Shown here: positions 1 to 64,000 of the stretch, piece after piece
Layout: each line of letters starts with the position of its first letter
How positions within the stretch are numbered: position 1 is the first letter of the stretch
Assembly: GCA_963930775.1 (NCBI GenBank)
Contig: OZ005699.1
Location: forward strand, 6,903,501-6,967,500
Length of the DNA: 64,000 nucleotides
Origin: Cliona cf. orientalis
Taxonomy: Eukaryota; Porifera; Demospongiae; Clionaida; Clionaidae
Direction of reading: 5' to 3'
Notes under the pieces: generated by a model
Databases searched by the model: none
What the model saw: the letters and a program-made list of their open reading frames with translations, nothing else
Told to the model about the DNA's origin: nothing
Made by a program: the position numbers and the translations under genes

Positions 1-573
1 AATAAATTAACATTCCATTGGGTACCAAGGGTCCTATCGTGTACAAACGCGCACGCACACAGTCATTAATTTGCATACCATTCATGCCCACACAGTCATG
101 TGACTTGATCCGTGCATCTGATTGGAGCGCACTGTATGTTGCACGGACGACATGGGCCCTATATATACACATTTGTCCAGATCCCTTCTCTCCGCGTGCG
201 TGAAAGCTGGGTACGAGACTACTGCTTAATTTGTCCCTGCATCCCGTCTATTTCCATTATCCTTAATTATGTATGTCTATGAATAATCAGGGCCACCCAT
301 ACACGCTAATTCAGCTGATTGAGTCAATGTTTTTTCTATTTGTCTATTTAGATGAAATAACAGCAGGAGCAGCAGCAAGATCGTTGTTTCTCCAAAGTTG
401 GGGTGTATAATTCAATACCAACGAAAGCTTCTGAACAGTAAAAGTACTAGTAATAGTATTACAGTCTTTTGAACGAATTATTATTTATAATTGTGTAATG
501 TTATTGGAACCGTTTTAATATTGAAAATGAAATTTAATACACATTGTTGCATGTTACAGAAGCACACGACAAT

Positions 574-738
574 CCCTACTGAACACACTAAATAAGTGCT
601 GTGCAACACACTATTTCAGTGTTGTAGAACACACCAAATGGAGGGTGTTGACTGACACACTTTTGGCGTGTTAAATTTAAGTACCTGTACTGACACACCA
701 AAAGTGTGTCACCACAACACACTATTTTTAACAGTGTG
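574..738. repeat. CACAC-rich inverted-repeat element
   Basis: This short element is built from repeated 'aacacac' units. TGACACACTTTTGGCGTGTT (from 653) is inverted relative to the copy at 691-711, which is also close to self-complementary. It looks like a small foldback or MITE. No coding potential is seen from 1 to 573 or from 739 to 1342. Confidence 0.55.
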
Positions 739-1342
739 CAGACGACTCCAAAGGTGCATAGTCATGTCACTAACTGAAACCTACTGTAACAAAATTAATA
801 GTATACAGTGACTAATCTATAATAATGTATGTACAAACAAGTGTAAACACATTATATATAATTTTGTCCTTTTCTATGTAATTTTTTGGAAAAATGATGC
901 TATAGCTAATTGAAGCTATCACATGTTGTGATCACAAGTTGTGATATCAGAACTCCATGAAGGGATTTTTGATTGTAAATATCACGTGAGAGAAAATGGA
1001 CTACAACAATACGAACAGCTGCCTGTCAGTGAGAATAAATTAAAATAAATTGGATCAATATGCTGGAATAGCTATACATCAACTTTGTGCCACGTGTACA
1101 TGTGGTGCATAATTATTATACTCCAATAAGTCTACAGTGCAAAGCCATGCAGGTGACTCTGATGAGCATACCTATTATATGGGTTCAGTATGGCACTGTT
1201 CTCCTGAGTAATGCATGGCTATCAAGAAATAATCAGAGAAATTTTAGATATAGTAGTAGAGCTCTGTCACTGGATTTCAATTCAAACATTCATGAGTGGC
1301 CCCAAAGAATTAGTGTAGCATTGTTGACTAAGGATTAGTAAC

Positions 1343-1571
1343 GAAGGGCTGAGAACCATAGTGGGCTAATCCACAAAATTTAATGTTGAATTAGCCCCCC
1401 GAATCTTGAAAATAATTATGTTTAAAATGTGTTTCATGCATGAGCTACAGAAAATTCACATTTCTGAAAATTTCAATAACTTGGTAGAGTACAATGTATG
1501 GTTTTTAGTCCATTTTTGTGCTTTTTAGACAATTTAATTTGGGATTAGCCCACTATGGTTCTCGACCCTTC
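1343..1571. mobile_element. MITE with about 30-bp terminal inverted repeats
   Basis: The left end at 1343-1372 (gaagggctgagaaccatagt...) is the inverse of the right end at 1542-1571, with only a few mismatches. The interior is about 170 bp, AT-rich and non-coding. I infer a non-autonomous DNA transposon of unassigned superfamily. Confidence 0.8.
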
Positions 1572-2067
1572 TTTAATTTTTTTTAATTTTGCATGGTATG
1601 ACATAATTCACAATTATTGAGCCGAGCTGTCTCATAATGTATTATAAAGATATCTAACAGAAGCAATATGATCACCAGTTATAGATGACCAATCCATGCA
1701 TTCATGCACTTATTAAACTTGTAAGTCATCTATATAGTATCACAGTAGCTTTGTAATCAGTGAATGGCCTAGTAGTCATGCTGTTTATGGTTATAGTGCC
1801 GCAGTTTCAAAATCTATATAGCTCTATTCTCTACAGAATCAAATTTATACAATGAAGTCTTTAACTCTTCTGTTCCCTATGGCATTGCATGCACTTTTCA
1901 GATAAAACTGCTGCCTTGGGACTCATTGGATGATCACAGACAACAACAAGCTGATATATAGTTTTTATTATGTAGTATGCTATGATTGATCATCTGGCAT
2001 AGACTACATTGTATCTGACATTGAGTCGGTAGACTCCATAATTATAAGTAGGGATGGCCCAGACACA

Positions 2068-2839
2068 ATAGACCTGGGCCAAATATTCCTTTAAATTTGT
2101 TCATTATTCAAATAATGATTATTCTTCACTTATCTACCCTATTATTCAAGAGAAAGTTACTTATTATTCTTAATAAAATGCAAATGAACATCATGGATAT
2201 GACCAGAATGTATATGCACATTTTGGCCAACAATTGCTCCAGCAGAAATACTCACTGCCTACAGCTCACTGTTCCATTTGCTCACACCAACTCCTACAAA
2301 TATTCTTTTTTTCCTCATAAAATACAACAGTGGAACTCCCTGGACACAAGTTGTGTATTTGCTAGTTCCTACACGTCTTTCATGCATAGTTTATCTTAAT
2401 CACTGTTATTATTTGTGTATATTGTTAGCTACCGTCATACATCTATGTATTTTTTTTTAGTAGTAGATATATTATAGGGCATGCACTTGATTAGCTATGT
2501 GCTATTGTATGTCCGTTGCATTATGCATAAAGTATTATAGAGAAAAAAAAAAAAAAAAACAAGTGCTGATTCAGAATTTCATGCAGATTTTCTCGTAAGT
2601 TCTGAGGGAAATTTTAGCACTCCCAAAAATGATTGACGACTAATTTTCTGAGCTGTTTGCTCAAGTGCTTCCTCTATTTGACCACAGACTCATGTCACAT
2701 GACACAAAGTTTTCTATTTTAAACACACATTGTCTACTTCCTTGCAATGAGCAGTTGAAAAGCCCATTATTCAATTTAATTCTTCAAGAAGCTACCTATT
2801 ATTCAAAAAATTATTCACGAATATTTGGTCCAGGCCTAC
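2068..2839. mobile_element. Inverted-repeat element interrupted by a LINE tail
   Basis: The segment 2068-2088 (atagacctgggccaaatatt) is inverted at 2819-2839. Both arms continue with related 'ctattattca' motifs. The LINE 3' end at about 2240-2559 lies inside, so the element was probably split by the LINE insertion. The rest of 2840-4490 is AT-rich and I see no gene in it. Confidence 0.5.
2240..2559 (+). mobile_element. 5'-truncated LINE 3' end with poly(A)
   Basis: The reading frame at 2247-2399 encodes a peptide containing 'YKYSFFPHKIQQWNSL' and then stops. This matches the usual C-terminus of non-LTR retrotransposon reverse-transcriptase ORFs, where 'Y..SFFP.TI..WN.LP' is followed by a short tail. 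A 3' UTR of about 140 bp follows and ends in a run of 17 A at 2543-2559, as expected for target-primed insertion. Only the last part of the element is present. The clade cannot be assigned from this fragment. Confidence 0.65.
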
Positions 2840-4489
2840 CAGACACTATAGATATAATATTATCATGCATAATAGCATACATTGTACTACAGTGAGTAGT
2901 CACATCAAAGGCACCACCATGTGCTTATCGAATGGTATAGTCAAACTATAGCTGTAGTACAAGTCTACTGAGGTTATCACATACACTCAGTGGTTATGCA
3001 AATAGACACCTCGTGTATGTGTGATAACTTCAGCAGTGTGTAGTTTATGTACAACTTAGAACATGATTGTGATAACTCATAAACAAGTATAGGAGCTTAT
3101 TAATTTCATATTCGTGATCTAGACTAAGACAGTAGTGGCAAGATATAAGAAAAATATGTTGAATTTATGATGATGATAACCGGTTCTCGTGGTTCCTGTG
3201 GTTCTCGTCTCACCGCGCTGTAGCGGTCTTGTCTGCTAGGCTCCTTCCAGATTTATAGCCCTGTCTGAACCTTTTATCCCTGTCTGAACCTGTGTACGAA
3301 GCCATTCTTCGATATTTTAGCACTAAGTTCATTGGCAGCTTGACTTTGGATCGACCGCACCTACGCAGGGTGATAGGCATGCAAAATAGCTAATCTATAA
3401 TGGCTATGGATGCTGGATGCTAGATGTGGATATTAATGAATGCAGCCAAGTACTAACCTAGCTCTAATATAGTCTCCAAGTCAGCAGATTTTAGAGGATA
3501 TTGATAGCAATGCATTGAACTCTTTGTAGTCTCTAAGGAGAAGGTATATTATGGATATCTATAGCCTTGATGTTTTGAAAATCAGCCATTGGTTGGTATA
3601 AGCCAAAATCATACACAGGCTGGCAGCATGAGGTTGAATGTTGCAACTAATATACACGGTTGACTTGTATAATTATATACTGCGTGCATGAAGATGTTTG
3701 AATCACCAAAATCAGCTATAATAGCTATAATACTGTAGTCTATAATAATGTACAATGTATTGATGAATCAGATAGAGTACAAATTAAAGTGCTAATTAAG
3801 GTCCCATGTTAGTTCATGGTGGATTAATTATGGAGGCAATAATAATTATTAGCTAAAGAGATATTTACAACATCCCAATGATACTGTTAGTAAACTCATG
3901 ATAATAATTATTATCTATTTAAAACAAAGTGTGACTCAGAGTATTATTGATAATAATTTCATAATATGGAAAATACGAAGTGTGAGTATTAATTATATGG
4001 AAAATGCAACAGCACCAAGCACACTCAACTGAGGATCTATGATATTGAGCTGCATTATGAATTACCCGGCCGTTCATGTAGGCCATTATTTAGTTATAAG
4101 TGCATACATGTACAACCACAATGACACTGTGACCTAATAATTATATTCAGGTTCATAATAGTTTTAGTATGCTTTGAAAGAAATATCCTTCATAATTACA
4201 GTGACTTTTAACTATGCTTTTATCTACTGGCTATTATACCGGCGGCTTTATCAACTGTATACATTTGAATTCTTAAATACTTATTAATCTTGCCTCCCTG
4301 CTAAACCATGCCCACACAATTATAATGTTATTATAATTTTGCTCTTCAGATCGAGGGTATTTGAAAGGAACCACATCATATGATTGATCAGTATCATCTT
4401 GAAAGTAGAAATTTATGGTGTGCGATACAGCATCAGCCATCTAGAGCTGCCCACTAGCATATCTACCAGCCTGCCGGAAGCAAAAATCA

Positions 4490-4690
4490 GGACAAACTTA
4501 CTGAAAAAGTGGGATTTTGGGTCTAAAAGTGGGATATTCTTACAAATATAGCTAAAATGTTCAAGTTTAGTGACAAATTAGTGCCCGAAAACCTGGGACA
4601 GAGAGAGAAAAAAACGTGGGACAGCAGCAAATTTTGGACCAAAAATTGGGACTGTCCCCGTCTAAAAGCGGGACAGTTGGTAAATACGCA
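4490..4690. repeat. Degenerate repeat with 'gggac' motifs
   Basis: Short phrases such as 'aaagtgggat', 'gggacag' and 'ggactgtcccc' recur on both strands. A related phrase (ggacagtcccgg) occurs near 9235. This is probably transposon debris downstream of the membrane-protein pseudogene. No ORF is present. Confidence 0.35.
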
Positions 4691-4813
4691 CTAGTCTTAT
4701 ATCTACTTAATAATAACAGAATTTAATATGATATTCACGCATGCAAAAAATTAATGTACATAAAAAGCTAGTAGTAGTCCTTTATTGCATGGTTCATGCA
4801 TTGAAATTTACTA

Positions 4814-7800
4814 TCAGTCATATGTAGGAGTATCTGCAGTAATCTCTAGCAATAGTGGTTGATTAAGATCAATAGCAACCTCAGTACAAGTTGGTAGAGC
4901 ATGCAGCAAGGTAGTCTCTACATTCCTCACTGTAGTATTATCCTTGACAGCTGCAACTCCCAGAATTTTGCTGAGAAATTGATATCTTTGGATGAAAGGG
5001 AGGATGTGCATTTTCCAAATACTTGAAGACTTAAAAACAAGGCTGGTATGCAAAAATATGATTCCAATGAAAATTATGAAAGCAATTCCAACAGAAATAC
5101 TAGAAAGGATGAGCTGACTTTTGTCATCTTTAGACTCTTTTTTGAGATAAAAAGTAGCCACTGAAAATATTGCCAAGTTGAGAATGAAGGATGACTCTAA
5201 AATATCTTTGTATAGATTCTCATACACTCTTAACAATTTTATTGCTAAGAGTGCAATAGAGACTGAAGATACTGCTAGGATGTTAATACTTTCATTACCA
5301 TTAATTTTGTGTTAATGGCAAAAATGAGGAATAGCCCCAGTCGAGTAAGCAAAAGCAAACCAGTCCAGTAGCGAGTATGCTTCCTGTATGGAGCATGATA
5401 AGCATCCATGAATGGCTTAATCTTGTTCAGCCATGAAAGAATCCACCAGTTAGAGCAACCTTGAAGCCAGTGACCAAAGAAGAGAAGAGAAATGTATGGT
5501 ATGACAAACACCATGATTGATAGGATAGCAAATGATCCAGGAGCAATGTGTTTAGGTTCTCCAAAGAAGCCTATGCTTCCATCGTACAGCCAAATGACAT
5601 AGTAAGAGTCTGGATCATCAGATGAGTTGTAATATTTTAGATTAGTTGAAGAAAGTGGAATAATGACCGCTTGGATTATTTTGCTAAAGGACATTAGAAA
5701 AAGTGTTGCCAAAACTGCCACAGGATTCCGTCCAAGGCATGATCTAGCAACTGACTGAGAGTAACGACAGGCCAGGATAATGCAACCAATAAGAAACCAG
5801 AGATAGAATGGAAACAAGAATTGAAACCAGGAGTACACATATATATCCATACCATCATAAAAACAGGTTTCGATTCCAAGGTCAAGATTTACCCATGCAA
5901 TGAAGATGGTAAAATAATTGATGGTTGCCCTGGTAAAGAAAGCCTGATGATTTGCTTGGATGATATTTGCGTAAAAGAATAGGCCATTTAGTGATCCAAA
6001 TGCAACAGTCAGATGAAGAAGAAAGATAACAGCTATAAGAATTATACCAGCCATGATGAAAAATAAAACCAATGCAGCATGCTTATTGTCACATGGAATG
6101 CAATGTAAGCTACCAAGAGCTAGGCTGAAGTTTTCCCGACACTGTCCACACAAAATTCCAGTCCTGTTGAAATCACACTGAACAGAGGGATCATTAAGAG
6201 TCACATTCACTGAGCTATCTCTGCAATAATCAAGTGGACAACGGGAGTCATAAACTGCAAATTCATTATTATTTGTCAGTGAAATCCAAAAGGAGTTCTT
6301 GATACGCTCAAATGAACTATCATCGATGAAGCAGTTTTGAGTGAGATTTCGGACATTCCTGTTACAAGTACATTTATTATCACCTCCTGATATTGCAAAT
6401 CCAACTGGACATCGCTCGATAAAAATACTAAAAATTTGATAATAATCTTGACTGTCATCAAAATTCCGGCATGGATTTTCAGTTATTAGCCTAAACATTA
6501 CTGATTTATCCTCTTCAGATGAATATAGCCGATAATACACACTTGTACATAAAGAATTCACTGTTTGGCTCAATGGATGTAGGCGGTGTTTATTACTCAA
6601 TAAGTTGTCAACAAATATGTTTGCTGGTACTGGATAACCACCCTGATCTAATGCTTTCATTGTGAAGTTGAATTGCTGCCCAGGATGTACATTTATTAAA
6701 TGATATGTCTGCTTGAAAACAAATATGTGACTCAATCGAATTACCCATGATGGTCTAGTAAGAACTAGAATATCAGTTGTACAAGACTCGATCTGTTTAG
6801 CTGGTGATGATATTATGCTTACAACTGATTTATTGTGTGGAATTATTTCTGATATGCTAAAGAACACTTTAAGTGCATCCTTATTGTAGACATTGCTTAA
6901 TTTTGTATCACATTCATCTGATTCCAGTTTGTAACTAGTCCTATAGTATAGTCTGCACTCACTCAAACGACCTCGATCGAGCAGAATTAAGCTTAAAATA
7001 GAGGGTGATATTTATTTCATTAGGATATGAACTGTGATTCAGAATTGAGATGAAGCATTGCAAAGGTACTGGAGCAGTTGGTCCTTCTGAACTGTAACAT
7101 TCAGAATCTCCAAAATAGAGTGCACCACCGCTATCATAGGCATGATTCATAATAAAGGAAATATTGAGGACTGGTACCAAAATCATTTCAATATATGAGA
7201 TTTGTTCTGAACCTATTGCTCCACCATCAAATGCTGTGTTTGCAATAAAAATTATGTTCCCTGTAATTATTAAAATGTTGTTAGCATCGCCTGCTGAAAT
7301 AGCTCCTCCTACATTTGTGGCTGTATTCTGTTGGAATATTATATCGGTAACCATAGATTCTGAAGTCGGAGTTATTGAACGATGTGACAGTGTATGATTG
7401 CTGTTAAACAAAATATTTGTATCAGATATGTACAATGCACCACCATTCAGTTCTGCACTGTTATTTACTAGAGAGACATTTCCATACAATATTAAACTTA
7501 TGCTGCGAAGATACATTGCTCCACCATTATGTGCATGGTTGCTATGAAATGAAATCGAACCAAACAAGGATATTGTGCCGTCTCGAGCTGCTATTGCTCC
7601 ACCATCCCGGAGTGATTTAGAATGGGCAGTATTCCCCTCAAATGAAGAATATCCATCAATTGCAACTATAACAGTAGATTCTGCGAAAGCAATTGCACCA
7701 CCTCCTGCATAGTACAATACGGTAGTTGTATCATAGTTGCATGTACTAACAAGAAATTCTCTCTTGCCGTGAGCAATATTATTCACAAAATGATTGGACC

Positions 7801-8465
7801 CATTCAATTTCAGTAAACCATTATATAAGTATATACTTCCTCCACATGATGCAGCATTACTGATGAAGATATTGTTTCCGGTGACTGTTAAATTTGATGC
7901 TGACATCATCAGTGCCGCACCATAATTAAATAATCCATGAACTCCAACAAATTTTGAATCTCTGATGGCTACTGAACTCTCGTGACTCATAACTGCACTA
8001 CAGCCAACCCCACCATCACCAATAACTGAAATATCTGACAATTGAACCAATTGTGATGTTCTGAATACTATACTAAAGGTAAAGTTATCTAGAAGAGTGA
8101 ATACAATCGAAGAAACTTCGATATTTGAACACTCATCCCATGTAATACTGACTAATGAATCAAGTAAAACATTAGGGACATCACTATCTGACAAACCTTG
8201 AAAGGTGTATATTCACAAAATTCAAACTGCTGTTCAGCATATGACTGCCAGGTTCAAAGTAAAAAATGGTGTCACATTTGAAATACATTTCTGGTTGATT
8301 TGCATACTCTTGGAGAGCGAGACAAGTGGAATGATCAGCAGTCTGAGAGCAATCAAGCGTCTCATTTGGAGTGACGTAATACTTTAAAGCGGCTATCTCA
8401 AGTTTTAATATGTCAGATGATGTCATCAAAAATGCCAGCAGCATAGGTAACCATTTCTGGACCAT
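4814..8465 (-). pseudogene. Beta-helix plus multi-pass membrane protein, three frameshifts
   Basis: Four reading frames on the minus strand together make one protein of a family common in sponges. Frame 1 (8465-8184) starts at a true ATG with a hydrophobic signal peptide and a 'YYVTPNETLDC' start. Frame 2 (to 6959) is a right-handed beta-helix region with repeats of the type 'NxA..GGAIxxxxxx', like chlamydial Pmp repeats. Frame 3 (to 5275) holds a Cys-rich module (CTCNRN, CPLDYC, CDFNRTGILCGQC) and about six membrane segments. Frame 4 (from about 5310 to 4814) adds two to three more membrane segments and a cytosolic tail ending in PTYD. Homologous reading passes from frame to frame near 8200, 6975 and 5310 with no usable GT-AG intron, so single-base-type indels are needed. 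Either this is a young pseudogene or the assembly has indel errors. If intact, it would be a cell-surface protein. Its function is not known to me. Confidence 0.75.
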
Positions 8466-9655
8466 TTTTATGTGGATGCTGTTATAAAGTAGCTAGTTAA
8501 GATCAACCTGAAGCTGGAAGCAATATGATTTTCATCCAAAGATTTTGATTCTCACTTATGGTAGCTAGCTACTAGCTAGTTCCTCCAGAATACAGAACTA
8601 GCTGCTGAATCAGATATTAAATAGTACACAATTTGTAGTACATTAATTTGAATGTCCCAATTTTCATGTTTACTCTTGAGGCTAAGGCTACTTTACTTTT
8701 TGTGAACAACTGGGAGATCCCAATGGAAAAACATGCAGGAAAGATCACGTAAATTATTTTAGAACTGCTAGCCTAAGGTTATACATGTATACTAACAGCT
8801 AGAGTAACATTGTGTGTCACTTTCTGAGACTAGTTTAAATTACCAGGTATTCTTCTGCAGCTGGATATATACATGCATTCAGATAAATGTTGACGATGTG
8901 AACTGTATAGCTCCTATATATTACTGTATGGTTCATTGTACAGCACTGGACGTATTGCATTGAGTAATGTAATAATAATAATATACTAATAAATTATAAT
9001 ATTATGATCGGACACTGCATGATGTTACTGGCATTGAGTGATGATACTGCATTGTATATATACCTCCCTGGTATCTGCTCAATCCATGTAATATAGTACA
9101 GCTAGGGAACCCCGAGAACCACAGAAACCATTTCTGAATTGGAAAAATAACACTTTTTCATCTTAAATCTAGCCATATCTAATAGGTTGTCATACACTGA
9201 GCCATAGTCTCCAACTGTCCCTGAATCTCCGGGACAGTCCCGGATTTTTAGCAACTGTCCCGCTTCCCCGAAGGCTCTACTACTAGTGGTGATGAAAATC
9301 ATCTGTGCGGGGCGAGCCTTCGCAAAAGTCACTAGATTTCTTTGAAGCATGCGTGCGCACATGGGGTTGGTACCCCCAATAGCTAGGCCTGAGAAGCTAC
9401 CACGACAGTGAAAGTATCACAGATTGCTAGTATAATAGCTATAGTCCAATAATGTTGATCACCTACTATATTTAGTAGTCTACATGCCATGATCATGAGT
9501 CCAAGTACCTGTCACTGATATAGCCAGGCCCTGAGAGGATAAGCCTCCATGCAGTCATCTTCATGCTCAGGAAAGTGCAGTCTACCAGTGATGTTAATCG
9601 TGGACCTGAGCCTTGCCAGAGTGGTACAGCACTCACCTTTCCAGTTTTATGCCTT
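8466..9655. other. Gene-free stretch upstream of membrane-protein pseudogene
   Basis: This stretch is AT-rich DNA that would hold the 5' flank of the minus-strand pseudogene. A short piece at 9220-9260 resembles the 'gggac' repeat at 4.5 kb. Short ORFs here show no recognisable domain. Confidence 0.4.
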
Positions 9656-9915
9656 TGTAACGCCACGCTCAGTCCCGATCCCCAAGTCACACTGGTTGGC
9701 AGGCTCACTCGCGTCCGCGAGTGGTCGCAGGACCCCGGACGGGCCCCCACCTGTAACGATTGCTCCCTGCCTGCGCTCTCTTACAGTAGTTGTAGGTATT
9801 AAACAAGGGGAAATACTAGGGAGAACTGAACAATACACACATGCACACACTATTTATATAGTCCATGACGTAATACAGGAAGTAGTCAGTTGCATAATGT
9901 TTCCTGTTCGTTACA

Positions 9916-10110
9916 TATCCCCACCCTTAAGTTCAGGGCGTCCTCGACCTGGGTTCTTCACTCGACAATAATTGTTTTCAAAGTGTCTTGGTTGTTTTTG
10001 TTGATTGCATCGACGTCCCCACCCTTAGGGAATACTACGCTCTCGGACTTGACTTGGTTCTCCTTTAACTTGTGACTCTTGGCCATTTCCGGGTGATCCC
10101 CACCCTTAGC
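9916..10110 (-). repeat. Three purine-tract-like repeats inside LTR element
   Basis: The motif tccccaccctta occurs at about 9918, 10016 and 10100. On the element's own strand this reads AAGGGTGGGGA three times, about 90 bp apart. The copy next to the LTR is the likely polypurine tract. The others may be extra priming sites or relics of a small tandem duplication. Confidence 0.55.
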
Positions 10111-11177
10111 TGGTACTATACACTCTTGCACTTGATTTGCTCGCCATGCGATTCGTAACTTGTCACTGATTTGTCTCAGTCTCCTTCTGAATCCGACTTT
10201 CTTGTCATCCCACTTCCTAGGGATCTCATACTCTCCATTAAAGTCTCTACCTCACTCTGCAACCAGAGTACCCACCACCAGTCCTGTGCTCAGGTAATCC
10301 ACTTCCTTGTGGTTCCCCTTCTGTGGTCTCCACCTGGTTCTACCAGCTTCTGTGAACTCCGCCTGGCTCCGTCGATGCTGTGGTCTCCACCTGGCCACCT
10401 GCCAGTCTCTGTGGTCTCCACCCTGTCTCCGCCAGTCCTGCCGTCCACCTGGTTCTACCAGTTCCTGTGGTCTCCACCTCCACTGCACCTCTGACTGTCT
10501 GTGGTGTCAGCTGGATATCCATCATCCAACTCCTTGGGCCTCCAAGCCCACTCAGGTCCTTGAGGTCAACTCCTTCACTGTTGAGGCTGCTTCACATCAA
10601 AGCCCTCACAGCTGAGCAGAGTGCACTAATTGTTTACACTAGCACCATTCATCTAGTCACGCCTTGTCTCACCAGAACAAACCACTTACTCTCCTTGTGG
10701 CCACCAAGTAAAATCCCTTCTCAGCATCAACTAAGTAGCACTGCTGAGGCTTTGCAAACTGCAATCAATATGCAGCACCGCTGTTGCATCTGCGATGTCG
10801 GTATTAAAACGCTGACATGACTTTCGTCTCGGGATTCCATTTCTCGGCAATAACGGGACTCGAAGATACTGCTGACAGTTTCCTTGTCTGTCCTTCGCGT
10901 GGTTTACAAACTCGTTCAATTCTGATCAGTGCTGTCTTGCACAAACTGCCGTCGATCCTGGCAAGGTACGCCAAATGTAACGCCACGCTCAGTCCCGATC
11001 CCCAACTGACGTCACACTGGTTGGCAGACTCACTCGCGTCCACGAGTGGTCGCAGGACCCCGGACGGGCCCCCACCCGGCTGTAACGATTGCTCCTTGCC
11101 TGCGCTCTCTTACAGTAGTTGTAGGTATTAAACAAGGGGAAATACTAGGGAGAACTACACATGCACACACTATTTAT

Positions 11178-11811
11178 TGGGGCGAGCCTGAGCGAGCCCC
11201 ACATAAACGGTACAGCTGTGCGCGAATTATATATTATGGTACGTCCGTCACGCGAAATTATATCCCCAGCATGGCTCTATGGACATAAACGCGATATATT
11301 CTACTACGCATTCTCATGCCTGGGCTATACGGGCCGTATATAAGCCGTTCTAATTTAGCGAATTGCAAATTTACACTCGTGCTTGTATTGCATTGATCAA
11401 TTGATCAATTGACCAAGCTACTGTACCGCGCCGTGGAAGGCTCCAAAGAAGGAGAGAGCGAGACAGAGCTCGTTATCAGCTCAACACTGAGCGCAAGGAC
11501 CAGCTATTAAAGAACGCGATAAAGATAGACTAGACGTGCTGCTCACTGATGATTCTGATAACAGAGGCAATTAAAAATTTTTTATTGACTGTCAGCACTG
11601 CAGGATGGAGGGGAATAGTCTATCATGCAGCTGTAGACCTATAGGCCTACACGGCACTATGAGACTGTCTGTCATTGTTTGCTTGGATCTGTATCAGTGG
11701 TCTTCAAGATATATCGTGCTATGGCTTTATTCAAGTTTTCTAGTCGCAGCTCAGCTAGACATTCAGAGGCTCAGCTCAGGCTCGCCCCAAACAGGCCCTG
11801 CATGACACTAG
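11178..11811. mobile_element. Element nested in the 5' LTR
   Basis: Comparison of the two LTRs shows that about 634 bp is inserted after 'tatttat' in one copy, with right-flank 'tat' giving a 3-bp duplication. The insert starts ggggcgagcctgagcgagcc and ends with a related inverted sequence (ctcaggctcgcccc, about 11780). The same end sequence recurs near 12040, 23325 and 45194, so it marks a dispersed family. No transposase is visible. Confidence 0.7.
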
Positions 11812-11870
11812 TATAGTCCATGACGTAATACAGGAAGTAGTCAGTTGCATAATGTTTCCTGTTCGTTACA

Positions 11871-12160
11871 CCTTGCCTACACTCGAGTTGTCTCTCAGAT
11901 CGATGGTGCAGTGCGGGCGTATGCGCATGCGCACGACGACCATTACCTTACGCGTTCTCTCACTGAAATGATCACCCCGGCCCATGGCCCACAAACCACA
12001 AACATACGTACAAGTACCGCTTCCTGTACCTCGTGTATTCGGGGCTCGCTCAGGCTCGCCCTGAATTATTGGTCCCGGAAGGTCCAGGCACTGTAGCATA
12101 AACACTGTAGTAGCAGTGCAACTATAATCACTTATTGGTGGTAAAATGAACAAGCTGCTT
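11871..12160 (-). repeat. Dispersed repeat, copy 1
   Basis: The reverse complement of this stretch matches 45190-45385. Shared features are the ggggcgagcctgagcgagcc block, the 'gatcatttcagtgag' block, 'catgcgcatacnccgcact' and 'gacaactcgagtgta'. It has no coding potential and is probably a transposon copy whose left part was lost or displaced by the LTR insertion. Confidence 0.6.
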
Positions 12161-12429
12161 GTGGTAGTGCCTTACAAACTGGTTTTTGCAGTAGCAACAC
12201 TACAAGCCGCAAGAGTACTCTTGCTACAAGAGGTTATTAAACTAGGCTTGCAGATTCATGCCGCGAGTCTAGACTATGTATAAGTCATGATCTAAAGCCT
12301 TGAAGACAGTTTTAAGGTACCATTAAATTGCGTGGGCGTGAGGTGGGGGATATGACACCTAAACCACATCAAAGTCATTAGTGAGGTGCATGTTGTGTAA
12401 CCACGCCCTTTTAATTGCACAGGTCTCAG

Positions 12430-12990
12430 GGGTGTGGCTGCTAGAGCCGGAAGTGTTCATTTAATATCCTCCATGGACCGGAAGCCGAGCCGGAAGGGAG
12501 GGGCCAGGCCACGCCCAAAACAGCCCCACCCTGTTCCCCAAGGACCACCATTCTCAATCAAGTGCCTACTAACCACCGGATGTCCACCGGAAGCCCACAA
12601 TCAATCCCAATTAAAACACACAGCTTCCTCAAGGCCAAAACACACACAAACACTTGGAGGCCGTTCTGCCACACCGCCCACGCAAGAGCTCACCTCATTT
12701 CCTGTGTGGGCGGAGTAACAACACGTCATCGCAACCACATCCGCTTCAAACCATCGTCAGTTTCCGTCCAGCCGTACAGGCCCCTCGATCGCACCGCCGT
12801 ACAGTGCCTCATTAACAGACATGGCCTCACCTTTGACCTCCTGCCACGCCCCCAAAGCCTCCTGGACGGGTTCAAAGGTCACCACCGCATCCGGGACACG
12901 CCCACCTATCGCCGCAGCCACGTCCCCGGCCCCGACGTCCAAGCGCTGGCCTGTGAAGCCACGCCCAATCGGAAGCAATAAAACCTGCAT
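12430..12990. other. GC-rich island, coding status unclear
   Basis: This roughly 560-bp block is much richer in GC than its surroundings and repeats the phrase 'ccacgccc'. Plus-strand ORFs (12434-12718 and 12562-12981) and an overlapping minus-strand ORF (12757-13035) are all open, which is expected in GC-rich DNA. None shows a recognisable domain. It could be an old exon, a CpG island or repeat DNA. Nothing here decides between them. Confidence 0.3.
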
Positions 12991-13058
12991 TAACGCACAC
13001 GCACACACTCCACACAGTGCCAGGAACACGCCCACATGCTTAATTAGGCCTAATTAGC

Positions 13059-13311
13059 TTTTTTTTTTTTTTTTTTTTTTCCAAGGAGACCAGAACACTA
13101 AGCAGAAAAAAAAGGCTGTGTCTACCGTACCGGCACCGGTACTGATAATTTAGCGCTTCGAGTACCGGCATAATAGCCCGCCAAAAAACTTAGAAAATTT
13201 TCGAAAGTGGAAGAAAAAAAAAAAATCCAAAGATCCAAGCGGGATTCGAACCCACGACCACCGCTCCACCAGTCCCAGCCCTAGCCCACTGTACCAACCC
13301 GGCTCGCCACT
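13059..13311 (-). mobile_element. tRNA-derived SINE-like element
   Basis: Read on the minus strand, the head at 13311-13228 resembles a tRNA with an A-box-like TGGTACAGTGG and a B box GGTTCGAATCC. A body of about 150 bp follows and then a poly(A) tail (22 T on the plus strand at 13059-13080). This order of RNA polymerase III promoter, body and A-tail is that of a SINE. However, the sequence around 13113-13170 is inverted at 13540-13600, so an alternative is a MITE that captured a tRNA-like sequence. Confidence 0.6.
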
Positions 13312-13483
13312 GCTGGATACCGTTTTTTGCCACCTTTATACACCTTGTCACTATAATACTAACCCTTGGTCAACAACCATACCCTAAAACCAAACCCCCC
13401 TCATCTCCTACCGATTACCGAAACCCAACCACGCGCTACTAGCCTCACTAGCCGTCTAGCGCTCAGTATATAGTGGCTATTAG

Positions 13484-13532
13484 TATAGCTATAGATCCCA
13501 GCCCCCGAAGGGGGCTGGGATCTATAGCTATA
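13484..13532. repeat. Perfect 23-bp-stem hairpin
   Basis: The arms 13484-13506 and 13510-13532 are exact reverse complements separated by GAA. The stem mixes AT-rich outer and GC-rich inner bases (atcccagccccc / gggggctgggat). It lies between the two inverted copies of the 'taccggcaccggtac' motif and may be the core of a foldback element. Confidence 0.85.
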
Positions 13533-13599
13533 TAATATAGTTGCCGGTACTCCAAGTACTAAATCTTGGGTACCGGTGCCGGTACGGTAGACACAGTGG

Positions 13600-14397
13600 A
13601 AAAAAAAACTGTCCAAAACCGCCACATAGTTGAGCTGGATGCTTAGTAGAGCCATACAATGCAAGCAGGCACCCTATACTTCAATATTGACCAAAGTAGG
13701 TAAAGGTCGTTACGTTTGTGTGCGCGTGCCTAACGGGGATTCCCCGTTTTTCACGTAGCGCGTGGGCGGAAAACATTGCAAACGCATGGCTTCCCTATAC
13801 AAACATATGGGGAAACTTCAAAGGGCCGTAACTTTAATTCTAAAGTGTGAATCAAAATTCCCTGCCATCAAAATTCTAGTTTTGACTCATTCTGCATGCT
13901 CATGTAAAAATTATCCCCCCCAAGTACTCCCAAACCCCCCATGAATTAGATTATTTAATTATTTAATTATTTAAATTTGCTTTTTTTTTCTACTTAGTGT
14001 TTAACAAGGGGACCACACACTAAGCAGAAAAAAATGGTCCAAAAACCACCACACAGTCGAGCTGGATGCATAGTAGAGCCATACAATGCAAGGAGGCATC
14101 CTAATAGCCATATACACAATATTTGGTAAAGGGTCGTCAACGTACCCCGCGCGCCCGTAATTTTTTTTATGGGCAAACATTGCTTCCTATACAAACATAT
14201 GGGAAAACTTTCAAGGACCGTAACTTTAATTCTAAGGCGTGAATCAAAATTCTTTCAGGTCAAATCTCTAGTTTCGACCCATTCTGCGTGCCGGTGCAAA
14301 AATTATGTCCCTAAGTGCTCCCAAACCCCCCATGAATTAGATTATTTAATTATTTAATTATTTAAATTTGCTTTTTTTTTCTACTTAGTGTGTAATT
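13600..14397. repeat. Tandem duplication of about 400 bp
   Basis: Unit 1 (about 13600-13998) and unit 2 (about 14022-14397) share the same order of blocks: 'gagctggatgc.tagtagagcc', 'tatacaaacatatggg', 'ccgtaactttaattctaa', 'ccccccatgaattagatta' and a T-run followed by 'ctacttagtgt'. Single-base differences show that the duplication is not recent. No gene is recognised in 14398-15058. Confidence 0.75.
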
Positions 14398-15058
14398 AAG
14401 TCGTTGCGGTTAATAGTTAATCAAGAATGCTTTGATCTTGCTTTGATGTGGGCAATTACCGGCCTTTTCTTCAGGGGCCACTTCCGGTCGCTAATTACAC
14501 GCGCATAATCATCCCTGGCCGATTCTGGACACGCCCACCTTCGACCAAAAGCACTCGTATGGCCTCTTCGGCCACGCCCCTTCACGATTCGCTAATTGAA
14601 TTAGCCATTCCTGACGCTCACGCCCACGCAATTAAATGGTACCTTAAATGTGAAAGCAAGTTGAAACCAATGAGAAAAGAAGATACAGCGCATACCCCGC
14701 CCGTCCACCCCTCATACTTCTTGCAAATCGAGAAAACTTGTTTCTCAGAATAGGAACAACAAAAACAGTATTTGTCTATACCAGTCGGTTTCTTTCGATG
14801 TTACAACATTAGATCCACACAATTCATCTCCGTTCCAGCTTTAGATTTGGCCATAGTTCACAAACGCAAACATTTTAGCTACCAGCTAGACTCGCAAATG
14901 ACATTCTTTTGAACGCGTGGCAGCATAATTGCATACCAAAGTCATGTGACTATAGCGTATATGCGCGTCATGTCCAACCTCCTCTCTATGATATGATCTA
15001 GCTCTGGGCGGGCATCTGCACGCCCTCTTTGATGTTGGACGATCGATCTATCGGGGCG

Positions 15059-18000
15059 ATGGCCAATACCTGTACCGAGGATTTGACTGCTTCTAGCGTA
15101 AAGGTATAAATACCATAATAATATTATTCTACCCTAAAAAAGTGATTTTCCTCCGACCAGCCACAAATGGTCATGATCATTTAAGCTCGCATTTTAAAGT
15201 ACAAGGCCGGGATCACAGACTAAAATGACTCCCGGGCTAGAGTGACTCCCCCAGTCATTTCTAAGGATGAAATGACTCCCCCAGATCATTGCAGTTGTCT
15301 TCAAAACACTGTCATCCTTGCAGCTGCTCTGTACAATCTAGATGGCCCCTAATAATGATGCACATGATTGCTCAGTAGTATATAATTTATCAAAAGTGAC
15401 TCTAAGAGTCAGGGGGACTCAGCCTTGTCTCCAGACTCCCCTAAGGCCTTCCATTTCCTTAAGCATTTCCCATCCCTGGAATATTATTGTGCTTGCTATC
15501 GACCTTATTAACACTTACGACGTGTCGAACAGCGCCTAGCTATAGAATAGTGAACAGTAAAATTTACCGTGACTATAATATCAGTCTTCCTGATAGCTGT
15601 CTATGGAAAAAGTTCTTAGTCAAAAATGCAAAGTACCCAGAAAGCCTTTACAATGGAGAAAAAGCAAACTTTTATATAAAGTGTGCCTTTGAGTGCCCAT
15701 ACTCTGAAATACATGGTGGCCTGCAGTAAGGCCACTTCAACTTAATACTCTTTTTCTCGGGCCGACCGACCCTACTTTCAGAGAAAACTTTTGTTAGTTT
15801 TGAGGTCAGAGGTCAGGTTTAATTATGTTCTGAGCATGTGCAATAGGTTTTTCGAGATAAGACTCGATTATTGACCTAGGACACGCCCAGTTAATTGAAT
15901 TTATTTTCATTTACAAGCCGGCCTACCGACCCTATCTTGAGGAAAGGCCAGCCCGAGAAACAGAATATTAAATTGAAGTGGCCTAATGGTTGTATACTAC
16001 GTACTGTAATGTGATGATTGCATGGTTCTATGGCCACCTTTCATGTGTACTGTCATGACAAATTTGGACCCCCCACCCCTTTTTTGTTCCCCCCAGTCCA
16101 CATATTTCGAAATATTTGGACCTCCCGGCCCTTATATTTCTGAAATACATGTATATGGACCCCCATGCATGTTATCAAGTATAGCAGAGATTCAGAAGGG
16201 TCAGGGGCTGGGTTCTGGGTATGAATGGTTAGCAGGGTTAGTTTCCAGGGTCTGTATGGCAGGGTTAGTCTTTAGGGTCTGCATGGGGGTCCGAATATTT
16301 CGGGGGTCCAAATATCACATTACAGTACGTGTGGAATTATGAAGAACAATGAGCATGCATACATGTATAGTAACAGAATCCTTTATAATTTTAGCTACAT
16401 ATATACATGTATATATACTGATACTTTGAGACATTATCATGTAGGGGAGTCATGCGCAAGGGGTAAAATAATCGGTTTGTATGTCTGTCGTCTAATTGTC
16501 GTCGTCGTCATGGAAATCGCCAGATCTTGTGTTCTAGGCCTCCCGTCTGAGTCGCACGCGCATTTCTTATACGCACGACGCATGAACTCCACATTTAGGT
16601 GGTGGGACAACCGCGAGGGGCCGCACGCCGCAAGCTGACATTGAAATAGCATACATATAGCTTAGTATATTTGTACATGGCTAGAAATTAAATTGGCACA
16701 CAAAGCAATACACATGTACATGTAACTATATGTACATAACTATGTACCACATAGTTCCTGGGATGAGCCCTAATAAGGTGTCAGCAGGATTTATTTAGAG
16801 TGTGTGGCCAGGACACTCAAGGAAAACAAAACACCTCCATAGAGGAAAAGGGAGAGGAAAAATCAATAGGAAGTGCACCCCACTATATTGTTCAAACAGT
16901 TTCCTTTGTTTGGTAGCAGGTAGTGGTTCCCAGTGGGTGGCTGATCGAATGGCTTGCAGCTACTTCAGTTCATGGCCATTTCCTGTGGTAAAGTACTCAG
17001 GGAAACAAATTGCAGCATGCAGTTGCCAAGAGCGCTCTAGCTCCCTTGACCTAATTCTTAAATATTTTTTCTCAGCATATGCAGACATCCCGGACATGCA
17101 CTCATGTTAGCTTACAGCCATACTGTCCAGAGATGCATGACAATTGCATACACAACACCCTACAAGACAATACCTGGTTTCAATGCACCAAGCTTACACA
17201 CCCACGTGAGCTTATTTTCTGTCTAATTTGTTTGCACTCAAACGAGACAAAATATATATCTGTGCATGCTACAAGCACAACCAATCGAAAGATATCAGTG
17301 AAAAACTGGTTTATACGAGCTTCGAATTACTCGAAAAGGCTTACTAGTGCTACAAATCGTGCATTTTCTGTTCAGCATGCCTGTGGTTTATCGACCACAC
17401 CCACTCCACAGGCTGCGCATGCTCAAGCTCAGTGTTGGAAAGGGTCGTCAAATCATGAAACGGCTCTGAAGTAGAGTGTTGCAATACTATGCTACAGTGG
17501 CTACAGAGCGCATGGGGTATGTGCTCTTCAGAGCTCTAGTTTTATCCTGGAGGGAGTCATTTATTCCTTAGATATAGAAATGACTGGGAATTCATTTCTA
17601 CTTACATGTAGGTTAAAATGAAAGGGGGTCATTTAAGCCTATAGGCTAGAATGACTGGGGAGTCATTTTGAGGGGTTGTCATCTCCACCTATGACACCGC
17701 CCCTACCCTACATTATAATTTATGCACCAGCGAAGGGCTGAGTTTTAGACTAAATCAAAACATATTGAATGAATAAATGTCTGTATGACATTGTACAATG
17801 TATATTGCTATTATTTTGTATTCAGGAACAACCAGTTGATATTCTTCACCCTCTATGTGAGCTGGCCTCAACACCGGAATGGCATAACTGTGGAGATGAT
17901 CCTTCACTTGACGATACAGCTCAACCAGTCTTTATAGATGGGAATGTTTACACCAGAGGATTCAGAAATACTCTTCGGAAATACTCAACGAGGACACGCA

Positions 18001-21000
18001 TTTGGTCGCGACTGTCTCCACCACTTGAGATCGAAATTGAAGATTATTTAATTACATGCTATCAAGGTCAATTAATTTGGATTGGAGGAACAACCCCCAA
18101 ATCAAGGAATGAGTATGAACCAAATCGAAACATTTTTGTGTTGAATGACTCCGAATGGAGAGAAGACAGAGATTTTGTTTTACCCCTGCCTGCTTATGTT
18201 TCATCAACACATCGGATATTGGCCTCAAGCGATGATAAGTATCTCACTGTTATCATGAATGATGGATCCGACTTGCTAATTTTCGATGGTCGTGAGTGGA
18301 TTAAAAGAAATCGCCCCAGTCAATATTGCAGTAACATCTTAGTGCACAGAGGAACTGTGTATGTAGTGGTGCAAAGTAACGGTCATTTTTGTTGCATAAT
18401 TTCGTTAAAATCACTTTTAGAAGAAGAATACAATTGGAAGCGTTTACCCTCTCCATATAGGCACTCAAATCTAACAGTTGCTGGTGGTCATGTAGTTACA
18501 GTTACCACTGATTCACCCCGTATGTTCTGTGTCTTAGGATTATCACCTAAGTCAGATTCTTGGATAGAGTTATATGCAATCAAATGTGAGACTCATAGGA
18601 GTATATCGCCTACGATTCCCAGTATTATCGGTATCAACAATGGAAAATTACTGCTAATGGGAAGGATGAAGGTCAAGGATTCAACACAGGACATGTCTCC
18701 TCAATTTGATGTCCGTGAATTGACATTCAAGTGTAAGCATACATGTAATCTAATATTATACCGTATAGTGGGAAACTTTCAAGAGAGAAAACTTTTGCGA
18801 ATCGGTAGGAAGGGAGCATTTCGCAGAGAAAACTTTCGTGGAAAGTTAACTGATCGCATAGTGGGTGTGGCATGCCTAAATTTTCGTGGAGAAAACTTTT
18901 ACGGGTGGTTGTAAAATTACAAAATTTGTGTAGGTTTTCTCCCTCGAAAGTTTCCTGCTATATGCTTTCATATCTGTGATATACAGGCCTTTATTTAGAA
19001 AGTTTCCCAAGGGGGTGGAGGGCACAGCAAGCTAGTATGAGATCAAGGGGGGGGGGGGGGCAAGACTATTTCCCATGTACATGTATGTAAGTATGTAAGT
19101 GCACAATCTCTAGGGGGTCTGGGGGCATGCTCCCCCAGGAAATTTTTGCATTTTGGACTCCCTCAGATAGCTTCTGGTGCACTCTCAGGCACTAAATTTT
19201 GAATGCTCTTGTCACGTTAAGGCGATTTCTTGGCTTTATGTGTGTGATAATACAAGGGGGGGGGGTGGCGAGAGTTTATCACTGCCCCCCTAAATGAAGC
19301 CCTGATATACATGTAGTGTCATAGGGTTCTTATTTCAAGGCTGCCTTTCACTAAAGGTGTTTTGTACCAAAACCGTTTTGGCATTTTCTGACCACCATAG
19401 CCTTCCTTGCGCTATCTGCAACATTCCAGGAAAAGCCACATTGACGTACACAAGTATGATTACTTTTATTGAATGGTGCATGCCACATCGAGCACGTGTG
19501 TGTCATCTTCATAGACATTTTGAGATCCTTAGGTGAAGTGTTTACAAAGGTTTGTAGCTTATTGGCCACGATTGTTTGCTGTGTCAACAAAACCGATTAT
19601 ACGCCATTGACACCAATTGGCGTCAGTACAGCTATATTAGCGCTATGGCACCGCCTACATTCCAAAGAACGAGAAGCTATAGCTTTGGCTTCCTCTCTAT
19701 GACTACTAGGGGGCCACCCTTACCTACCGGTGGCATGAGGTCACCGCTGGCCTAGTCTCGAAACCAGACCGCTCCCACCGCAGCATTTAATTCTTCCAGG
19801 ATAAACACGCGGAGGGAGGGTCTGGGAGACTGCCTATACCGTTTTGGATCCCGATCATGCAAGATGTACGTGACGTCACGCGTTGGGGTCCGCCCATACG
19901 ATGTCAAGAGCCAGTCAGTTAGCACTCTTTTTTGCTGTTAAGCACGCTAAAAACCTTCTCTACGATCGAATTAGCCTTCGAAAGGTATCTAGAGGTACTG
20001 AATTCAAAGAGAAAAGTCGATCTGGTGGTTCAGGATTTCAAACGTGTGACGTCACTCGCGTTCTGCAATCTGATTGGCCCGCCAAGATCTGTGCGCGCGG
20101 ATCCAAAACGGTATAGGCAGTCTCCCAGACCCTCCCTCCGCGTGTTTATCCTGAAAGAACTAAACGCTGCGGTGGGAGCGGTCTGGTTTCGAGACTACCG
20201 CTGGCCCAACCCACCGCTTGCTACTAAAAAAATTTTTTGTGAAGAGCAACGATATTACCTGGGAGCGACTCAAAGACGGCGGCCATTATGGAGGTAAGTA
20301 AGCTTATAAGCTTTGCGTATGTTTGTAGCACCCTAGCAGCGTACTAGAACGTTACAGCTACCTATCTTACATATCATGAAAGCCTGTACTGCCTGTGTAG
20401 CTGTGATACTATGCTGTACACAACACTTTATTTGTGTCGCTATACTTTCTCGAATGAAATTCGGCATTGGCAATACGTATGACGTCATGAACTCTTGGCC
20501 TATATATAATCGGGTTACGATACTCATGCTAGCAGCTAGCATTGTAGCATTTGGTGGTGCCGCATGGCCATGCTTGATAACATGTATAACTTACTGGCTG
20601 GAATACAATTTCAAGCACCTAGCGAACGTATAAGAGGCTGATCAGGATACTATATGAAAAACTTTGAGACTACGTCCAGAGTCCCTCACGAATACGCCGC
20701 CATAAATTCGAACTAGGACACATTGACAAACTGCGCATGCTCCGTATGCGCGTACAATATTGGGGCGCGCGGCTTGAGCCGGTTGACCTTAATTCGCCAT
20801 GTGCTCGACTGAATAGGGAAATCCCCCTGCCCTGAAAGCGAGCTCGCTAGAGAAAGCGAACTGAGAGAGACGCAATAAGGATATCATCGGATAGTCCACG
20901 ATCTCTTCTACGCTAGGTTCGAATTCTGGGCCCAAACAACCTTTCATGCGCGCTAAACATTTTGAAACAGTCTTAACCGCATTTTCATCATCATTACTCA

Positions 21001-24000
21001 TAATTACCTCATAATTACCTCATCGGTCGGCCGATTTGTTTTTTTCTAATTGGGACTCTGGACGTAATGAAAGACTAATCCAAGCCCCTTTCGAATAATT
21101 ATTAACCGCAACCAATTTACTAATTATAGGCGTGACAGCGCCATTCAGCCATGCCCTTTAAAATCAAGCTATCCGGAATTTAAGCGGCCACTTCTATATA
21201 CTAAACCTTAGCTACACAAACGCAGGCTGACTGTGGTGATCTAGCATACATGTATCCGATGGATTGTTGAAAAACCCCTCTGCTGTGATTTTATTTGTAG
21301 GGGGGATCCATGACACGATGAATATTATAGCTCCGAACTGAACGCCAACATCAATCGTAAAATTTTTGGTTTTCAATCATTAGCACTGCGAGACCATGAG
21401 CACCACAATTCCGGACAGCGTTTGCTCCATGAAGTGAGCTCAAACTTGCGACTGTGTGGCTTTTTACGTACCGTGGCTTGTTCAGGGCCTGTATGATAGT
21501 GACGTCATGGTACAAGCCACTAATAATAATTTATTGGCTCGCAAACGGGCGCATCAACGATAATCAGACATGCCTTAACTGTGCAAAGTCCACGCAAATG
21601 CACATCTATAAAAAAACTTGATGTTACCTCACTTTTGACATACTAAACTATGTAGCAGCTAGTATGGTAATAGCTAGACATGCAGAGTTCGAGAAAGTGC
21701 ATGGCTGCAGTATAGTCTCTCTATATAGCTACTGTATACTCCCCGTGAATGTGCCGGGGATTAATAATACCGTAGTCTCCCGGGCAAGCGCCCACTCCTG
21801 GGTAAGCTCCCAGGTAGCTATTTTTCCCAGTCGAATGGTAAGCGCCCAGGTAGGCTGCGCGTAGATCAACATGGCAAGCGCCCATCAAGAAAAAATTTAC
21901 AAGATCACTGCCTCTACACAGCAATATCAAATATATAACAATATCTAACTCTAACGCAGTCGATGGGTCCGAAGATCACTTCATTCGAGAAGAAATCCCG
22001 AGGGATCTCGAGGACGGCGACGACAAAGCCGATCAGGAGGGTGCTGGCGAAGATGACGATATCGACGATCTCGATCCCTTCTCTGATTCAGATGACTAGC
22101 TAACTTTCTGCATGCAGTCGCTTCCTATTAAAAGGCAAAAACGCGAAGCGTACGCTCTATAAAGAGCGCTTACCACGAGTCTAGCTTACTGCCACGCCCA
22201 CAAAACTGGCCCCACCTATTTCGATTTTTGCACATGGTAAGCGCCCAGTATGACGAAATCAGCGAGTTATGGTAGAGCGTCCATGGGCGCTTACCCGGGA
22301 GACTACGGTAATGATAATGATAGCTCTATATTCCCTTAAAAGTTTCCATCTCTACCTACACACACTGACACCCTACAGTGATGCCATACAATCCTAAGAA
22401 AGACATATCTTTGAGTGCTGTGCTAAAGCTGGAGCTGTATGCTGAGATCCCAGTGCTAACACAGTTGTATACAAAGCAAAAGCTTGGTCCACTGAAGGAG
22501 AGAGCTGGGTTCTTTGAGACTAGTGAGCGTCTTCCGTTTGATAGACTATACGGGAATATACATCCTCCAGCTAAGTGCATCCAGAGCTGGGTGGATAACA
22601 CAAACTCTATGCGTAAGCTTCAGCCAACCTGGGTGAACTTCTTCGATATTCTCAGAGATCGAGAAGTGAATCTTAAAGAGATAGCTGAACAGATACACCA
22701 TTATCTTCAAAACACTGCATCAAGAGGGGAATTAAGTGGTGAGTCGCTGTTCAAGATTACATGTATATGTATAATGCATGGATTGTGCAGCATTGTGGGG
22801 CGAGCTTATCAATGAGCAAGTGACATTTATTTATTAATCAACCCTCGATCAGCCCATGTGCCATAGGGTTACTCTGTGTACTTGTGTGGGTGTGTGTCAG
22901 TCTATTACCACAAAATCTACTGCCTACCTTATTTTTTTGTCGCAAGGGTTCTTTATGGTGTTTTCAAGGTGACTTCACTGAAAACGCTTTATTCAAAACT
23001 TCTGGCGTCATTTGCTGGTCACCACCACCTTCCTCATTCCCTAATGAGATTTGGATGGACAAACGAGACAGCAGTGGATTTTTCTCAACTCAAAAAGTGT
23101 ATATGGTTAGCTATAGATCCGACAACATGTCTGGTTCCTCACTGATTGTGCATACTTGCAGAGAAGCTTCTTGGCTCTCTGTGCACGCTATAATATTAAA
23201 ACTGCTGATAAGGCACTGCACAAGTGATACTACTGAACATTATGTTTCTGCATGCGACTCTTTGTAACATAATTATAAACATGTACTTGGATTGAATGCT
23301 CAGTACACAGTATGAAATTTTCATTTGGGCGAACCTGAGCGAGCCCCACATAAGTTCAGTAACGTTACATGAATATTATGATAGATGGCATGCATTGAGT
23401 GGTGCTGCATTGTGGCGTTCTACATCTACATGGTATTTTCACACTTTTTGTACTTAACTCACAATGTACATGTATACTACATGTAGTTATAACTATCTTT
23501 ATAATCATAATCTTGGGGGGGGGGGGGGTTGGTAAAGTATACCATCAGCCGAGCACGAGTCCGTTAAACGAGAAATTGAATGGGTGCTACATGTACATGT
23601 ACATGTACCTAACTGACATTTTACTTGTATTTATGACAGTACTTGACACAGATTCTGAAGATTCCAGTGAATCCATGGCTTGTAAGCGCTCTAGAAGTGA
23701 AACAGAAGAAACACTAAATGCTGCAGGTAAGTTTACATGATAGCTACAGCAGAACCAGGACCCCATTTTCACCTTAATAAGTGCACTGATACGCAAGTGC
23801 AGTGTGCATGGCCAATATGGCACTGATTGATCAAGGTGCTTTACAGTTTTACTAGCTTGCAATTTCCGGCCTGCCCTGGTGGCTAAAACCAACTATGCAC
23901 ATACATGTACAATCATGTACTATGGTGAATATAACTTTTGTTGGATAATATCATGATGCTGAATCATTTAAACTATTTCACTCATGCAATTTGGTAGCAG

Positions 24001-24871
24001 CAATGTAGTGATCATTGGGGTCCATACATGTATTTATTCCAAAAATTCGGCATGAAAATAATAACATTGCTTTAGCTTCGCCAAATATTTGTGCACATTC
24101 TATTCCCGTTTATAGCATAATATGCGTGACGACCTTTGCCGAAAATTAGAGACTAGTTTCAATCATTCGGTAAAGGGTGCCGAATAATTAGAAGGGCCGA
24201 ATTTTTAGAAGAAATACGGTAGATATAGTTTAGGTTCCACTATAATAGTATACATGTACAATTAATCACATGTTATTGTATGTACATGTACATGCACAAA
24301 AATAGCCCCACAGACCAAAAAATCTCGTGCATCAAATTCTGAATCAGTATTGGCCAGCACAAGTATTGTCTACCATAATATTATTACACCACAGCTTAAG
24401 CAAGGTATTTTCACGCCATAATTTTATCATAATACCACCTAAAGTTTCCCCGCATTTAATTTAGAGAGGTCTAGAAGAGAAGATACTCCTAAACTTCATG
24501 AACTTGATCTACTTAAGGCTAACAATGTGGAAGTACGAATGATTAACAGTGTATCTTCAGAATGGGTTGACTTAGCCACTCACCTGCATTTTGATGGGCC
24601 TGATATTGAAAGAATAAGACGGGATTGTCATCATCAAACAAGAGATTGTTGTCGAACAGTATTAGATGAGTGGCTTCGAGGTAAAGGGCGCAAACCTAAG
24701 ACATGGAATACAATATTTATAGCACTTGATGAGGCTCAATTTTCTGAAGTTGCCAGGAAATTACATGTAGCTTTAGGATTGTCAGATTCTAATGATCATA
24801 ATGACTCTAGTGAAGCGCCTCAGCAACGTAATGCAAGTTGGTTTACATATATTAAGTGCACTCTATTATGA
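15059..24871 (+). CDS. Kelch-propeller/Death-domain protein A
   Basis: This is a spliced gene. Proposed exons are 15059-15103 (start exon, tentative), 17826-18732, 22379-22738, 23640-23726, 24306-24404 and 24465-24871, giving about 634 residues. All junctions fit GT-AG. The first intron is phase 0 and all later ones are phase 1. The large exon 2 encodes a kelch-like beta-propeller of about 300 residues with repeated 'D..LLIFDGREW', 'LIWIGG' and 'LLLMGR' strands. Exon 3 holds a diverged Death-fold-like module (TWVNFFDILRDREVNLKEIA). Two small Ser/Lys-rich linker exons follow. The last exon encodes a clear Death domain (EWVDLATHLHF, I..I..DC, VLDEWLRGKG). The protein is probably a cytosolic adaptor or sensor that binds ligand or substrate by the propeller and other Death proteins by its C-terminus. 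That role is inferred. Gene B at 57.3 kb is its paralog. The first exon is the weakest part. Confidence 0.75.
15727..15985. mobile_element. MITE, 'aaggccacttcaa' family
   Basis: The left end (aaggccacttcaacttaata...tttctcgggc) is inverted at the right end (gcccgagaaa...ttaaattgaagtggcct). Related ends (tggcctta / tttctcg) occur at 46.7, 47.3 and 47.7 kb. The element is non-coding. Confidence 0.75.
16000..16329. mobile_element. MITE with 16-bp terminal repeats
   Basis: The left end cgtactgtaatgtgat is inverted at the right end (atcacattacagtacg). Subterminal 'ggacccccc' and 'gggggtcc' blocks extend the symmetry. It lies within proposed intron 1 of kelch-Death A. Confidence 0.75.
18758..18963. 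mobile_element. MITE in intron 2 of kelch-Death A
   Basis: The left end 'taccgtatagtgggaaactt' matches the inverted right end 'aagtttcctgctatatg', with inner 'gagagaaaac' / 'gttttctccctc'. It starts only 26 bp after the donor site of the propeller exon. Confidence 0.7.
19632..19702 (+). CDS. Possible alternative last exon of kelch-Death A
   Basis: An acceptor (cagtacag at 19631) is followed by 71 bases. These join in phase 1 to the propeller exon and end in a stop, adding the tail 'ILALWHRLHSKEREAIALAS' plus SL. The paralog has an equivalent exon at 59239-59279 ending in the same 'AIALASSL'. Use of this exon would give a propeller-only protein without Death domains. No clear AATAAA follows, so this is a candidate only. 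Confidence 0.4.
19753..20197. mobile_element. Mutator-like MITE, about 100-bp inverted repeats
   Basis: The outer ~100 bp (TAGTCTCGAAACCAGACCGC...) are inverted at the right end almost base for base. The element is flanked by an exact 9-bp duplication CCGCTGGCC (19744-19752 and 20198-20206). Long terminal repeats with 9-bp target duplications are the mark of Mutator-like elements. The interior of about 250 bp encodes no transposase. Confidence 0.85.
20671..21066 (-). mobile_element. DNA element carrying a captured-looking ORF
   Basis: The terminal repeats tacgtccagagtccc (20671) and gggactctggacgta (ending 21066) are exact inverses. On the minus strand a 70-codon ORF contains 'PEFEPSVEEIVDYPMISLLR'. 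A diverged copy of that ORF lies at 31780-32110 ('PEFEPSVEEIVDYLMILWR'). The shared reading frame suggests that an element spread a host-derived or transposon-encoded segment. I do not recognise the domain. Confidence 0.6.
21768..22310. mobile_element. DNA transposon relic with 27-bp inverted repeats
   Basis: The left end taccgtagtctcccgggcaa (continuing gcgccca) is inverted at 22284-22310. A TA duplication fits the tips. Subterminal copies of 'aagcgccca' occur several times. Inside, 21954-22099 is an open frame ending in a very acidic tail (DDIDDLDPFSDSDD, then a stop), which resembles the acidic C-termini of pogo/Tigger-type transposases. This would be the 3' end of a lost transposase. Related small copies are at 25346-25495 and 28300-28368. 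Confidence 0.7.
22840..23560. other. Intron 3 of kelch-Death A
   Basis: The intron 22739-23639 holds a diverged copy of the 'aaaacgctt.attcaaaact.ctggcg' repeat (about 22970-23100), also seen at 39.2, 43.2, 44.2 and 61.9 kb. It also holds a 'gcgaacctgagcgagcccc' end at 23325. No exon is apparent. Confidence 0.4.
24030..24222. mobile_element. MITE in kelch-Death A intron
   Basis: The left 'ttccaaaaattcggc' is partly inverted at the right end 'gccgaatttttagaagaaat', which is followed by acggta. It contains 'gacgacctttgccgaa' and 'ttcggtaaagggtgccgaat' inverted blocks. It ends 84 bp before the exon at 24306. Confidence 0.5.
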
Positions 24872-25345
24872 TTTAATTATAGATCCTATACTTGTAATTA
24901 CATGTAGGTACTACTTTGTCCGTTTATATGTGATTAATTTTTAATTAGAAGACTATCGGGCTTTGTAAATTCTCGCTTCACTCAGGATTCTACAGTACAT
25001 AGAGTACATTTATCTGTCTGTAAGAGTTATGATGTACTTTTTTATTATGTATGTCATGTATGAAATCACAATTATTATTGGGAATATAAAATAATGTACT
25101 TGATTCTCATCCACCTTTTTGCAAGAAAAAGGGCGGGAGGAGGCATTATATTTTTTACTCGTCAGGATCCACTAGAAAAAGCCAAATCTGGAGCATAGTT
25201 GCAAGATATTTGGTAAAGGGTCGCTACCGCGTGTGCACAATAGCAATAAAATCCACAGAGGCAGCCTGTAAACATTGGGACAGGTGGGGATGAGAATCAA
25301 GTAAGTTATTTCATATGGCTTAATAAGTATTATACCATATAATTA

Positions 25346-25495
25346 TAGTGTCACCACTCCCGGGTAAGCGCCCATGTACCACATTTCAAGGGGCCACTGT
25401 AGCAGCTTTTATACAAATGCATGGAATTCATATCCTGGCCAAATCGCAAGTTGCATTTGAGCACCCATGGGCACTTACCTGGGACATTACAGTAG
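25346..25495. mobile_element. MITE of the 'aagcgccca' family
   Basis: The left 'ctcccgggtaagcgcccatg' is inverted at the right end 'catgggcacttacctggga'. It is a short relative of the element at 21768-22310. Confidence 0.65.
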
Positions 25496-25720
25496 TGTTG
25501 TGTTCCTGTGCATTAAACTATATCAAATCCCTTATATATATACTGTTTTTAGGACAGTTATTCTTAATAATATCGCACGGCTAAGTGTGTGATATTGTAC
25601 AGTGTAATAATAATTCCTTTATAAGGTGTACTAGCACTGTGTGTATACTTGATACTGAGGTAGGTGTAGGGAGGGATTGGGTGATCAATGTTTTCCCTGG
25701 TTAAGAATGCATGCATGGCA

Positions 25721-26152
25721 GGTAATTTTCATGGATACTAATTTTTGTGGAGAGTCCGAAAAGGCCCTCAAAATTAATTTTCGTGGTTTTAAATTTCGTG
25801 ATAGCAACCAGTCCAGGGGCATGGCACTGCACAAGCGATGATGTAATCAATACACGCACTCGATCTTGGTCTTGTTACTAAGCCATAATATATACCTATA
25901 GAGACTTGGACAATAATTATTAGCATGATATTAGTGTCAAAGACACTATATATCAGCTAGATGACAGTGCCATGGCTACTGTTACTTGCTAACACTGGGA
26001 AATGTTGGCCACGCTGCCACGATGTTTGTGGCCACGCCCATCATCATGGACTCGCATATCACCGTAGGCATTAACTTTCATGGGTGGAAAAATTTCGTGA
26101 CTGCCAAGTCAACCACCAAAATAACGAAAATTAGCACCCCACGAAAATTACC
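25721..26152. mobile_element. MITE with 'ggtaattttcatgg' ends, copy 1
   Basis: The ends 'ggtaattttcatgg' and 'ccccacgaaaattacc' are inverted. The whole roughly 430-bp sequence is repeated in the same orientation at 51200-51607, including 'gcaacc.agtccaggggca', 'gagactt' and 'ccatcat' blocks. Confidence 0.75.
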
Positions 26153-26449
26153 CACATATTATGGTAATTGTGCGCATACACACCAACAGACCACACTACA
26201 CACGTGATTTACACCGGTGCAGGAAGCATAGCGTGCTAATTGACACCACATAGGTTACAATTCAGCAATTTATTAATGTAATTGGTACATGGGCATAATA
26301 ATTATAATGGTATATTGTATGAAGCCTTTAAGTTATACAACATCAAAATACCACAGTATATAATAACATCAAGGGCTTAAAAGCCCTTGATAATATGATT
26401 GGCAATGCCATAATATTCGATCAGTTAGTACCAGCTGCTCATGTAGCAG

Positions 26450-28237
26450 TTTACATAGACTTATGGCATTCCAACACTGACAAAATTGGCAAGCTCAAAT
26501 ATATGGTCAAACTTGAGTCAGATATATGGTCAAACTCAAATATGTGGTCAAATTGTTGCCTATTTATGGTCAAAGCCAAATATATGGTCAAATTTTATAT
26601 GCTCAAACTCAAATACATGGTCAAACGAAAGTTTTGGTCATTCTCCCCATATATGGTCAAACATGCAGCAAATATATGGTCAAAATTTAAGAAAATCCCC
26701 TTACATAATAGTCACGGATATGACGTATTTATTAGTAAATTGGACCAACGTGACGTCAACAGAATCCGTGTTCGCGAATAAAATTAGCGATCGCGCGCAC
26801 AAACGATCCTTTACCCGCTATGTAGTCTCGTTCATGGACCCGCCCCTTCTGGGGCGGAGTCTGGGGACTTGGCCATCTCGCTCGCTCTACAATCCCTCCT
26901 TCGTAGGGCTGGTGCGCGGGACTAGGTACAATCTGACATTGTAAGGTAATTATAAGTATGAATGAAATTCAGCTGAGCTAGCCGTGTCCCCAGGCCCTCT
27001 CTCTATCTTTCATAATAAATACTGGTAGGGTGTCCAACCGAAAAAGTGGAAATATGCAGAACTAATCCATCACAGTATTTTCAGTCAGGTCCACTCTAGA
27101 TAAGATAGAAACCACACCGCAAATCGGCGAAACTCTTGAAAAAGTTTGCGAAATGCAATATTAAATCATAAGCGCAAGTATTAAAAACGGTACGTGACCA
27201 AAATAATTATTATGTACGCAAGGGCAACAACTGTAATGTACATCACTTCTACAGGCTACTTTAAGGGATTAATAATCAGTGCTGTCTAGCACACACCTTT
27301 AGTAACCTCCAAAAGTAGTTTACCTTTCAGTTGAGTGCTCCTGCCCTGTGTGCATAATTTTGGTCACGTAGCCTTTTTTGTACATGCGCTTATGATTTAA
27401 TATTGCGTTTGCGCGAACTTTTTCAGGGGCCTCGCTGATTTGTGGTGTGGTTTCTATTATACCTAGGGTGGATCTACCCGAAAGCACTGAGATTAATTCG
27501 TTTTGCATACTTTTACTTTTTGGGTTGGACACCCTAATACTGGGAGATCGAGAGAGGGCCTGGGGATAAAGCTATATAGCCCAGGTAAGTCATCCGCGCG
27601 TTCATCCTGAAAGAACTGAACGCTGCAGTGGGAGCGGTCTGGTTTCGAGACTAAGGTAAGACACGTGCACACCAGGTGCAGAAGGATATATTATAGTACA
27701 TGAATAGCTACCTAGTAGTTTCATTCATGCTTACCATACTGCTTTAATACCATACAATACAATGTCCGATTGTACGTACCTAGTCTCACGCACCAGCCCG
27801 AAATGATCAAGTCCCCAGACTCCGCCCTAAAGGGGGCCGGTCCGTGAACGAGACTACATAAGGTAAGGATCGTGAGTGTACGTTTATGCGCGCGATCGCG
27901 AATTTTATTCGCGAACGCGGATTCTGCTGATGTCACGTCGGTCCAATTAACTAATAGATACGTCATATCCGTGACTATTATGTAAGGGGATTTTCTTAAA
28001 TTTTGACCATATATTTGCTGCATGTTTGACCATATATGGGGAAAATGACCATAACTTTCGTTTGACCATGTATTTGAGTTTGATCATATAAAATTTGACC
28101 ATATATTTGGCTTTGACCATATACAGGCAACAATTTGACCACATATTTGAGTTTGACCATATATCTGACTCAAGTTTGACCATATATTTGAGCTTGCCAA
28201 TTTTGTCAGTGTTGGAATGCCATATAGACTCATGCAG
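26450..28237. repeat. Large palindrome (foldback element), about 0.8-kb arms
   Basis: The left arm (about 26450-27235) and right arm (about 27335-28237) are inverted copies around a spacer of about 100 bp. The outer part of each arm is a tandem array of 'atatggtcaaa' units (26500-26690 and 28000-28190). Inner blocks such as 'ggcggagtctggggacttg' and 'aatattaaatcataagcgca' match in inverse. A solo Mutator-like end (27590-27652) sits in the right arm only. No transposase is present. It would fold into a very long hairpin. Confidence 0.8.
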
Positions 28238-28299
28238 TTTAATAGTGGTATAGATAAGCCCAACCTTAGCTTCTATATATATACATATGTATGGAAGTT

Positions 28300-28368
28300 A
28301 TATCCCGAGTAAGTGCCCATGTGGGCCAAAATCGCGAGTTATATTTAAGCGGCCCTGGGCACTTACCC
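28300..28368. mobile_element. Minimal MITE of the 'aagcgccca' family
   Basis: The ends 'tatcccgagtaagtgcccat' and 'gggcacttaccc' are inverted. The element sits exactly at the 5' edge of a RIG-I-like gene fragment and probably cut that gene. Confidence 0.55.
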
Positions 28369-28434
28369 TTTGAACTCTCCATGTGGTTTGAGCACCATAA
28401 AGAAAGCAAAGAGTCTGACAGTGAGGAACAATAA
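28366..28434 (+). pseudogene. Last 22 codons of a RIG-I-like gene
   Basis: The frame PFELSMWFEHHKES...SEEQ-stop matches the extreme C-terminus of the two complete RIG-I-like genes here (PFELADLSSWFE... and PFQLSNLSEWFE..., both ending in an acidic tail and EQ). The rest of the gene is gone, replaced upstream by a small MITE. It shows that a third copy once existed on the plus strand. Confidence 0.75.
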
Positions 28435-28599
28435 AGTAATAGGAGTTGATCATGATGTTGTGATTAGTAATAATAATATTCATCACTGTTGTAGCTTGTT
28501 TATTTTTTGATGGTTTGACTAGTGAACCCATACAGTTATTGAAAGTAGTAATAATCATGATACCAGTATATTAAGGATATTGATTTGATATGATTACAT

Positions 28600-28720
28600 T
28601 GGACCATTTGCAAATTGCTTGTGGTTGGTCATCGATAAACTGTTTGCATTTGAGAACTGGGAACTCCTTTCCTTTCGCTGGCCAGGTAGCCATGATCCCC
28701 CACTCAGAATCACATACAGC
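28600..28720 (-). pseudogene. Fragment of RIG-I-like C-terminal domain
   Basis: The minus-strand sequence is nearly identical to 32703-32835 of RIG-I-like gene A and encodes VCDSEWGIMATWPAKGKEFP. This is the second zinc-binding half of the RIG-I C-terminal domain. It lacks three codons found in gene A (FES region) and stops abruptly at 28720, where a transposon begins. It is a recent partial duplicate of gene A. Confidence 0.8.
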
Positions 28721-29712
28721 AAGACCTGCATATGTGGGGTAACTGCAAAACCTGGACTCTGGACTCTGGACTGGACCGTGGACTGGACTATGGACTGGAC
28801 TGGTGACGACCATTACCAGCTTTCCGAGACTGAAAGGTAGTGTGCTTTGAAACCTGATGACTCACAGAGGAGTGAAGTCACTCTGTATTTTTATTGTAGA
28901 CTCGAATATATGATCAGAGTTCAAATCTGTACTTATGCTACCAGTATATACCTCCGGTATACACTATAATCTTTTAGTGTATGTTAAAACTGGTATCAGC
29001 ACATTGGATATAAACCCCACTGCTTGTAGAAATGCAAAAGGTTATTATTATGTAATGAGAATGTAACCTATTCAGCCAGTAATCCAAATGTCTACTAGCT
29101 ATCTCAAGGCTCTGAGAGCCTGATTTGACAACTGTGACAAAGATATTCACTATTGATTGGTTTATACAGATCACAGTCCCTTATTCGAAACATAGCTAGC
29201 CATCAGTTATTGCCGGAACAATACGGAGTTATTGTTTAGTGTATGTCAGAGATAAGCAATTAGTGAACAGTGGCCTGGGACTATTTACTGTCACGGTCTG
29301 GGCCAGCTGGTGTAGGTGAGTTTCCATGGAATAAAACAGCATTATTGACCCACTGCCCTGGCTAAGCACATAAAGATTGGCTCTACCATTCGCTGAGCCT
29401 TGAACCCAGGCTCACTGAGCAGACAAATTACGGGATCACTTTAGGAGGATCATGCAGTAGTGGTATATATTTGACCTACTGAATTTTCACATGGTCAACT
29501 GTGTGGCCATTGGATGGTAGCACAAGTACAAATTTGAACTCTTGTCATACTTGGCAGTGTACGAGTGATCTGTGAGTCATCCAACCTTCAAAACACTATT
29601 CTCTGCCTCAGAAAACTGGTAATGGTCGTTACCAGTCCAGTCCATAGTCCAGTCCATGGTCCAGTCCAGAGTCCAGAGTCCAGGTTTTGCAGTATCCCGC
29701 ATATGTGTGTAC
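28721..29712. mobile_element. DNA element with tandem repeats in its ends
   Basis: About 100 bp at the left (to about 28830) are inverted at 29612-29712. Each terminal repeat contains a short tandem array of 'ggactggactatggactgga' type. The interior of about 780 bp is AT-rich with no long ORF. Such repeat-bearing ends are seen in some foldback transposons. Confidence 0.75.
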
Positions 29713-29910
29713 TTAACTGGTACTTTATTTTTTATCCAGATGTGCTGACCAAATAATATTAATAGCTATTTTTGATTAGTTCTTCTCTTGCTTCCAATTT
29801 TAAATTTGGGTTGATTCAAAAACTTGGAAATTTTGGCCTATATGCACTCATAACTAAGTGACTCTCACACTGACTGAATAATGATTATCCTAATTCAAGT
29901 TTATGCGCCT

Positions 29911-30200
29911 GTCAATGATACCCCCCACTACCCCACCCCCGTGCTGTAGAGGGGAGTTGACGGGAGTTTCCTCCCGAGGGTATGGGATATTGACACAGCA
30001 GGCTTTATAGAGCCATTGGGGGTGGGATCGACCACAGTTCAAGTCCCCTATGTATCCCCTATAGTAATGTTGGGACCTATAGGTGTATTGACATTGGGCA
30101 GTGCCACAGGGGCCGGTGGGGTTTTCTACACAGCACTTGGTCAAATCCCCACTATTCCTCCACCCAACCCCGGGGGTGGGGGGTGGGGATTGTCATTGAT
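29911..30200. mobile_element. MITE with C-rich ends
   Basis: The left end 'gtcaatgatacccccc...ccccaccccc' is inverted at the right end 'gggggtggggattgtcattga'. ORFs across it on both strands are by-products of its base composition. Confidence 0.7.
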
Positions 30201-30289
30201 AGGTGCATTATTATATCAGTACCATGCCCCCTACCTCTCCCCTCCTCCATGAGCCCTCCTGTGAAATGAAGTTTTCAGTTTGTTCTGTA

Positions 30290-30542
30290 TATGTGGCAGT
30301 CCCAGGTAGAAATCGAAGATTATTCCGTTTTTAATTGGGTTAATTAAATCAATTATATTTTTAATATCTCTTGATCGTTTAGTCCTAAATTTTAGACACT
30401 TATTCTAAGGTGATTGTAGTATCTCTAAACTAAATATGAAGTTCTGGGATGCTACCATTCCTGAGTTATGAAGCTTCAAATTCAAAAAAGTGGTCAAAAT
30501 TGACTAGGAATAATATTTGATTTCTACCTGGGACTGCCACAT
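30290..30542. mobile_element. MITE with perfect 25-bp inverted repeats
   Basis: The left end TATGTGGCAGTCCCAGGTAG (continuing AAATC) is exactly inverted at the right end. Both tips are next to TA, consistent with a TA target duplication. The interior is AT-rich and non-coding. It looks young. Confidence 0.85.
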
Positions 30543-31179
30543 ATATAGTTTAATTGTGGTAAAATAATAATATTTTACAGACCACCTTTTTTTGAAATTT
30601 GGCCTTAATTAAACGACGTTTTGCGAGCCCTAAAATTAAATTTTATGGTAGCTATATAAATAGGGTTGACAAATTTGTGTCTGCAGACTTGATTAGTAGC
30701 TATTAAGGATCTTAAGGTAAACCACAGCTATGCATAGTATTGTGGTCTTGTTGGTCAGGCCGGGGAGAGGAAGAGGATTGGGATTGGGACATTGCACACT
30801 TGAATGGGAACAGGGTTCAGTACCTGAGTTTGAGCACAAATCAAAGTGAAATGTCACTCTCAAGTAGAATGATGGGAACCTCACAGCAGTGGTTAATTCT
30901 TGCTAATAAAAACTAATAAAGGTCGCCAGGCAAGTAAAATAATAATATTATTATAATTATTATTGTTGAGAGAAGTGTTGCACTCTAATGAAAATGAGCA
31001 TTGGAACCTGATCTGGGTTATAGAATAATGGAATGTGAACAATCGAAAGTCAAAGCGAAAATTGAACAGAAAGTCAAATGATTGAAGATCATACTGAAAA
31101 TCAAATTGAAATCAAACAGAAAGCCAAATTGAATAAAAGAAAATTAAGGTAGCAAACTCTTAAGCGTTTATACATTAAA

Positions 31180-31335
31180 AAATGGGAGGAAAAAAATTAA
31201 TGTTGAGATTCAGCAGAAAGACGTGCAACTAGAATATCATGTGACTACAGTCCAGCAGCTGACTGCTCAACTGAGGGAAAGCGAGAGTAGACTCAGAGAA
31301 GACCCATTGTTGCTAGCGTTACCGTATATATAGTG
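31180..31335 (+). pseudogene. Orphan coiled-coil coding fragment
   Basis: The frame from about 31190 encodes a coiled coil with Gln/Glu-rich heptads (EIQQKDVQLEYHVTTVQQLT, then AQLRESESRLRE) and stops at 31335. No splice sites or neighbouring exons are evident. Sponge kelch and TRAF-like proteins carry similar coils, so it is probably debris of another family member. Function cannot be stated. Confidence 0.5.
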
Positions 31336-31779
31336 CAAGCGCTACCAGCTGCACATACGCACAATCTCCCACAGCAAGCATACGAAATTTAAAAATACGG
31401 TCAATTACACGAAAATTAGTACCAACGAAAATTTCCCGCTATAATATTATGCATAATATGGTTAGTTTAGTATTAAAGACAATAACAATTTTATTAAGGA
31501 ATTTGGTTGTGCAGTTGCTACAACTTTTGTCATTCAAGTGTATAATTTACTAAGGCATTATAATATTATACCAACTCAGAGTTTTAATGGGACTGTACAT
31601 GTCTTAAAAGTATATTTAATTTTTTAAGCTAGTACCACACAGCACAAGCCTGTAGACAGCTGGAATACTACAAGTTTATATAGAAACACTGACACTTATA
31701 ATTAAAATTCTTTGGTTAAATTATCATCCGCACGACCGACCGACCCAACTATTTCATGGTGGTGAGTTAGCATAACAAC

Positions 31780-32160
31780 TTAATTAGCAAATAAATGATT
31801 AATTTTATTCTGTGTGGCCTTATCTACTATTATTATAATAATTATGGGGGACTCTGGTACATACGTAGAGGCACTACTACTCACATTAATATTATAAAAA
31901 CTTGACCATGTCCTCGGTGGCTGCATAGTGAAATGGTGCGTGAATAGGGAAATTAAATCCCCCCTGAAAGCGAACTCGCCAAAGAAAGCGAACTGAGAGA
32001 ATCGCCATAATATCATCAGATAGTCCACGATCTCTTCTACACTAGGTTCGAATTCTGGGTTCCAACACCCTGTCATGTGAGCTAAACATTTTGAAGCACT
32101 CTTCACCCAATTTTATCATAGGTTTCATCATCATTTCATCATAATTACCTCATCGCGAGG
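31780..32160 (-). repeat. Diverged copy of the 20.67-kb element ORF
   Basis: The minus-strand frame matches 'PEFEPSVEEIVDY.MI...RLSQFAF' of the element at 20671-21066. The terminal repeats are not symmetrical here, so this copy is truncated. The remaining interval 32160-32620 is AT-rich with no recognised feature. Confidence 0.55.
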
Positions 32161-32621
32161 CCGAATCGATTTGTGAATTGGGACTCTGAAACGATTATAC
32201 CACATCTCTAGTAGCTTCATTATAATATAATATTATTATGGTAAAGGGGCACTATGTATGTAATTAAGTGGCATCCTTAAGTTATGCAATCTTACGTAAT
32301 CGTCAAATGCTTTAAAGTGGCATAACTTGAAAAATTAATGAAAACAGATGACAAAACTTTAAAATCATTTCCATAATATTATTCACCTGTATCTGTGCCA
32401 AATTTCACGATTTGATACCCTTACCATTCAATACCTTTACTGTTTCAGAAAAGTAAAATTAATTTCTACTAGGGATGTAATAATATTAGCAATAATAATA
32501 ATAATTATGTTCAGGTAAAAGTTAATCAGCAAATTTAAAACAATTCAATTGCAAGTTAGCTACAACCTTTACAAAATGTTTATAGATCGATCTCACATAA
32601 TGTCACGACTACCCTTGTTCT

Positions 32622-35600
32622 TTACTGTTCGTCGCTATCAGATTCTGTGCCTTTTTTCTTACACTCAAACCACGAGGAGAGATCAGCGAGTTCAAAGGGC
32701 GCATCGGACCATTTGCGAATCGCTCGTGGTTGGCCATCACTCTCAAAAATAAACTGTTTGCATTTGAGAACTGGGAACTCCTTTCCTTTCGCTGGCCAGG
32801 TAGCCATGATCCCCCACTCAGAATCACATACAGCACAGTGTATCTTGTGGGTCTGTGCCATCTGCTCTGTCAGCTGACGAGGCGTTTTGTGAGGTTTCTT
32901 TTTAATCTTCTCTTTGAAACTCTCATCCGGAACAGCGTGGTGGAACGTCCCATCGATTAGGTACACGTCTGATCCAACACATGCAGGAGTTTTGCAATTC
33001 TTGCACATCATTCGGAAACTGCCGGCCTTGTGCTGAGGAGAAATCTGTTTGCGAACAATAATCTTCTGTTGGTGATGGGCAAGTATTGCCCTCTGTCGCC
33101 TTTCAATCTCCTGGATAAGAAGTTGGCCCTTAGGAAACCATTGCATACATTCCTCTACAAGCCGAAGTAGTTCGTCATTTTTAAACTCCTGCAGCTTCTT
33201 CTTGGAAGTGCTGGCAAGAATGGTAAATCCCTCACTCTGCTCTGCCCTAGCCCTTCCCTGAGTCTGCATCTTGGCAATTTCATTGGAAACGTGCTGGAAG
33301 CGTATGACTAAGTTGCACGCTGGGACATCCAGACCCTCCTCGGCTACAGAAGTGGCAATAAGAAGATTGCAGCGACTCTCTCGAAAGCTGGTCATAACTT
33401 CATTCTGCTCTACTTGAGTCATTCCAGTACCAGTCTCCCTGGTGTGACCTGTGATAAGGCGTGGTTTGATGGCATATTGCTGTGATTCGGGTAGATTTTC
33501 TATCCACTTGCAGATCGACAAGGCATGGTTTCTTGTTCGAACAAAGATGATTCCTTTTGAACTTGGATTGCTTGAAAACGCAATGACAAGTTTCTCCTTT
33601 GCTGCATTCAGAAGCGGGTTTTCAATTGGTTCTAGTGTCCTCAATGTGGTCAGCAACTGGTGAAGGCCTACCTTCAGAGAAATCTCTTTGGGAGTTGCTT
33701 GACTATCATCAGCAGGCAAGCCCGTATACTCTGCCAGGATGCTAATAGCATCATCACGTGTCAGATCCATGTACATGTTGAGCGCCTTCGAGTAGCGTCT
33801 CAACAGACGCAAGGTGCTGATCTGATCTCGGTATTCCGGCTTAAGGCTGATCTCAAGCTGCTGCTTCAACTGCTGCACTATCGTTTCATACTCCCGTGAC
33901 CACTTTGGAAAAGAGCACTTCAAATTGGGTACGGTTTGCTCGTACTTCCTCATTTCGTGGACAATGGTTTGGATGAAAGGCTCAGTTTCACTGCGGCTTG
34001 GAGGGATTTCGAGTGTGAAAGATGGCTTATTGGTATTGCAGTGGAGCTCTTCTTGGTGTTCTTCGACCATTTTCATGCCAGATGTGGCGTCCATCAGTGC
34101 ACAGAGATTGATTAGATTATTTATCTTTTCTTCGAGGTATGGATTATCCCCTGCTCCTGGTGAAGCAGTTAGACCCATTATCTGAGGCACCTTCAATGGA
34201 TCAGCCACCTTATCTTTGAGATACCTCAGCATGATGTTAGCTTGAGGAGAGCTGTTCTTGGTGTGATGACACTCATCTATCACGATGAGACTAATCATAT
34301 CAAAGGTCACCTTTCCTCCCTTGATGGCATCTAGAATCTTTCCTGCCGTACAGACGATGATATCATGGTGGGGGAGGAGATCAAAAATGGCCGGACCACC
34401 GTCATCTATGCTGCAGTCAACATGAGCTCCTGGGATGAATTTCTTTAGCTCTATCTTTTGCTGCTCAGCTAGGGGTTTGGTGTTGACGATGAACACCACC
34501 TTAGGTTTTTTGTCCGCATGCTGATTTTTCTGTAGATGGTTGGATATGACTAATGCAGCGACAAGGGTCTTGCCACTTCCCATGGGAGCTACCACGATGT
34601 AATTTTCACCATTGATTCCAGGTTTGGCAAGCTCCTTCTGGTACTCACGGATTTGCTTTCCTGGACCCAATTTCAGTGTGTAATCAAACGAAACAGGAAT
34701 GGACTCGGTCTCCGATATTTCAATGTCGTGTGATCCTTCTAGCTCACATGAATCTTGTGGTTCCAGTGAATCTTTTTCTGACTTGCCTGTTGGTGAGGGC
34801 TCTTTATCAGTGGTAGTGAGAGAGATTGTATCTACACTACTTGGTGTGGCATCATTGCTAGGACTGATAGTAGTCTCATCTGCAGCTTGGAGACTTGAAG
34901 TGGAATCGACAGAATTCTCATAAACTGAACTTGTCCCATCGCTTTGTAGAGCTAGTATCTTGTTGTCAAGTGGTTGGACAGAAGCAATAATCGGAGAACT
35001 CTCATTGGTCGAGGGTAATTGAGAGGTGGAGGTGGTAGGTTGACTAGGATTTGCTGAGTCAGATAATGCTGCATAGGTGGGATAGAGGTGTGTGTACTAT
35101 TATAGCTAGTGCATACATAACACATATGGATAAAGGGACACACCCCCAGTAATTTATATTGTATACTCACATAACAAAATTCATGGCTTCACTGGTACTA
35201 GGAATGATTATGCTACTCTACAGGAATGGTCAGTCTCAGGGAAATTTTGAGTCCCATACTATTTCAGATAAAACATTAGTCAGCTCTTTGTGCAGGGGTA
35301 TTTCTGGTTATCCCACCCTTTGGCTTTCATATTGTTCCTAAGAGAGTGCTGACAATAATAATGGCTAATTACCTCTCACAAATAAACAGTAAATCTTCTA
35401 TTAAATTTTTAGTATATTTCTGGCACAAGGAGCCGTTCTCAACACAAATTAGGGTAATGGGTTAGTGGTTGTTATGGTCATGCTATAAATCATAAATTAG
35501 CTACATGTATGTATTCACCAGCATGATAATACTGCAATTAGCCAGGGGAATTCCCTGGAAGTCCCCCCCCCCCTGCCAAGCAGTAAACAATGAGGATGGG

Positions 35601-37175
35601 ATCTCAGGTACACTAAGGCATGGAAGTACAATTTCGCGTACATCGGCCGTTTCCGCTCATGAATATCATTTGCATCTAATTAGCATATCATTAACGAGCA
35701 TGCACGTGCTCGCTCTCCATATGTTTTGTATTGAGCGTTGAGGCAGCTAGCAGCCAAGAAGCTACTGATCGATTTCCGGAGCAGAAGACGATAGATTATG
35801 GCTGTAGAAAGCGACTCATCAGAATGTTAGATGCCTCTGCTTCTTAGATTCATCTGGGAGAAGTGGATCTGATCGCCTATAGGTGAGTGGAAACAAGAAA
35901 TACATGAACTAGCAGTGGATTTTGGTGCTTGTTGAGCACACAAGTCGACACCTCACTCAAGAACAAGCCTTTTATCCATCCTCCTAGATAGTTTGAGATA
36001 CTCTAGCATCTATTTAACTACCTTACGAAGTTAGGAGAGAAACTAAGGTCATCTTCTGCTCCGGAATTCGCGATTTTTGTTTATAAATATCGTGTGCTGT
36101 TTTTGGCTGCCACGCCCACAGAACTGGTTGCTATGGTAACCAATTTGGTCTTAAATTAGATTAAGGTACCAACAATCAAAGAACCAAGTGTGATATACAC
36201 ATCTCAAAGACTTTTCCAAATAAAGTGAGTTTAGTATCACCATATTTTTGACACAAAATTGCATGTCCCATGCCTTAATGCACCTGAGATATCATGATTC
36301 ATAATACATATACCAGCCATAGTTGATCAATAGCAACTCGTGCCAAAACACGACTTTGTACATAATACTGTACTAGTCTCATCATTGCCAGCTGCATACA
36401 CCTATGGGAGAGGGTAATTTACTGAATATGAGAATGCAACATGTGCAAATGCTGCCATGGTGCATACTATATTATAGTGGGTAACTTTGGTGTTGGTGAA
36501 GTTTCCTGCTATACAGTATGCCCAACTATCATCTCAATAGATGCATATAATATTATGATGTTTAACGCACAACTTTGCACCCATACATGACTATGGTAAC
36601 ACAACTGCAATAGACTGGATTCACCCTGTAGGGGACATTGGAACAACTCCGTGTAGGTGTATACGTATTATAGTGGTATAAAGGACTGACAATGCAAGAC
36701 TAGTACACATACCAGTTGTGTTTACATAAGTAATTCAATCTACATGTAGCATACCGGAAACAATCAGCTGAGCCTCAATTTGAGCAGCAACAGGCTCCAG
36801 TCCCTCCATGGTCTTGATGGCCTCGATGAGCACAGACCAGGTCACTGGCTGTTCTGACAGTGCGGAGCGTAGCCACAGCTTCATGGTATCATGAAAGCAC
36901 ATACTGCTGTCACCGCTCCGGCTCGCTCGGATTTCGTCCAGCCGTTTTCCATCGTCTTCATCGGCCAGACCCAGCGCCGTGCCTAACTCCTCCCATCTCT
37001 TCATCAAATGCGGCTTCACGAGACGCTGCAGCTCGCTTGGTTTCGGCTTTGACTCAAGACCTGCATGAATGAATGTGTAAATAAATCGAACTATGATGGT
37101 AAGCGATGTTTTTGTCGCGTATTTGTAGCCACCCACGCATCAATTTTAATCGAACATACTTTCCATGAGGCTCAT
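32622..37175 (-). CDS. RIG-I-like helicase A with N-terminal Death domain
   Basis: Three exons: 37160-37175 (ATG plus five codons), 36755-37060 and 32622-35068, giving about 922 residues. Both introns are phase 1 and GT-AG. Exon 2 encodes a Death domain (LQRLVKPHLMKRWEELGTAL...). A Ser/Thr-rich linker of about 130 residues follows. The helicase has motif I APMGSGKT (about 268-275), motif II DECH (about 372-375), LTASPG, an insert domain, motif V SVAEEGLDVP and motif VI QTQGRARA. The last ~120 residues are a RIG-I-type C-terminal domain with paired CxxC (CKNC and CAVC), which in RIG-I bind zinc and the 5' end of RNA. It is therefore a presumed cytosolic sensor of foreign double-stranded RNA. 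Met replaces the usual Thr in motif I. Gene B (53.2 kb) is the close paralog, in the opposite orientation. I have not assigned it to RIG-I versus MDA5. Confidence 0.9.
35069..36754 (-). other. Intron 2 of RIG-I-like A
   Basis: The intron separates the Death exon from the linker/helicase exon. It contains a 686-bp element at 35603-36288 and otherwise AT-rich DNA. Donor G|GTATGC and acceptor ATGCAG fit, and both are phase 1. Confidence 0.7.
35603..36288. mobile_element. MITE-like element in RIG-I-like A intron
   Basis: The ends 'ctcaggtacactaaggcatg' and 'catgccttaatgcacctgag' are inverted. The first ~290 bp are repeated in inverse orientation at 38855-39135 (phrases 'gtttccgctca.aaatatcat' and 'gaggcagctagcag'). 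No transposase is seen. Confidence 0.7.
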
Positions 37176-37958
37176 ATTAATGGATTTTCAAAGAAATATA
37201 ATAAGTCGATTAATTAAACCATTATCTTTCAGATGGACTGGAAACGCACACGCCGCCCTATTACAAAGTACACATTTCCATTTCTACCATCCTCGTTAAG
37301 GGTAAAAATATCGCGAGCGGTAAGAAGCTACAAAGGCTGCTTGGAAACACCAATGGTGGTCGACCTGCATGACAACAGCTAGAGTCAGCGTCTGCGAGGG
37401 CATCTACAGTAAACCATAGTTGTAGTATAATGTGCTGAAAGCCATTTTTGTGGTGAGTGTGCTTCTAAGTGCACTCTATGAGTGAAAATGCTCAGTATAG
37501 CTGTGTTTCACATCCTGTCAACACTTTGTGCTGGATTAGCTCATAAAGTAAAGCTCTCACGAGGTTCTATACAGCCCCAATCTTGCTTTACTGGATAAGC
37601 AGTATTCTTTTGAGCTGGAAGGTACTTTAGGAGCACAAGACTCCCGAAGTGTAAAATTAACTTGACGGAGATAGACACTTTTTGTGCTAGGTAATCTCAC
37701 AAACTAAAACAGATATGAACATTATTCAAATGCCAAAAGTAAGTTTACTCATGAATTGCTTCACTGGGTAAACAACATTTGGCGCGCTAACATTATGTAA
37801 GAGTTTTCTGCGAGCCTTCATAGAAGTACTAGATGGCCATATTGACTGTCTTGGCACCCTAGTAAGAGGTCGTCAATGCAAGCAAAACTGGAGCACTTTC
37901 CAACACTGCGCGTGCGCGATAGTCCACTAGTGACTTCAGGGAAATCCAAGACTTGCAA

Positions 37959-38356
37959 ATGGCTGTTCCTCTGTTAGATAAATTCGTGGTCAGAAATGCA
38001 ATCAAGGGCAAGCTAGATGTCGCTATTCGGCTGGGAGTCACTGTATTGCCTGAATGGCATGTCAGCCCGTCAGAATTCGCGTGTGCATATGCTCTCGACC
38101 CAACTGGATTTATGTGGGCGTGCTAAATGGAAAAATCATTAGCCTCATCAACTGTGTCAAGTATCCGGGCCACTCTGCCTTCATATCTACGTTTTTGGTC
38201 AAGGAAGAATACAGAGGAAAGGGCTATGGCAGGCAAACTTGGGACACTGCTTGGAAATCTCTCAACAAGAGCATCAGTTTAGGTCTGGGCGCTGTCACTG
38301 ACATATGGTTCCAAAGTATGAGATTTTTGGATTTTGTTCATTCTGGAATACCTTGG
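37959..38356 (+). pseudogene. GNAT acetyltransferase-like pseudogene
   Basis: An ATG at 37959 opens a frame (MAVPLLDKFVVRNA...) that continues to DPTGF. A one-base loss then shifts to the frame VLNGKIISLINCVKYPGHSA...EEYRGKGYG. A two-base gain near 38305 shifts again to MVPKYEIFGFCSFWNTLV. 'EYRGKGYG' is the acetyl-CoA-binding motif A of GNAT N-acetyltransferases. There are no introns in the copied region. The C-terminal end is replaced by a RIG-I-like gene fragment at about 38357. It is non-functional. Confidence 0.75.
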
Positions 38357-38645
38357 TAGTTGTGTTGGCTCTCTCGGATTTTGTCCAGCTGTTTTCCATC
38401 GTCTTCGTCGGCCAGACCCAGTGCCATGCCTAACTCCTCCCACCTCTTTGCCAAGTGCAGCTTCACGAGATGCTGCAGCTCGCTTGGTTTCGGCTTTGAC
38501 TCAAGACCTGCATGACCTGCATGAATGAATGTGCAAATAAAATCTAACTATGATGCCACTACACAGTGCATTACAGTACGCAATGTTTTGTTGTGTTTAC
38601 AGGCTCCCATACATCGATTTAGTTTACCTTCCATGAGGCTCATAG
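38357..38645 (-). pseudogene. Truncated 5' end of a RIG-I-like gene (Death exon)
   Basis: The minus-strand sequence copies the start of RIG-I-like gene A. The micro-exon ATG AGC CTC ATG GAA G is at 38630-38645 with a GT donor. The first half of the Death exon is at 38357-38507 (GLESKPKPSELQHLVKLHLA). It ends abruptly at 38357 where GNAT-like sequence begins. The upstream flank also matches that of gene A, so this was a tandem duplication truncated later. It could still provide a promoter. Confidence 0.8.
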
Positions 38646-38779
38646 TGTATTTTTGAAGAAATATTATAAGTCAATTAAATAAACAAACGATGGATACTCA
38701 GGTAAGATAGCTCCATTCTGTGGGTTGTTTTATAGATGCAGATTGGGCGCAGCTGGGCTCCGCCCCAAAGCTACTGACT

Positions 38780-39480
38780 CAGTGATTTGTTAAGAGGTCG
38801 TCACATCTGGAGCAGCTCAACAAGCCTCAAAATCTATTAGTTCTTGTTATTGCTATAAGCGATCTAATCCACTTCTCCCAGACGAATCTATCAAGCATAA
38901 TATTCTGATGAGTCACTTCTTACGGCCATAAACAATTGTCTTCTCTTATGGAAATCTATCAGTATCTTCTCGACTGCTAGCTGCCTCATTGCTCAATACA
39001 AAGCATACGGAGAGCGATCACATGTATGCACGTTAATGATATTATGCTAATGAGATGTAAATGATATTTGTGAGCGGAAACAGCCAATATAATAATATTA
39101 TATGAAATTATACTCCCATGCCTTAGTGTACCTAAATATTTATACATGTCATACTACCACTAGTTGGGAAAAAGCCAAGAAGCTTAGAATCAGCAAATGG
39201 CACCAAACTGACAAACAAAGCGTTTTCGACGAAATCCACACAAATCATGTGTTTAGAATGCCATAAGGAACCTTCCAGCACCGCACTTTGGACTCGCAAA
39301 TGAGGTATGTATAGCCCCTAGCTTGGTAATAAACAGATACACACACACACATAGAATAACGCCAGTAACCACAATTATCCCTCCGGCACATGTGTTGAGG
39401 GTTAAATAGAGCAATGAAGTAGAATAAGATTATCTGTGTGTATACCTGCTGTGCTATGACGCCCCGCTTCACCACTCAGT
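38780..39480. repeat. Repeat debris between pseudogene and Death gene
   Basis: 38855-39135 is an inverted copy of the first part of the 35603-36288 element. 39215-39405 is a copy of the 'aacaaagcgttttcgacga..atccacac' repeat ending in 'gttgagggttaa', also found at 43.2, 44.2 and 61.9 kb. No gene is seen. Confidence 0.55.
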
Positions 39481-39555
39481 GTGTGTTTTCTTTCCTACAG
39501 TTTAGTATACAGTGATTGTCATAATATTGATTAGGCTAGAGACTAAGTGTGAATT

Positions 39556-42500
39556 TTAATCACTTACTTCAAAGATCAAATGGATATCTCCACATGAGAG
39601 CCTCAGTACGGATGTTGCTCTGAACTGGTCTTGCTGCTCTTTAGTCAATGACTTCCTGAAAATTTGTTGAGATATGTGCCTTGGGATGCTGAAGGTGATC
39701 TCCACACATCCCTCTTGAATTCCTATGATCAACAATACAGAAGGCTTAATCCCTAGGATTTCACATATTCTGAATTCCAAATCAGTTATTGCTGTCCAAG
39801 TGGGGTTTTCCTTATCCAGTTTAATCAGCATTTTGTCTCGCATTACATCGATAGAGCTTGATGACATAAGCTCCTCTGGTACTTCCGATACTTTCCGTTT
39901 GTTGAAAAATGTTTCTAACTGTTTTTGATACTCTTTCACTATTGCTTGATCCGATTCATCTCCAAAGTGATCCACAATACTATAGAAGATTTCGCACTTC
40001 AGAAAGCTCCAATATTTTCGCAGAACTTGAAATACTTGGTCGACAGAGGCAACAGAATTTAATTTTTCTTGATCAGCATCAGAAAAAAGGGACGTCGGTT
40101 CGCAATTGTGATTCTCATAAATATCCTCATAATCTGAAAGAACATGGGCCACGATTTTCTGAGGAGAAACTCTCTTGCTTACTGATTCTCGAACTTCAAA
40201 TTGCAATGTAATGAACTTTTTCTTAAGTTCCATAAGATCCTGCTTGATTAAGAATTGAAGATCTTTTATCTTGTCGCTGTGTAACACGGATTGTGATTTT
40301 GCAGACAATCCATTACTGACAACCTCTGTATGCAAGCCAGGAGAATACTAAGTAAATTTAGGACTGGTATAATGGTGCCATCCAAAAATTAATTTTATGA
40401 GGCCTCAGCGAGAAGATTTAATGTATCATACTGGTATTAATCAAATTCAACGTAAAATTAGCATTTTACGAATTCTAAGAACGTGTATTAATATAATTAT
40501 GGAGTGATTGACGACCTTATTTACCAGAAACATGCACATTTTTCAAATTGAAATTATTCTTTTCTATACATGTACGTTATATTAGATCAAGTACGGTATG
40601 ATTGTATTAGACATTTGCCACTACTGTGTAAGCATCTGAATCAATAACTAGCAGGCAAATAGTTTTTTAATATGCATGCACATGTACATTTAACTAATGT
40701 AACAGTTGTAGACAGCACTATACTATTGAATTTACATCTATAGATTATCAATGGGATAGTCCCAATAGGCACTGCGGTGTATGGTGGCTTCAACCTTTGA
40801 AGCCACATGAGCCACTACACCATGACCATACAGCCACTATATGTAACAGTACCAGTTGTTAAGCTTTTTAATTACCTTGCATGCATGCGCAAGAGGTAAA
40901 ACAATAGGTTTGTCTGTCATCTGTTGTCTGCACAAAAATCACTGATCTGGAGATCTAAGTATCTGAGCGATTCGTAAGTACAGCATATCTGTCGATATCA
41001 TTGAAAAACTGGCTTCATTGTGCTTCAAATTGTTTAGTAAGGCCCCATGAACGTCGTAAATACTTCATTTTGTTGACCACACCTATCAATATTACCCACC
41101 ATGTGCTTTCTGCTCATGCATACATCCTGGCAGATTATGCAGGCAAAGGTCGTCAACAGGCTCAAGCATGCTGCTGTAGCTAGCTTGCATGGTATGGAGC
41201 TCTCTGACATTGTCGATTCAACGCTGCAGCACGCAGGGTATGTGCTCTATAGAGCCCTATAGTTTTAATTCGAGGTGACACCATGCAAAGTAGCAATGGC
41301 AGTACTACAGGTCACTAAATTTGAGGGGGTAGGGTTTCACTGTACACTTCCAAGCTAGCTTTAGTAGATACATCAGATTTTATATTATATACTAACCAGT
41401 TTGCGTGGATATGCTCATATAGGGATCACCTTGTTCTTTGCCCTACATAAAATAAAGTATGTAAATATGCACTGGGATCACATAAATGCTACTTACATGT
41501 AACTTATGTTTTGATATTCCATTAGCTGTTGGCTTAGACACAGATCGAGTTTGAAAATGAGATTGGTCGTGAGCTTGTTCACCTGAGTACGTACGTATAG
41601 CATGCCATACATTTAAGTACAATACAGTCCAACCTTGATTATCCGAACTCTTGATTATCCAAACTCGAGATGCAAAGAAAATGCAGGGTCAAAGTACACA
41701 CCATGACCACATGACCGGCTTGTGCATGTGCAGTAAACCTACGTCGCGTAGTTGCCACGCGAGAACCAGCTACTGCGCTGCTATCAAATCTAGTTTTAAC
41801 GCTCAAAGAAGTAAAAGAAAAGCAAGGCAAGCATCCTATCAATCGAAGATGGGATTAAAATCGTCAAAATGCTCGATAAATCTGTCATATAATACATTTT
41901 TGCATGCATGAGTGAGCTCGTGGGTGTGGCTTAGGCGTGATCAACATTATCCAAACTTCTTGCTGATCCGAACGATTTGAAATTTGCCCTTGGCCAAAGG
42001 GGTTCAGATAATCAAGGTTGGACTGTAATCATATGCATACTCATCTTCAGATCCCATCAATGGTGTATAAACACACTTAATTAGAGGTAGCTCTATTCAG
42101 GGGAAGCAAAGAAACTTCAAAAGTGATTTAGAGCATGTTAGAGTTACCAAGTCTTGCAAAATTAAATGCACATGACAGCTAGCAATAATAATAAGTCTTA
42201 GCTTATTTTGGTGATTCTTTTACTTGCTTTACCAATGTAAGTTTATAAATACCGTATACTACTACAGCTCTCTAGAGCCCAAAACCCTTGCATGGCATTT
42301 GTTACACTAGCCTCGTACCCAGGCCCTTATAGAGGAGGAGAAAGGGCCTGGTACACACTGCATGCATGTGCATGCGCCGGAGGACCCCAGAAAAATGTGG
42401 GGTAATCGGATACTATCGTATATACTCTCTGATTATCGTCCATAGAACAATACCTCATGCAGAACCCGCAAACGATCACTATGGTAATGCAACCGGTCGC

Positions 42501-45016
42501 TATGGAGACCCCGCACATGAGCGTGCAGTGTGTACCAGGCCCTTTCTCCTCCTCCTCTTAAAGGGCCTGGGAACGAGGCTATTGTTGCACAAGCTGGCAA
42601 CGATAACTAGCTATATTGATTTCCTGAGTACCCACATGCTTCTCAACCTCAAATTAATGAATTTGAGGGGTGTTGTACCAATTTGGGGGTAGAGGCATCA
42701 ATTCCTTATCTCATCTCTGGTCTGGTGACTAGACTATCCTGTGTATGCTCGTGTTTGTGCTTTTCTGGTAAGCTATCTTTCACTAGTCTCAATGCCATCT
42801 CATCTGCTGATTCTGATGCTCTCTGTTGCTGCACTGCTATTGCTATTCTAGTGGAATAAACTGGAAGATTTGTTAAGAATGAACACACACACAAGCTTCC
42901 TCACCAGCTGCTGGGAAGACTTTCAACTGAAAATCAGCTAGCCAGACTTCAGGCACGTGCTTTTATAGAGTGCAGTACAATGTATGCTGTAGTAAGATTT
43001 GCGTGTGAATAGAGACGAGTGCATTGGGTGTGGCTTGCAGGAAAATCAAAAAGCTAAGCAGTTACTTCACTGACCATTGGCAGGCAGGCAGTTACTGTAG
43101 CTTTACAAGAGTTATAGCTGGAACTACTTGTTTTGTATCTTGAAAGAAGTCTACTGTTGTTCATTCTGTTCATCCAAAAGCTACCAGGGTGCATGGAAGA
43201 ATGGATCTATGGTGGAAGGTAGTAGTCCTGAGCAAATGTCGCCAGAACTGGAGAACAAAGCGCTTTTAGCAAAATCCACACAATACATGTATCTGAAACA
43301 CCATCAAGAATCTTATAACACCATGCTTGAGACTCGTAAACAAGGTATGTACCAGACAGACAGATAGACACACACACAGAGAGAACGATTGCCATAACCC
43401 TGTGGTGCATGCATGCACCGAGGGTTAATTATACTTGAATGTAAGGCTTCTATTTTCTTCCTGGCTCTTGAGACTCGGTTTTAAAACGAAACAGGCGTTT
43501 ATTTATATGCAGTACTGTACTGACTCTTGGCCGCATGGCACACGCAGTGCCACGCGGTATATAATAAATCGGTATAATAATACAGCAGCCTCTTTAGTAC
43601 CTCCTCTATAGCCTTTATCTTGCAGAAATGCGTTTCGTTTCTGGGCCATTGTGTTGATAAAGCATTTGCAGAAGGTCTGCACTTGTTTACGCATACAATC
43701 GCACGAGTGTGACTACTACGATCGATATCACACCCCCAGTCAATAGCTAGCGAGATAGGTGCCATGCCCCCTCAGAGGCACCCAGTGTTTATTTTCTTGA
43801 GACACTGGTGAACCCCCGGCTTCTAAACAAGACTGGCTTTAATTAAATTTTGAGGGAGGCTTCAATCTTCTGTTCAAGCATACACAGTATTATTGTCAAG
43901 TGTGTGGAACGTATATGGTGCACATGTATCAGCGTGAATCATACGTTCACAAGGAACTATAAACACTCTCATCAAAAATATGGATACAACTGACTTTCAT
44001 TAACCCTTACTACACATGTGCGAGGGTTACGGTAGTCATTCTGTGTGTGAGTGAGTGAGTGAGTGAGTGAGTGATCGCGTGTGTCTCTTACTGCGCTAGC
44101 TGCTACATACCTGTTCTATACGTTGAAAAAAAAAAGATGCCACTAGGCTTTTCGTGGTAGATACAATGTATGCATTGTGTGCCATGGATTTCGTTGAAAA
44201 TGCTTTGTTCAAAAGTTCTGGCGACATTTTCTGACCACCACGGCCTTCTTCGCTTCTTGTCGAGCTCTCGCTCAATGAAAGAGTCAGTAGCCGCTTTATT
44301 TCAAGAAGATTAGTATGTAGCTCAAATGATAGTTCTTGTAACTCAACTGACTCATCACTAGTCAAAGTACGCTATCAACTATGCTTCTTGGCTTTATTTT
44401 GCACTAGATCTGCTGATCTGACATGCACGTGGTACTATTACGTAATACCGTGCAATCAGTAATGCATTCTTGTGGACATAGTTACTACTGCTACATGTAT
44501 ACAAGTTCATCTCCTTTGACTGAAGCATCGAAACTCGAACTTTTCACATAATATTATAACAGCAACAGAGTGTTTCAGGCTTAGCTTGTAAATTTGCAAC
44601 ATGTAGCTAGACTAGTCACTATCGCAATAAATCTCACAGCGCCGAGGGTTTAATTTAGCACCAATGGTATTCATTCATCAGATGCTTACCATTAACACTC
44701 ATGGTGGCTACAGATAATGTCAATGAATTCAGTGGAACTCTGCAATATTTAGACCTCAGCTCAACGATAAGATTTCCATGACATCCAATCCGTTCTAGAG
44801 CTTCAATTATCTTCTCCCATGATGCTTCCTCATTATTCAGCCAGTAGGCAAGTGTTGCATTCAACTTCCTGGGAGTATCGTGACACTCTTCATCGATTTT
44901 TTTGAGCGCTTGTTGTGGTACATGTAATTGGGTTCCCAGCTGGTGCCAGTCCACTCCACGCAGGACAACCACTAAATCACACAATGCTGGTGCACCACAC
45001 AATGTTGGTTGAATCC
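39556..45016 (-). CDS. Death-domain protein with sponge-type C-terminal domain
   Basis: Two supported minus-strand exons: 44690-45016 and 39556-40325. Both begin in phase 1 and the first ends in phase 1, so they join cleanly. The first encodes a Death domain (LVVVLRGVDWHQLGTQLHVP, ATLAYWLNNEEASWEKIIEA). The second encodes a domain of about 250 residues (LKKKFITLQFEVRESV...YWSFLKCEIFYSIVDHFG...VEITFSIPRH...LSCGDIHLIFE). I know this domain as a recurrent but uncharacterised module of sponge proteins, often with Death or NACHT domains. The final GAA|GTAAGT could also be a donor to an unseen further exon. The 5' exon with the start codon is not identified. It is presumably a cytosolic signalling adaptor. 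Confidence 0.65.
41625..42025. mobile_element. pogo/Tigger-like non-autonomous transposon
   Basis: The ends CAGTCCAACCTTGATTATCC and the inverted copy ending ggttggactg are flanked by TA on both sides, the pattern of pogo/Tigger mariner relatives. Inside, a broken frame reads 'VLTLKEVKEKQGKHP', like the start of the Tigger DNA-binding domain. It lies in the intron of the Death gene at 39.6-45.0 kb. Confidence 0.75.
42308..42581. mobile_element. Mutator-like MITE
   Basis: The ends TAGCCTCGTACCCAGGCCC and its inverse are followed inward by 'agaaagggcctgg..acac'. The flanks are ttgttacac (42299-42307) and ttgttgcac (42582-42590), a 9-bp duplication with one mismatch. Confidence 0.8.
42706..42860 (-). 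CDS. Candidate extra exon of the Death gene
   Basis: After a good acceptor (cttccag at 42861), 155 bases open in phase 1 encode VYSTRIAIAVQQQRASESAD... and end in a stop at 42706. It would join the Death exon at 44690 in frame and make a short isoform. Codon use looks protein-like, but no homolog is recognised. It may be spurious. Confidence 0.3.
43128..43430 (+). repeat. Dispersed repeat copy with 'ccgagggtta' end
   Basis: The phrases 'ctggagaacaaagcgctttt' and 'caaaatccacac' and the terminal 'gcaccgagggttaatt' link it to the elements at 44001-44652 and 61727-62300, in inverted orientation. The open frame across it is a property of the repeat. Confidence 0.55.
44001..44652. mobile_element. 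DNA element with 'taaccct/agggtta' ends, copy 1
   Basis: The left end 'taacccttactac.catgtgcgagggttacggtag' and the right end 'cagcgccgagggttta' bracket about 650 bp. This is closely similar to 61727-62300 in the same orientation. Both contain a 'gtgagtgagtgag' run and a minus-strand frame with 'SEEGRGGQKMSPELLNKAFS'. It ends 37 bp from the donor of the Death exon. Confidence 0.7.
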
Positions 45017-45189
45017 CTTATAAGTAATAATATAAAATAAAAATAAATGTTTGATGATGACTCGGGAGTAGCTAGCTAGGTGGATAGCTGCAACCATGCA
45101 GGCATGCAGCCTGGATCATAGCTTCCAGAAAGAATGATAATTATTCATAATAATTATAAAAATGGATAATGCTTGCTAAATTTTATCAT

Positions 45190-45385
45190 TATTCGGGGCG
45201 AGCCTGAGCGAGCCCCGAATACATGAGGTACAGAAAGCAGTTTTATATATATATTTGTATGTATGTATGTTTGTGGGGTGATCATTTCAGTGAGGAGAGA
45301 TTGAACACATAAGATAATGGTCGTCATGCGCATGCGCATACACCCGCACTACTGTACCAGAGACAACTCGAGTGTATAGGCAAGT
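45190..45385 (+). repeat. Dispersed repeat, copy 2
   Basis: It matches the reverse complement of 11871-12070, starting with ggggcgagcctgagcgagcc. The remainder of 45020-46300 is AT-rich without a recognised gene. The missing start exon of the Death gene could be here or further up. Confidence 0.6.
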
Positions 45386-46300
45386 ATACTCAAATGGACG
45401 GTAAAACGTGCTGCATGCATGCACTGCTCGTGCGTGTGTGCTTCAATAATATAGATACTACGTAATTTATATTCTTAGAACGCACGTGAAACCACAAAAC
45501 CCAGATTACGTGTCATGATAACGTGCGCAACATTTCTTTGGGATACTTCCACCCAGGGTTATATTCCAGACCCTCCCTCTCTCTTCTCATGCACTGGAGG
45601 TTCTGGGAAAGAGACTACTGATTGACAAAGTCACATGATCAGCTAGGATGTGAACCTGCACTAGCTTGCTTTCTGCTCATGCACACAAATATGTAGGTAA
45701 AGCAGGGATTCCCCCAGAATAGAATCCAAACCGGGTGCTTAATGATATTCATAGGCTTTTAATTAAGTTATGGCTTTAAACTCCACCCATTTTTTTGATG
45801 TTTATCCAATTTGCCCAAAGTCACCCACCCTGATTCAGGTATGCTGGGGGGAACACTGGTAAAGGTTGTCGACCACACATGCATATCATTATAACCTCGG
45901 ATATGAAGGATTTGCTCGCTCACTCCTTACAATATTATTATGTATTATTTTGTACCACTGGGTGTATATATAGCAATCCTCGCTTAGGGAGTCACTATGC
46001 CAACATCCTGTACTAAAGTACTTAATCAATTTCCATAATATTTTAGTGTTTTCCCTCCAATCATACATGCAGCTCTATTATTATTATGGCATTCATGCAC
46101 ATGTGCACATGCATAAGTTAAATAGTGCACGTGTAGATCACATAACAAGGGCCCGGAGTGGTGCCTTTCGTCTATGCTGCAGCATTAGCAACAAAAGAAG
46201 TCCATTATGTGGACAAAGCCTGAGAGTCATATTACTAGTGGTTGAAACTTATTATAATTCCATGCAATAGCTACTAGACTATGGAGCATCTACATGTAGG

Positions 46301-46441
46301 TAAGTTAACGCAAAACATACTCCCTACACACATGTGGTTCATAGACCATTTTCACTTACAATTATTCCCGCTTAGTCGAGCTGAGCGAGGATGCTTATGT
46401 TAATCCACGTGCATGTAGGGAGTGTGTTTTGTGTTAACTTA
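46301..46441. mobile_element. Short MITE, 28-bp inverted repeats
   Basis: The left end TAAGTTAACGCAAAACATAC (continuing tccctaca) is inverted at the right end with two mismatches. Confidence 0.8.
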
Positions 46442-46577
46442 CGCCATGCAAAATAATTGATGTTCTGTTTCTCATCACCGCCCACACGTAGATGAAACAA
46501 CCCGTGTGTACTTTTGATATTAAATTTTATATTTCGACTGGATCACGTCATCAAGCCATAACTAATTACTTATGTGA

Positions 46578-47430
46578 GCAATTAATGGGGTGTGGTATCA
46601 AAATTAATATCAAAATCATCTGTGTCCCTACATGCTTTAGAGTATACATGTAATAACACACTTGTTTTTACAGTGTATATAGGACGAGAAACAGAACATT
46701 TAAATTGTGTGGCCTTAGATGCTCCATAGTCGAGTATTGGACTGAAAGACACTGGTGACAGCATTGAAGGTATTAAAAGTGTACGTTGGCGAACATGTAG
46801 CTCACAAGGTCTAATATCACTGACAGCTATAAGCATATGACTCAGAGGTCTCCAACTAAGAGAAGACGATCATTTGAACATTGAGCTTTTCCATTTTATA
46901 AGCAAATATCCCCTATTGAGGAGCAAATTGTGAAAATTAATGACCCCCCAGGAACTAATTAACTCGTCTTGCCCCTCAAGAATAATTAATTTCAAGTGGA
47001 CAGTTGAACCCCCTAGGATCAATTAAATTTATCTGAAATACCCTCTAGAAATTAATAAGTGGTTGCTTGACCCCTTTCGGAATCTGCTTTTTGACAGAAA
47101 ATACACAACAAGACTAAAAATCGCCAAAAGAGGCCCGTAAGAACTGCCAAAAGGACCCTCAAGAAACTCGCAAAAAAGCCCCCTCAGGATGTAATTATCA
47201 CTCCTCAATGGGGAGGGGGGTATGCCTATTAAATGGAAGAGCCCATTGCGAAAAAGACTTTGGGGTGATTCAGTTTAGTGGTGCTGTAGCCATGTACTAT
47301 ATTCCGAAGCTGTGAGTTTCAATTAGGCCACACAAATAAAATATTCTGTTTCTCGTCCTATAGGATACTCCAAAGCACATAAGGGACACGGATGATTTTG
47401 ATATTTGATACCACACCCATTAATTGCTAA
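46578..47430. mobile_element. Composite inverted-repeat element with nested MITE
   Basis: Arms of about 140 bp (46578-46720 and 47319-47430) are inverted copies. Shared blocks include 'attaatgggtgtggtatcaa', 'atcaaaatcat', and 'ggacgagaaacagaa' followed by 'gtgtggcct'. Between them, 46885-47250 has its own inverted ends ('gcttttccatttt...cctattgagga'). A further 'ggacgagaaacagaa' end lies at 47698. No coding region is seen. Confidence 0.65.
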
Positions 47431-47804
47431 CAAGCTGAAATGGCAACTTTAACAATAATTAGCTCTATATCTGCTCCATTTCCAGTATCACAGCAGTTAT
47501 TGATGATCTTTTCTGACCAATATTGTTGGTAGAAGCTGAGCATTCAATTGATTTTCGACATTTGTAGAGCATCCACTCCAGCCTCGAGCGACTAACGACG
47601 AGACCACGCCCCAGAATGGTTAATTATGATGACGTCACCCAGCCAAAATCTGAATATCAAAGCTAGACACAGGGGGTTTGATGTACGTGCGGGCGGGGAC
47701 GAGAAACAGAAGATTAACTTTGCATGGCCTTAAAGACAGAAATCCATGTTTAACGTTTACTGCCATTGAAAGTGTCGAAGAAAGGTCGACATACAGTGTT
47801 CAAC

Positions 47805-48635
47805 CATAGATAATAGAGGAGGGAGGAGGGATTGGAAACGCTTGTACGTGTATACGGCGGATGCTCGACACGGTCACGTGACTCTATCAAAAGTTCGCGA
47901 ATCGCACAATTTCGCTACACCGCAAAAGCTGCACTTACTGCCCTCGAGAGAGTGTTTGTGCATTGTAGCCGAGTCGCCCGAGGTCCTGAAGTCAAAAGAA
48001 GAAAGAATCAGGCACCTTTTCTGAATAGACTTGTAGGTGGGCTGCTATTTGGCCTTGTGGTATTTTCCTGGGACCTGCGAGCAGTGTAGGCCTACGTTAA
48101 ACGCCTCGATAGATTCAGTATCAGCCAACAAGTGCTAACGAGGACCTGAAATACAGTGCTTCATTATAAAGCAAGCGCAACAAGATCCAAACAAGCTCAG
48201 GTAAGTTCAATCTGAGTATGACTTGGGCTGTTAATAAAGCTCGCAGACCCGAGTGCTATCCCCAGAAAGTTCGCGGATGCTTCTAAAGCACATGGTAGGC
48301 AGCCACAGACACTGTCCAATCGCTCTCACTTCCAGTTCTCTCGCCGATAGCGAAAGAAAATTCCACAAAGTTTTATACGAGGTAGAACATAAAAATGACA
48401 GTTCAAAATCGCGTTTCGATTCTTGGTTTTCCTCCCCACGCTTGATTTAGCCATAGATCTAGGTTTAGTCCGGCTACAAGACCATATGACTCCATATAAG
48501 GTCCTACTATACTGTAGTGTACAGTCTGTATTATCATCGCGAAGGGGGGCGTGCCGTGTCGAGCATCCTCCGTGACGTCACTATAGGCGGCAATGCGCGC
48601 GTTTCCAATCCCTCCTCCCTCCTCTATTATCTATG
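47805..48635. mobile_element. DNA transposon, about 40-bp ends, 7-bp duplication
   Basis: CATAGATAATAGAGGAGGGA (continuing ggagggattggaaacgc) is inverted at the right end. The flanks GTTCAAC (47798-47804 and 48636-48642) are a direct duplication. Symmetry continues inward ('ggatgctcgacacgg'). Interior ORFs of up to 85 codons show no transposase motif. Confidence 0.8.
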
Positions 48636-48642
48636 GTTCAAC

Positions 48643-49431
48643 GAAATCAACAAAACGTGGAGCTGTGACTACAGTATTAACTATGGTTCTTCGTGAATGT
48701 ACTAGCTTACCATGTTAATCTCGTTGGAGCCGGCGATTGAACTTGATTCACTGCCGGTGGCAAGCAAGAATGAAATTTTAGAGGGCACGCGAACTTGAAG
48801 GTAGCCATCAGTGAAGCCATACGATCTCGGCCAAGCCCGAGTAGAGGACCTCGGTTATCTGATAGCTATAGCTAGCTAGTCTCAGTCAAGAATCTAATAT
48901 ACTAGAACATAATATCATAGTGTGTACCTGATTTCGCTGCCATCAAATCTTTCAAGCCACTCAGCATCAATTTGTTTTATCTTGCTTGGACCCGCCGACC
49001 GTTTATTTCTGAGATTAATTTTAATAAATAATTAAGAACCACAAGCACGTGACCCACCAAGCGTGCTGTCCATGACAAGGAGCCAAGAAAAGGAGCTTCT
49101 CTTGCTTCATAGTTGGTAAGAACTACCATCATAGCTTCATTTTATCAAGGCTCAGTGTTCTGGAGGAGTCTTGCATTCAGTGATTTCTTGGTCGAATTTT
49201 ACTGATAATCATAGCATTTTAATGAGATTCATAACTTTTTTGCCTACCTACCGACCCTATCCTAGCCTTCCATCTGTCCAAGAAACAATATACTCTGCCA
49301 GAGATTCTGCCGCAAATTTGACATGTCACTGCTCCGTGCATAATTGTACTTCAAACTGGATGTGGAATGCCTATTATTGCCTCATACCCTCCCCTGTTAT
49401 CTTTTGTCTTGTGTCCAGCCCTGGGTGCTTC
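48643..49431. other. Unassigned stretch with a possible minus-strand exon
   Basis: On the minus strand, 49011-48927 has a fair acceptor (taatctcag), an open frame containing 'AGPSKIKQIDAEWLERFDGS' and a GTACAC donor. This could be a lone exon or transposon debris. The rest holds nothing recognised. Confidence 0.25.
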
Positions 49432-49750
49432 TAGTCTCGTGCCCAGCCCCCTTCATGCACGCGCGAGAAAGGGTCTGGTCAAAAGGGTTGCACTTACGCG
49501 TCTGGCTGGAATGCAATAATTGGTGTGCGTACAGTAGAAACTAACTGCCACTTCCGTACCGTGTGCGTAGACTGAGCGTGCGCACGGGCGTACGTACGGA
49601 TCACGCATAATTACATTCCACTAATGTCATGTGACCATGGTTCTGCAACCTGATTGGGCCGCAATATACGTACCTCGAGGACAAGGAAGTGCGACCCTTT
49701 TGACCAGACCCTTTCTCGCGCGTGTATGAAGGGGGCTGGGCACGAGACTA
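49432..49750. mobile_element. Mutator-like MITE, exact 9-bp duplication
   Basis: The ends TAGTCTCGTGCCCAGCCCCC (about 65 bp in all) are inverted. The flanks GGGTGCTTC (49423-49431 and 49751-49759) are identical. Same tip family as 19753-20197. Confidence 0.88.
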
Positions 49751-49759
49751 GGGTGCTTC

Positions 49760-50690
49760 TTCATAATTATATGCTTCCGTGTGATGATGTAATCTGTAAT
49801 ATTATACTAGTATAATATATAGAGTATAATAATATTATTCATTATAGAATGACACCAGTGACAATAGTGTCTGCATCTACTAGAATCTTCCACTTCTCGT
49901 GATCTATGCTACGTTTTAGATAAGCAAAATTGTGGCTAAATTTGAGGTCAAAGGTCATTTCAGTGGTCCAGAGTACTTTGATCTAGTCTGTAACTGTGGC
50001 CTTGATGATATAAAAATTAATGGAGATGAGGGGGATATGATACACGTACTCGCGGCTAGCATGAGCTATTAGCTGCTTGCAGAACTGGCACTAGTTAATT
50101 TGGTAGGTGTTGCACGGCCCAGCAGGGTAGGTGAGGCATATTAAATTCAATCTCCAGCCCATCAACACCTAGCATACTTGCCAACCCCTATCACTCAATA
50201 TGCAGGACAAGCAATCAAAATTTGTAGGATTTGACAGAAGTTGCAGGATAATCCATATGTTTGATCCACTAGCTATGATATAGACCTTGTATCTAAAAGG
50301 GTACCTCAATCAAGCTCATGCACGATCACCCTTGCAATTGGGTGGTACGTTATCTCTACCTTTCCTGGCTACTGTCTTGTGTGTGTATACCTTCAGTATA
50401 ATTAAATTTTATATATCATCAGTGACCATTGCCAATAGTTGTTAGGTACAGCAGCCAATGAAGTATAATAATATTATAGTGCATGCATATAAAACCCGCT
50501 ATAATTTAAGTTTGGGAATCCCTGGGAAAAATCCTATTATTATACATGACATTGTATTGGTACACTTAGCTATGATTGCGTGGATAAACCACCTGTGGTT
50601 ATGTGTAGTATAGCCAGTATAAACATGATACCATAATCATTATCATTTCAAAGTAAGTATCATTAGTTTCTTTGGTTGTAAAGATATGCT
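49760..50690. other. Gene-free AT-rich stretch
   Basis: No ORF, splice-supported exon or clear inverted repeat is recognised here. Confidence 0.4.
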
Positions 50691-50693
50691 ATA

Positions 50694-50741
50694 GTCTCGT
50701 GCCCAGCCCACTTTCACATGGGGCTGGGCACGAGATTAGGT
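50694..50741. repeat. Minimal hairpin with Mutator-like tips
   Basis: The sequence tagtctcgtgcccagccca...tggggctgggcacgagatta folds into a near-perfect hairpin. It is a collapsed version of the TAGTCTCG family with only a few bases between the arms. The target duplication is poor. Confidence 0.6.
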
Positions 50742-50806
50742 ATTCCATTATGCATATATATATAGATCGTGAATAAAAACTGTATGGCCAGTAATTTTTG
50801 GGGGTG

Positions 50807-50985
50807 CTACCGTATAGCCGGAAATATTGGCGGAATTATATTTGGCGGTTGAGCCCAAAATCGCTATTGCAAGAATCGCCATATGACATGTATAATATTA
50901 TAATATTATGCGAGTAGGCAAATATTTAATTTGGTGGTTGTAATATAGACCGCCAAATTGCCAAATTTTCCAACTATATGGTATA
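50807..50985. mobile_element. MITE with 'taccgtatagccgg' ends
   Basis: The ends 'taccgtatagccggaaat' and 'aaattttccaactatatggt' are inverted, with repeated 'ggcgg' and 'ccgcc' blocks. A short relative lies at 56975-57045. It abuts the next MITE, sharing TATA. Confidence 0.7.
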
Positions 50986-51200
50986 CCGTAGGACGGGTTT
51001 TAATTGCGTAGTTTAATAAATGGGTTCTATAGCTAGTCAAGTCAGGCCAAATTGCGAATCCAATAATTGCGATGGACGACCCCGTACCGTATTGTAGTAT
51101 ACGTGAACGTTTATGTTTGGGAATCTAATAATTGTGAAACGTAGAAAAACTCGCAATTCGCATTTAATAGATACTCGCAATTAAAACCCGACCTACGGTA
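50984..51200. mobile_element. MITE, 'aattgcg' family, copy 1
   Basis: TACCGTAGGACGGGTTTTAA is inverted at the right end. Interior phrases 'aaacgtagaaaaactcgcaa' recur inverted at 63126-63353. Confidence 0.8.
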
Positions 51201-51607
51201 TAATTTTTGTGGAAGTCAGGGAAGACCCTTAGAATTATTTTTCATGGTTTTAAATTAAATTTTCGTGATAGCAACCCAGTCCAGGGGCACGAATGATGGT
51301 GTAACATAATTGTTTGATCACGCTCAGGATTTTCTAAGCCACATCTATAAAGAGACTTGAACAAATAACATAAGATAGAAAAAATTAATACTAGTGTTGA
51401 GGACACCATCAGCTGGATGACAGTGGCTACTGTTGCTTGTTAACACTGAGAAGAGTTGGCCGCACTGCCACAGTGTTTTTGGCCATGCCCATCATCTATC
51501 CACTCACATAATATTATCACCGTAGGCATTAATGTGGATGAAATTTTTTGTGACTGCCAAATCAACCACAGTAATAACAGAATTAGCACCTAACGAATGT
51601 TACCCAT
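51200..51607. mobile_element. MITE with 'ggtaattttcatgg' ends, copy 2
   Basis: Same sequence and orientation as 25721-26152, with several small deletions. Confidence 0.7.
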
Positions 51608-51779
51608 CATTATGATCTAGTATGGGCATTTCACTGTGTTCAATTTTTGTGGCTGATTCGTGAATATTTTGTTTAATTAATTTTATTTAATAATGAGAAT
51701 TCCCCAAGGTTGTTTCAGGTGTAAAAATTAATATTGACACTACATCTTTCCTTTTAGCTGGAGCAGTTGATTTGAAGAG

Positions 51780-52914
51780 CCCTTTCAATTTAGAGATCTC
51801 AAGAAGCTGAAATTTCCTGTTCTCAGAGTTTTTGAGAATCGATATGATCTAGGTGATATTCTGGAATTGGACGAATCAGCTGTTCCGGATCCGCGCGAAG
51901 TATATTATAGTGAAAACGACCCAGTAGGCATTCAGTCAATCAAGGAGTGGTTCAAATTAGACCAGCTCAAACATCCTGGCACAAAGGAAGTCACATCGGA
52001 GAATCTTCTGTGGTTGCTGGATGAATGCAAGGCTGATGTTGATGATCCAGAGGCCCACTGTGAAATGATCAAGGATCTTAGGGCGTACATTACTTCAGCT
52101 CCCGGGGATGACGCTGAACCTGAAGAGATGGATACTGATCATAACAGTAAGTCCACAGTTGTACATGTAATACATATATACATGTACACCACCATTGAAA
52201 ATTGATAAGCCAGAGGAATCGGTATCTGTAATGCTTGAACTGTATGACATTGGGGGTGTGATTTTTATTAGTGTAGTCATGATATAGCCTCATCCCCAGA
52301 CCACTCCCATGCTTTCAATGTTGCATCATGCAGAAACGTGGGAGTGGCCTGAGGACAAGGCTATTAGTGTTATGTTAGTCTCGCTAAAGAAAGAGGGTCT
52401 GGTGACCATGCGTATTAGCTAGTTGTTCCGTCGGAATGCAATAATTACAAAAAATGTCGCGTATAACCGCAAACAATGTGGACCCGGGCTGACTGTATCG
52501 CGTGTGCCGCCAGTAAAGCGTTGCCAAAGCAATAAATTCAGGTCTTGAATCTGATTGGACGCGACCAAATCCTATCAACTCGTTGTATGCACGGTCATGC
52601 ACCAGACCCCTCTTTCCTTTGGATTTGGGGGTGTGGCACGCGAGACTAGTGTTGTGTGTGCATACGTGTATGATGACTTTATAATACATTTGCAGTATAT
52701 ACTTCAGATGGTTTCGAACATCACTAGTACTGTAAAGGAACTCTGTGCTAGTGCTGCTGTGAAAGATGCGGTGTCAGACTATGACAGGAAGATGCTGATC
52801 ACCTGTGCCAAAGAAGCTGAGGAGAAGCTACCAAAGGATTTTAATACGGAAGGAGAAAAAGAAAATGTAAAAGCAGATATTAAAACAGAGCTTATCAAAA
52901 ATAATATCGGTTGA
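51780..52914 (+). CDS. Unrecognised acidic two-exon protein
   Basis: An open frame from about 51795 to 52145 encodes LKKLKFPVLRVFENRYDLGD and then a mixed-charge stretch with 'IQSIKEWFKLDQLKHPG' and an acidic end (EPEEMDTDHN). A second frame at 52697-52914 encodes 'VSNITSTVKELCASAA...' and ends in a stop, with AATAAA near 52947. A GTAAGT donor at 52146 and an acceptor (tttgcag) near 52694 exist, but the phases do not match with these two sites. A weaker donor (GTACAT, 52161) would fit. A one-base shift near 51812 would also extend the frame upstream. It may be a small gene, the end of a larger gene or a decaying copy. I recognise no domain. Confidence 0.4.
52376..52648. mobile_element. Mutator-like MITE in the unrecognised gene
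   Basis: TAGTCTCGC...agagggtctggtg is inverted at the right end. The flanks gtgttatgt (52367-52375) and gtgttgtgt (52649-52657) are a 9-bp duplication with one mismatch. It sits in the putative intron. Confidence 0.8.
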
Positions 52915-53182
52915 AAATTCTAGCCTTATACTACATGATTGTATAATAAATGATGTCAATTATTTTGACGATCACTTACCACACCAGTACAAGAGGCTGA
53001 GGCAGCACACGTCGACCCCCGCCCCCATGGACAGGAGGGGAAATCATGCATGCATGCGTGTCAAATAAAAACAGCCATCATGGGGTTGATCAGGCAATTG
53101 CAGTCCCGACGTGTCGATCGGTCTGATTTATAGTTCAACAGCAATTGCAAGATCCCGATATCAGCTTCTACAAGTGTTCGCT

Positions 53183-56100
53183 ATGGACCAGGAAGGTGCG
53201 CAATATATGAACTTTTATGTGTGCATTTGTCATTGATCAGATACCGCATATGTCTTCGATGAACACTATTTAATGCGGTATAATAATATAAATACGGCGT
53301 TTAAAATACTTTAGGTCTTGAGTCCAAGCCGAAGATGAGCAAACTCCAGCGTCTCGTGAAGCCGCACTTGGCGAAGAGGTGGGAGGAGTTGGGCACAGCG
53401 CTGGGTCTGGCTGACGAAGACGATGGAGAAGAGCTGGACAAAATCCGAGCGAGCCGGAGCGGGGACAGCAGCATGTGCTTTAACGACACCATGAAGATTT
53501 GGCTACGCTCCGCATCGTCGGCGTCGGAACAGCCAGTGACCTGGGCCACACTCATCGAGGCGATCAAAAGCATCGAGGGACTGGAGCCTGTTGCAGCTCA
53601 GATTGAGGCTCAGCTGATGACTTCCCGTAAGTTTATAAATAATATCAGGTATTAGCTATAATGATGTTTTGCACGAAACATGCTAGTACCAAAAAGTCTA
53701 CAAATTTAATATTATGTCTCGATCAGCAAGATAAATGGTGCATTTTGGGGCTTCCACTTTACATTAATTTTAATACAAAGCCCATGCATTAATGTAATGC
53801 CCACGTGCTTGAAGACATGTATTTTGGATGGTGGCACTGTAGGGTCCCTATGGATGTGTGAGCTGATAGTGAGGTGCGTTCAAGGCAGTGTTCCAACCTA
53901 TGTCCAGCAATAGAAGTGGCAACATGACCCTTCCTTTGTTTACTTGCATGGGAAGGGGGAGTACCAGGGAATTTCCCCTCAGTACTGCTGTACCTTGCAT
54001 GTGGTTAGCATGAAGTAGCAGTTACAACCACAAATTACCAACTTCAATCAAACAGATGTGCCTGCTCATGGTCACCAATTCCAGAAATGCACACAAAACA
54101 ATAGTCAATAATTGTTTTTGAGACACAATAACTGATTCTGGTCAGCACTTTCTTTATACTTGGGGTATAATGGGATGATCTCTCCAGAAATTTCCCAGTT
54201 GCTCACTACTGTTTTTGTCTGGAATTTGTATGCCACTAAAACTTTCCCAGGGAGTCACCTGTACTGAACATAGCATAATCATAGTAAGTAACCATGAAAC
54301 CATGAATCTCATTATAACATAGTACACACACCTTTATTTCTCGTTTTGCAGAGTCATCATCTTGTCCAACTGAGTTTGCAAGTGCCAGTAAACCCAGTAA
54401 CCCCGCCCCTCAACTACCTCCAACTATTGAGACCCCTCCAATCACTGCTTTTGCAGTCCAACCACCTGGTGAGACACTGCCTCTACCAAATGATGTAACT
54501 ACTTCGATTAGTGACAATTCCATGGTTTCCGCTCCAAATTTACCGGGTGACGAGACTGCTGCCCTTTCTAGTGACGATTTCACTTCAAGCAGTCAAGATA
54601 GTCTCTCTTCCCCTGGCTCTGACAAAGAGACTTCACCCTCACCACCAGGAGAGCCAGAAGATTCACAGGTTCAAGAAAGTTCACAGGAACCAGAAAATTT
54701 ACACGAAACCGAGATGATGGAGTGTGAGTCCATTCCTGCTTCATTTGATTACACACTGAAGTTGGATCCAGGAAAGCAAATCCGTGAGTACCAGAGGGAG
54801 CTTGCCAAGCCTGGCATCAACGGTGAAAATTACATCGTGGTAGCTCCAACAGGAAGTGGTAAGACCCTCGTGGCTGCATTGGTCATATCCGATCACCTGG
54901 ACAAAAATCAGCACGAGGACGACAAGGCGAAAGTGGTGTTTATCGTCAACACCAAGCCCCTAGCTGAACAGCAGAAAAAAGAGCTAGAAAAGTTTATTCC
55001 AGGAGCTCAAGTTGGCTGTAGCATGGGAGATGGTGGTCCCTCCATTTCTGATCTTCTTCCACACAATAACATCATTGTTTGTACGGCTGGGAAACTCCTA
55101 GATGCCATCAAAGATAGAAAAGTGACCTTTGAAAAGATTAGTCTCATCGTGATAGATGAGTGTCATCACACCAAGAAGAGCTCCCCTCAAGCCAACGTCA
55201 TGCTGAGGTATCTTCAATGCAAGAAAAAAGATCCATCGAAAGTGCCTCAGGTAATGGGTCTGACTGCTTCACCAGGAGCGGGGGACAATCCTCATCTCGA
55301 TAGAAAGATAACCATCGATCATCTAGTCAACCTCTGCGCACTGATGGATGCCACGTCTGGCATCAAAATGGTCGAACAACACCAGGAGGAGCTTGACTGC
55401 AACACCAATAAGCCAGCTTTCACACTCGACATTTCTCCAAGTCGCAGCGAAGATGAGCCATTTATTCAGACCATTGCTAGGGAAATGAGAGAGTACGAGA
55501 AAACTGTGCCCAGCTTTAAGTGCTCTTTTCCAAAGTGGGCACAGGAGTATGAAACGATAGTGCAGCAGTTGAAGCAGCCGCTTGAACTGAGCATCGAATC
55601 TGAATATAGGGATCAGATCAGCACCTTGCGTCTATTGAGATGCTACTCGCAGGCACTTAACATTTACATGGATCTGACACATGATGATGCTATTAGTGTG
55701 TTAGAGGAGTACAAGGGTTTGCCTGCTGACGACAGCCAAGCAACTCCAACTGAAATCAAGTTAAAGAGAAGCCTTCGCTACCTACTAACCAACTTGAGGA
55801 AGCTAGATCCAGTTGAGAATCCACTTCTAAATGCAGCCAAGGAAAAACTTGTCGATGCTTTCTCAAACAAACCAAAATCAAAAGGAATCTTATTTGTTCG
55901 AACAAAAAAGCATGCTGTGTCAATCTGCAAGTGGATCAGCAATCTGCCTGAAGCTCGTCAATTCGCCATCAAACCACGTGTTATCACCGGCCATACCAGA
56001 GAGACTGGTTCTGGAATGACTCAAGTAGAACAGGAGGAAGTTATGACCAGCTTTCGAGAGAGCAGCTGCAATCTTCTTGTTGCTACTTCAGTAGCCGAGG

Positions 56101-56816
56101 AAGGTTTAGATGTCCCATCGTGCAACTTAGTCATACGCTACCAGCACGTTTCCAATGAAATTGCCAAGACGCAGACTCAGGGAAGGGCTAGGGCAGAGGA
56201 GAGTGAGGGATTTACAATTCTCCCCAGCAATTCCAAGAAGAAGCTACAGGAATTGAAAAATGACGAACTACTTCGGCTTGTAGAGGAATGTATGCAATGG
56301 TTTCCTAAGGGCGAACATCTCACCCGTGACATTGATGAATGTCAGCAAGCCATACTTACCCATCACCGACAGAAAACCTCCGCCCGCAGGGAGAAATGTG
56401 CTCAGAATAGTGCCAGTGATTTCCAGATGATGTGCAAGAATTGCAAGGCTCCTGCATGTGGTGGATCAGACGTGTACCTGATCGATGGGACATTTCACCA
56501 CGCTGTTCCGGATGAGGATTTCAAGAAGAAGTTTAAAACCAAGCCACATAAACCACGTCATCAGTTGGCTGAGCAGATGGCACCCACTGACAAGATATAC
56601 TGTGCCAAGTGTGACTCTGAGTGGGGGATTATGGCTACGTGGCCGGCAAAGAGTCAACAATTCCCAGTCGTCAAATGCAAGCAATTTATTTTTGAGAGCA
56701 ACGGCCAACCCCAATGGATTCGCAAGTGGTCCAATGTGCCTTTTCAACTCTCCAACCTTTCTGAATGGTTTGAGAGTCAGAAAAAGAGTGATAATTCCGA
56801 TAGCGAGGAACAATAA
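53183..56816 (+). CDS. RIG-I-like helicase B with N-terminal Death domain
   Basis: Three exons: 53183-53195 (ATG GAC CAG GAA G), 53315-53626 and 54352-56816, giving about 929 residues. Introns are phase 1 and GT-AG. Exon 2 is a Death domain (LQRLVKPHLAKRWEELGTAL...TWATLIEAIKSIEG). Exon 3 starts with a Ser/Thr/Pro-rich linker of about 125 residues. The SF2 helicase follows: motif I APTGSGKT (about 273-280), motif II DECH (about 377-380), LTASPGAG, SVAEEGLDVPSCNLVIRYQH and QTQGRARA. The last ~120 residues form the RIG-I C-terminal domain with CKNC and CAKC zinc ligands. All helicase motifs are intact, so an active RNA-dependent ATPase is expected. It differs from paralog A by a canonical Thr in motif I. 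The downstream start of kelch-Death B is only about 480 bp away on the same strand. Confidence 0.93.
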
Positions 56817-56817
56817 A
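56812..56817 (+). promoter_or_regulatory. Poly(A) signal overlapping the stop codon
   Basis: The C-terminal GAA CAA TAA A of RIG-I-like B contains AATAAA with the stop TAA inside it. The third-copy fragment at 28434 has the same arrangement (caataaag), while gene A has CAG TAA AG. It may be coincidence, or it may give a very short 3' UTR. A further caataataa lies at 56872. Confidence 0.4.
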
Positions 56818-57291
56818 GAGACACACATTCAATGGCAGTCTGTCTGATAATGTACCGTGTGCAACATGTTATCAATAATAAGCTTAATATTAGTAGTAGC
56901 AAAGTATAATAATAGGAATATTGTTTATCATTTTAATTTGAGTCATTTTGATTCCCAAAATCCAATCTAATTACAGTATAGTCGGAAAATTTGGCGGTCT
57001 ATACGTTACCGCCAAAATTTCCTACTCGTATATACCGGAGATAGATTAGCAAAATGTGTGGAATATTTTCGACTGCTTTTGACTGACTTTAATGTAAATT
57101 TTATGTAGCTAGCCAGATACGATGTATCAATAATTATAAAGCAGTGGAGAAACCAGCTGCTGTAAAAATTCTATTCATTGTTCAATTATTAAACATGTGA
57201 TCCTGACGATTCTTTACCTACTATGAAGTAGTGGGCGTGGTATAAGCTTAGCCTTACAATCCCACCCATAGCACGAAGACAACCGGATAAG

Positions 57292-60200
57292 ATGGTGAGT
57301 TAGATTCAATTTATGCTACTTTGGATACTGTTATGATGAATTTATGTATAGGAGAAGGCTACTGGATCTTTTCTTGACCCATGTACGTCATTGGATTGCC
57401 GAGATTTCCCAGCATTGCCCATCTGCTCTTCACATCGTAAACTTCAGGCTGTCTTTGTTCCTGATAAAAGAGGTGGTAGAGTCTATGTGGCACTAGCACA
57501 TGTACAGGAGCGTAATCTGTGGTTTTGCTCTCTCGGCAACAATCCTATACAATGGCATAGTGAACTAGATCTACCTGTTGATCGTACTGAACTGTTGAAT
57601 TTTCCTGCCAGCCTTCTGTTTACTGACTATACTCTGACTGTGTATGGATCAGACTTAGTGGTCATCGGAGGAATTCTTATGGGTCAACCAAGTAGTGGAG
57701 TATGGTCAATGAATTCAATGCAAAATGAATGGAAAGGTTTGCCCTCAATGCTGACAGCTCGTTCGTCTGTCATAGCCGTAGGCTACGGAGATCACCTAGT
57801 GGCTGCTGGTGGAAAATGTGGCAACAAGATATGCCATGAGGTTGAAGTATTCAATGGAGATAAATGGTCAAAAATAAAGCCTTTTGCGTATCCCAAGTCC
57901 CCGAATGAGCTAACATCTGTCCTTCATGCCGACAATAAGTGGTACATTATGGAGAGCAATGGGTGTGCTGTTCGAGCAACCTACAGTGCACCAATTGATG
58001 ATATCATTTCCGGTTCGTCAACTTATGAGTGGAAAGTCCATTCTGCCGAATCATGTCCTCCTTGTGGAATTTTACCACCAATTTCCTTTGATGGTCAACT
58101 CATTGTAGTAGGAAATAATGGTGACAATGAAAAGCCAAAGCTTTATTTCTGTTCTCCAGACTTCGGTTCCTGGGTGAGCTTTGAGAAAGCTCCCTACATT
58201 GGCCAGTATTGCAATATAGTAGGGATTGTAAGCGTATCTGACCAAAAAGCGCTGATGCTGATTTATAAAGGAGCGAAAAAGTGTACTATCAAAATGATCA
58301 CTTATAAAGGTAATCATTACTACTGTATTGTTCTGAGTAGGTGGCATGCATGGGTGCTTATAACTAGCTATTTCAGCTCGCATGGGTGCTATAATTATAA
58401 CTGGAATACGTACATATGTATAAAATATGCTAGCTACATTAATTACCCTATGGAATGTGAGCGCTTGCCCAGAACATGCTATATGTGATTGTATGCATGC
58501 AGGGTCTATATCAAGTCAGAGTCAAGTAGCGTTGACTTCTGAAATATTTTACCACATCCCTAATCGCTGAATAGTAAAATATCAAGTGCATAATTATACA
58601 ATCTACATTAGATGCCTCAGTCGCAACGATGAGCTCAATAGAGTGATGCTCAACCTGGATACCGTAATGTCTGGTTAATGAGCGCATGCGCTTATCACTC
58701 TCGGTGGTAAGGAAACATGCGCCTATTAGATGATGTGCGCTTAATAGAGAGTGAAGTTTTGGCCCCCGCCCACTGCCAGCATGTTCGAGCGCTCAATGAC
58801 AAAGCTAGCAAGTTATGAACACAGTGATTCTTGGACTAAGCTCTGTAATAGTTCATGGGAGTATGATCGGAAGCCATCGCTGGAAGAAAACCGCGTTGAA
58901 AAATAGCCGATTTCTTTGGCGCTCGCTTCGGTCAAGGCAGAGGTCAAGAGTCCGAACCTGTCTCAGTGGAACATCGAAGTGTTGAGTATAGCCGATCTCA
59001 TGCAGCTGGCTATCCAAAAATAGGTTGCTAAATTAGTTCTAGCCTTGTAGAGCATGGAACACTCTTGGTTGAACGATGACTAACTATTACTTCCGTCTTT
59101 ATTGGACGCATGCACTTATTAGACGATACTTAACAACAAGAAGGAAGCATGTGTTTATTAAAAAATATGCGCTTAATAAGCATGTGCGCTTATTAACCAG
59201 ACTTTACGGTACGACAAGTCTTGATGCTTCAATTGCAGATTTGGATGAATATGCTATAGCATTGGCTAGCTCGTTATAATATTATTATGCATGACTAAAT
59301 TTGACCGGCTTATGACATTGTATACTCTGCGCTCCTGACTCTGCACATGATCGATCTCTATACATATATTATATACGTATACTTTTATGGACTACTATAC
59401 CATGCATGCATTGTGCATGATAGTATTGCAATTGGTTTTGCCCATACTTCCTGTACCCAATTCAATTGAATTATAGAGTCTACTATTCTGCATTATAATC
59501 CAATATAATAATTCATGAGGAAGTCTATGAGGTAATTGAGGGCTTCAACAGAGCCTTTGAGACTTGAAAATCATACATGACATTGTAAAGAGTCCTTCAT
59601 TATTAACAGATACGTAACAGTAACTATAAATGTATGACACTACATACCTGGAAGTAAATAATCACTTTTGGCATTAACTAAAGCGTGCACGATGGTGGGC
59701 ACATACAAGGCTATGGTTATAATCATACCTGCAATGATAGAAAACCTAGAGCCATTAGCTCCATTGAGCCCACTGTCACAGTCATTGATAGTGAAGTCAA
59801 TTTAACGAGCACACTGCATAGATCGAGGTTCATAATGGTCAAATGAGAAGCATGTATCTACAAGTGTTGATTCTGAATAAGGATACTAATAAGTAAAAGG
59901 ATTGAGACCCTATAGATACACTGTGCCTTTAGGTAATTGAACGCCTATAGCCAGCGAGCAGACATGAATGCATGTGTATATAATAAGATCATCCTTTTGC
60001 ATTACTCATAATAATTAGCTATGCCATCATTGATTGTGTTCATGTGATACACTTAGTCTCTCTACCAAAGGCACGTGTTTTTTTATGATCACTATAATTA
60101 TGTATGAATTGAAAAATAATTGTCACCAATGAGGGCAGGTGGTGAAATTAGTAGAAATTTTCTCCTGGTAAAAATATCTGTATTTGTCAATTGCAGTATA

Positions 60201-63200
60201 ATATATATTCATTGTTGCATGTATGCATGATAATATTATTATTATGATTTACAGGTGATTCACGACATTGTATACTTGATCAGTATTTCTCATGGTCAGC
60301 AATGATCAAGCTTGAGTATTGTCACAAAATCCAAGTGCTTTCCCAGCTAACACCAGCTAGGCTTCGACAGCTAAAACGGACAGCAATATTCAACCTGAAG
60401 CCTTTTAACGATGAAGAGAAACGAAGGGGTACCAATGATCCTGCAGTATTGATTTACATTGATAGCTGGTTACAAGATGAGAGTGCTGGTTGCCCTCCAA
60501 CATGGAGAAATTTTTTGATGATTTTAAGGAATGTTGGAATGGTAGAAATTGCTGCAGGGATACTATCTAAGTTTCCTATAATGATCACAGCTGGTAAGTA
60601 GCTAGCCACTGTCATGATTATAATGCTCTGAGTCTCTGGCTAAATTAAATATAAAAGCAGTATATTTCCCCCTGGATTTTTCTTTAGAGTATATATACTG
60701 ACATTAAATTTAATTTGGTGATCTCAAGGTATTAGACAAGTATATATTATTGTATAACAATATTTTAGCTATGTTTACCAACTTAGATTTAATTACCTCA
60801 TTTTCAAGTGGGGGACTTAAGGCTGTCCAAAAGTATATTAATAGCTACAAGGAGTGCATGCAACATACATGTAATATTATGGACATAATAACAATTATTA
60901 TTGAATTTCTGTACCTACTCTAAGCTGAAACGATTATACATGAGCTCACTTTCATTTAACAGGTAGCAGTACTGTATCTGAAGAATTACTGAAACTGCAG
61001 GAGTCATTGACTTCTACCTGCAGAAGCTCAGAGGTACTAAATAATAGTTATAGACACTGTTTAGGAGGTTTCTACGTGATTTAGAAGACCGAAGGGCTGT
61101 ATGTAGAATCCCGAGCGAAGGGAGGGTTCTACTGAGCCCTGAGGTCTTCTAAATCACGTACAAACCGACTAAACAGTGTCTTAACTACTTTAGATCCTAG
61201 CAATAATGCCCAAAAGCTTTGTATAATATAAACAAATGCCTAGCAACAAACTAGCTATATATATATATAGGCAAAAAAATTTTACCAGGTTTTTTATGGA
61301 GCTTACAAGGTTTTTATGAAGGAAAGATGCTGCAGTTCAACCAATCAAATCACTGTATTTGTTACAAATAGGATCTAAGTAAAGAAAGACAAAAGATCAT
61401 TCAACCGGTGATTAATAGCAGTTTGACTGAGAGCTATTCTGTTGCCTGGGCTGTAAGGAATATGAAACATGTGGCTAGGATGAGAAACGAAAGCCTGTTG
61501 CAAGAGAATAAGGCACTCCGTAAAAAGGTCGATGAATTGCAAAAGAAAGGTAACTATTATTAATAATAATAATTATTATTATGCACGGCTGTATACTTAT
61601 GCACTTATAGCACAATAATAATTAATTTATTTATATAGATCAAGAACAGAGAAAGATAGAACAGGAAATGGGTATGATATTGTATGCGACTGTGAGTCTT
61701 GCCATCCACAATTGCAGCATAATAATAACCCTCGGCGCACGTGCGGGGTTACGGTAGTCGTTCTGTATGTGAGTGAGTGAGTGAGTGTGTATGTGTGTCT
61801 GTTATTGTGCTAGCTGCTACATATTACCTGTTTTATAAATTGAAAACAAGGTGCCATTAGGCTTTTTGTGGTAGATACAAATGCATGTAACTATGTATGT
61901 ATATTGTGTGGATTTCGTTGAAAATACTTTGTTCAAAAGCTTTGGCGACATTTTCTGACCACCACGGCCTTCTTCGCTTCTAGATCTTATCAAGCTCTCG
62001 CTCGATGAAAGAGACAGTAGCCGCTTCATTTCAAGAAGATTAGTGTGTAGCTCAAGTGACAGTTCTTATAACTCGATTGACTCATCACTAGGCTATCAAG
62101 TACGCTTCTTGGCTTTATTTTGCACTAGATCTACTGATCTGGCATGCACATGGTACTATTACGTAATACTGTGCAATCAGTAATGAATTCTTGTATTTGT
62201 GGTTATAGTTACTCTCTAACAGCAACAAAGTGTTGCAGGCTTAGCTTGCAAATTTGCAACATGTAGACTACTGCAATAAATCTCATAGCGCCGAGGGTTT
62301 AGCACCATGCAATAGTGTTCATTGTATAAACTGCTATAATGGACTAAATTTAACAATGATTTACAATCACTGTGATCTGATTGGTCACTTAGAGGTCTCT
62401 GTGTCTCATAGAGACCTACAAGTATATAATCAAGGGCAAACTGAAAGGTGCACAGTGCAACAGTAGCCTAGTCCTCAGGTCAACTACCACGGTACCGTTA
62501 GAGTTGCTATAGTATTCTAAATCAGTTACTAGATAGATGTACCTCATCCAATGGTTTCTACACTTAAGAGACCCTCAGGTCCTTGGTATAGCACCCTCGC
62601 TTCGCTTGGAATACTACAGCCTCGGGCCTTTGAGACTCTTAAAATGTATAGAGACCTTGGACTTGGTCGTTAACTATTATTTAGTAACTTATTCGATATA
62701 TAGCTTTGAAGGAAGAGTTCATGACAGTGGAAGAACACCTAAGCAGATTGAAGACAACACTAGACCGCATCAATCGTCAGGGTCAGGATTATGGGGATGA
62801 CTTTAAGATTGGCGTGAGTCAGTGCATTAAGACATGTGATATTATAAGGAGGAAATTTGCTGATGAAAGGAAACAACTAACTCAACGTATACAGTGTCTG
62901 GAGGACCAACTTAAATCACATGGTAGCTAACTATATTAAGTACCATAGAGATAATAATATATTATTATAGCTAACTACCATGGCCGGCAATAATACCAGT
63001 TGCAATGGTAGCTACCTGTAGCTATGTAGCAAGCTAATGAAGCTAAAATTATATTTGTAGCTAGCTGCTATGGAGCATCAGAAAGGATAATAATAGTAAT
63101 TTTATAACACTTAGTACCTGGCATATACCGTAGGTCGGGTCAGTTTAATTGCGAGTATCTAGATATTAATTGCAAATTGCGAGTTTTTCTACGTTTCGCA

Positions 63201-63990
63201 ATTAATAGATTCGCAAACATAAATGTGCATGTATACTACAGTACTACAGTACGGTACAGGGTCGTCCATCGCAGTTATTGGATTCACAATTTGACCTGAC
63301 TTGACTGGAACGCAATTATTTAACTATACGCAATTAAAACCCGTCCTTCAGTATTGGCATGTACGTAATACCAGCACTCCCCACGCCAATTATCGGCACC
63401 TAGTTTATGATGTATACGGACATCGCTGAAGCGTTTACGGACCTGAAACTTTCAATAGCCATATTGCACACCAAGAAAAATAAATAGGAAGAAAAGGACG
63501 ATATCACTAGCAAGAATGCGTGGCAAAGTAGCTCTATGTCCTTAAAATTAATATTGTGTAGCTAGCTAGCCACTTGTATGGGTCAATACTATAATATTAT
63601 TATACCTATCAGTCTGAGCTACAGCCATTATTATTCATCATTGCAGATTCCAGTAAAAAAAGTGACAGTTCTAATAGACTAACTGAACAGCATATTCCAC
63701 TCCTACTTCAAGAGCTGAACCAACATGCTACCAAGTGGCGGGAGATTGGAACTTGTTTACGATTCCATCCTGGTGAACTAAACAATATCCAAGCACGTCC
63801 AAATCTGACATCAGAAGCACCAAAGAGCTGGCTAGGGGCCTTGCTAGAGGAATGGGTCCAGTGGGCTCCAAGAGACCATCGACGGAGCTCTGGCTTTGCC
63901 ACTGTTGAAGCCTTGATGGAGGCACTTAGAAAAGCTAAACTAGCAGCAACTGCTCACGACTTAAACTTGCTACTATCAGCTGAGAACTAG
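57292..63990 (+). CDS. Kelch-propeller/Death-domain protein B
   Basis: Eight exons: 57292-57294 (ATG alone), 57352-58309, 60255-60593, 60963-61033, 61372-61549, 61639-61671, 62704-62922 and 63647-63990 (TAG stop), giving about 714 residues. All junctions are GT-AG and phases chain exactly. The propeller exon has typical kelch strands (LVVIGGILMG, MLTARSSVIAVGYGDHLVAA, EVEVFNGDKWSKI). Exon 3 is a Death-fold-like module (PPTWRNFLMILRNVGMVEIA). Exons 4-7 encode Lys/Glu/Gln-rich helices that look like a coiled coil. Exon 8 is a clear Death domain (LLQELNQHATKWREIGTCLR, LNNIQA, LLEEWVQWAPRD). This is probably a cytosolic oligomeric adaptor or sensor. Compared with paralog A it has extra coiled-coil exons. 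It shares strand and proximity with RIG-I-like B, but a common transcript is not suggested. Confidence 0.88.
58660..59210. mobile_element. MITE in intron 2 of kelch-Death B
   Basis: The ends 'taccgtaatgtctggttaat' and 'attaaccagactttacggta' are inverted, with repeated 'gcgcttatta' units near both ends. It is about 550 bp, TA-flanked and has no transposase. Confidence 0.8.
59239..59279 (+). CDS. Possible alternative last exon of kelch-Death B
   Basis: The acceptor 'cttcaattgcag' is followed by 41 bases that join in phase 1 to the propeller exon at 58309 and encode DLDEYAIALASSL, then a stop. The paralog has a counterpart at 19632-19702 with the same AIALASSL-stop. It would yield a propeller-only isoform. 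No AATAAA is obvious. Confidence 0.4.
61050..61192. mobile_element. Short MITE in kelch-Death B intron
   Basis: The left 'tagacactgtttaggaggtt', followed by 'cgtgatttagaagacc', is inverted at the right end ('ggtcttctaaatcacgta', then 'ctaaacagtgtctta'). It begins 17 bp after the exon at 60963-61033. Confidence 0.75.
61727..62300. mobile_element. DNA element with 'taaccct/agggtta' ends, copy 2
   Basis: TAACCCTCGGCGC and its inverse gcgccgagggtt bracket about 570 bp. This is highly similar to 44001-44652 in the same orientation. It lies 55 bp after the 61639-61671 exon, so both copies sit close to exons of Death-domain genes. Confidence 0.78.
63126..63353. mobile_element. MITE, 'aattgcg' family, copy 2
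   Basis: TACCGTAGGTCGGGTCAGTT is inverted at the right end (aaacccgtccttcagta). It belongs to the family of 50984-51200 and lies in the last intron of kelch-Death B. Confidence 0.75.
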
Positions 63991-64000
63991 ATCAACTGGC

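What the first reader, a model, noticed from the sequence alone, without database searches (positions are those of the whole stretch)
53183..56816. RIG-I-like RNA sensors with a Death domain in place of CARDs
Both complete RIG-I-like genes (32622-37175 and 53183-56816) have a splice-supported Death domain joined by a Ser/Thr-rich linker to a full helicase and a RIG-I C-terminal domain. Vertebrate RIG-I and MDA5 use tandem CARDs to reach MAVS. A Death domain implies a different downstream partner, and so an independent wiring of RNA sensing in an early animal lineage. I cannot say from memory whether this exact architecture has been published for this species.
Basis: partly seen in the sequence, partly recalled or inferred. 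Interest (0 to 1): 0.9.

Follow-up and report, generated by a model that had tools for sequence, protein, structure and literature searches.

The report
Death-domain RIG-I-like RNA sensors
Two genes in this animal DNA encode RIG-I-type virus-RNA sensors that carry a Death domain where vertebrate sensors carry CARD domains; the basic design is already reported for a sponge, but relatives in the same genome with two Death domains in a row look like a new variation.

Summary
Gene B (53183-56816, +, 929 aa) and gene A (37175-32622, -, 922 aa) each encode a Death exon, long linker, RIG-I/MDA5-type helicase and RIG-I C-terminal domain, with GT-AG, in-frame junctions. The Death call rests on homology and fold: alone, A's exon matches no Pfam family and B's scores 13.6 bits (cut-off 22.6), but homologous exons of three paralogues pass the cut-off, and a model (pLDDT 87) matches FADD, RIPK1 and ankyrin Death domains best. 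Nine of ten RIG-I C-terminal-domain loci found in this genome carry this exon; five of 120 listed homologues carry it in one frame with the helicase.

The architecture is not new: two Amphimedon queenslandica RLRs with N-terminal Death are published ("A1 type", PMC8998645). Additional here: three paralogues whose in-frame models join two different Death exons in tandem, a Death counterpart of tandem CARDs, and a tenth RLR-like gene that lost helicase motifs I, II, III, V and VI but kept its C-terminal domain. No transcripts or partners were tested; the host's sponge identity is inferred.

The parts
53183..53195 (+). gene B exon 1 (start codon)
   Evidence: ATG plus GT donor at 53196; in-frame join
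53315..53626 (+). gene B exon 2: Death domain, phase 1 at both ends
   Evidence: AF2 fold and PDB matches; weak Pfam Death 13.6 bits
54352..54785 (+). gene B exon 3, first part: linker up to the DEAD match; residues 109-253 are 41% Ser+Thr+Pro
54786..56189 (+). gene B helicase (Pfam DEAD to Helicase_C), motifs I-VI recognisable
   Evidence: Pfam, motif table, PDB alignments
56424..56759 (+). gene B RIG-I C-terminal domain with two CxxC pairs
   Evidence: PF11648, 82.6 bits; motif table
37160..37175 (-). gene A exon 1 (start codon)
36755..37060 (-). gene A exon 2: Death domain, phase 1 at both ends
   Evidence: 85% identical to gene B exon 2
32622..35068 (-). gene A exon 3: linker, helicase (about 34646-33249), RIG-I CTD (33014-32679)
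38367..38684 (-). truncated copy of gene A's 5' end (exon-1-like start at 38643, intron, first half of the Death exon)
   Evidence: blastn 76% to 36920-37219; protein match 78% over 49 aa
39559..40347 (-). neighbouring ORF, weakly TRADD-N-like; not part of gene A's model
   Evidence: Pfam TRADD-like_N 15.4 bits, below cut-off 23.7; homologous to the N-terminal exon of the C13 RLR-like locus

Best explanation
Genes A and B are RIG-I-like receptors of the Death-N-terminal type. [quoted passage not shown] not tested here). This brings many Death domains, tethered by a long flexible linker, close together, so that they nucleate a helical Death assembly and recruit a Death-containing adaptor, in place of the CARD-CARD step to MAVS. 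The output would be caspase-type cell death and/or NF-kB/IRF transcription. The Death module sits on an exon that can be bounded by phase-1 introns on both sides in most of these genes, which would allow exon shuffling and could explain a second Death exon in three paralogues. Shown here: gene models, domains, paralogue set, selection. Inferred: RNA binding, assembly, partner, output.
For: In-frame GT-AG models. Helicase and CTD over Pfam cut-offs. Helicase motifs I-VI recognisable in 9 of 10 paralogues (gene A with M for T in motif I) and both CxxC pairs of the CTD in 10 of 10 (motif names recalled). Alignment to MDA5, LGP2 and RIG-I far above Dicer. Death fold nearest FADD, RIPK1, ankyrin and TRADD. 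Paralogous Death exons over the Pfam cut-off. Nine of 10 RLR loci carry the exon. The fusion lies in one continuous frame in 5 of 120 listed homologues (P0064, P0085, P0079, P0110, P0061; E 9.4e-22 to 1.4e-15; reversed-sequence control: best E 1.2), in two clades apart from A and B. Purifying selection on Death and helicase exons. None of the 49 CARD matches and none of the 65 DED matches listed for the genome lies at an RLR locus. IRF domain: 3 matches, one with a stop inside.
Against: No transcript of this genome was available. A's and B's Death exons do not reach Pfam's cut-off; nor do the C1 and D exons. No adaptor was found: the best non-RLR Death matches (C8:5332698-5332961, E 7.6e-10; C10:7570096-7570314, E 1.2e-8) lie in genes whose architecture I could not resolve. 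C. elegans DRH-1 signals through CARDs that had not been annotated (PMC11260149, abstract and passages), so absence of a CARD profile match is weak evidence. A homologue search with gene B's N-terminal region alone found nothing at E<=0.001, and 115 of the 120 listed homologues show no such Death domain in frame.
Confidence: 0.8

Rival explanations
1. The Death exon belongs to a separate gene or an alternative transcript, and the working RLR is LGP2-like (helicase and CTD without signalling domain).
For: No transcript evidence; a truncated extra Death exon lies upstream of gene A; one survey classed A. queenslandica proteins as LGP2-like (PMC8260672, passages), though its rule only asked for helicase and repressor domain.
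Against: Exon order with in-frame junctions in A and B; exon present at 9 of 10 loci; 5 of 120 listed homologues encode the fusion in one frame.
Confidence: 0.08
2. The N-terminal domain is a divergent CARD and the pathway is the usual CARD-to-CARD one.
For: CARD and Death share one superfamily; DRH-1 shows CARDs can go unannotated (PMC11260149); the genome has 49 CARD matches.
Against: Pfam scans up to E 10 list Death for several of these exons and CARD for none; the leading structural rows are Death domains, although a family not listed there is not excluded.
Confidence: 0.05
3. The proteins act mainly in RNA interference with Dicer, as reported for nematode RLRs, and the Death domain only multimerises or localises them.
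For: Nematode RLRs assist Dicer (PMC8476169, passage).
Against: Nothing found here points to Dicer, but I did not look for it; a signalling-type domain under purifying selection suggests a protein partner.
Confidence: 0.07

Closest known systems
A1-type RLRs of Amphimedon queenslandica (N-terminal Death, DEXDc, HELICc, RD; PMC8998645)
   Same: Same domain order.
   Different: Ten CTD loci here against two genes reported there; this genome also has tandem-Death and degenerate-helicase relatives, which the passages and section I read do not describe (its supplements were not seen).
Vertebrate MDA5 / RIG-I / LGP2
   Same: Full helicase and C-terminal domain.
   Different: Death domain in place of tandem CARDs; LGP2 has no N-terminal signalling domain.
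Cnidarian C-type RLRs (one CARD; PMC8998645)
   Same: One N-terminal domain of the death-fold superfamily.
   Different: CARD rather than Death.
FADD / RIPK1 / TRADD Death domains
   Same: Among the closest solved folds, at about 13-18% identity.
   Different: Not attached to RNA sensors.

Membership tests
RIG-I-like receptor | DExD/H helicase with motifs I-VI | tested here: met
RIG-I-like receptor | RIG-I C-terminal domain with four zinc cysteines | tested here: met
   PF11648 82.6 and 81.4 bits; two CxxC pairs
RIG-I-like receptor | helicase insertion/pincer region (PF18119) | tested here: inconclusive
   21.5 bits in B against cut-off 23.2, not listed for A; full-length alignment to MDA5 and LGP2 spans it
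RIG-I-like receptor | dsRNA binding and RNA-dependent ATPase | not testable with these tools
   needs protein
RIG-I/MDA5 signalling subtype | tandem N-terminal CARDs recognisable by profile | tested here: not met
   no CARD listed; none of the 49 genomic CARD matches at an RLR locus
A1-type (Death) RLR of sponges | N-terminal Death domain | tested here: met
   homology to paralogues over the cut-off and fold; own Pfam score below cut-off
A1-type (Death) RLR of sponges | host is a sponge | tested here: inconclusive
   genome unnamed; the cytochrome oxidase search did not complete
CARD subfamily of the death-fold superfamily | CARD fold | tested here: inconclusive
   no CARD among the structural rows, but absence from the list does not exclude it

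The most novel reading that the evidence does not exclude
The host evolved tandem-Death RLRs: three paralogues (C11:353k, C11:357k, C12:6382k; one clade, SH-aLRT 100) join two different Death exons in tandem before helicase and CTD, a Death-based counterpart of the vertebrate 2CARD. Together with five genes in one cluster and one on C1 that show one such Death exon each, and an RLR-like gene that lost its catalytic helicase motifs, this would be a layered RNA-sensing network possibly older than MAVS, with the degenerate member acting as a decoy or regulator.
Probability: 0.5. Interest if true: 0.7.

Novelty: new member of a known kind. Interest (0 to 1): 0.45.

Why it matters
[quoted passage not shown]); against that, a review passage describes an oyster RIG-I that interacts with an oyster MAVS (PMC9505182). 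A genome with nine Death-type RLR loci, some single and some tandem, makes the question testable: find what the Death domain binds.

Tried and rejected
Partner hunt: searching the genome with gene B's Death exon (150 of 345 candidates scored) gives the cluster's Death exons and the truncated copy first; C8:5332698 and C10:7570096 then rank among the remaining RLR exons. Their surroundings showed no clear adaptor, so no partner is claimed. STING search: no match, but no control genome rang either, so uninformative. Homologue searches with only the N-terminal region of the tandem protein and of gene B found nothing at E<=0.001; gene callers that stop at introns may explain this. The model of the C13 N-terminal exon was poor (pLDDT 53.7) and was not searched. 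P0079 seemed to show an intron read through in frame where P0064 lacks it, but the alignment there is ambiguous, so P0064 is not claimed as a transcript. A first tandem gene model failed because of a one-base slip in the donor and was corrected. One search was a failed script. In one search segment L001 was dropped (read on the wrong strand, stops inside), so 7 of 8 control Death segments went into the profile; it was also trained on the RLR exons themselves, on the C11:357k first Death and on the 24443 ORF, so their high scores there prove nothing. The tree used 117 of 120 homologues (P0001 is gene B's own ORF; P0033 and P0038 are double helicases), quick method, no outgroup, midpoint root. 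For C, D, E and C1 I listed splice candidates but built no full models. My notes say that all motifs I-VI are lost in the C13 gene; that is too strong: Ib is kept and Ia and IV partly. NCBIfam gave only general helicase families below their cut-offs.

Full report
What is there. The window is part of an unnamed 217-Mb genome in 149 contigs (G000:C11:6903501-6967500). Gene B lies on the + strand at 53183-56816: exon 1 of 13 bases, exon 2 (53315-53626) and exon 3 (54352-56816), 929 aa. Gene A lies on the - strand: 37175-37160, 37060-36755, 35068-32622, 922 aa. Both recount as one open frame. In both, Pfam finds DEAD, Helicase_C and RIG-I_C-RD far over their cut-offs. Gene B's helicase and CTD align along their length with solved MDA5 (best E 2.5e-88), LGP2 (best 8.8e-86) and RIG-I (full-length chains 1.6e-78 to 1e-69); Dicer-related helicase follows at about 1e-48 and Dicers below that. 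The linker, residues 109-253 of B, is 41% Ser, Thr and Pro.

The family in this genome. Ten loci carry a RIG-I CTD. Five sit within about 76 kb on C11 (6.936-7.012 Mb; A, B and three more, here C, D, E), two on C11 near 0.354 and 0.358 Mb, and one each on C1, C12 and C13. Nine of ten have the same type of Death exon upstream within the stretches fetched; the C13 locus does not, and a genome-wide search lists none there. Of the 49 CARD matches and 65 DED matches listed, none lies at these loci. The last Death exon can be bounded by phase-1 introns on both sides in eight of the nine genes; in C11:353k the entry is phase 2 (for C, D, E and C1 these are candidate sites, not full models). dN/dS is 0.09-0.24 on the Death exon and 0.17-0.25 on helicase plus CTD in the four of ten pairs with usable dS.

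Beyond the window. Three genes, C11:353k (952 aa), C11:357k (985 aa) and C12:6382k (1005 aa), have ATG-to-stop in-frame models, every junction GT-AG, with two different Death exons followed by helicase and CTD. All three first Death domains pass the Pfam cut-off (27.8, 25.9, 26.8 bits), as do all three second ones. They form one clade (SH-aLRT 100). In C11:357k and C12 a spacer exon between the two Death exons can be skipped without losing frame. The C13 gene keeps an open frame, the CTD (60.3 bits) and its cysteines but has lost the helicase consensus at motifs I, II, III, V and VI, with Ib kept and Ia and IV partly kept. Upstream of it, joinable in frame though without an assigned start codon, lies an exon homologous to the window's ORF 39559-40347 (21.8% over 174 aa, E 1.8e-7), itself a sub-threshold TRADD-N match. 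TRADD-N domains fused to RLR-like receptors are described among cnidarians and brachiopods, and a large TRADD-N expansion for Amphimedon (PMC8195603, passages).

Elsewhere. Of 197 homologues at E<=0.001, 120 were listed. Five of these 120 carry the same Death domain in frame before the helicase (P0064, P0085, P0079, P0110, P0061): P0064 and P0079 in one clade, the other three in a second, both apart from the clade of A and B. The other 115 show none, as expected where a gene caller stops at an intron, but true absence is not excluded.

What is known. Section 6 of PMC8998645 states that A. [quoted passage not shown] passages add Death-type RLRs in lophotrochozoans and suggest that death plus helicase might be the ancient state. 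So the central claim of the finding is published for a sponge. Another survey classed A. queenslandica proteins as LGP2-like, by a rule that did not ask for Death (PMC8260672, passages). For tandem-Death RLRs, no title or abstract listed concerned them; none of the 10 papers listed holds 'tandem death domain', and the one listed with 'two death domains' is a poxvirus review that I did not open. A 2026 paper on a demosponge genome (Dysidea avara, 575 Mb, so not this genome) does not mention RLRs in its main text (PMC12909245). Most subscription papers and all supplements were out of reach.

How it likely works. By analogy with MDA5 and RIG-I, RNA-driven packing of helicases would concentrate Death domains and seed a helical Death assembly that recruits a Death adaptor. 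The genome holds at least 150 scored Death matches, 65 DED matches and three IRF matches, so parts for caspase or IRF outputs may exist. The partner is unknown. That the host is a sponge is inferred from the Death-domain expansion and this architecture, not measured.

Verdict. The finding is real and correctly read, with its main novelty already in print. What remains new, if transcripts confirm it, is the tandem-Death variant and the RLR relative with a degenerate helicase.

Noticed in passing
G000:C11:351131-354425 (L025 1332-4626); G000:C11:354796-358036 (L025); G000:C12:6379961-6383364 (L023 5462-8865): Three RLR genes whose complete in-frame models carry two different Death domains in tandem before helicase and CTD.
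   Followed up: yes
G000:C13:664398-667881 (-), L022: RLR paralogue with a degenerate helicase (motifs I, II, III, V, VI lost) but a RIG-I CTD with its cysteines, and a TRADD-N-like exon joinable in frame upstream.
   Followed up: partly
window 38367-38684 (-): Truncated duplicate of gene A's start, intron and half Death exon; looks like a broken partial duplication.
   Followed up: partly
window 39559-40347 (-): ORF with a sub-threshold TRADD-N match, homologous to the C13 N-terminal exon.
   Followed up: partly
L020 2577-3050 (+), upstream of the cluster's fifth RLR gene: Weak, partial Death-like ORF (E 1.7e-5 by my own profile); whether it belongs to that RLR gene is unresolved.
   Followed up: no
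window 24443-24868, 44658-45017, 60248-60598, 63595-63987: Further Death-like ORFs not belonging to the RLR models (24443-24868 scores 33.5 bits for Pfam Death; the others only by my own profile, the one at 60248 marginal).
   Followed up: no
window 17769-18911 and 57352-58485 (+): Two long ORFs that look like kelch-type beta-propellers (by eye; no profile search run).
   Followed up: no
window 4817-8212 (-): Long ORFs with repeat-like and membrane-like stretches (by eye); not identified.
   Followed up: no
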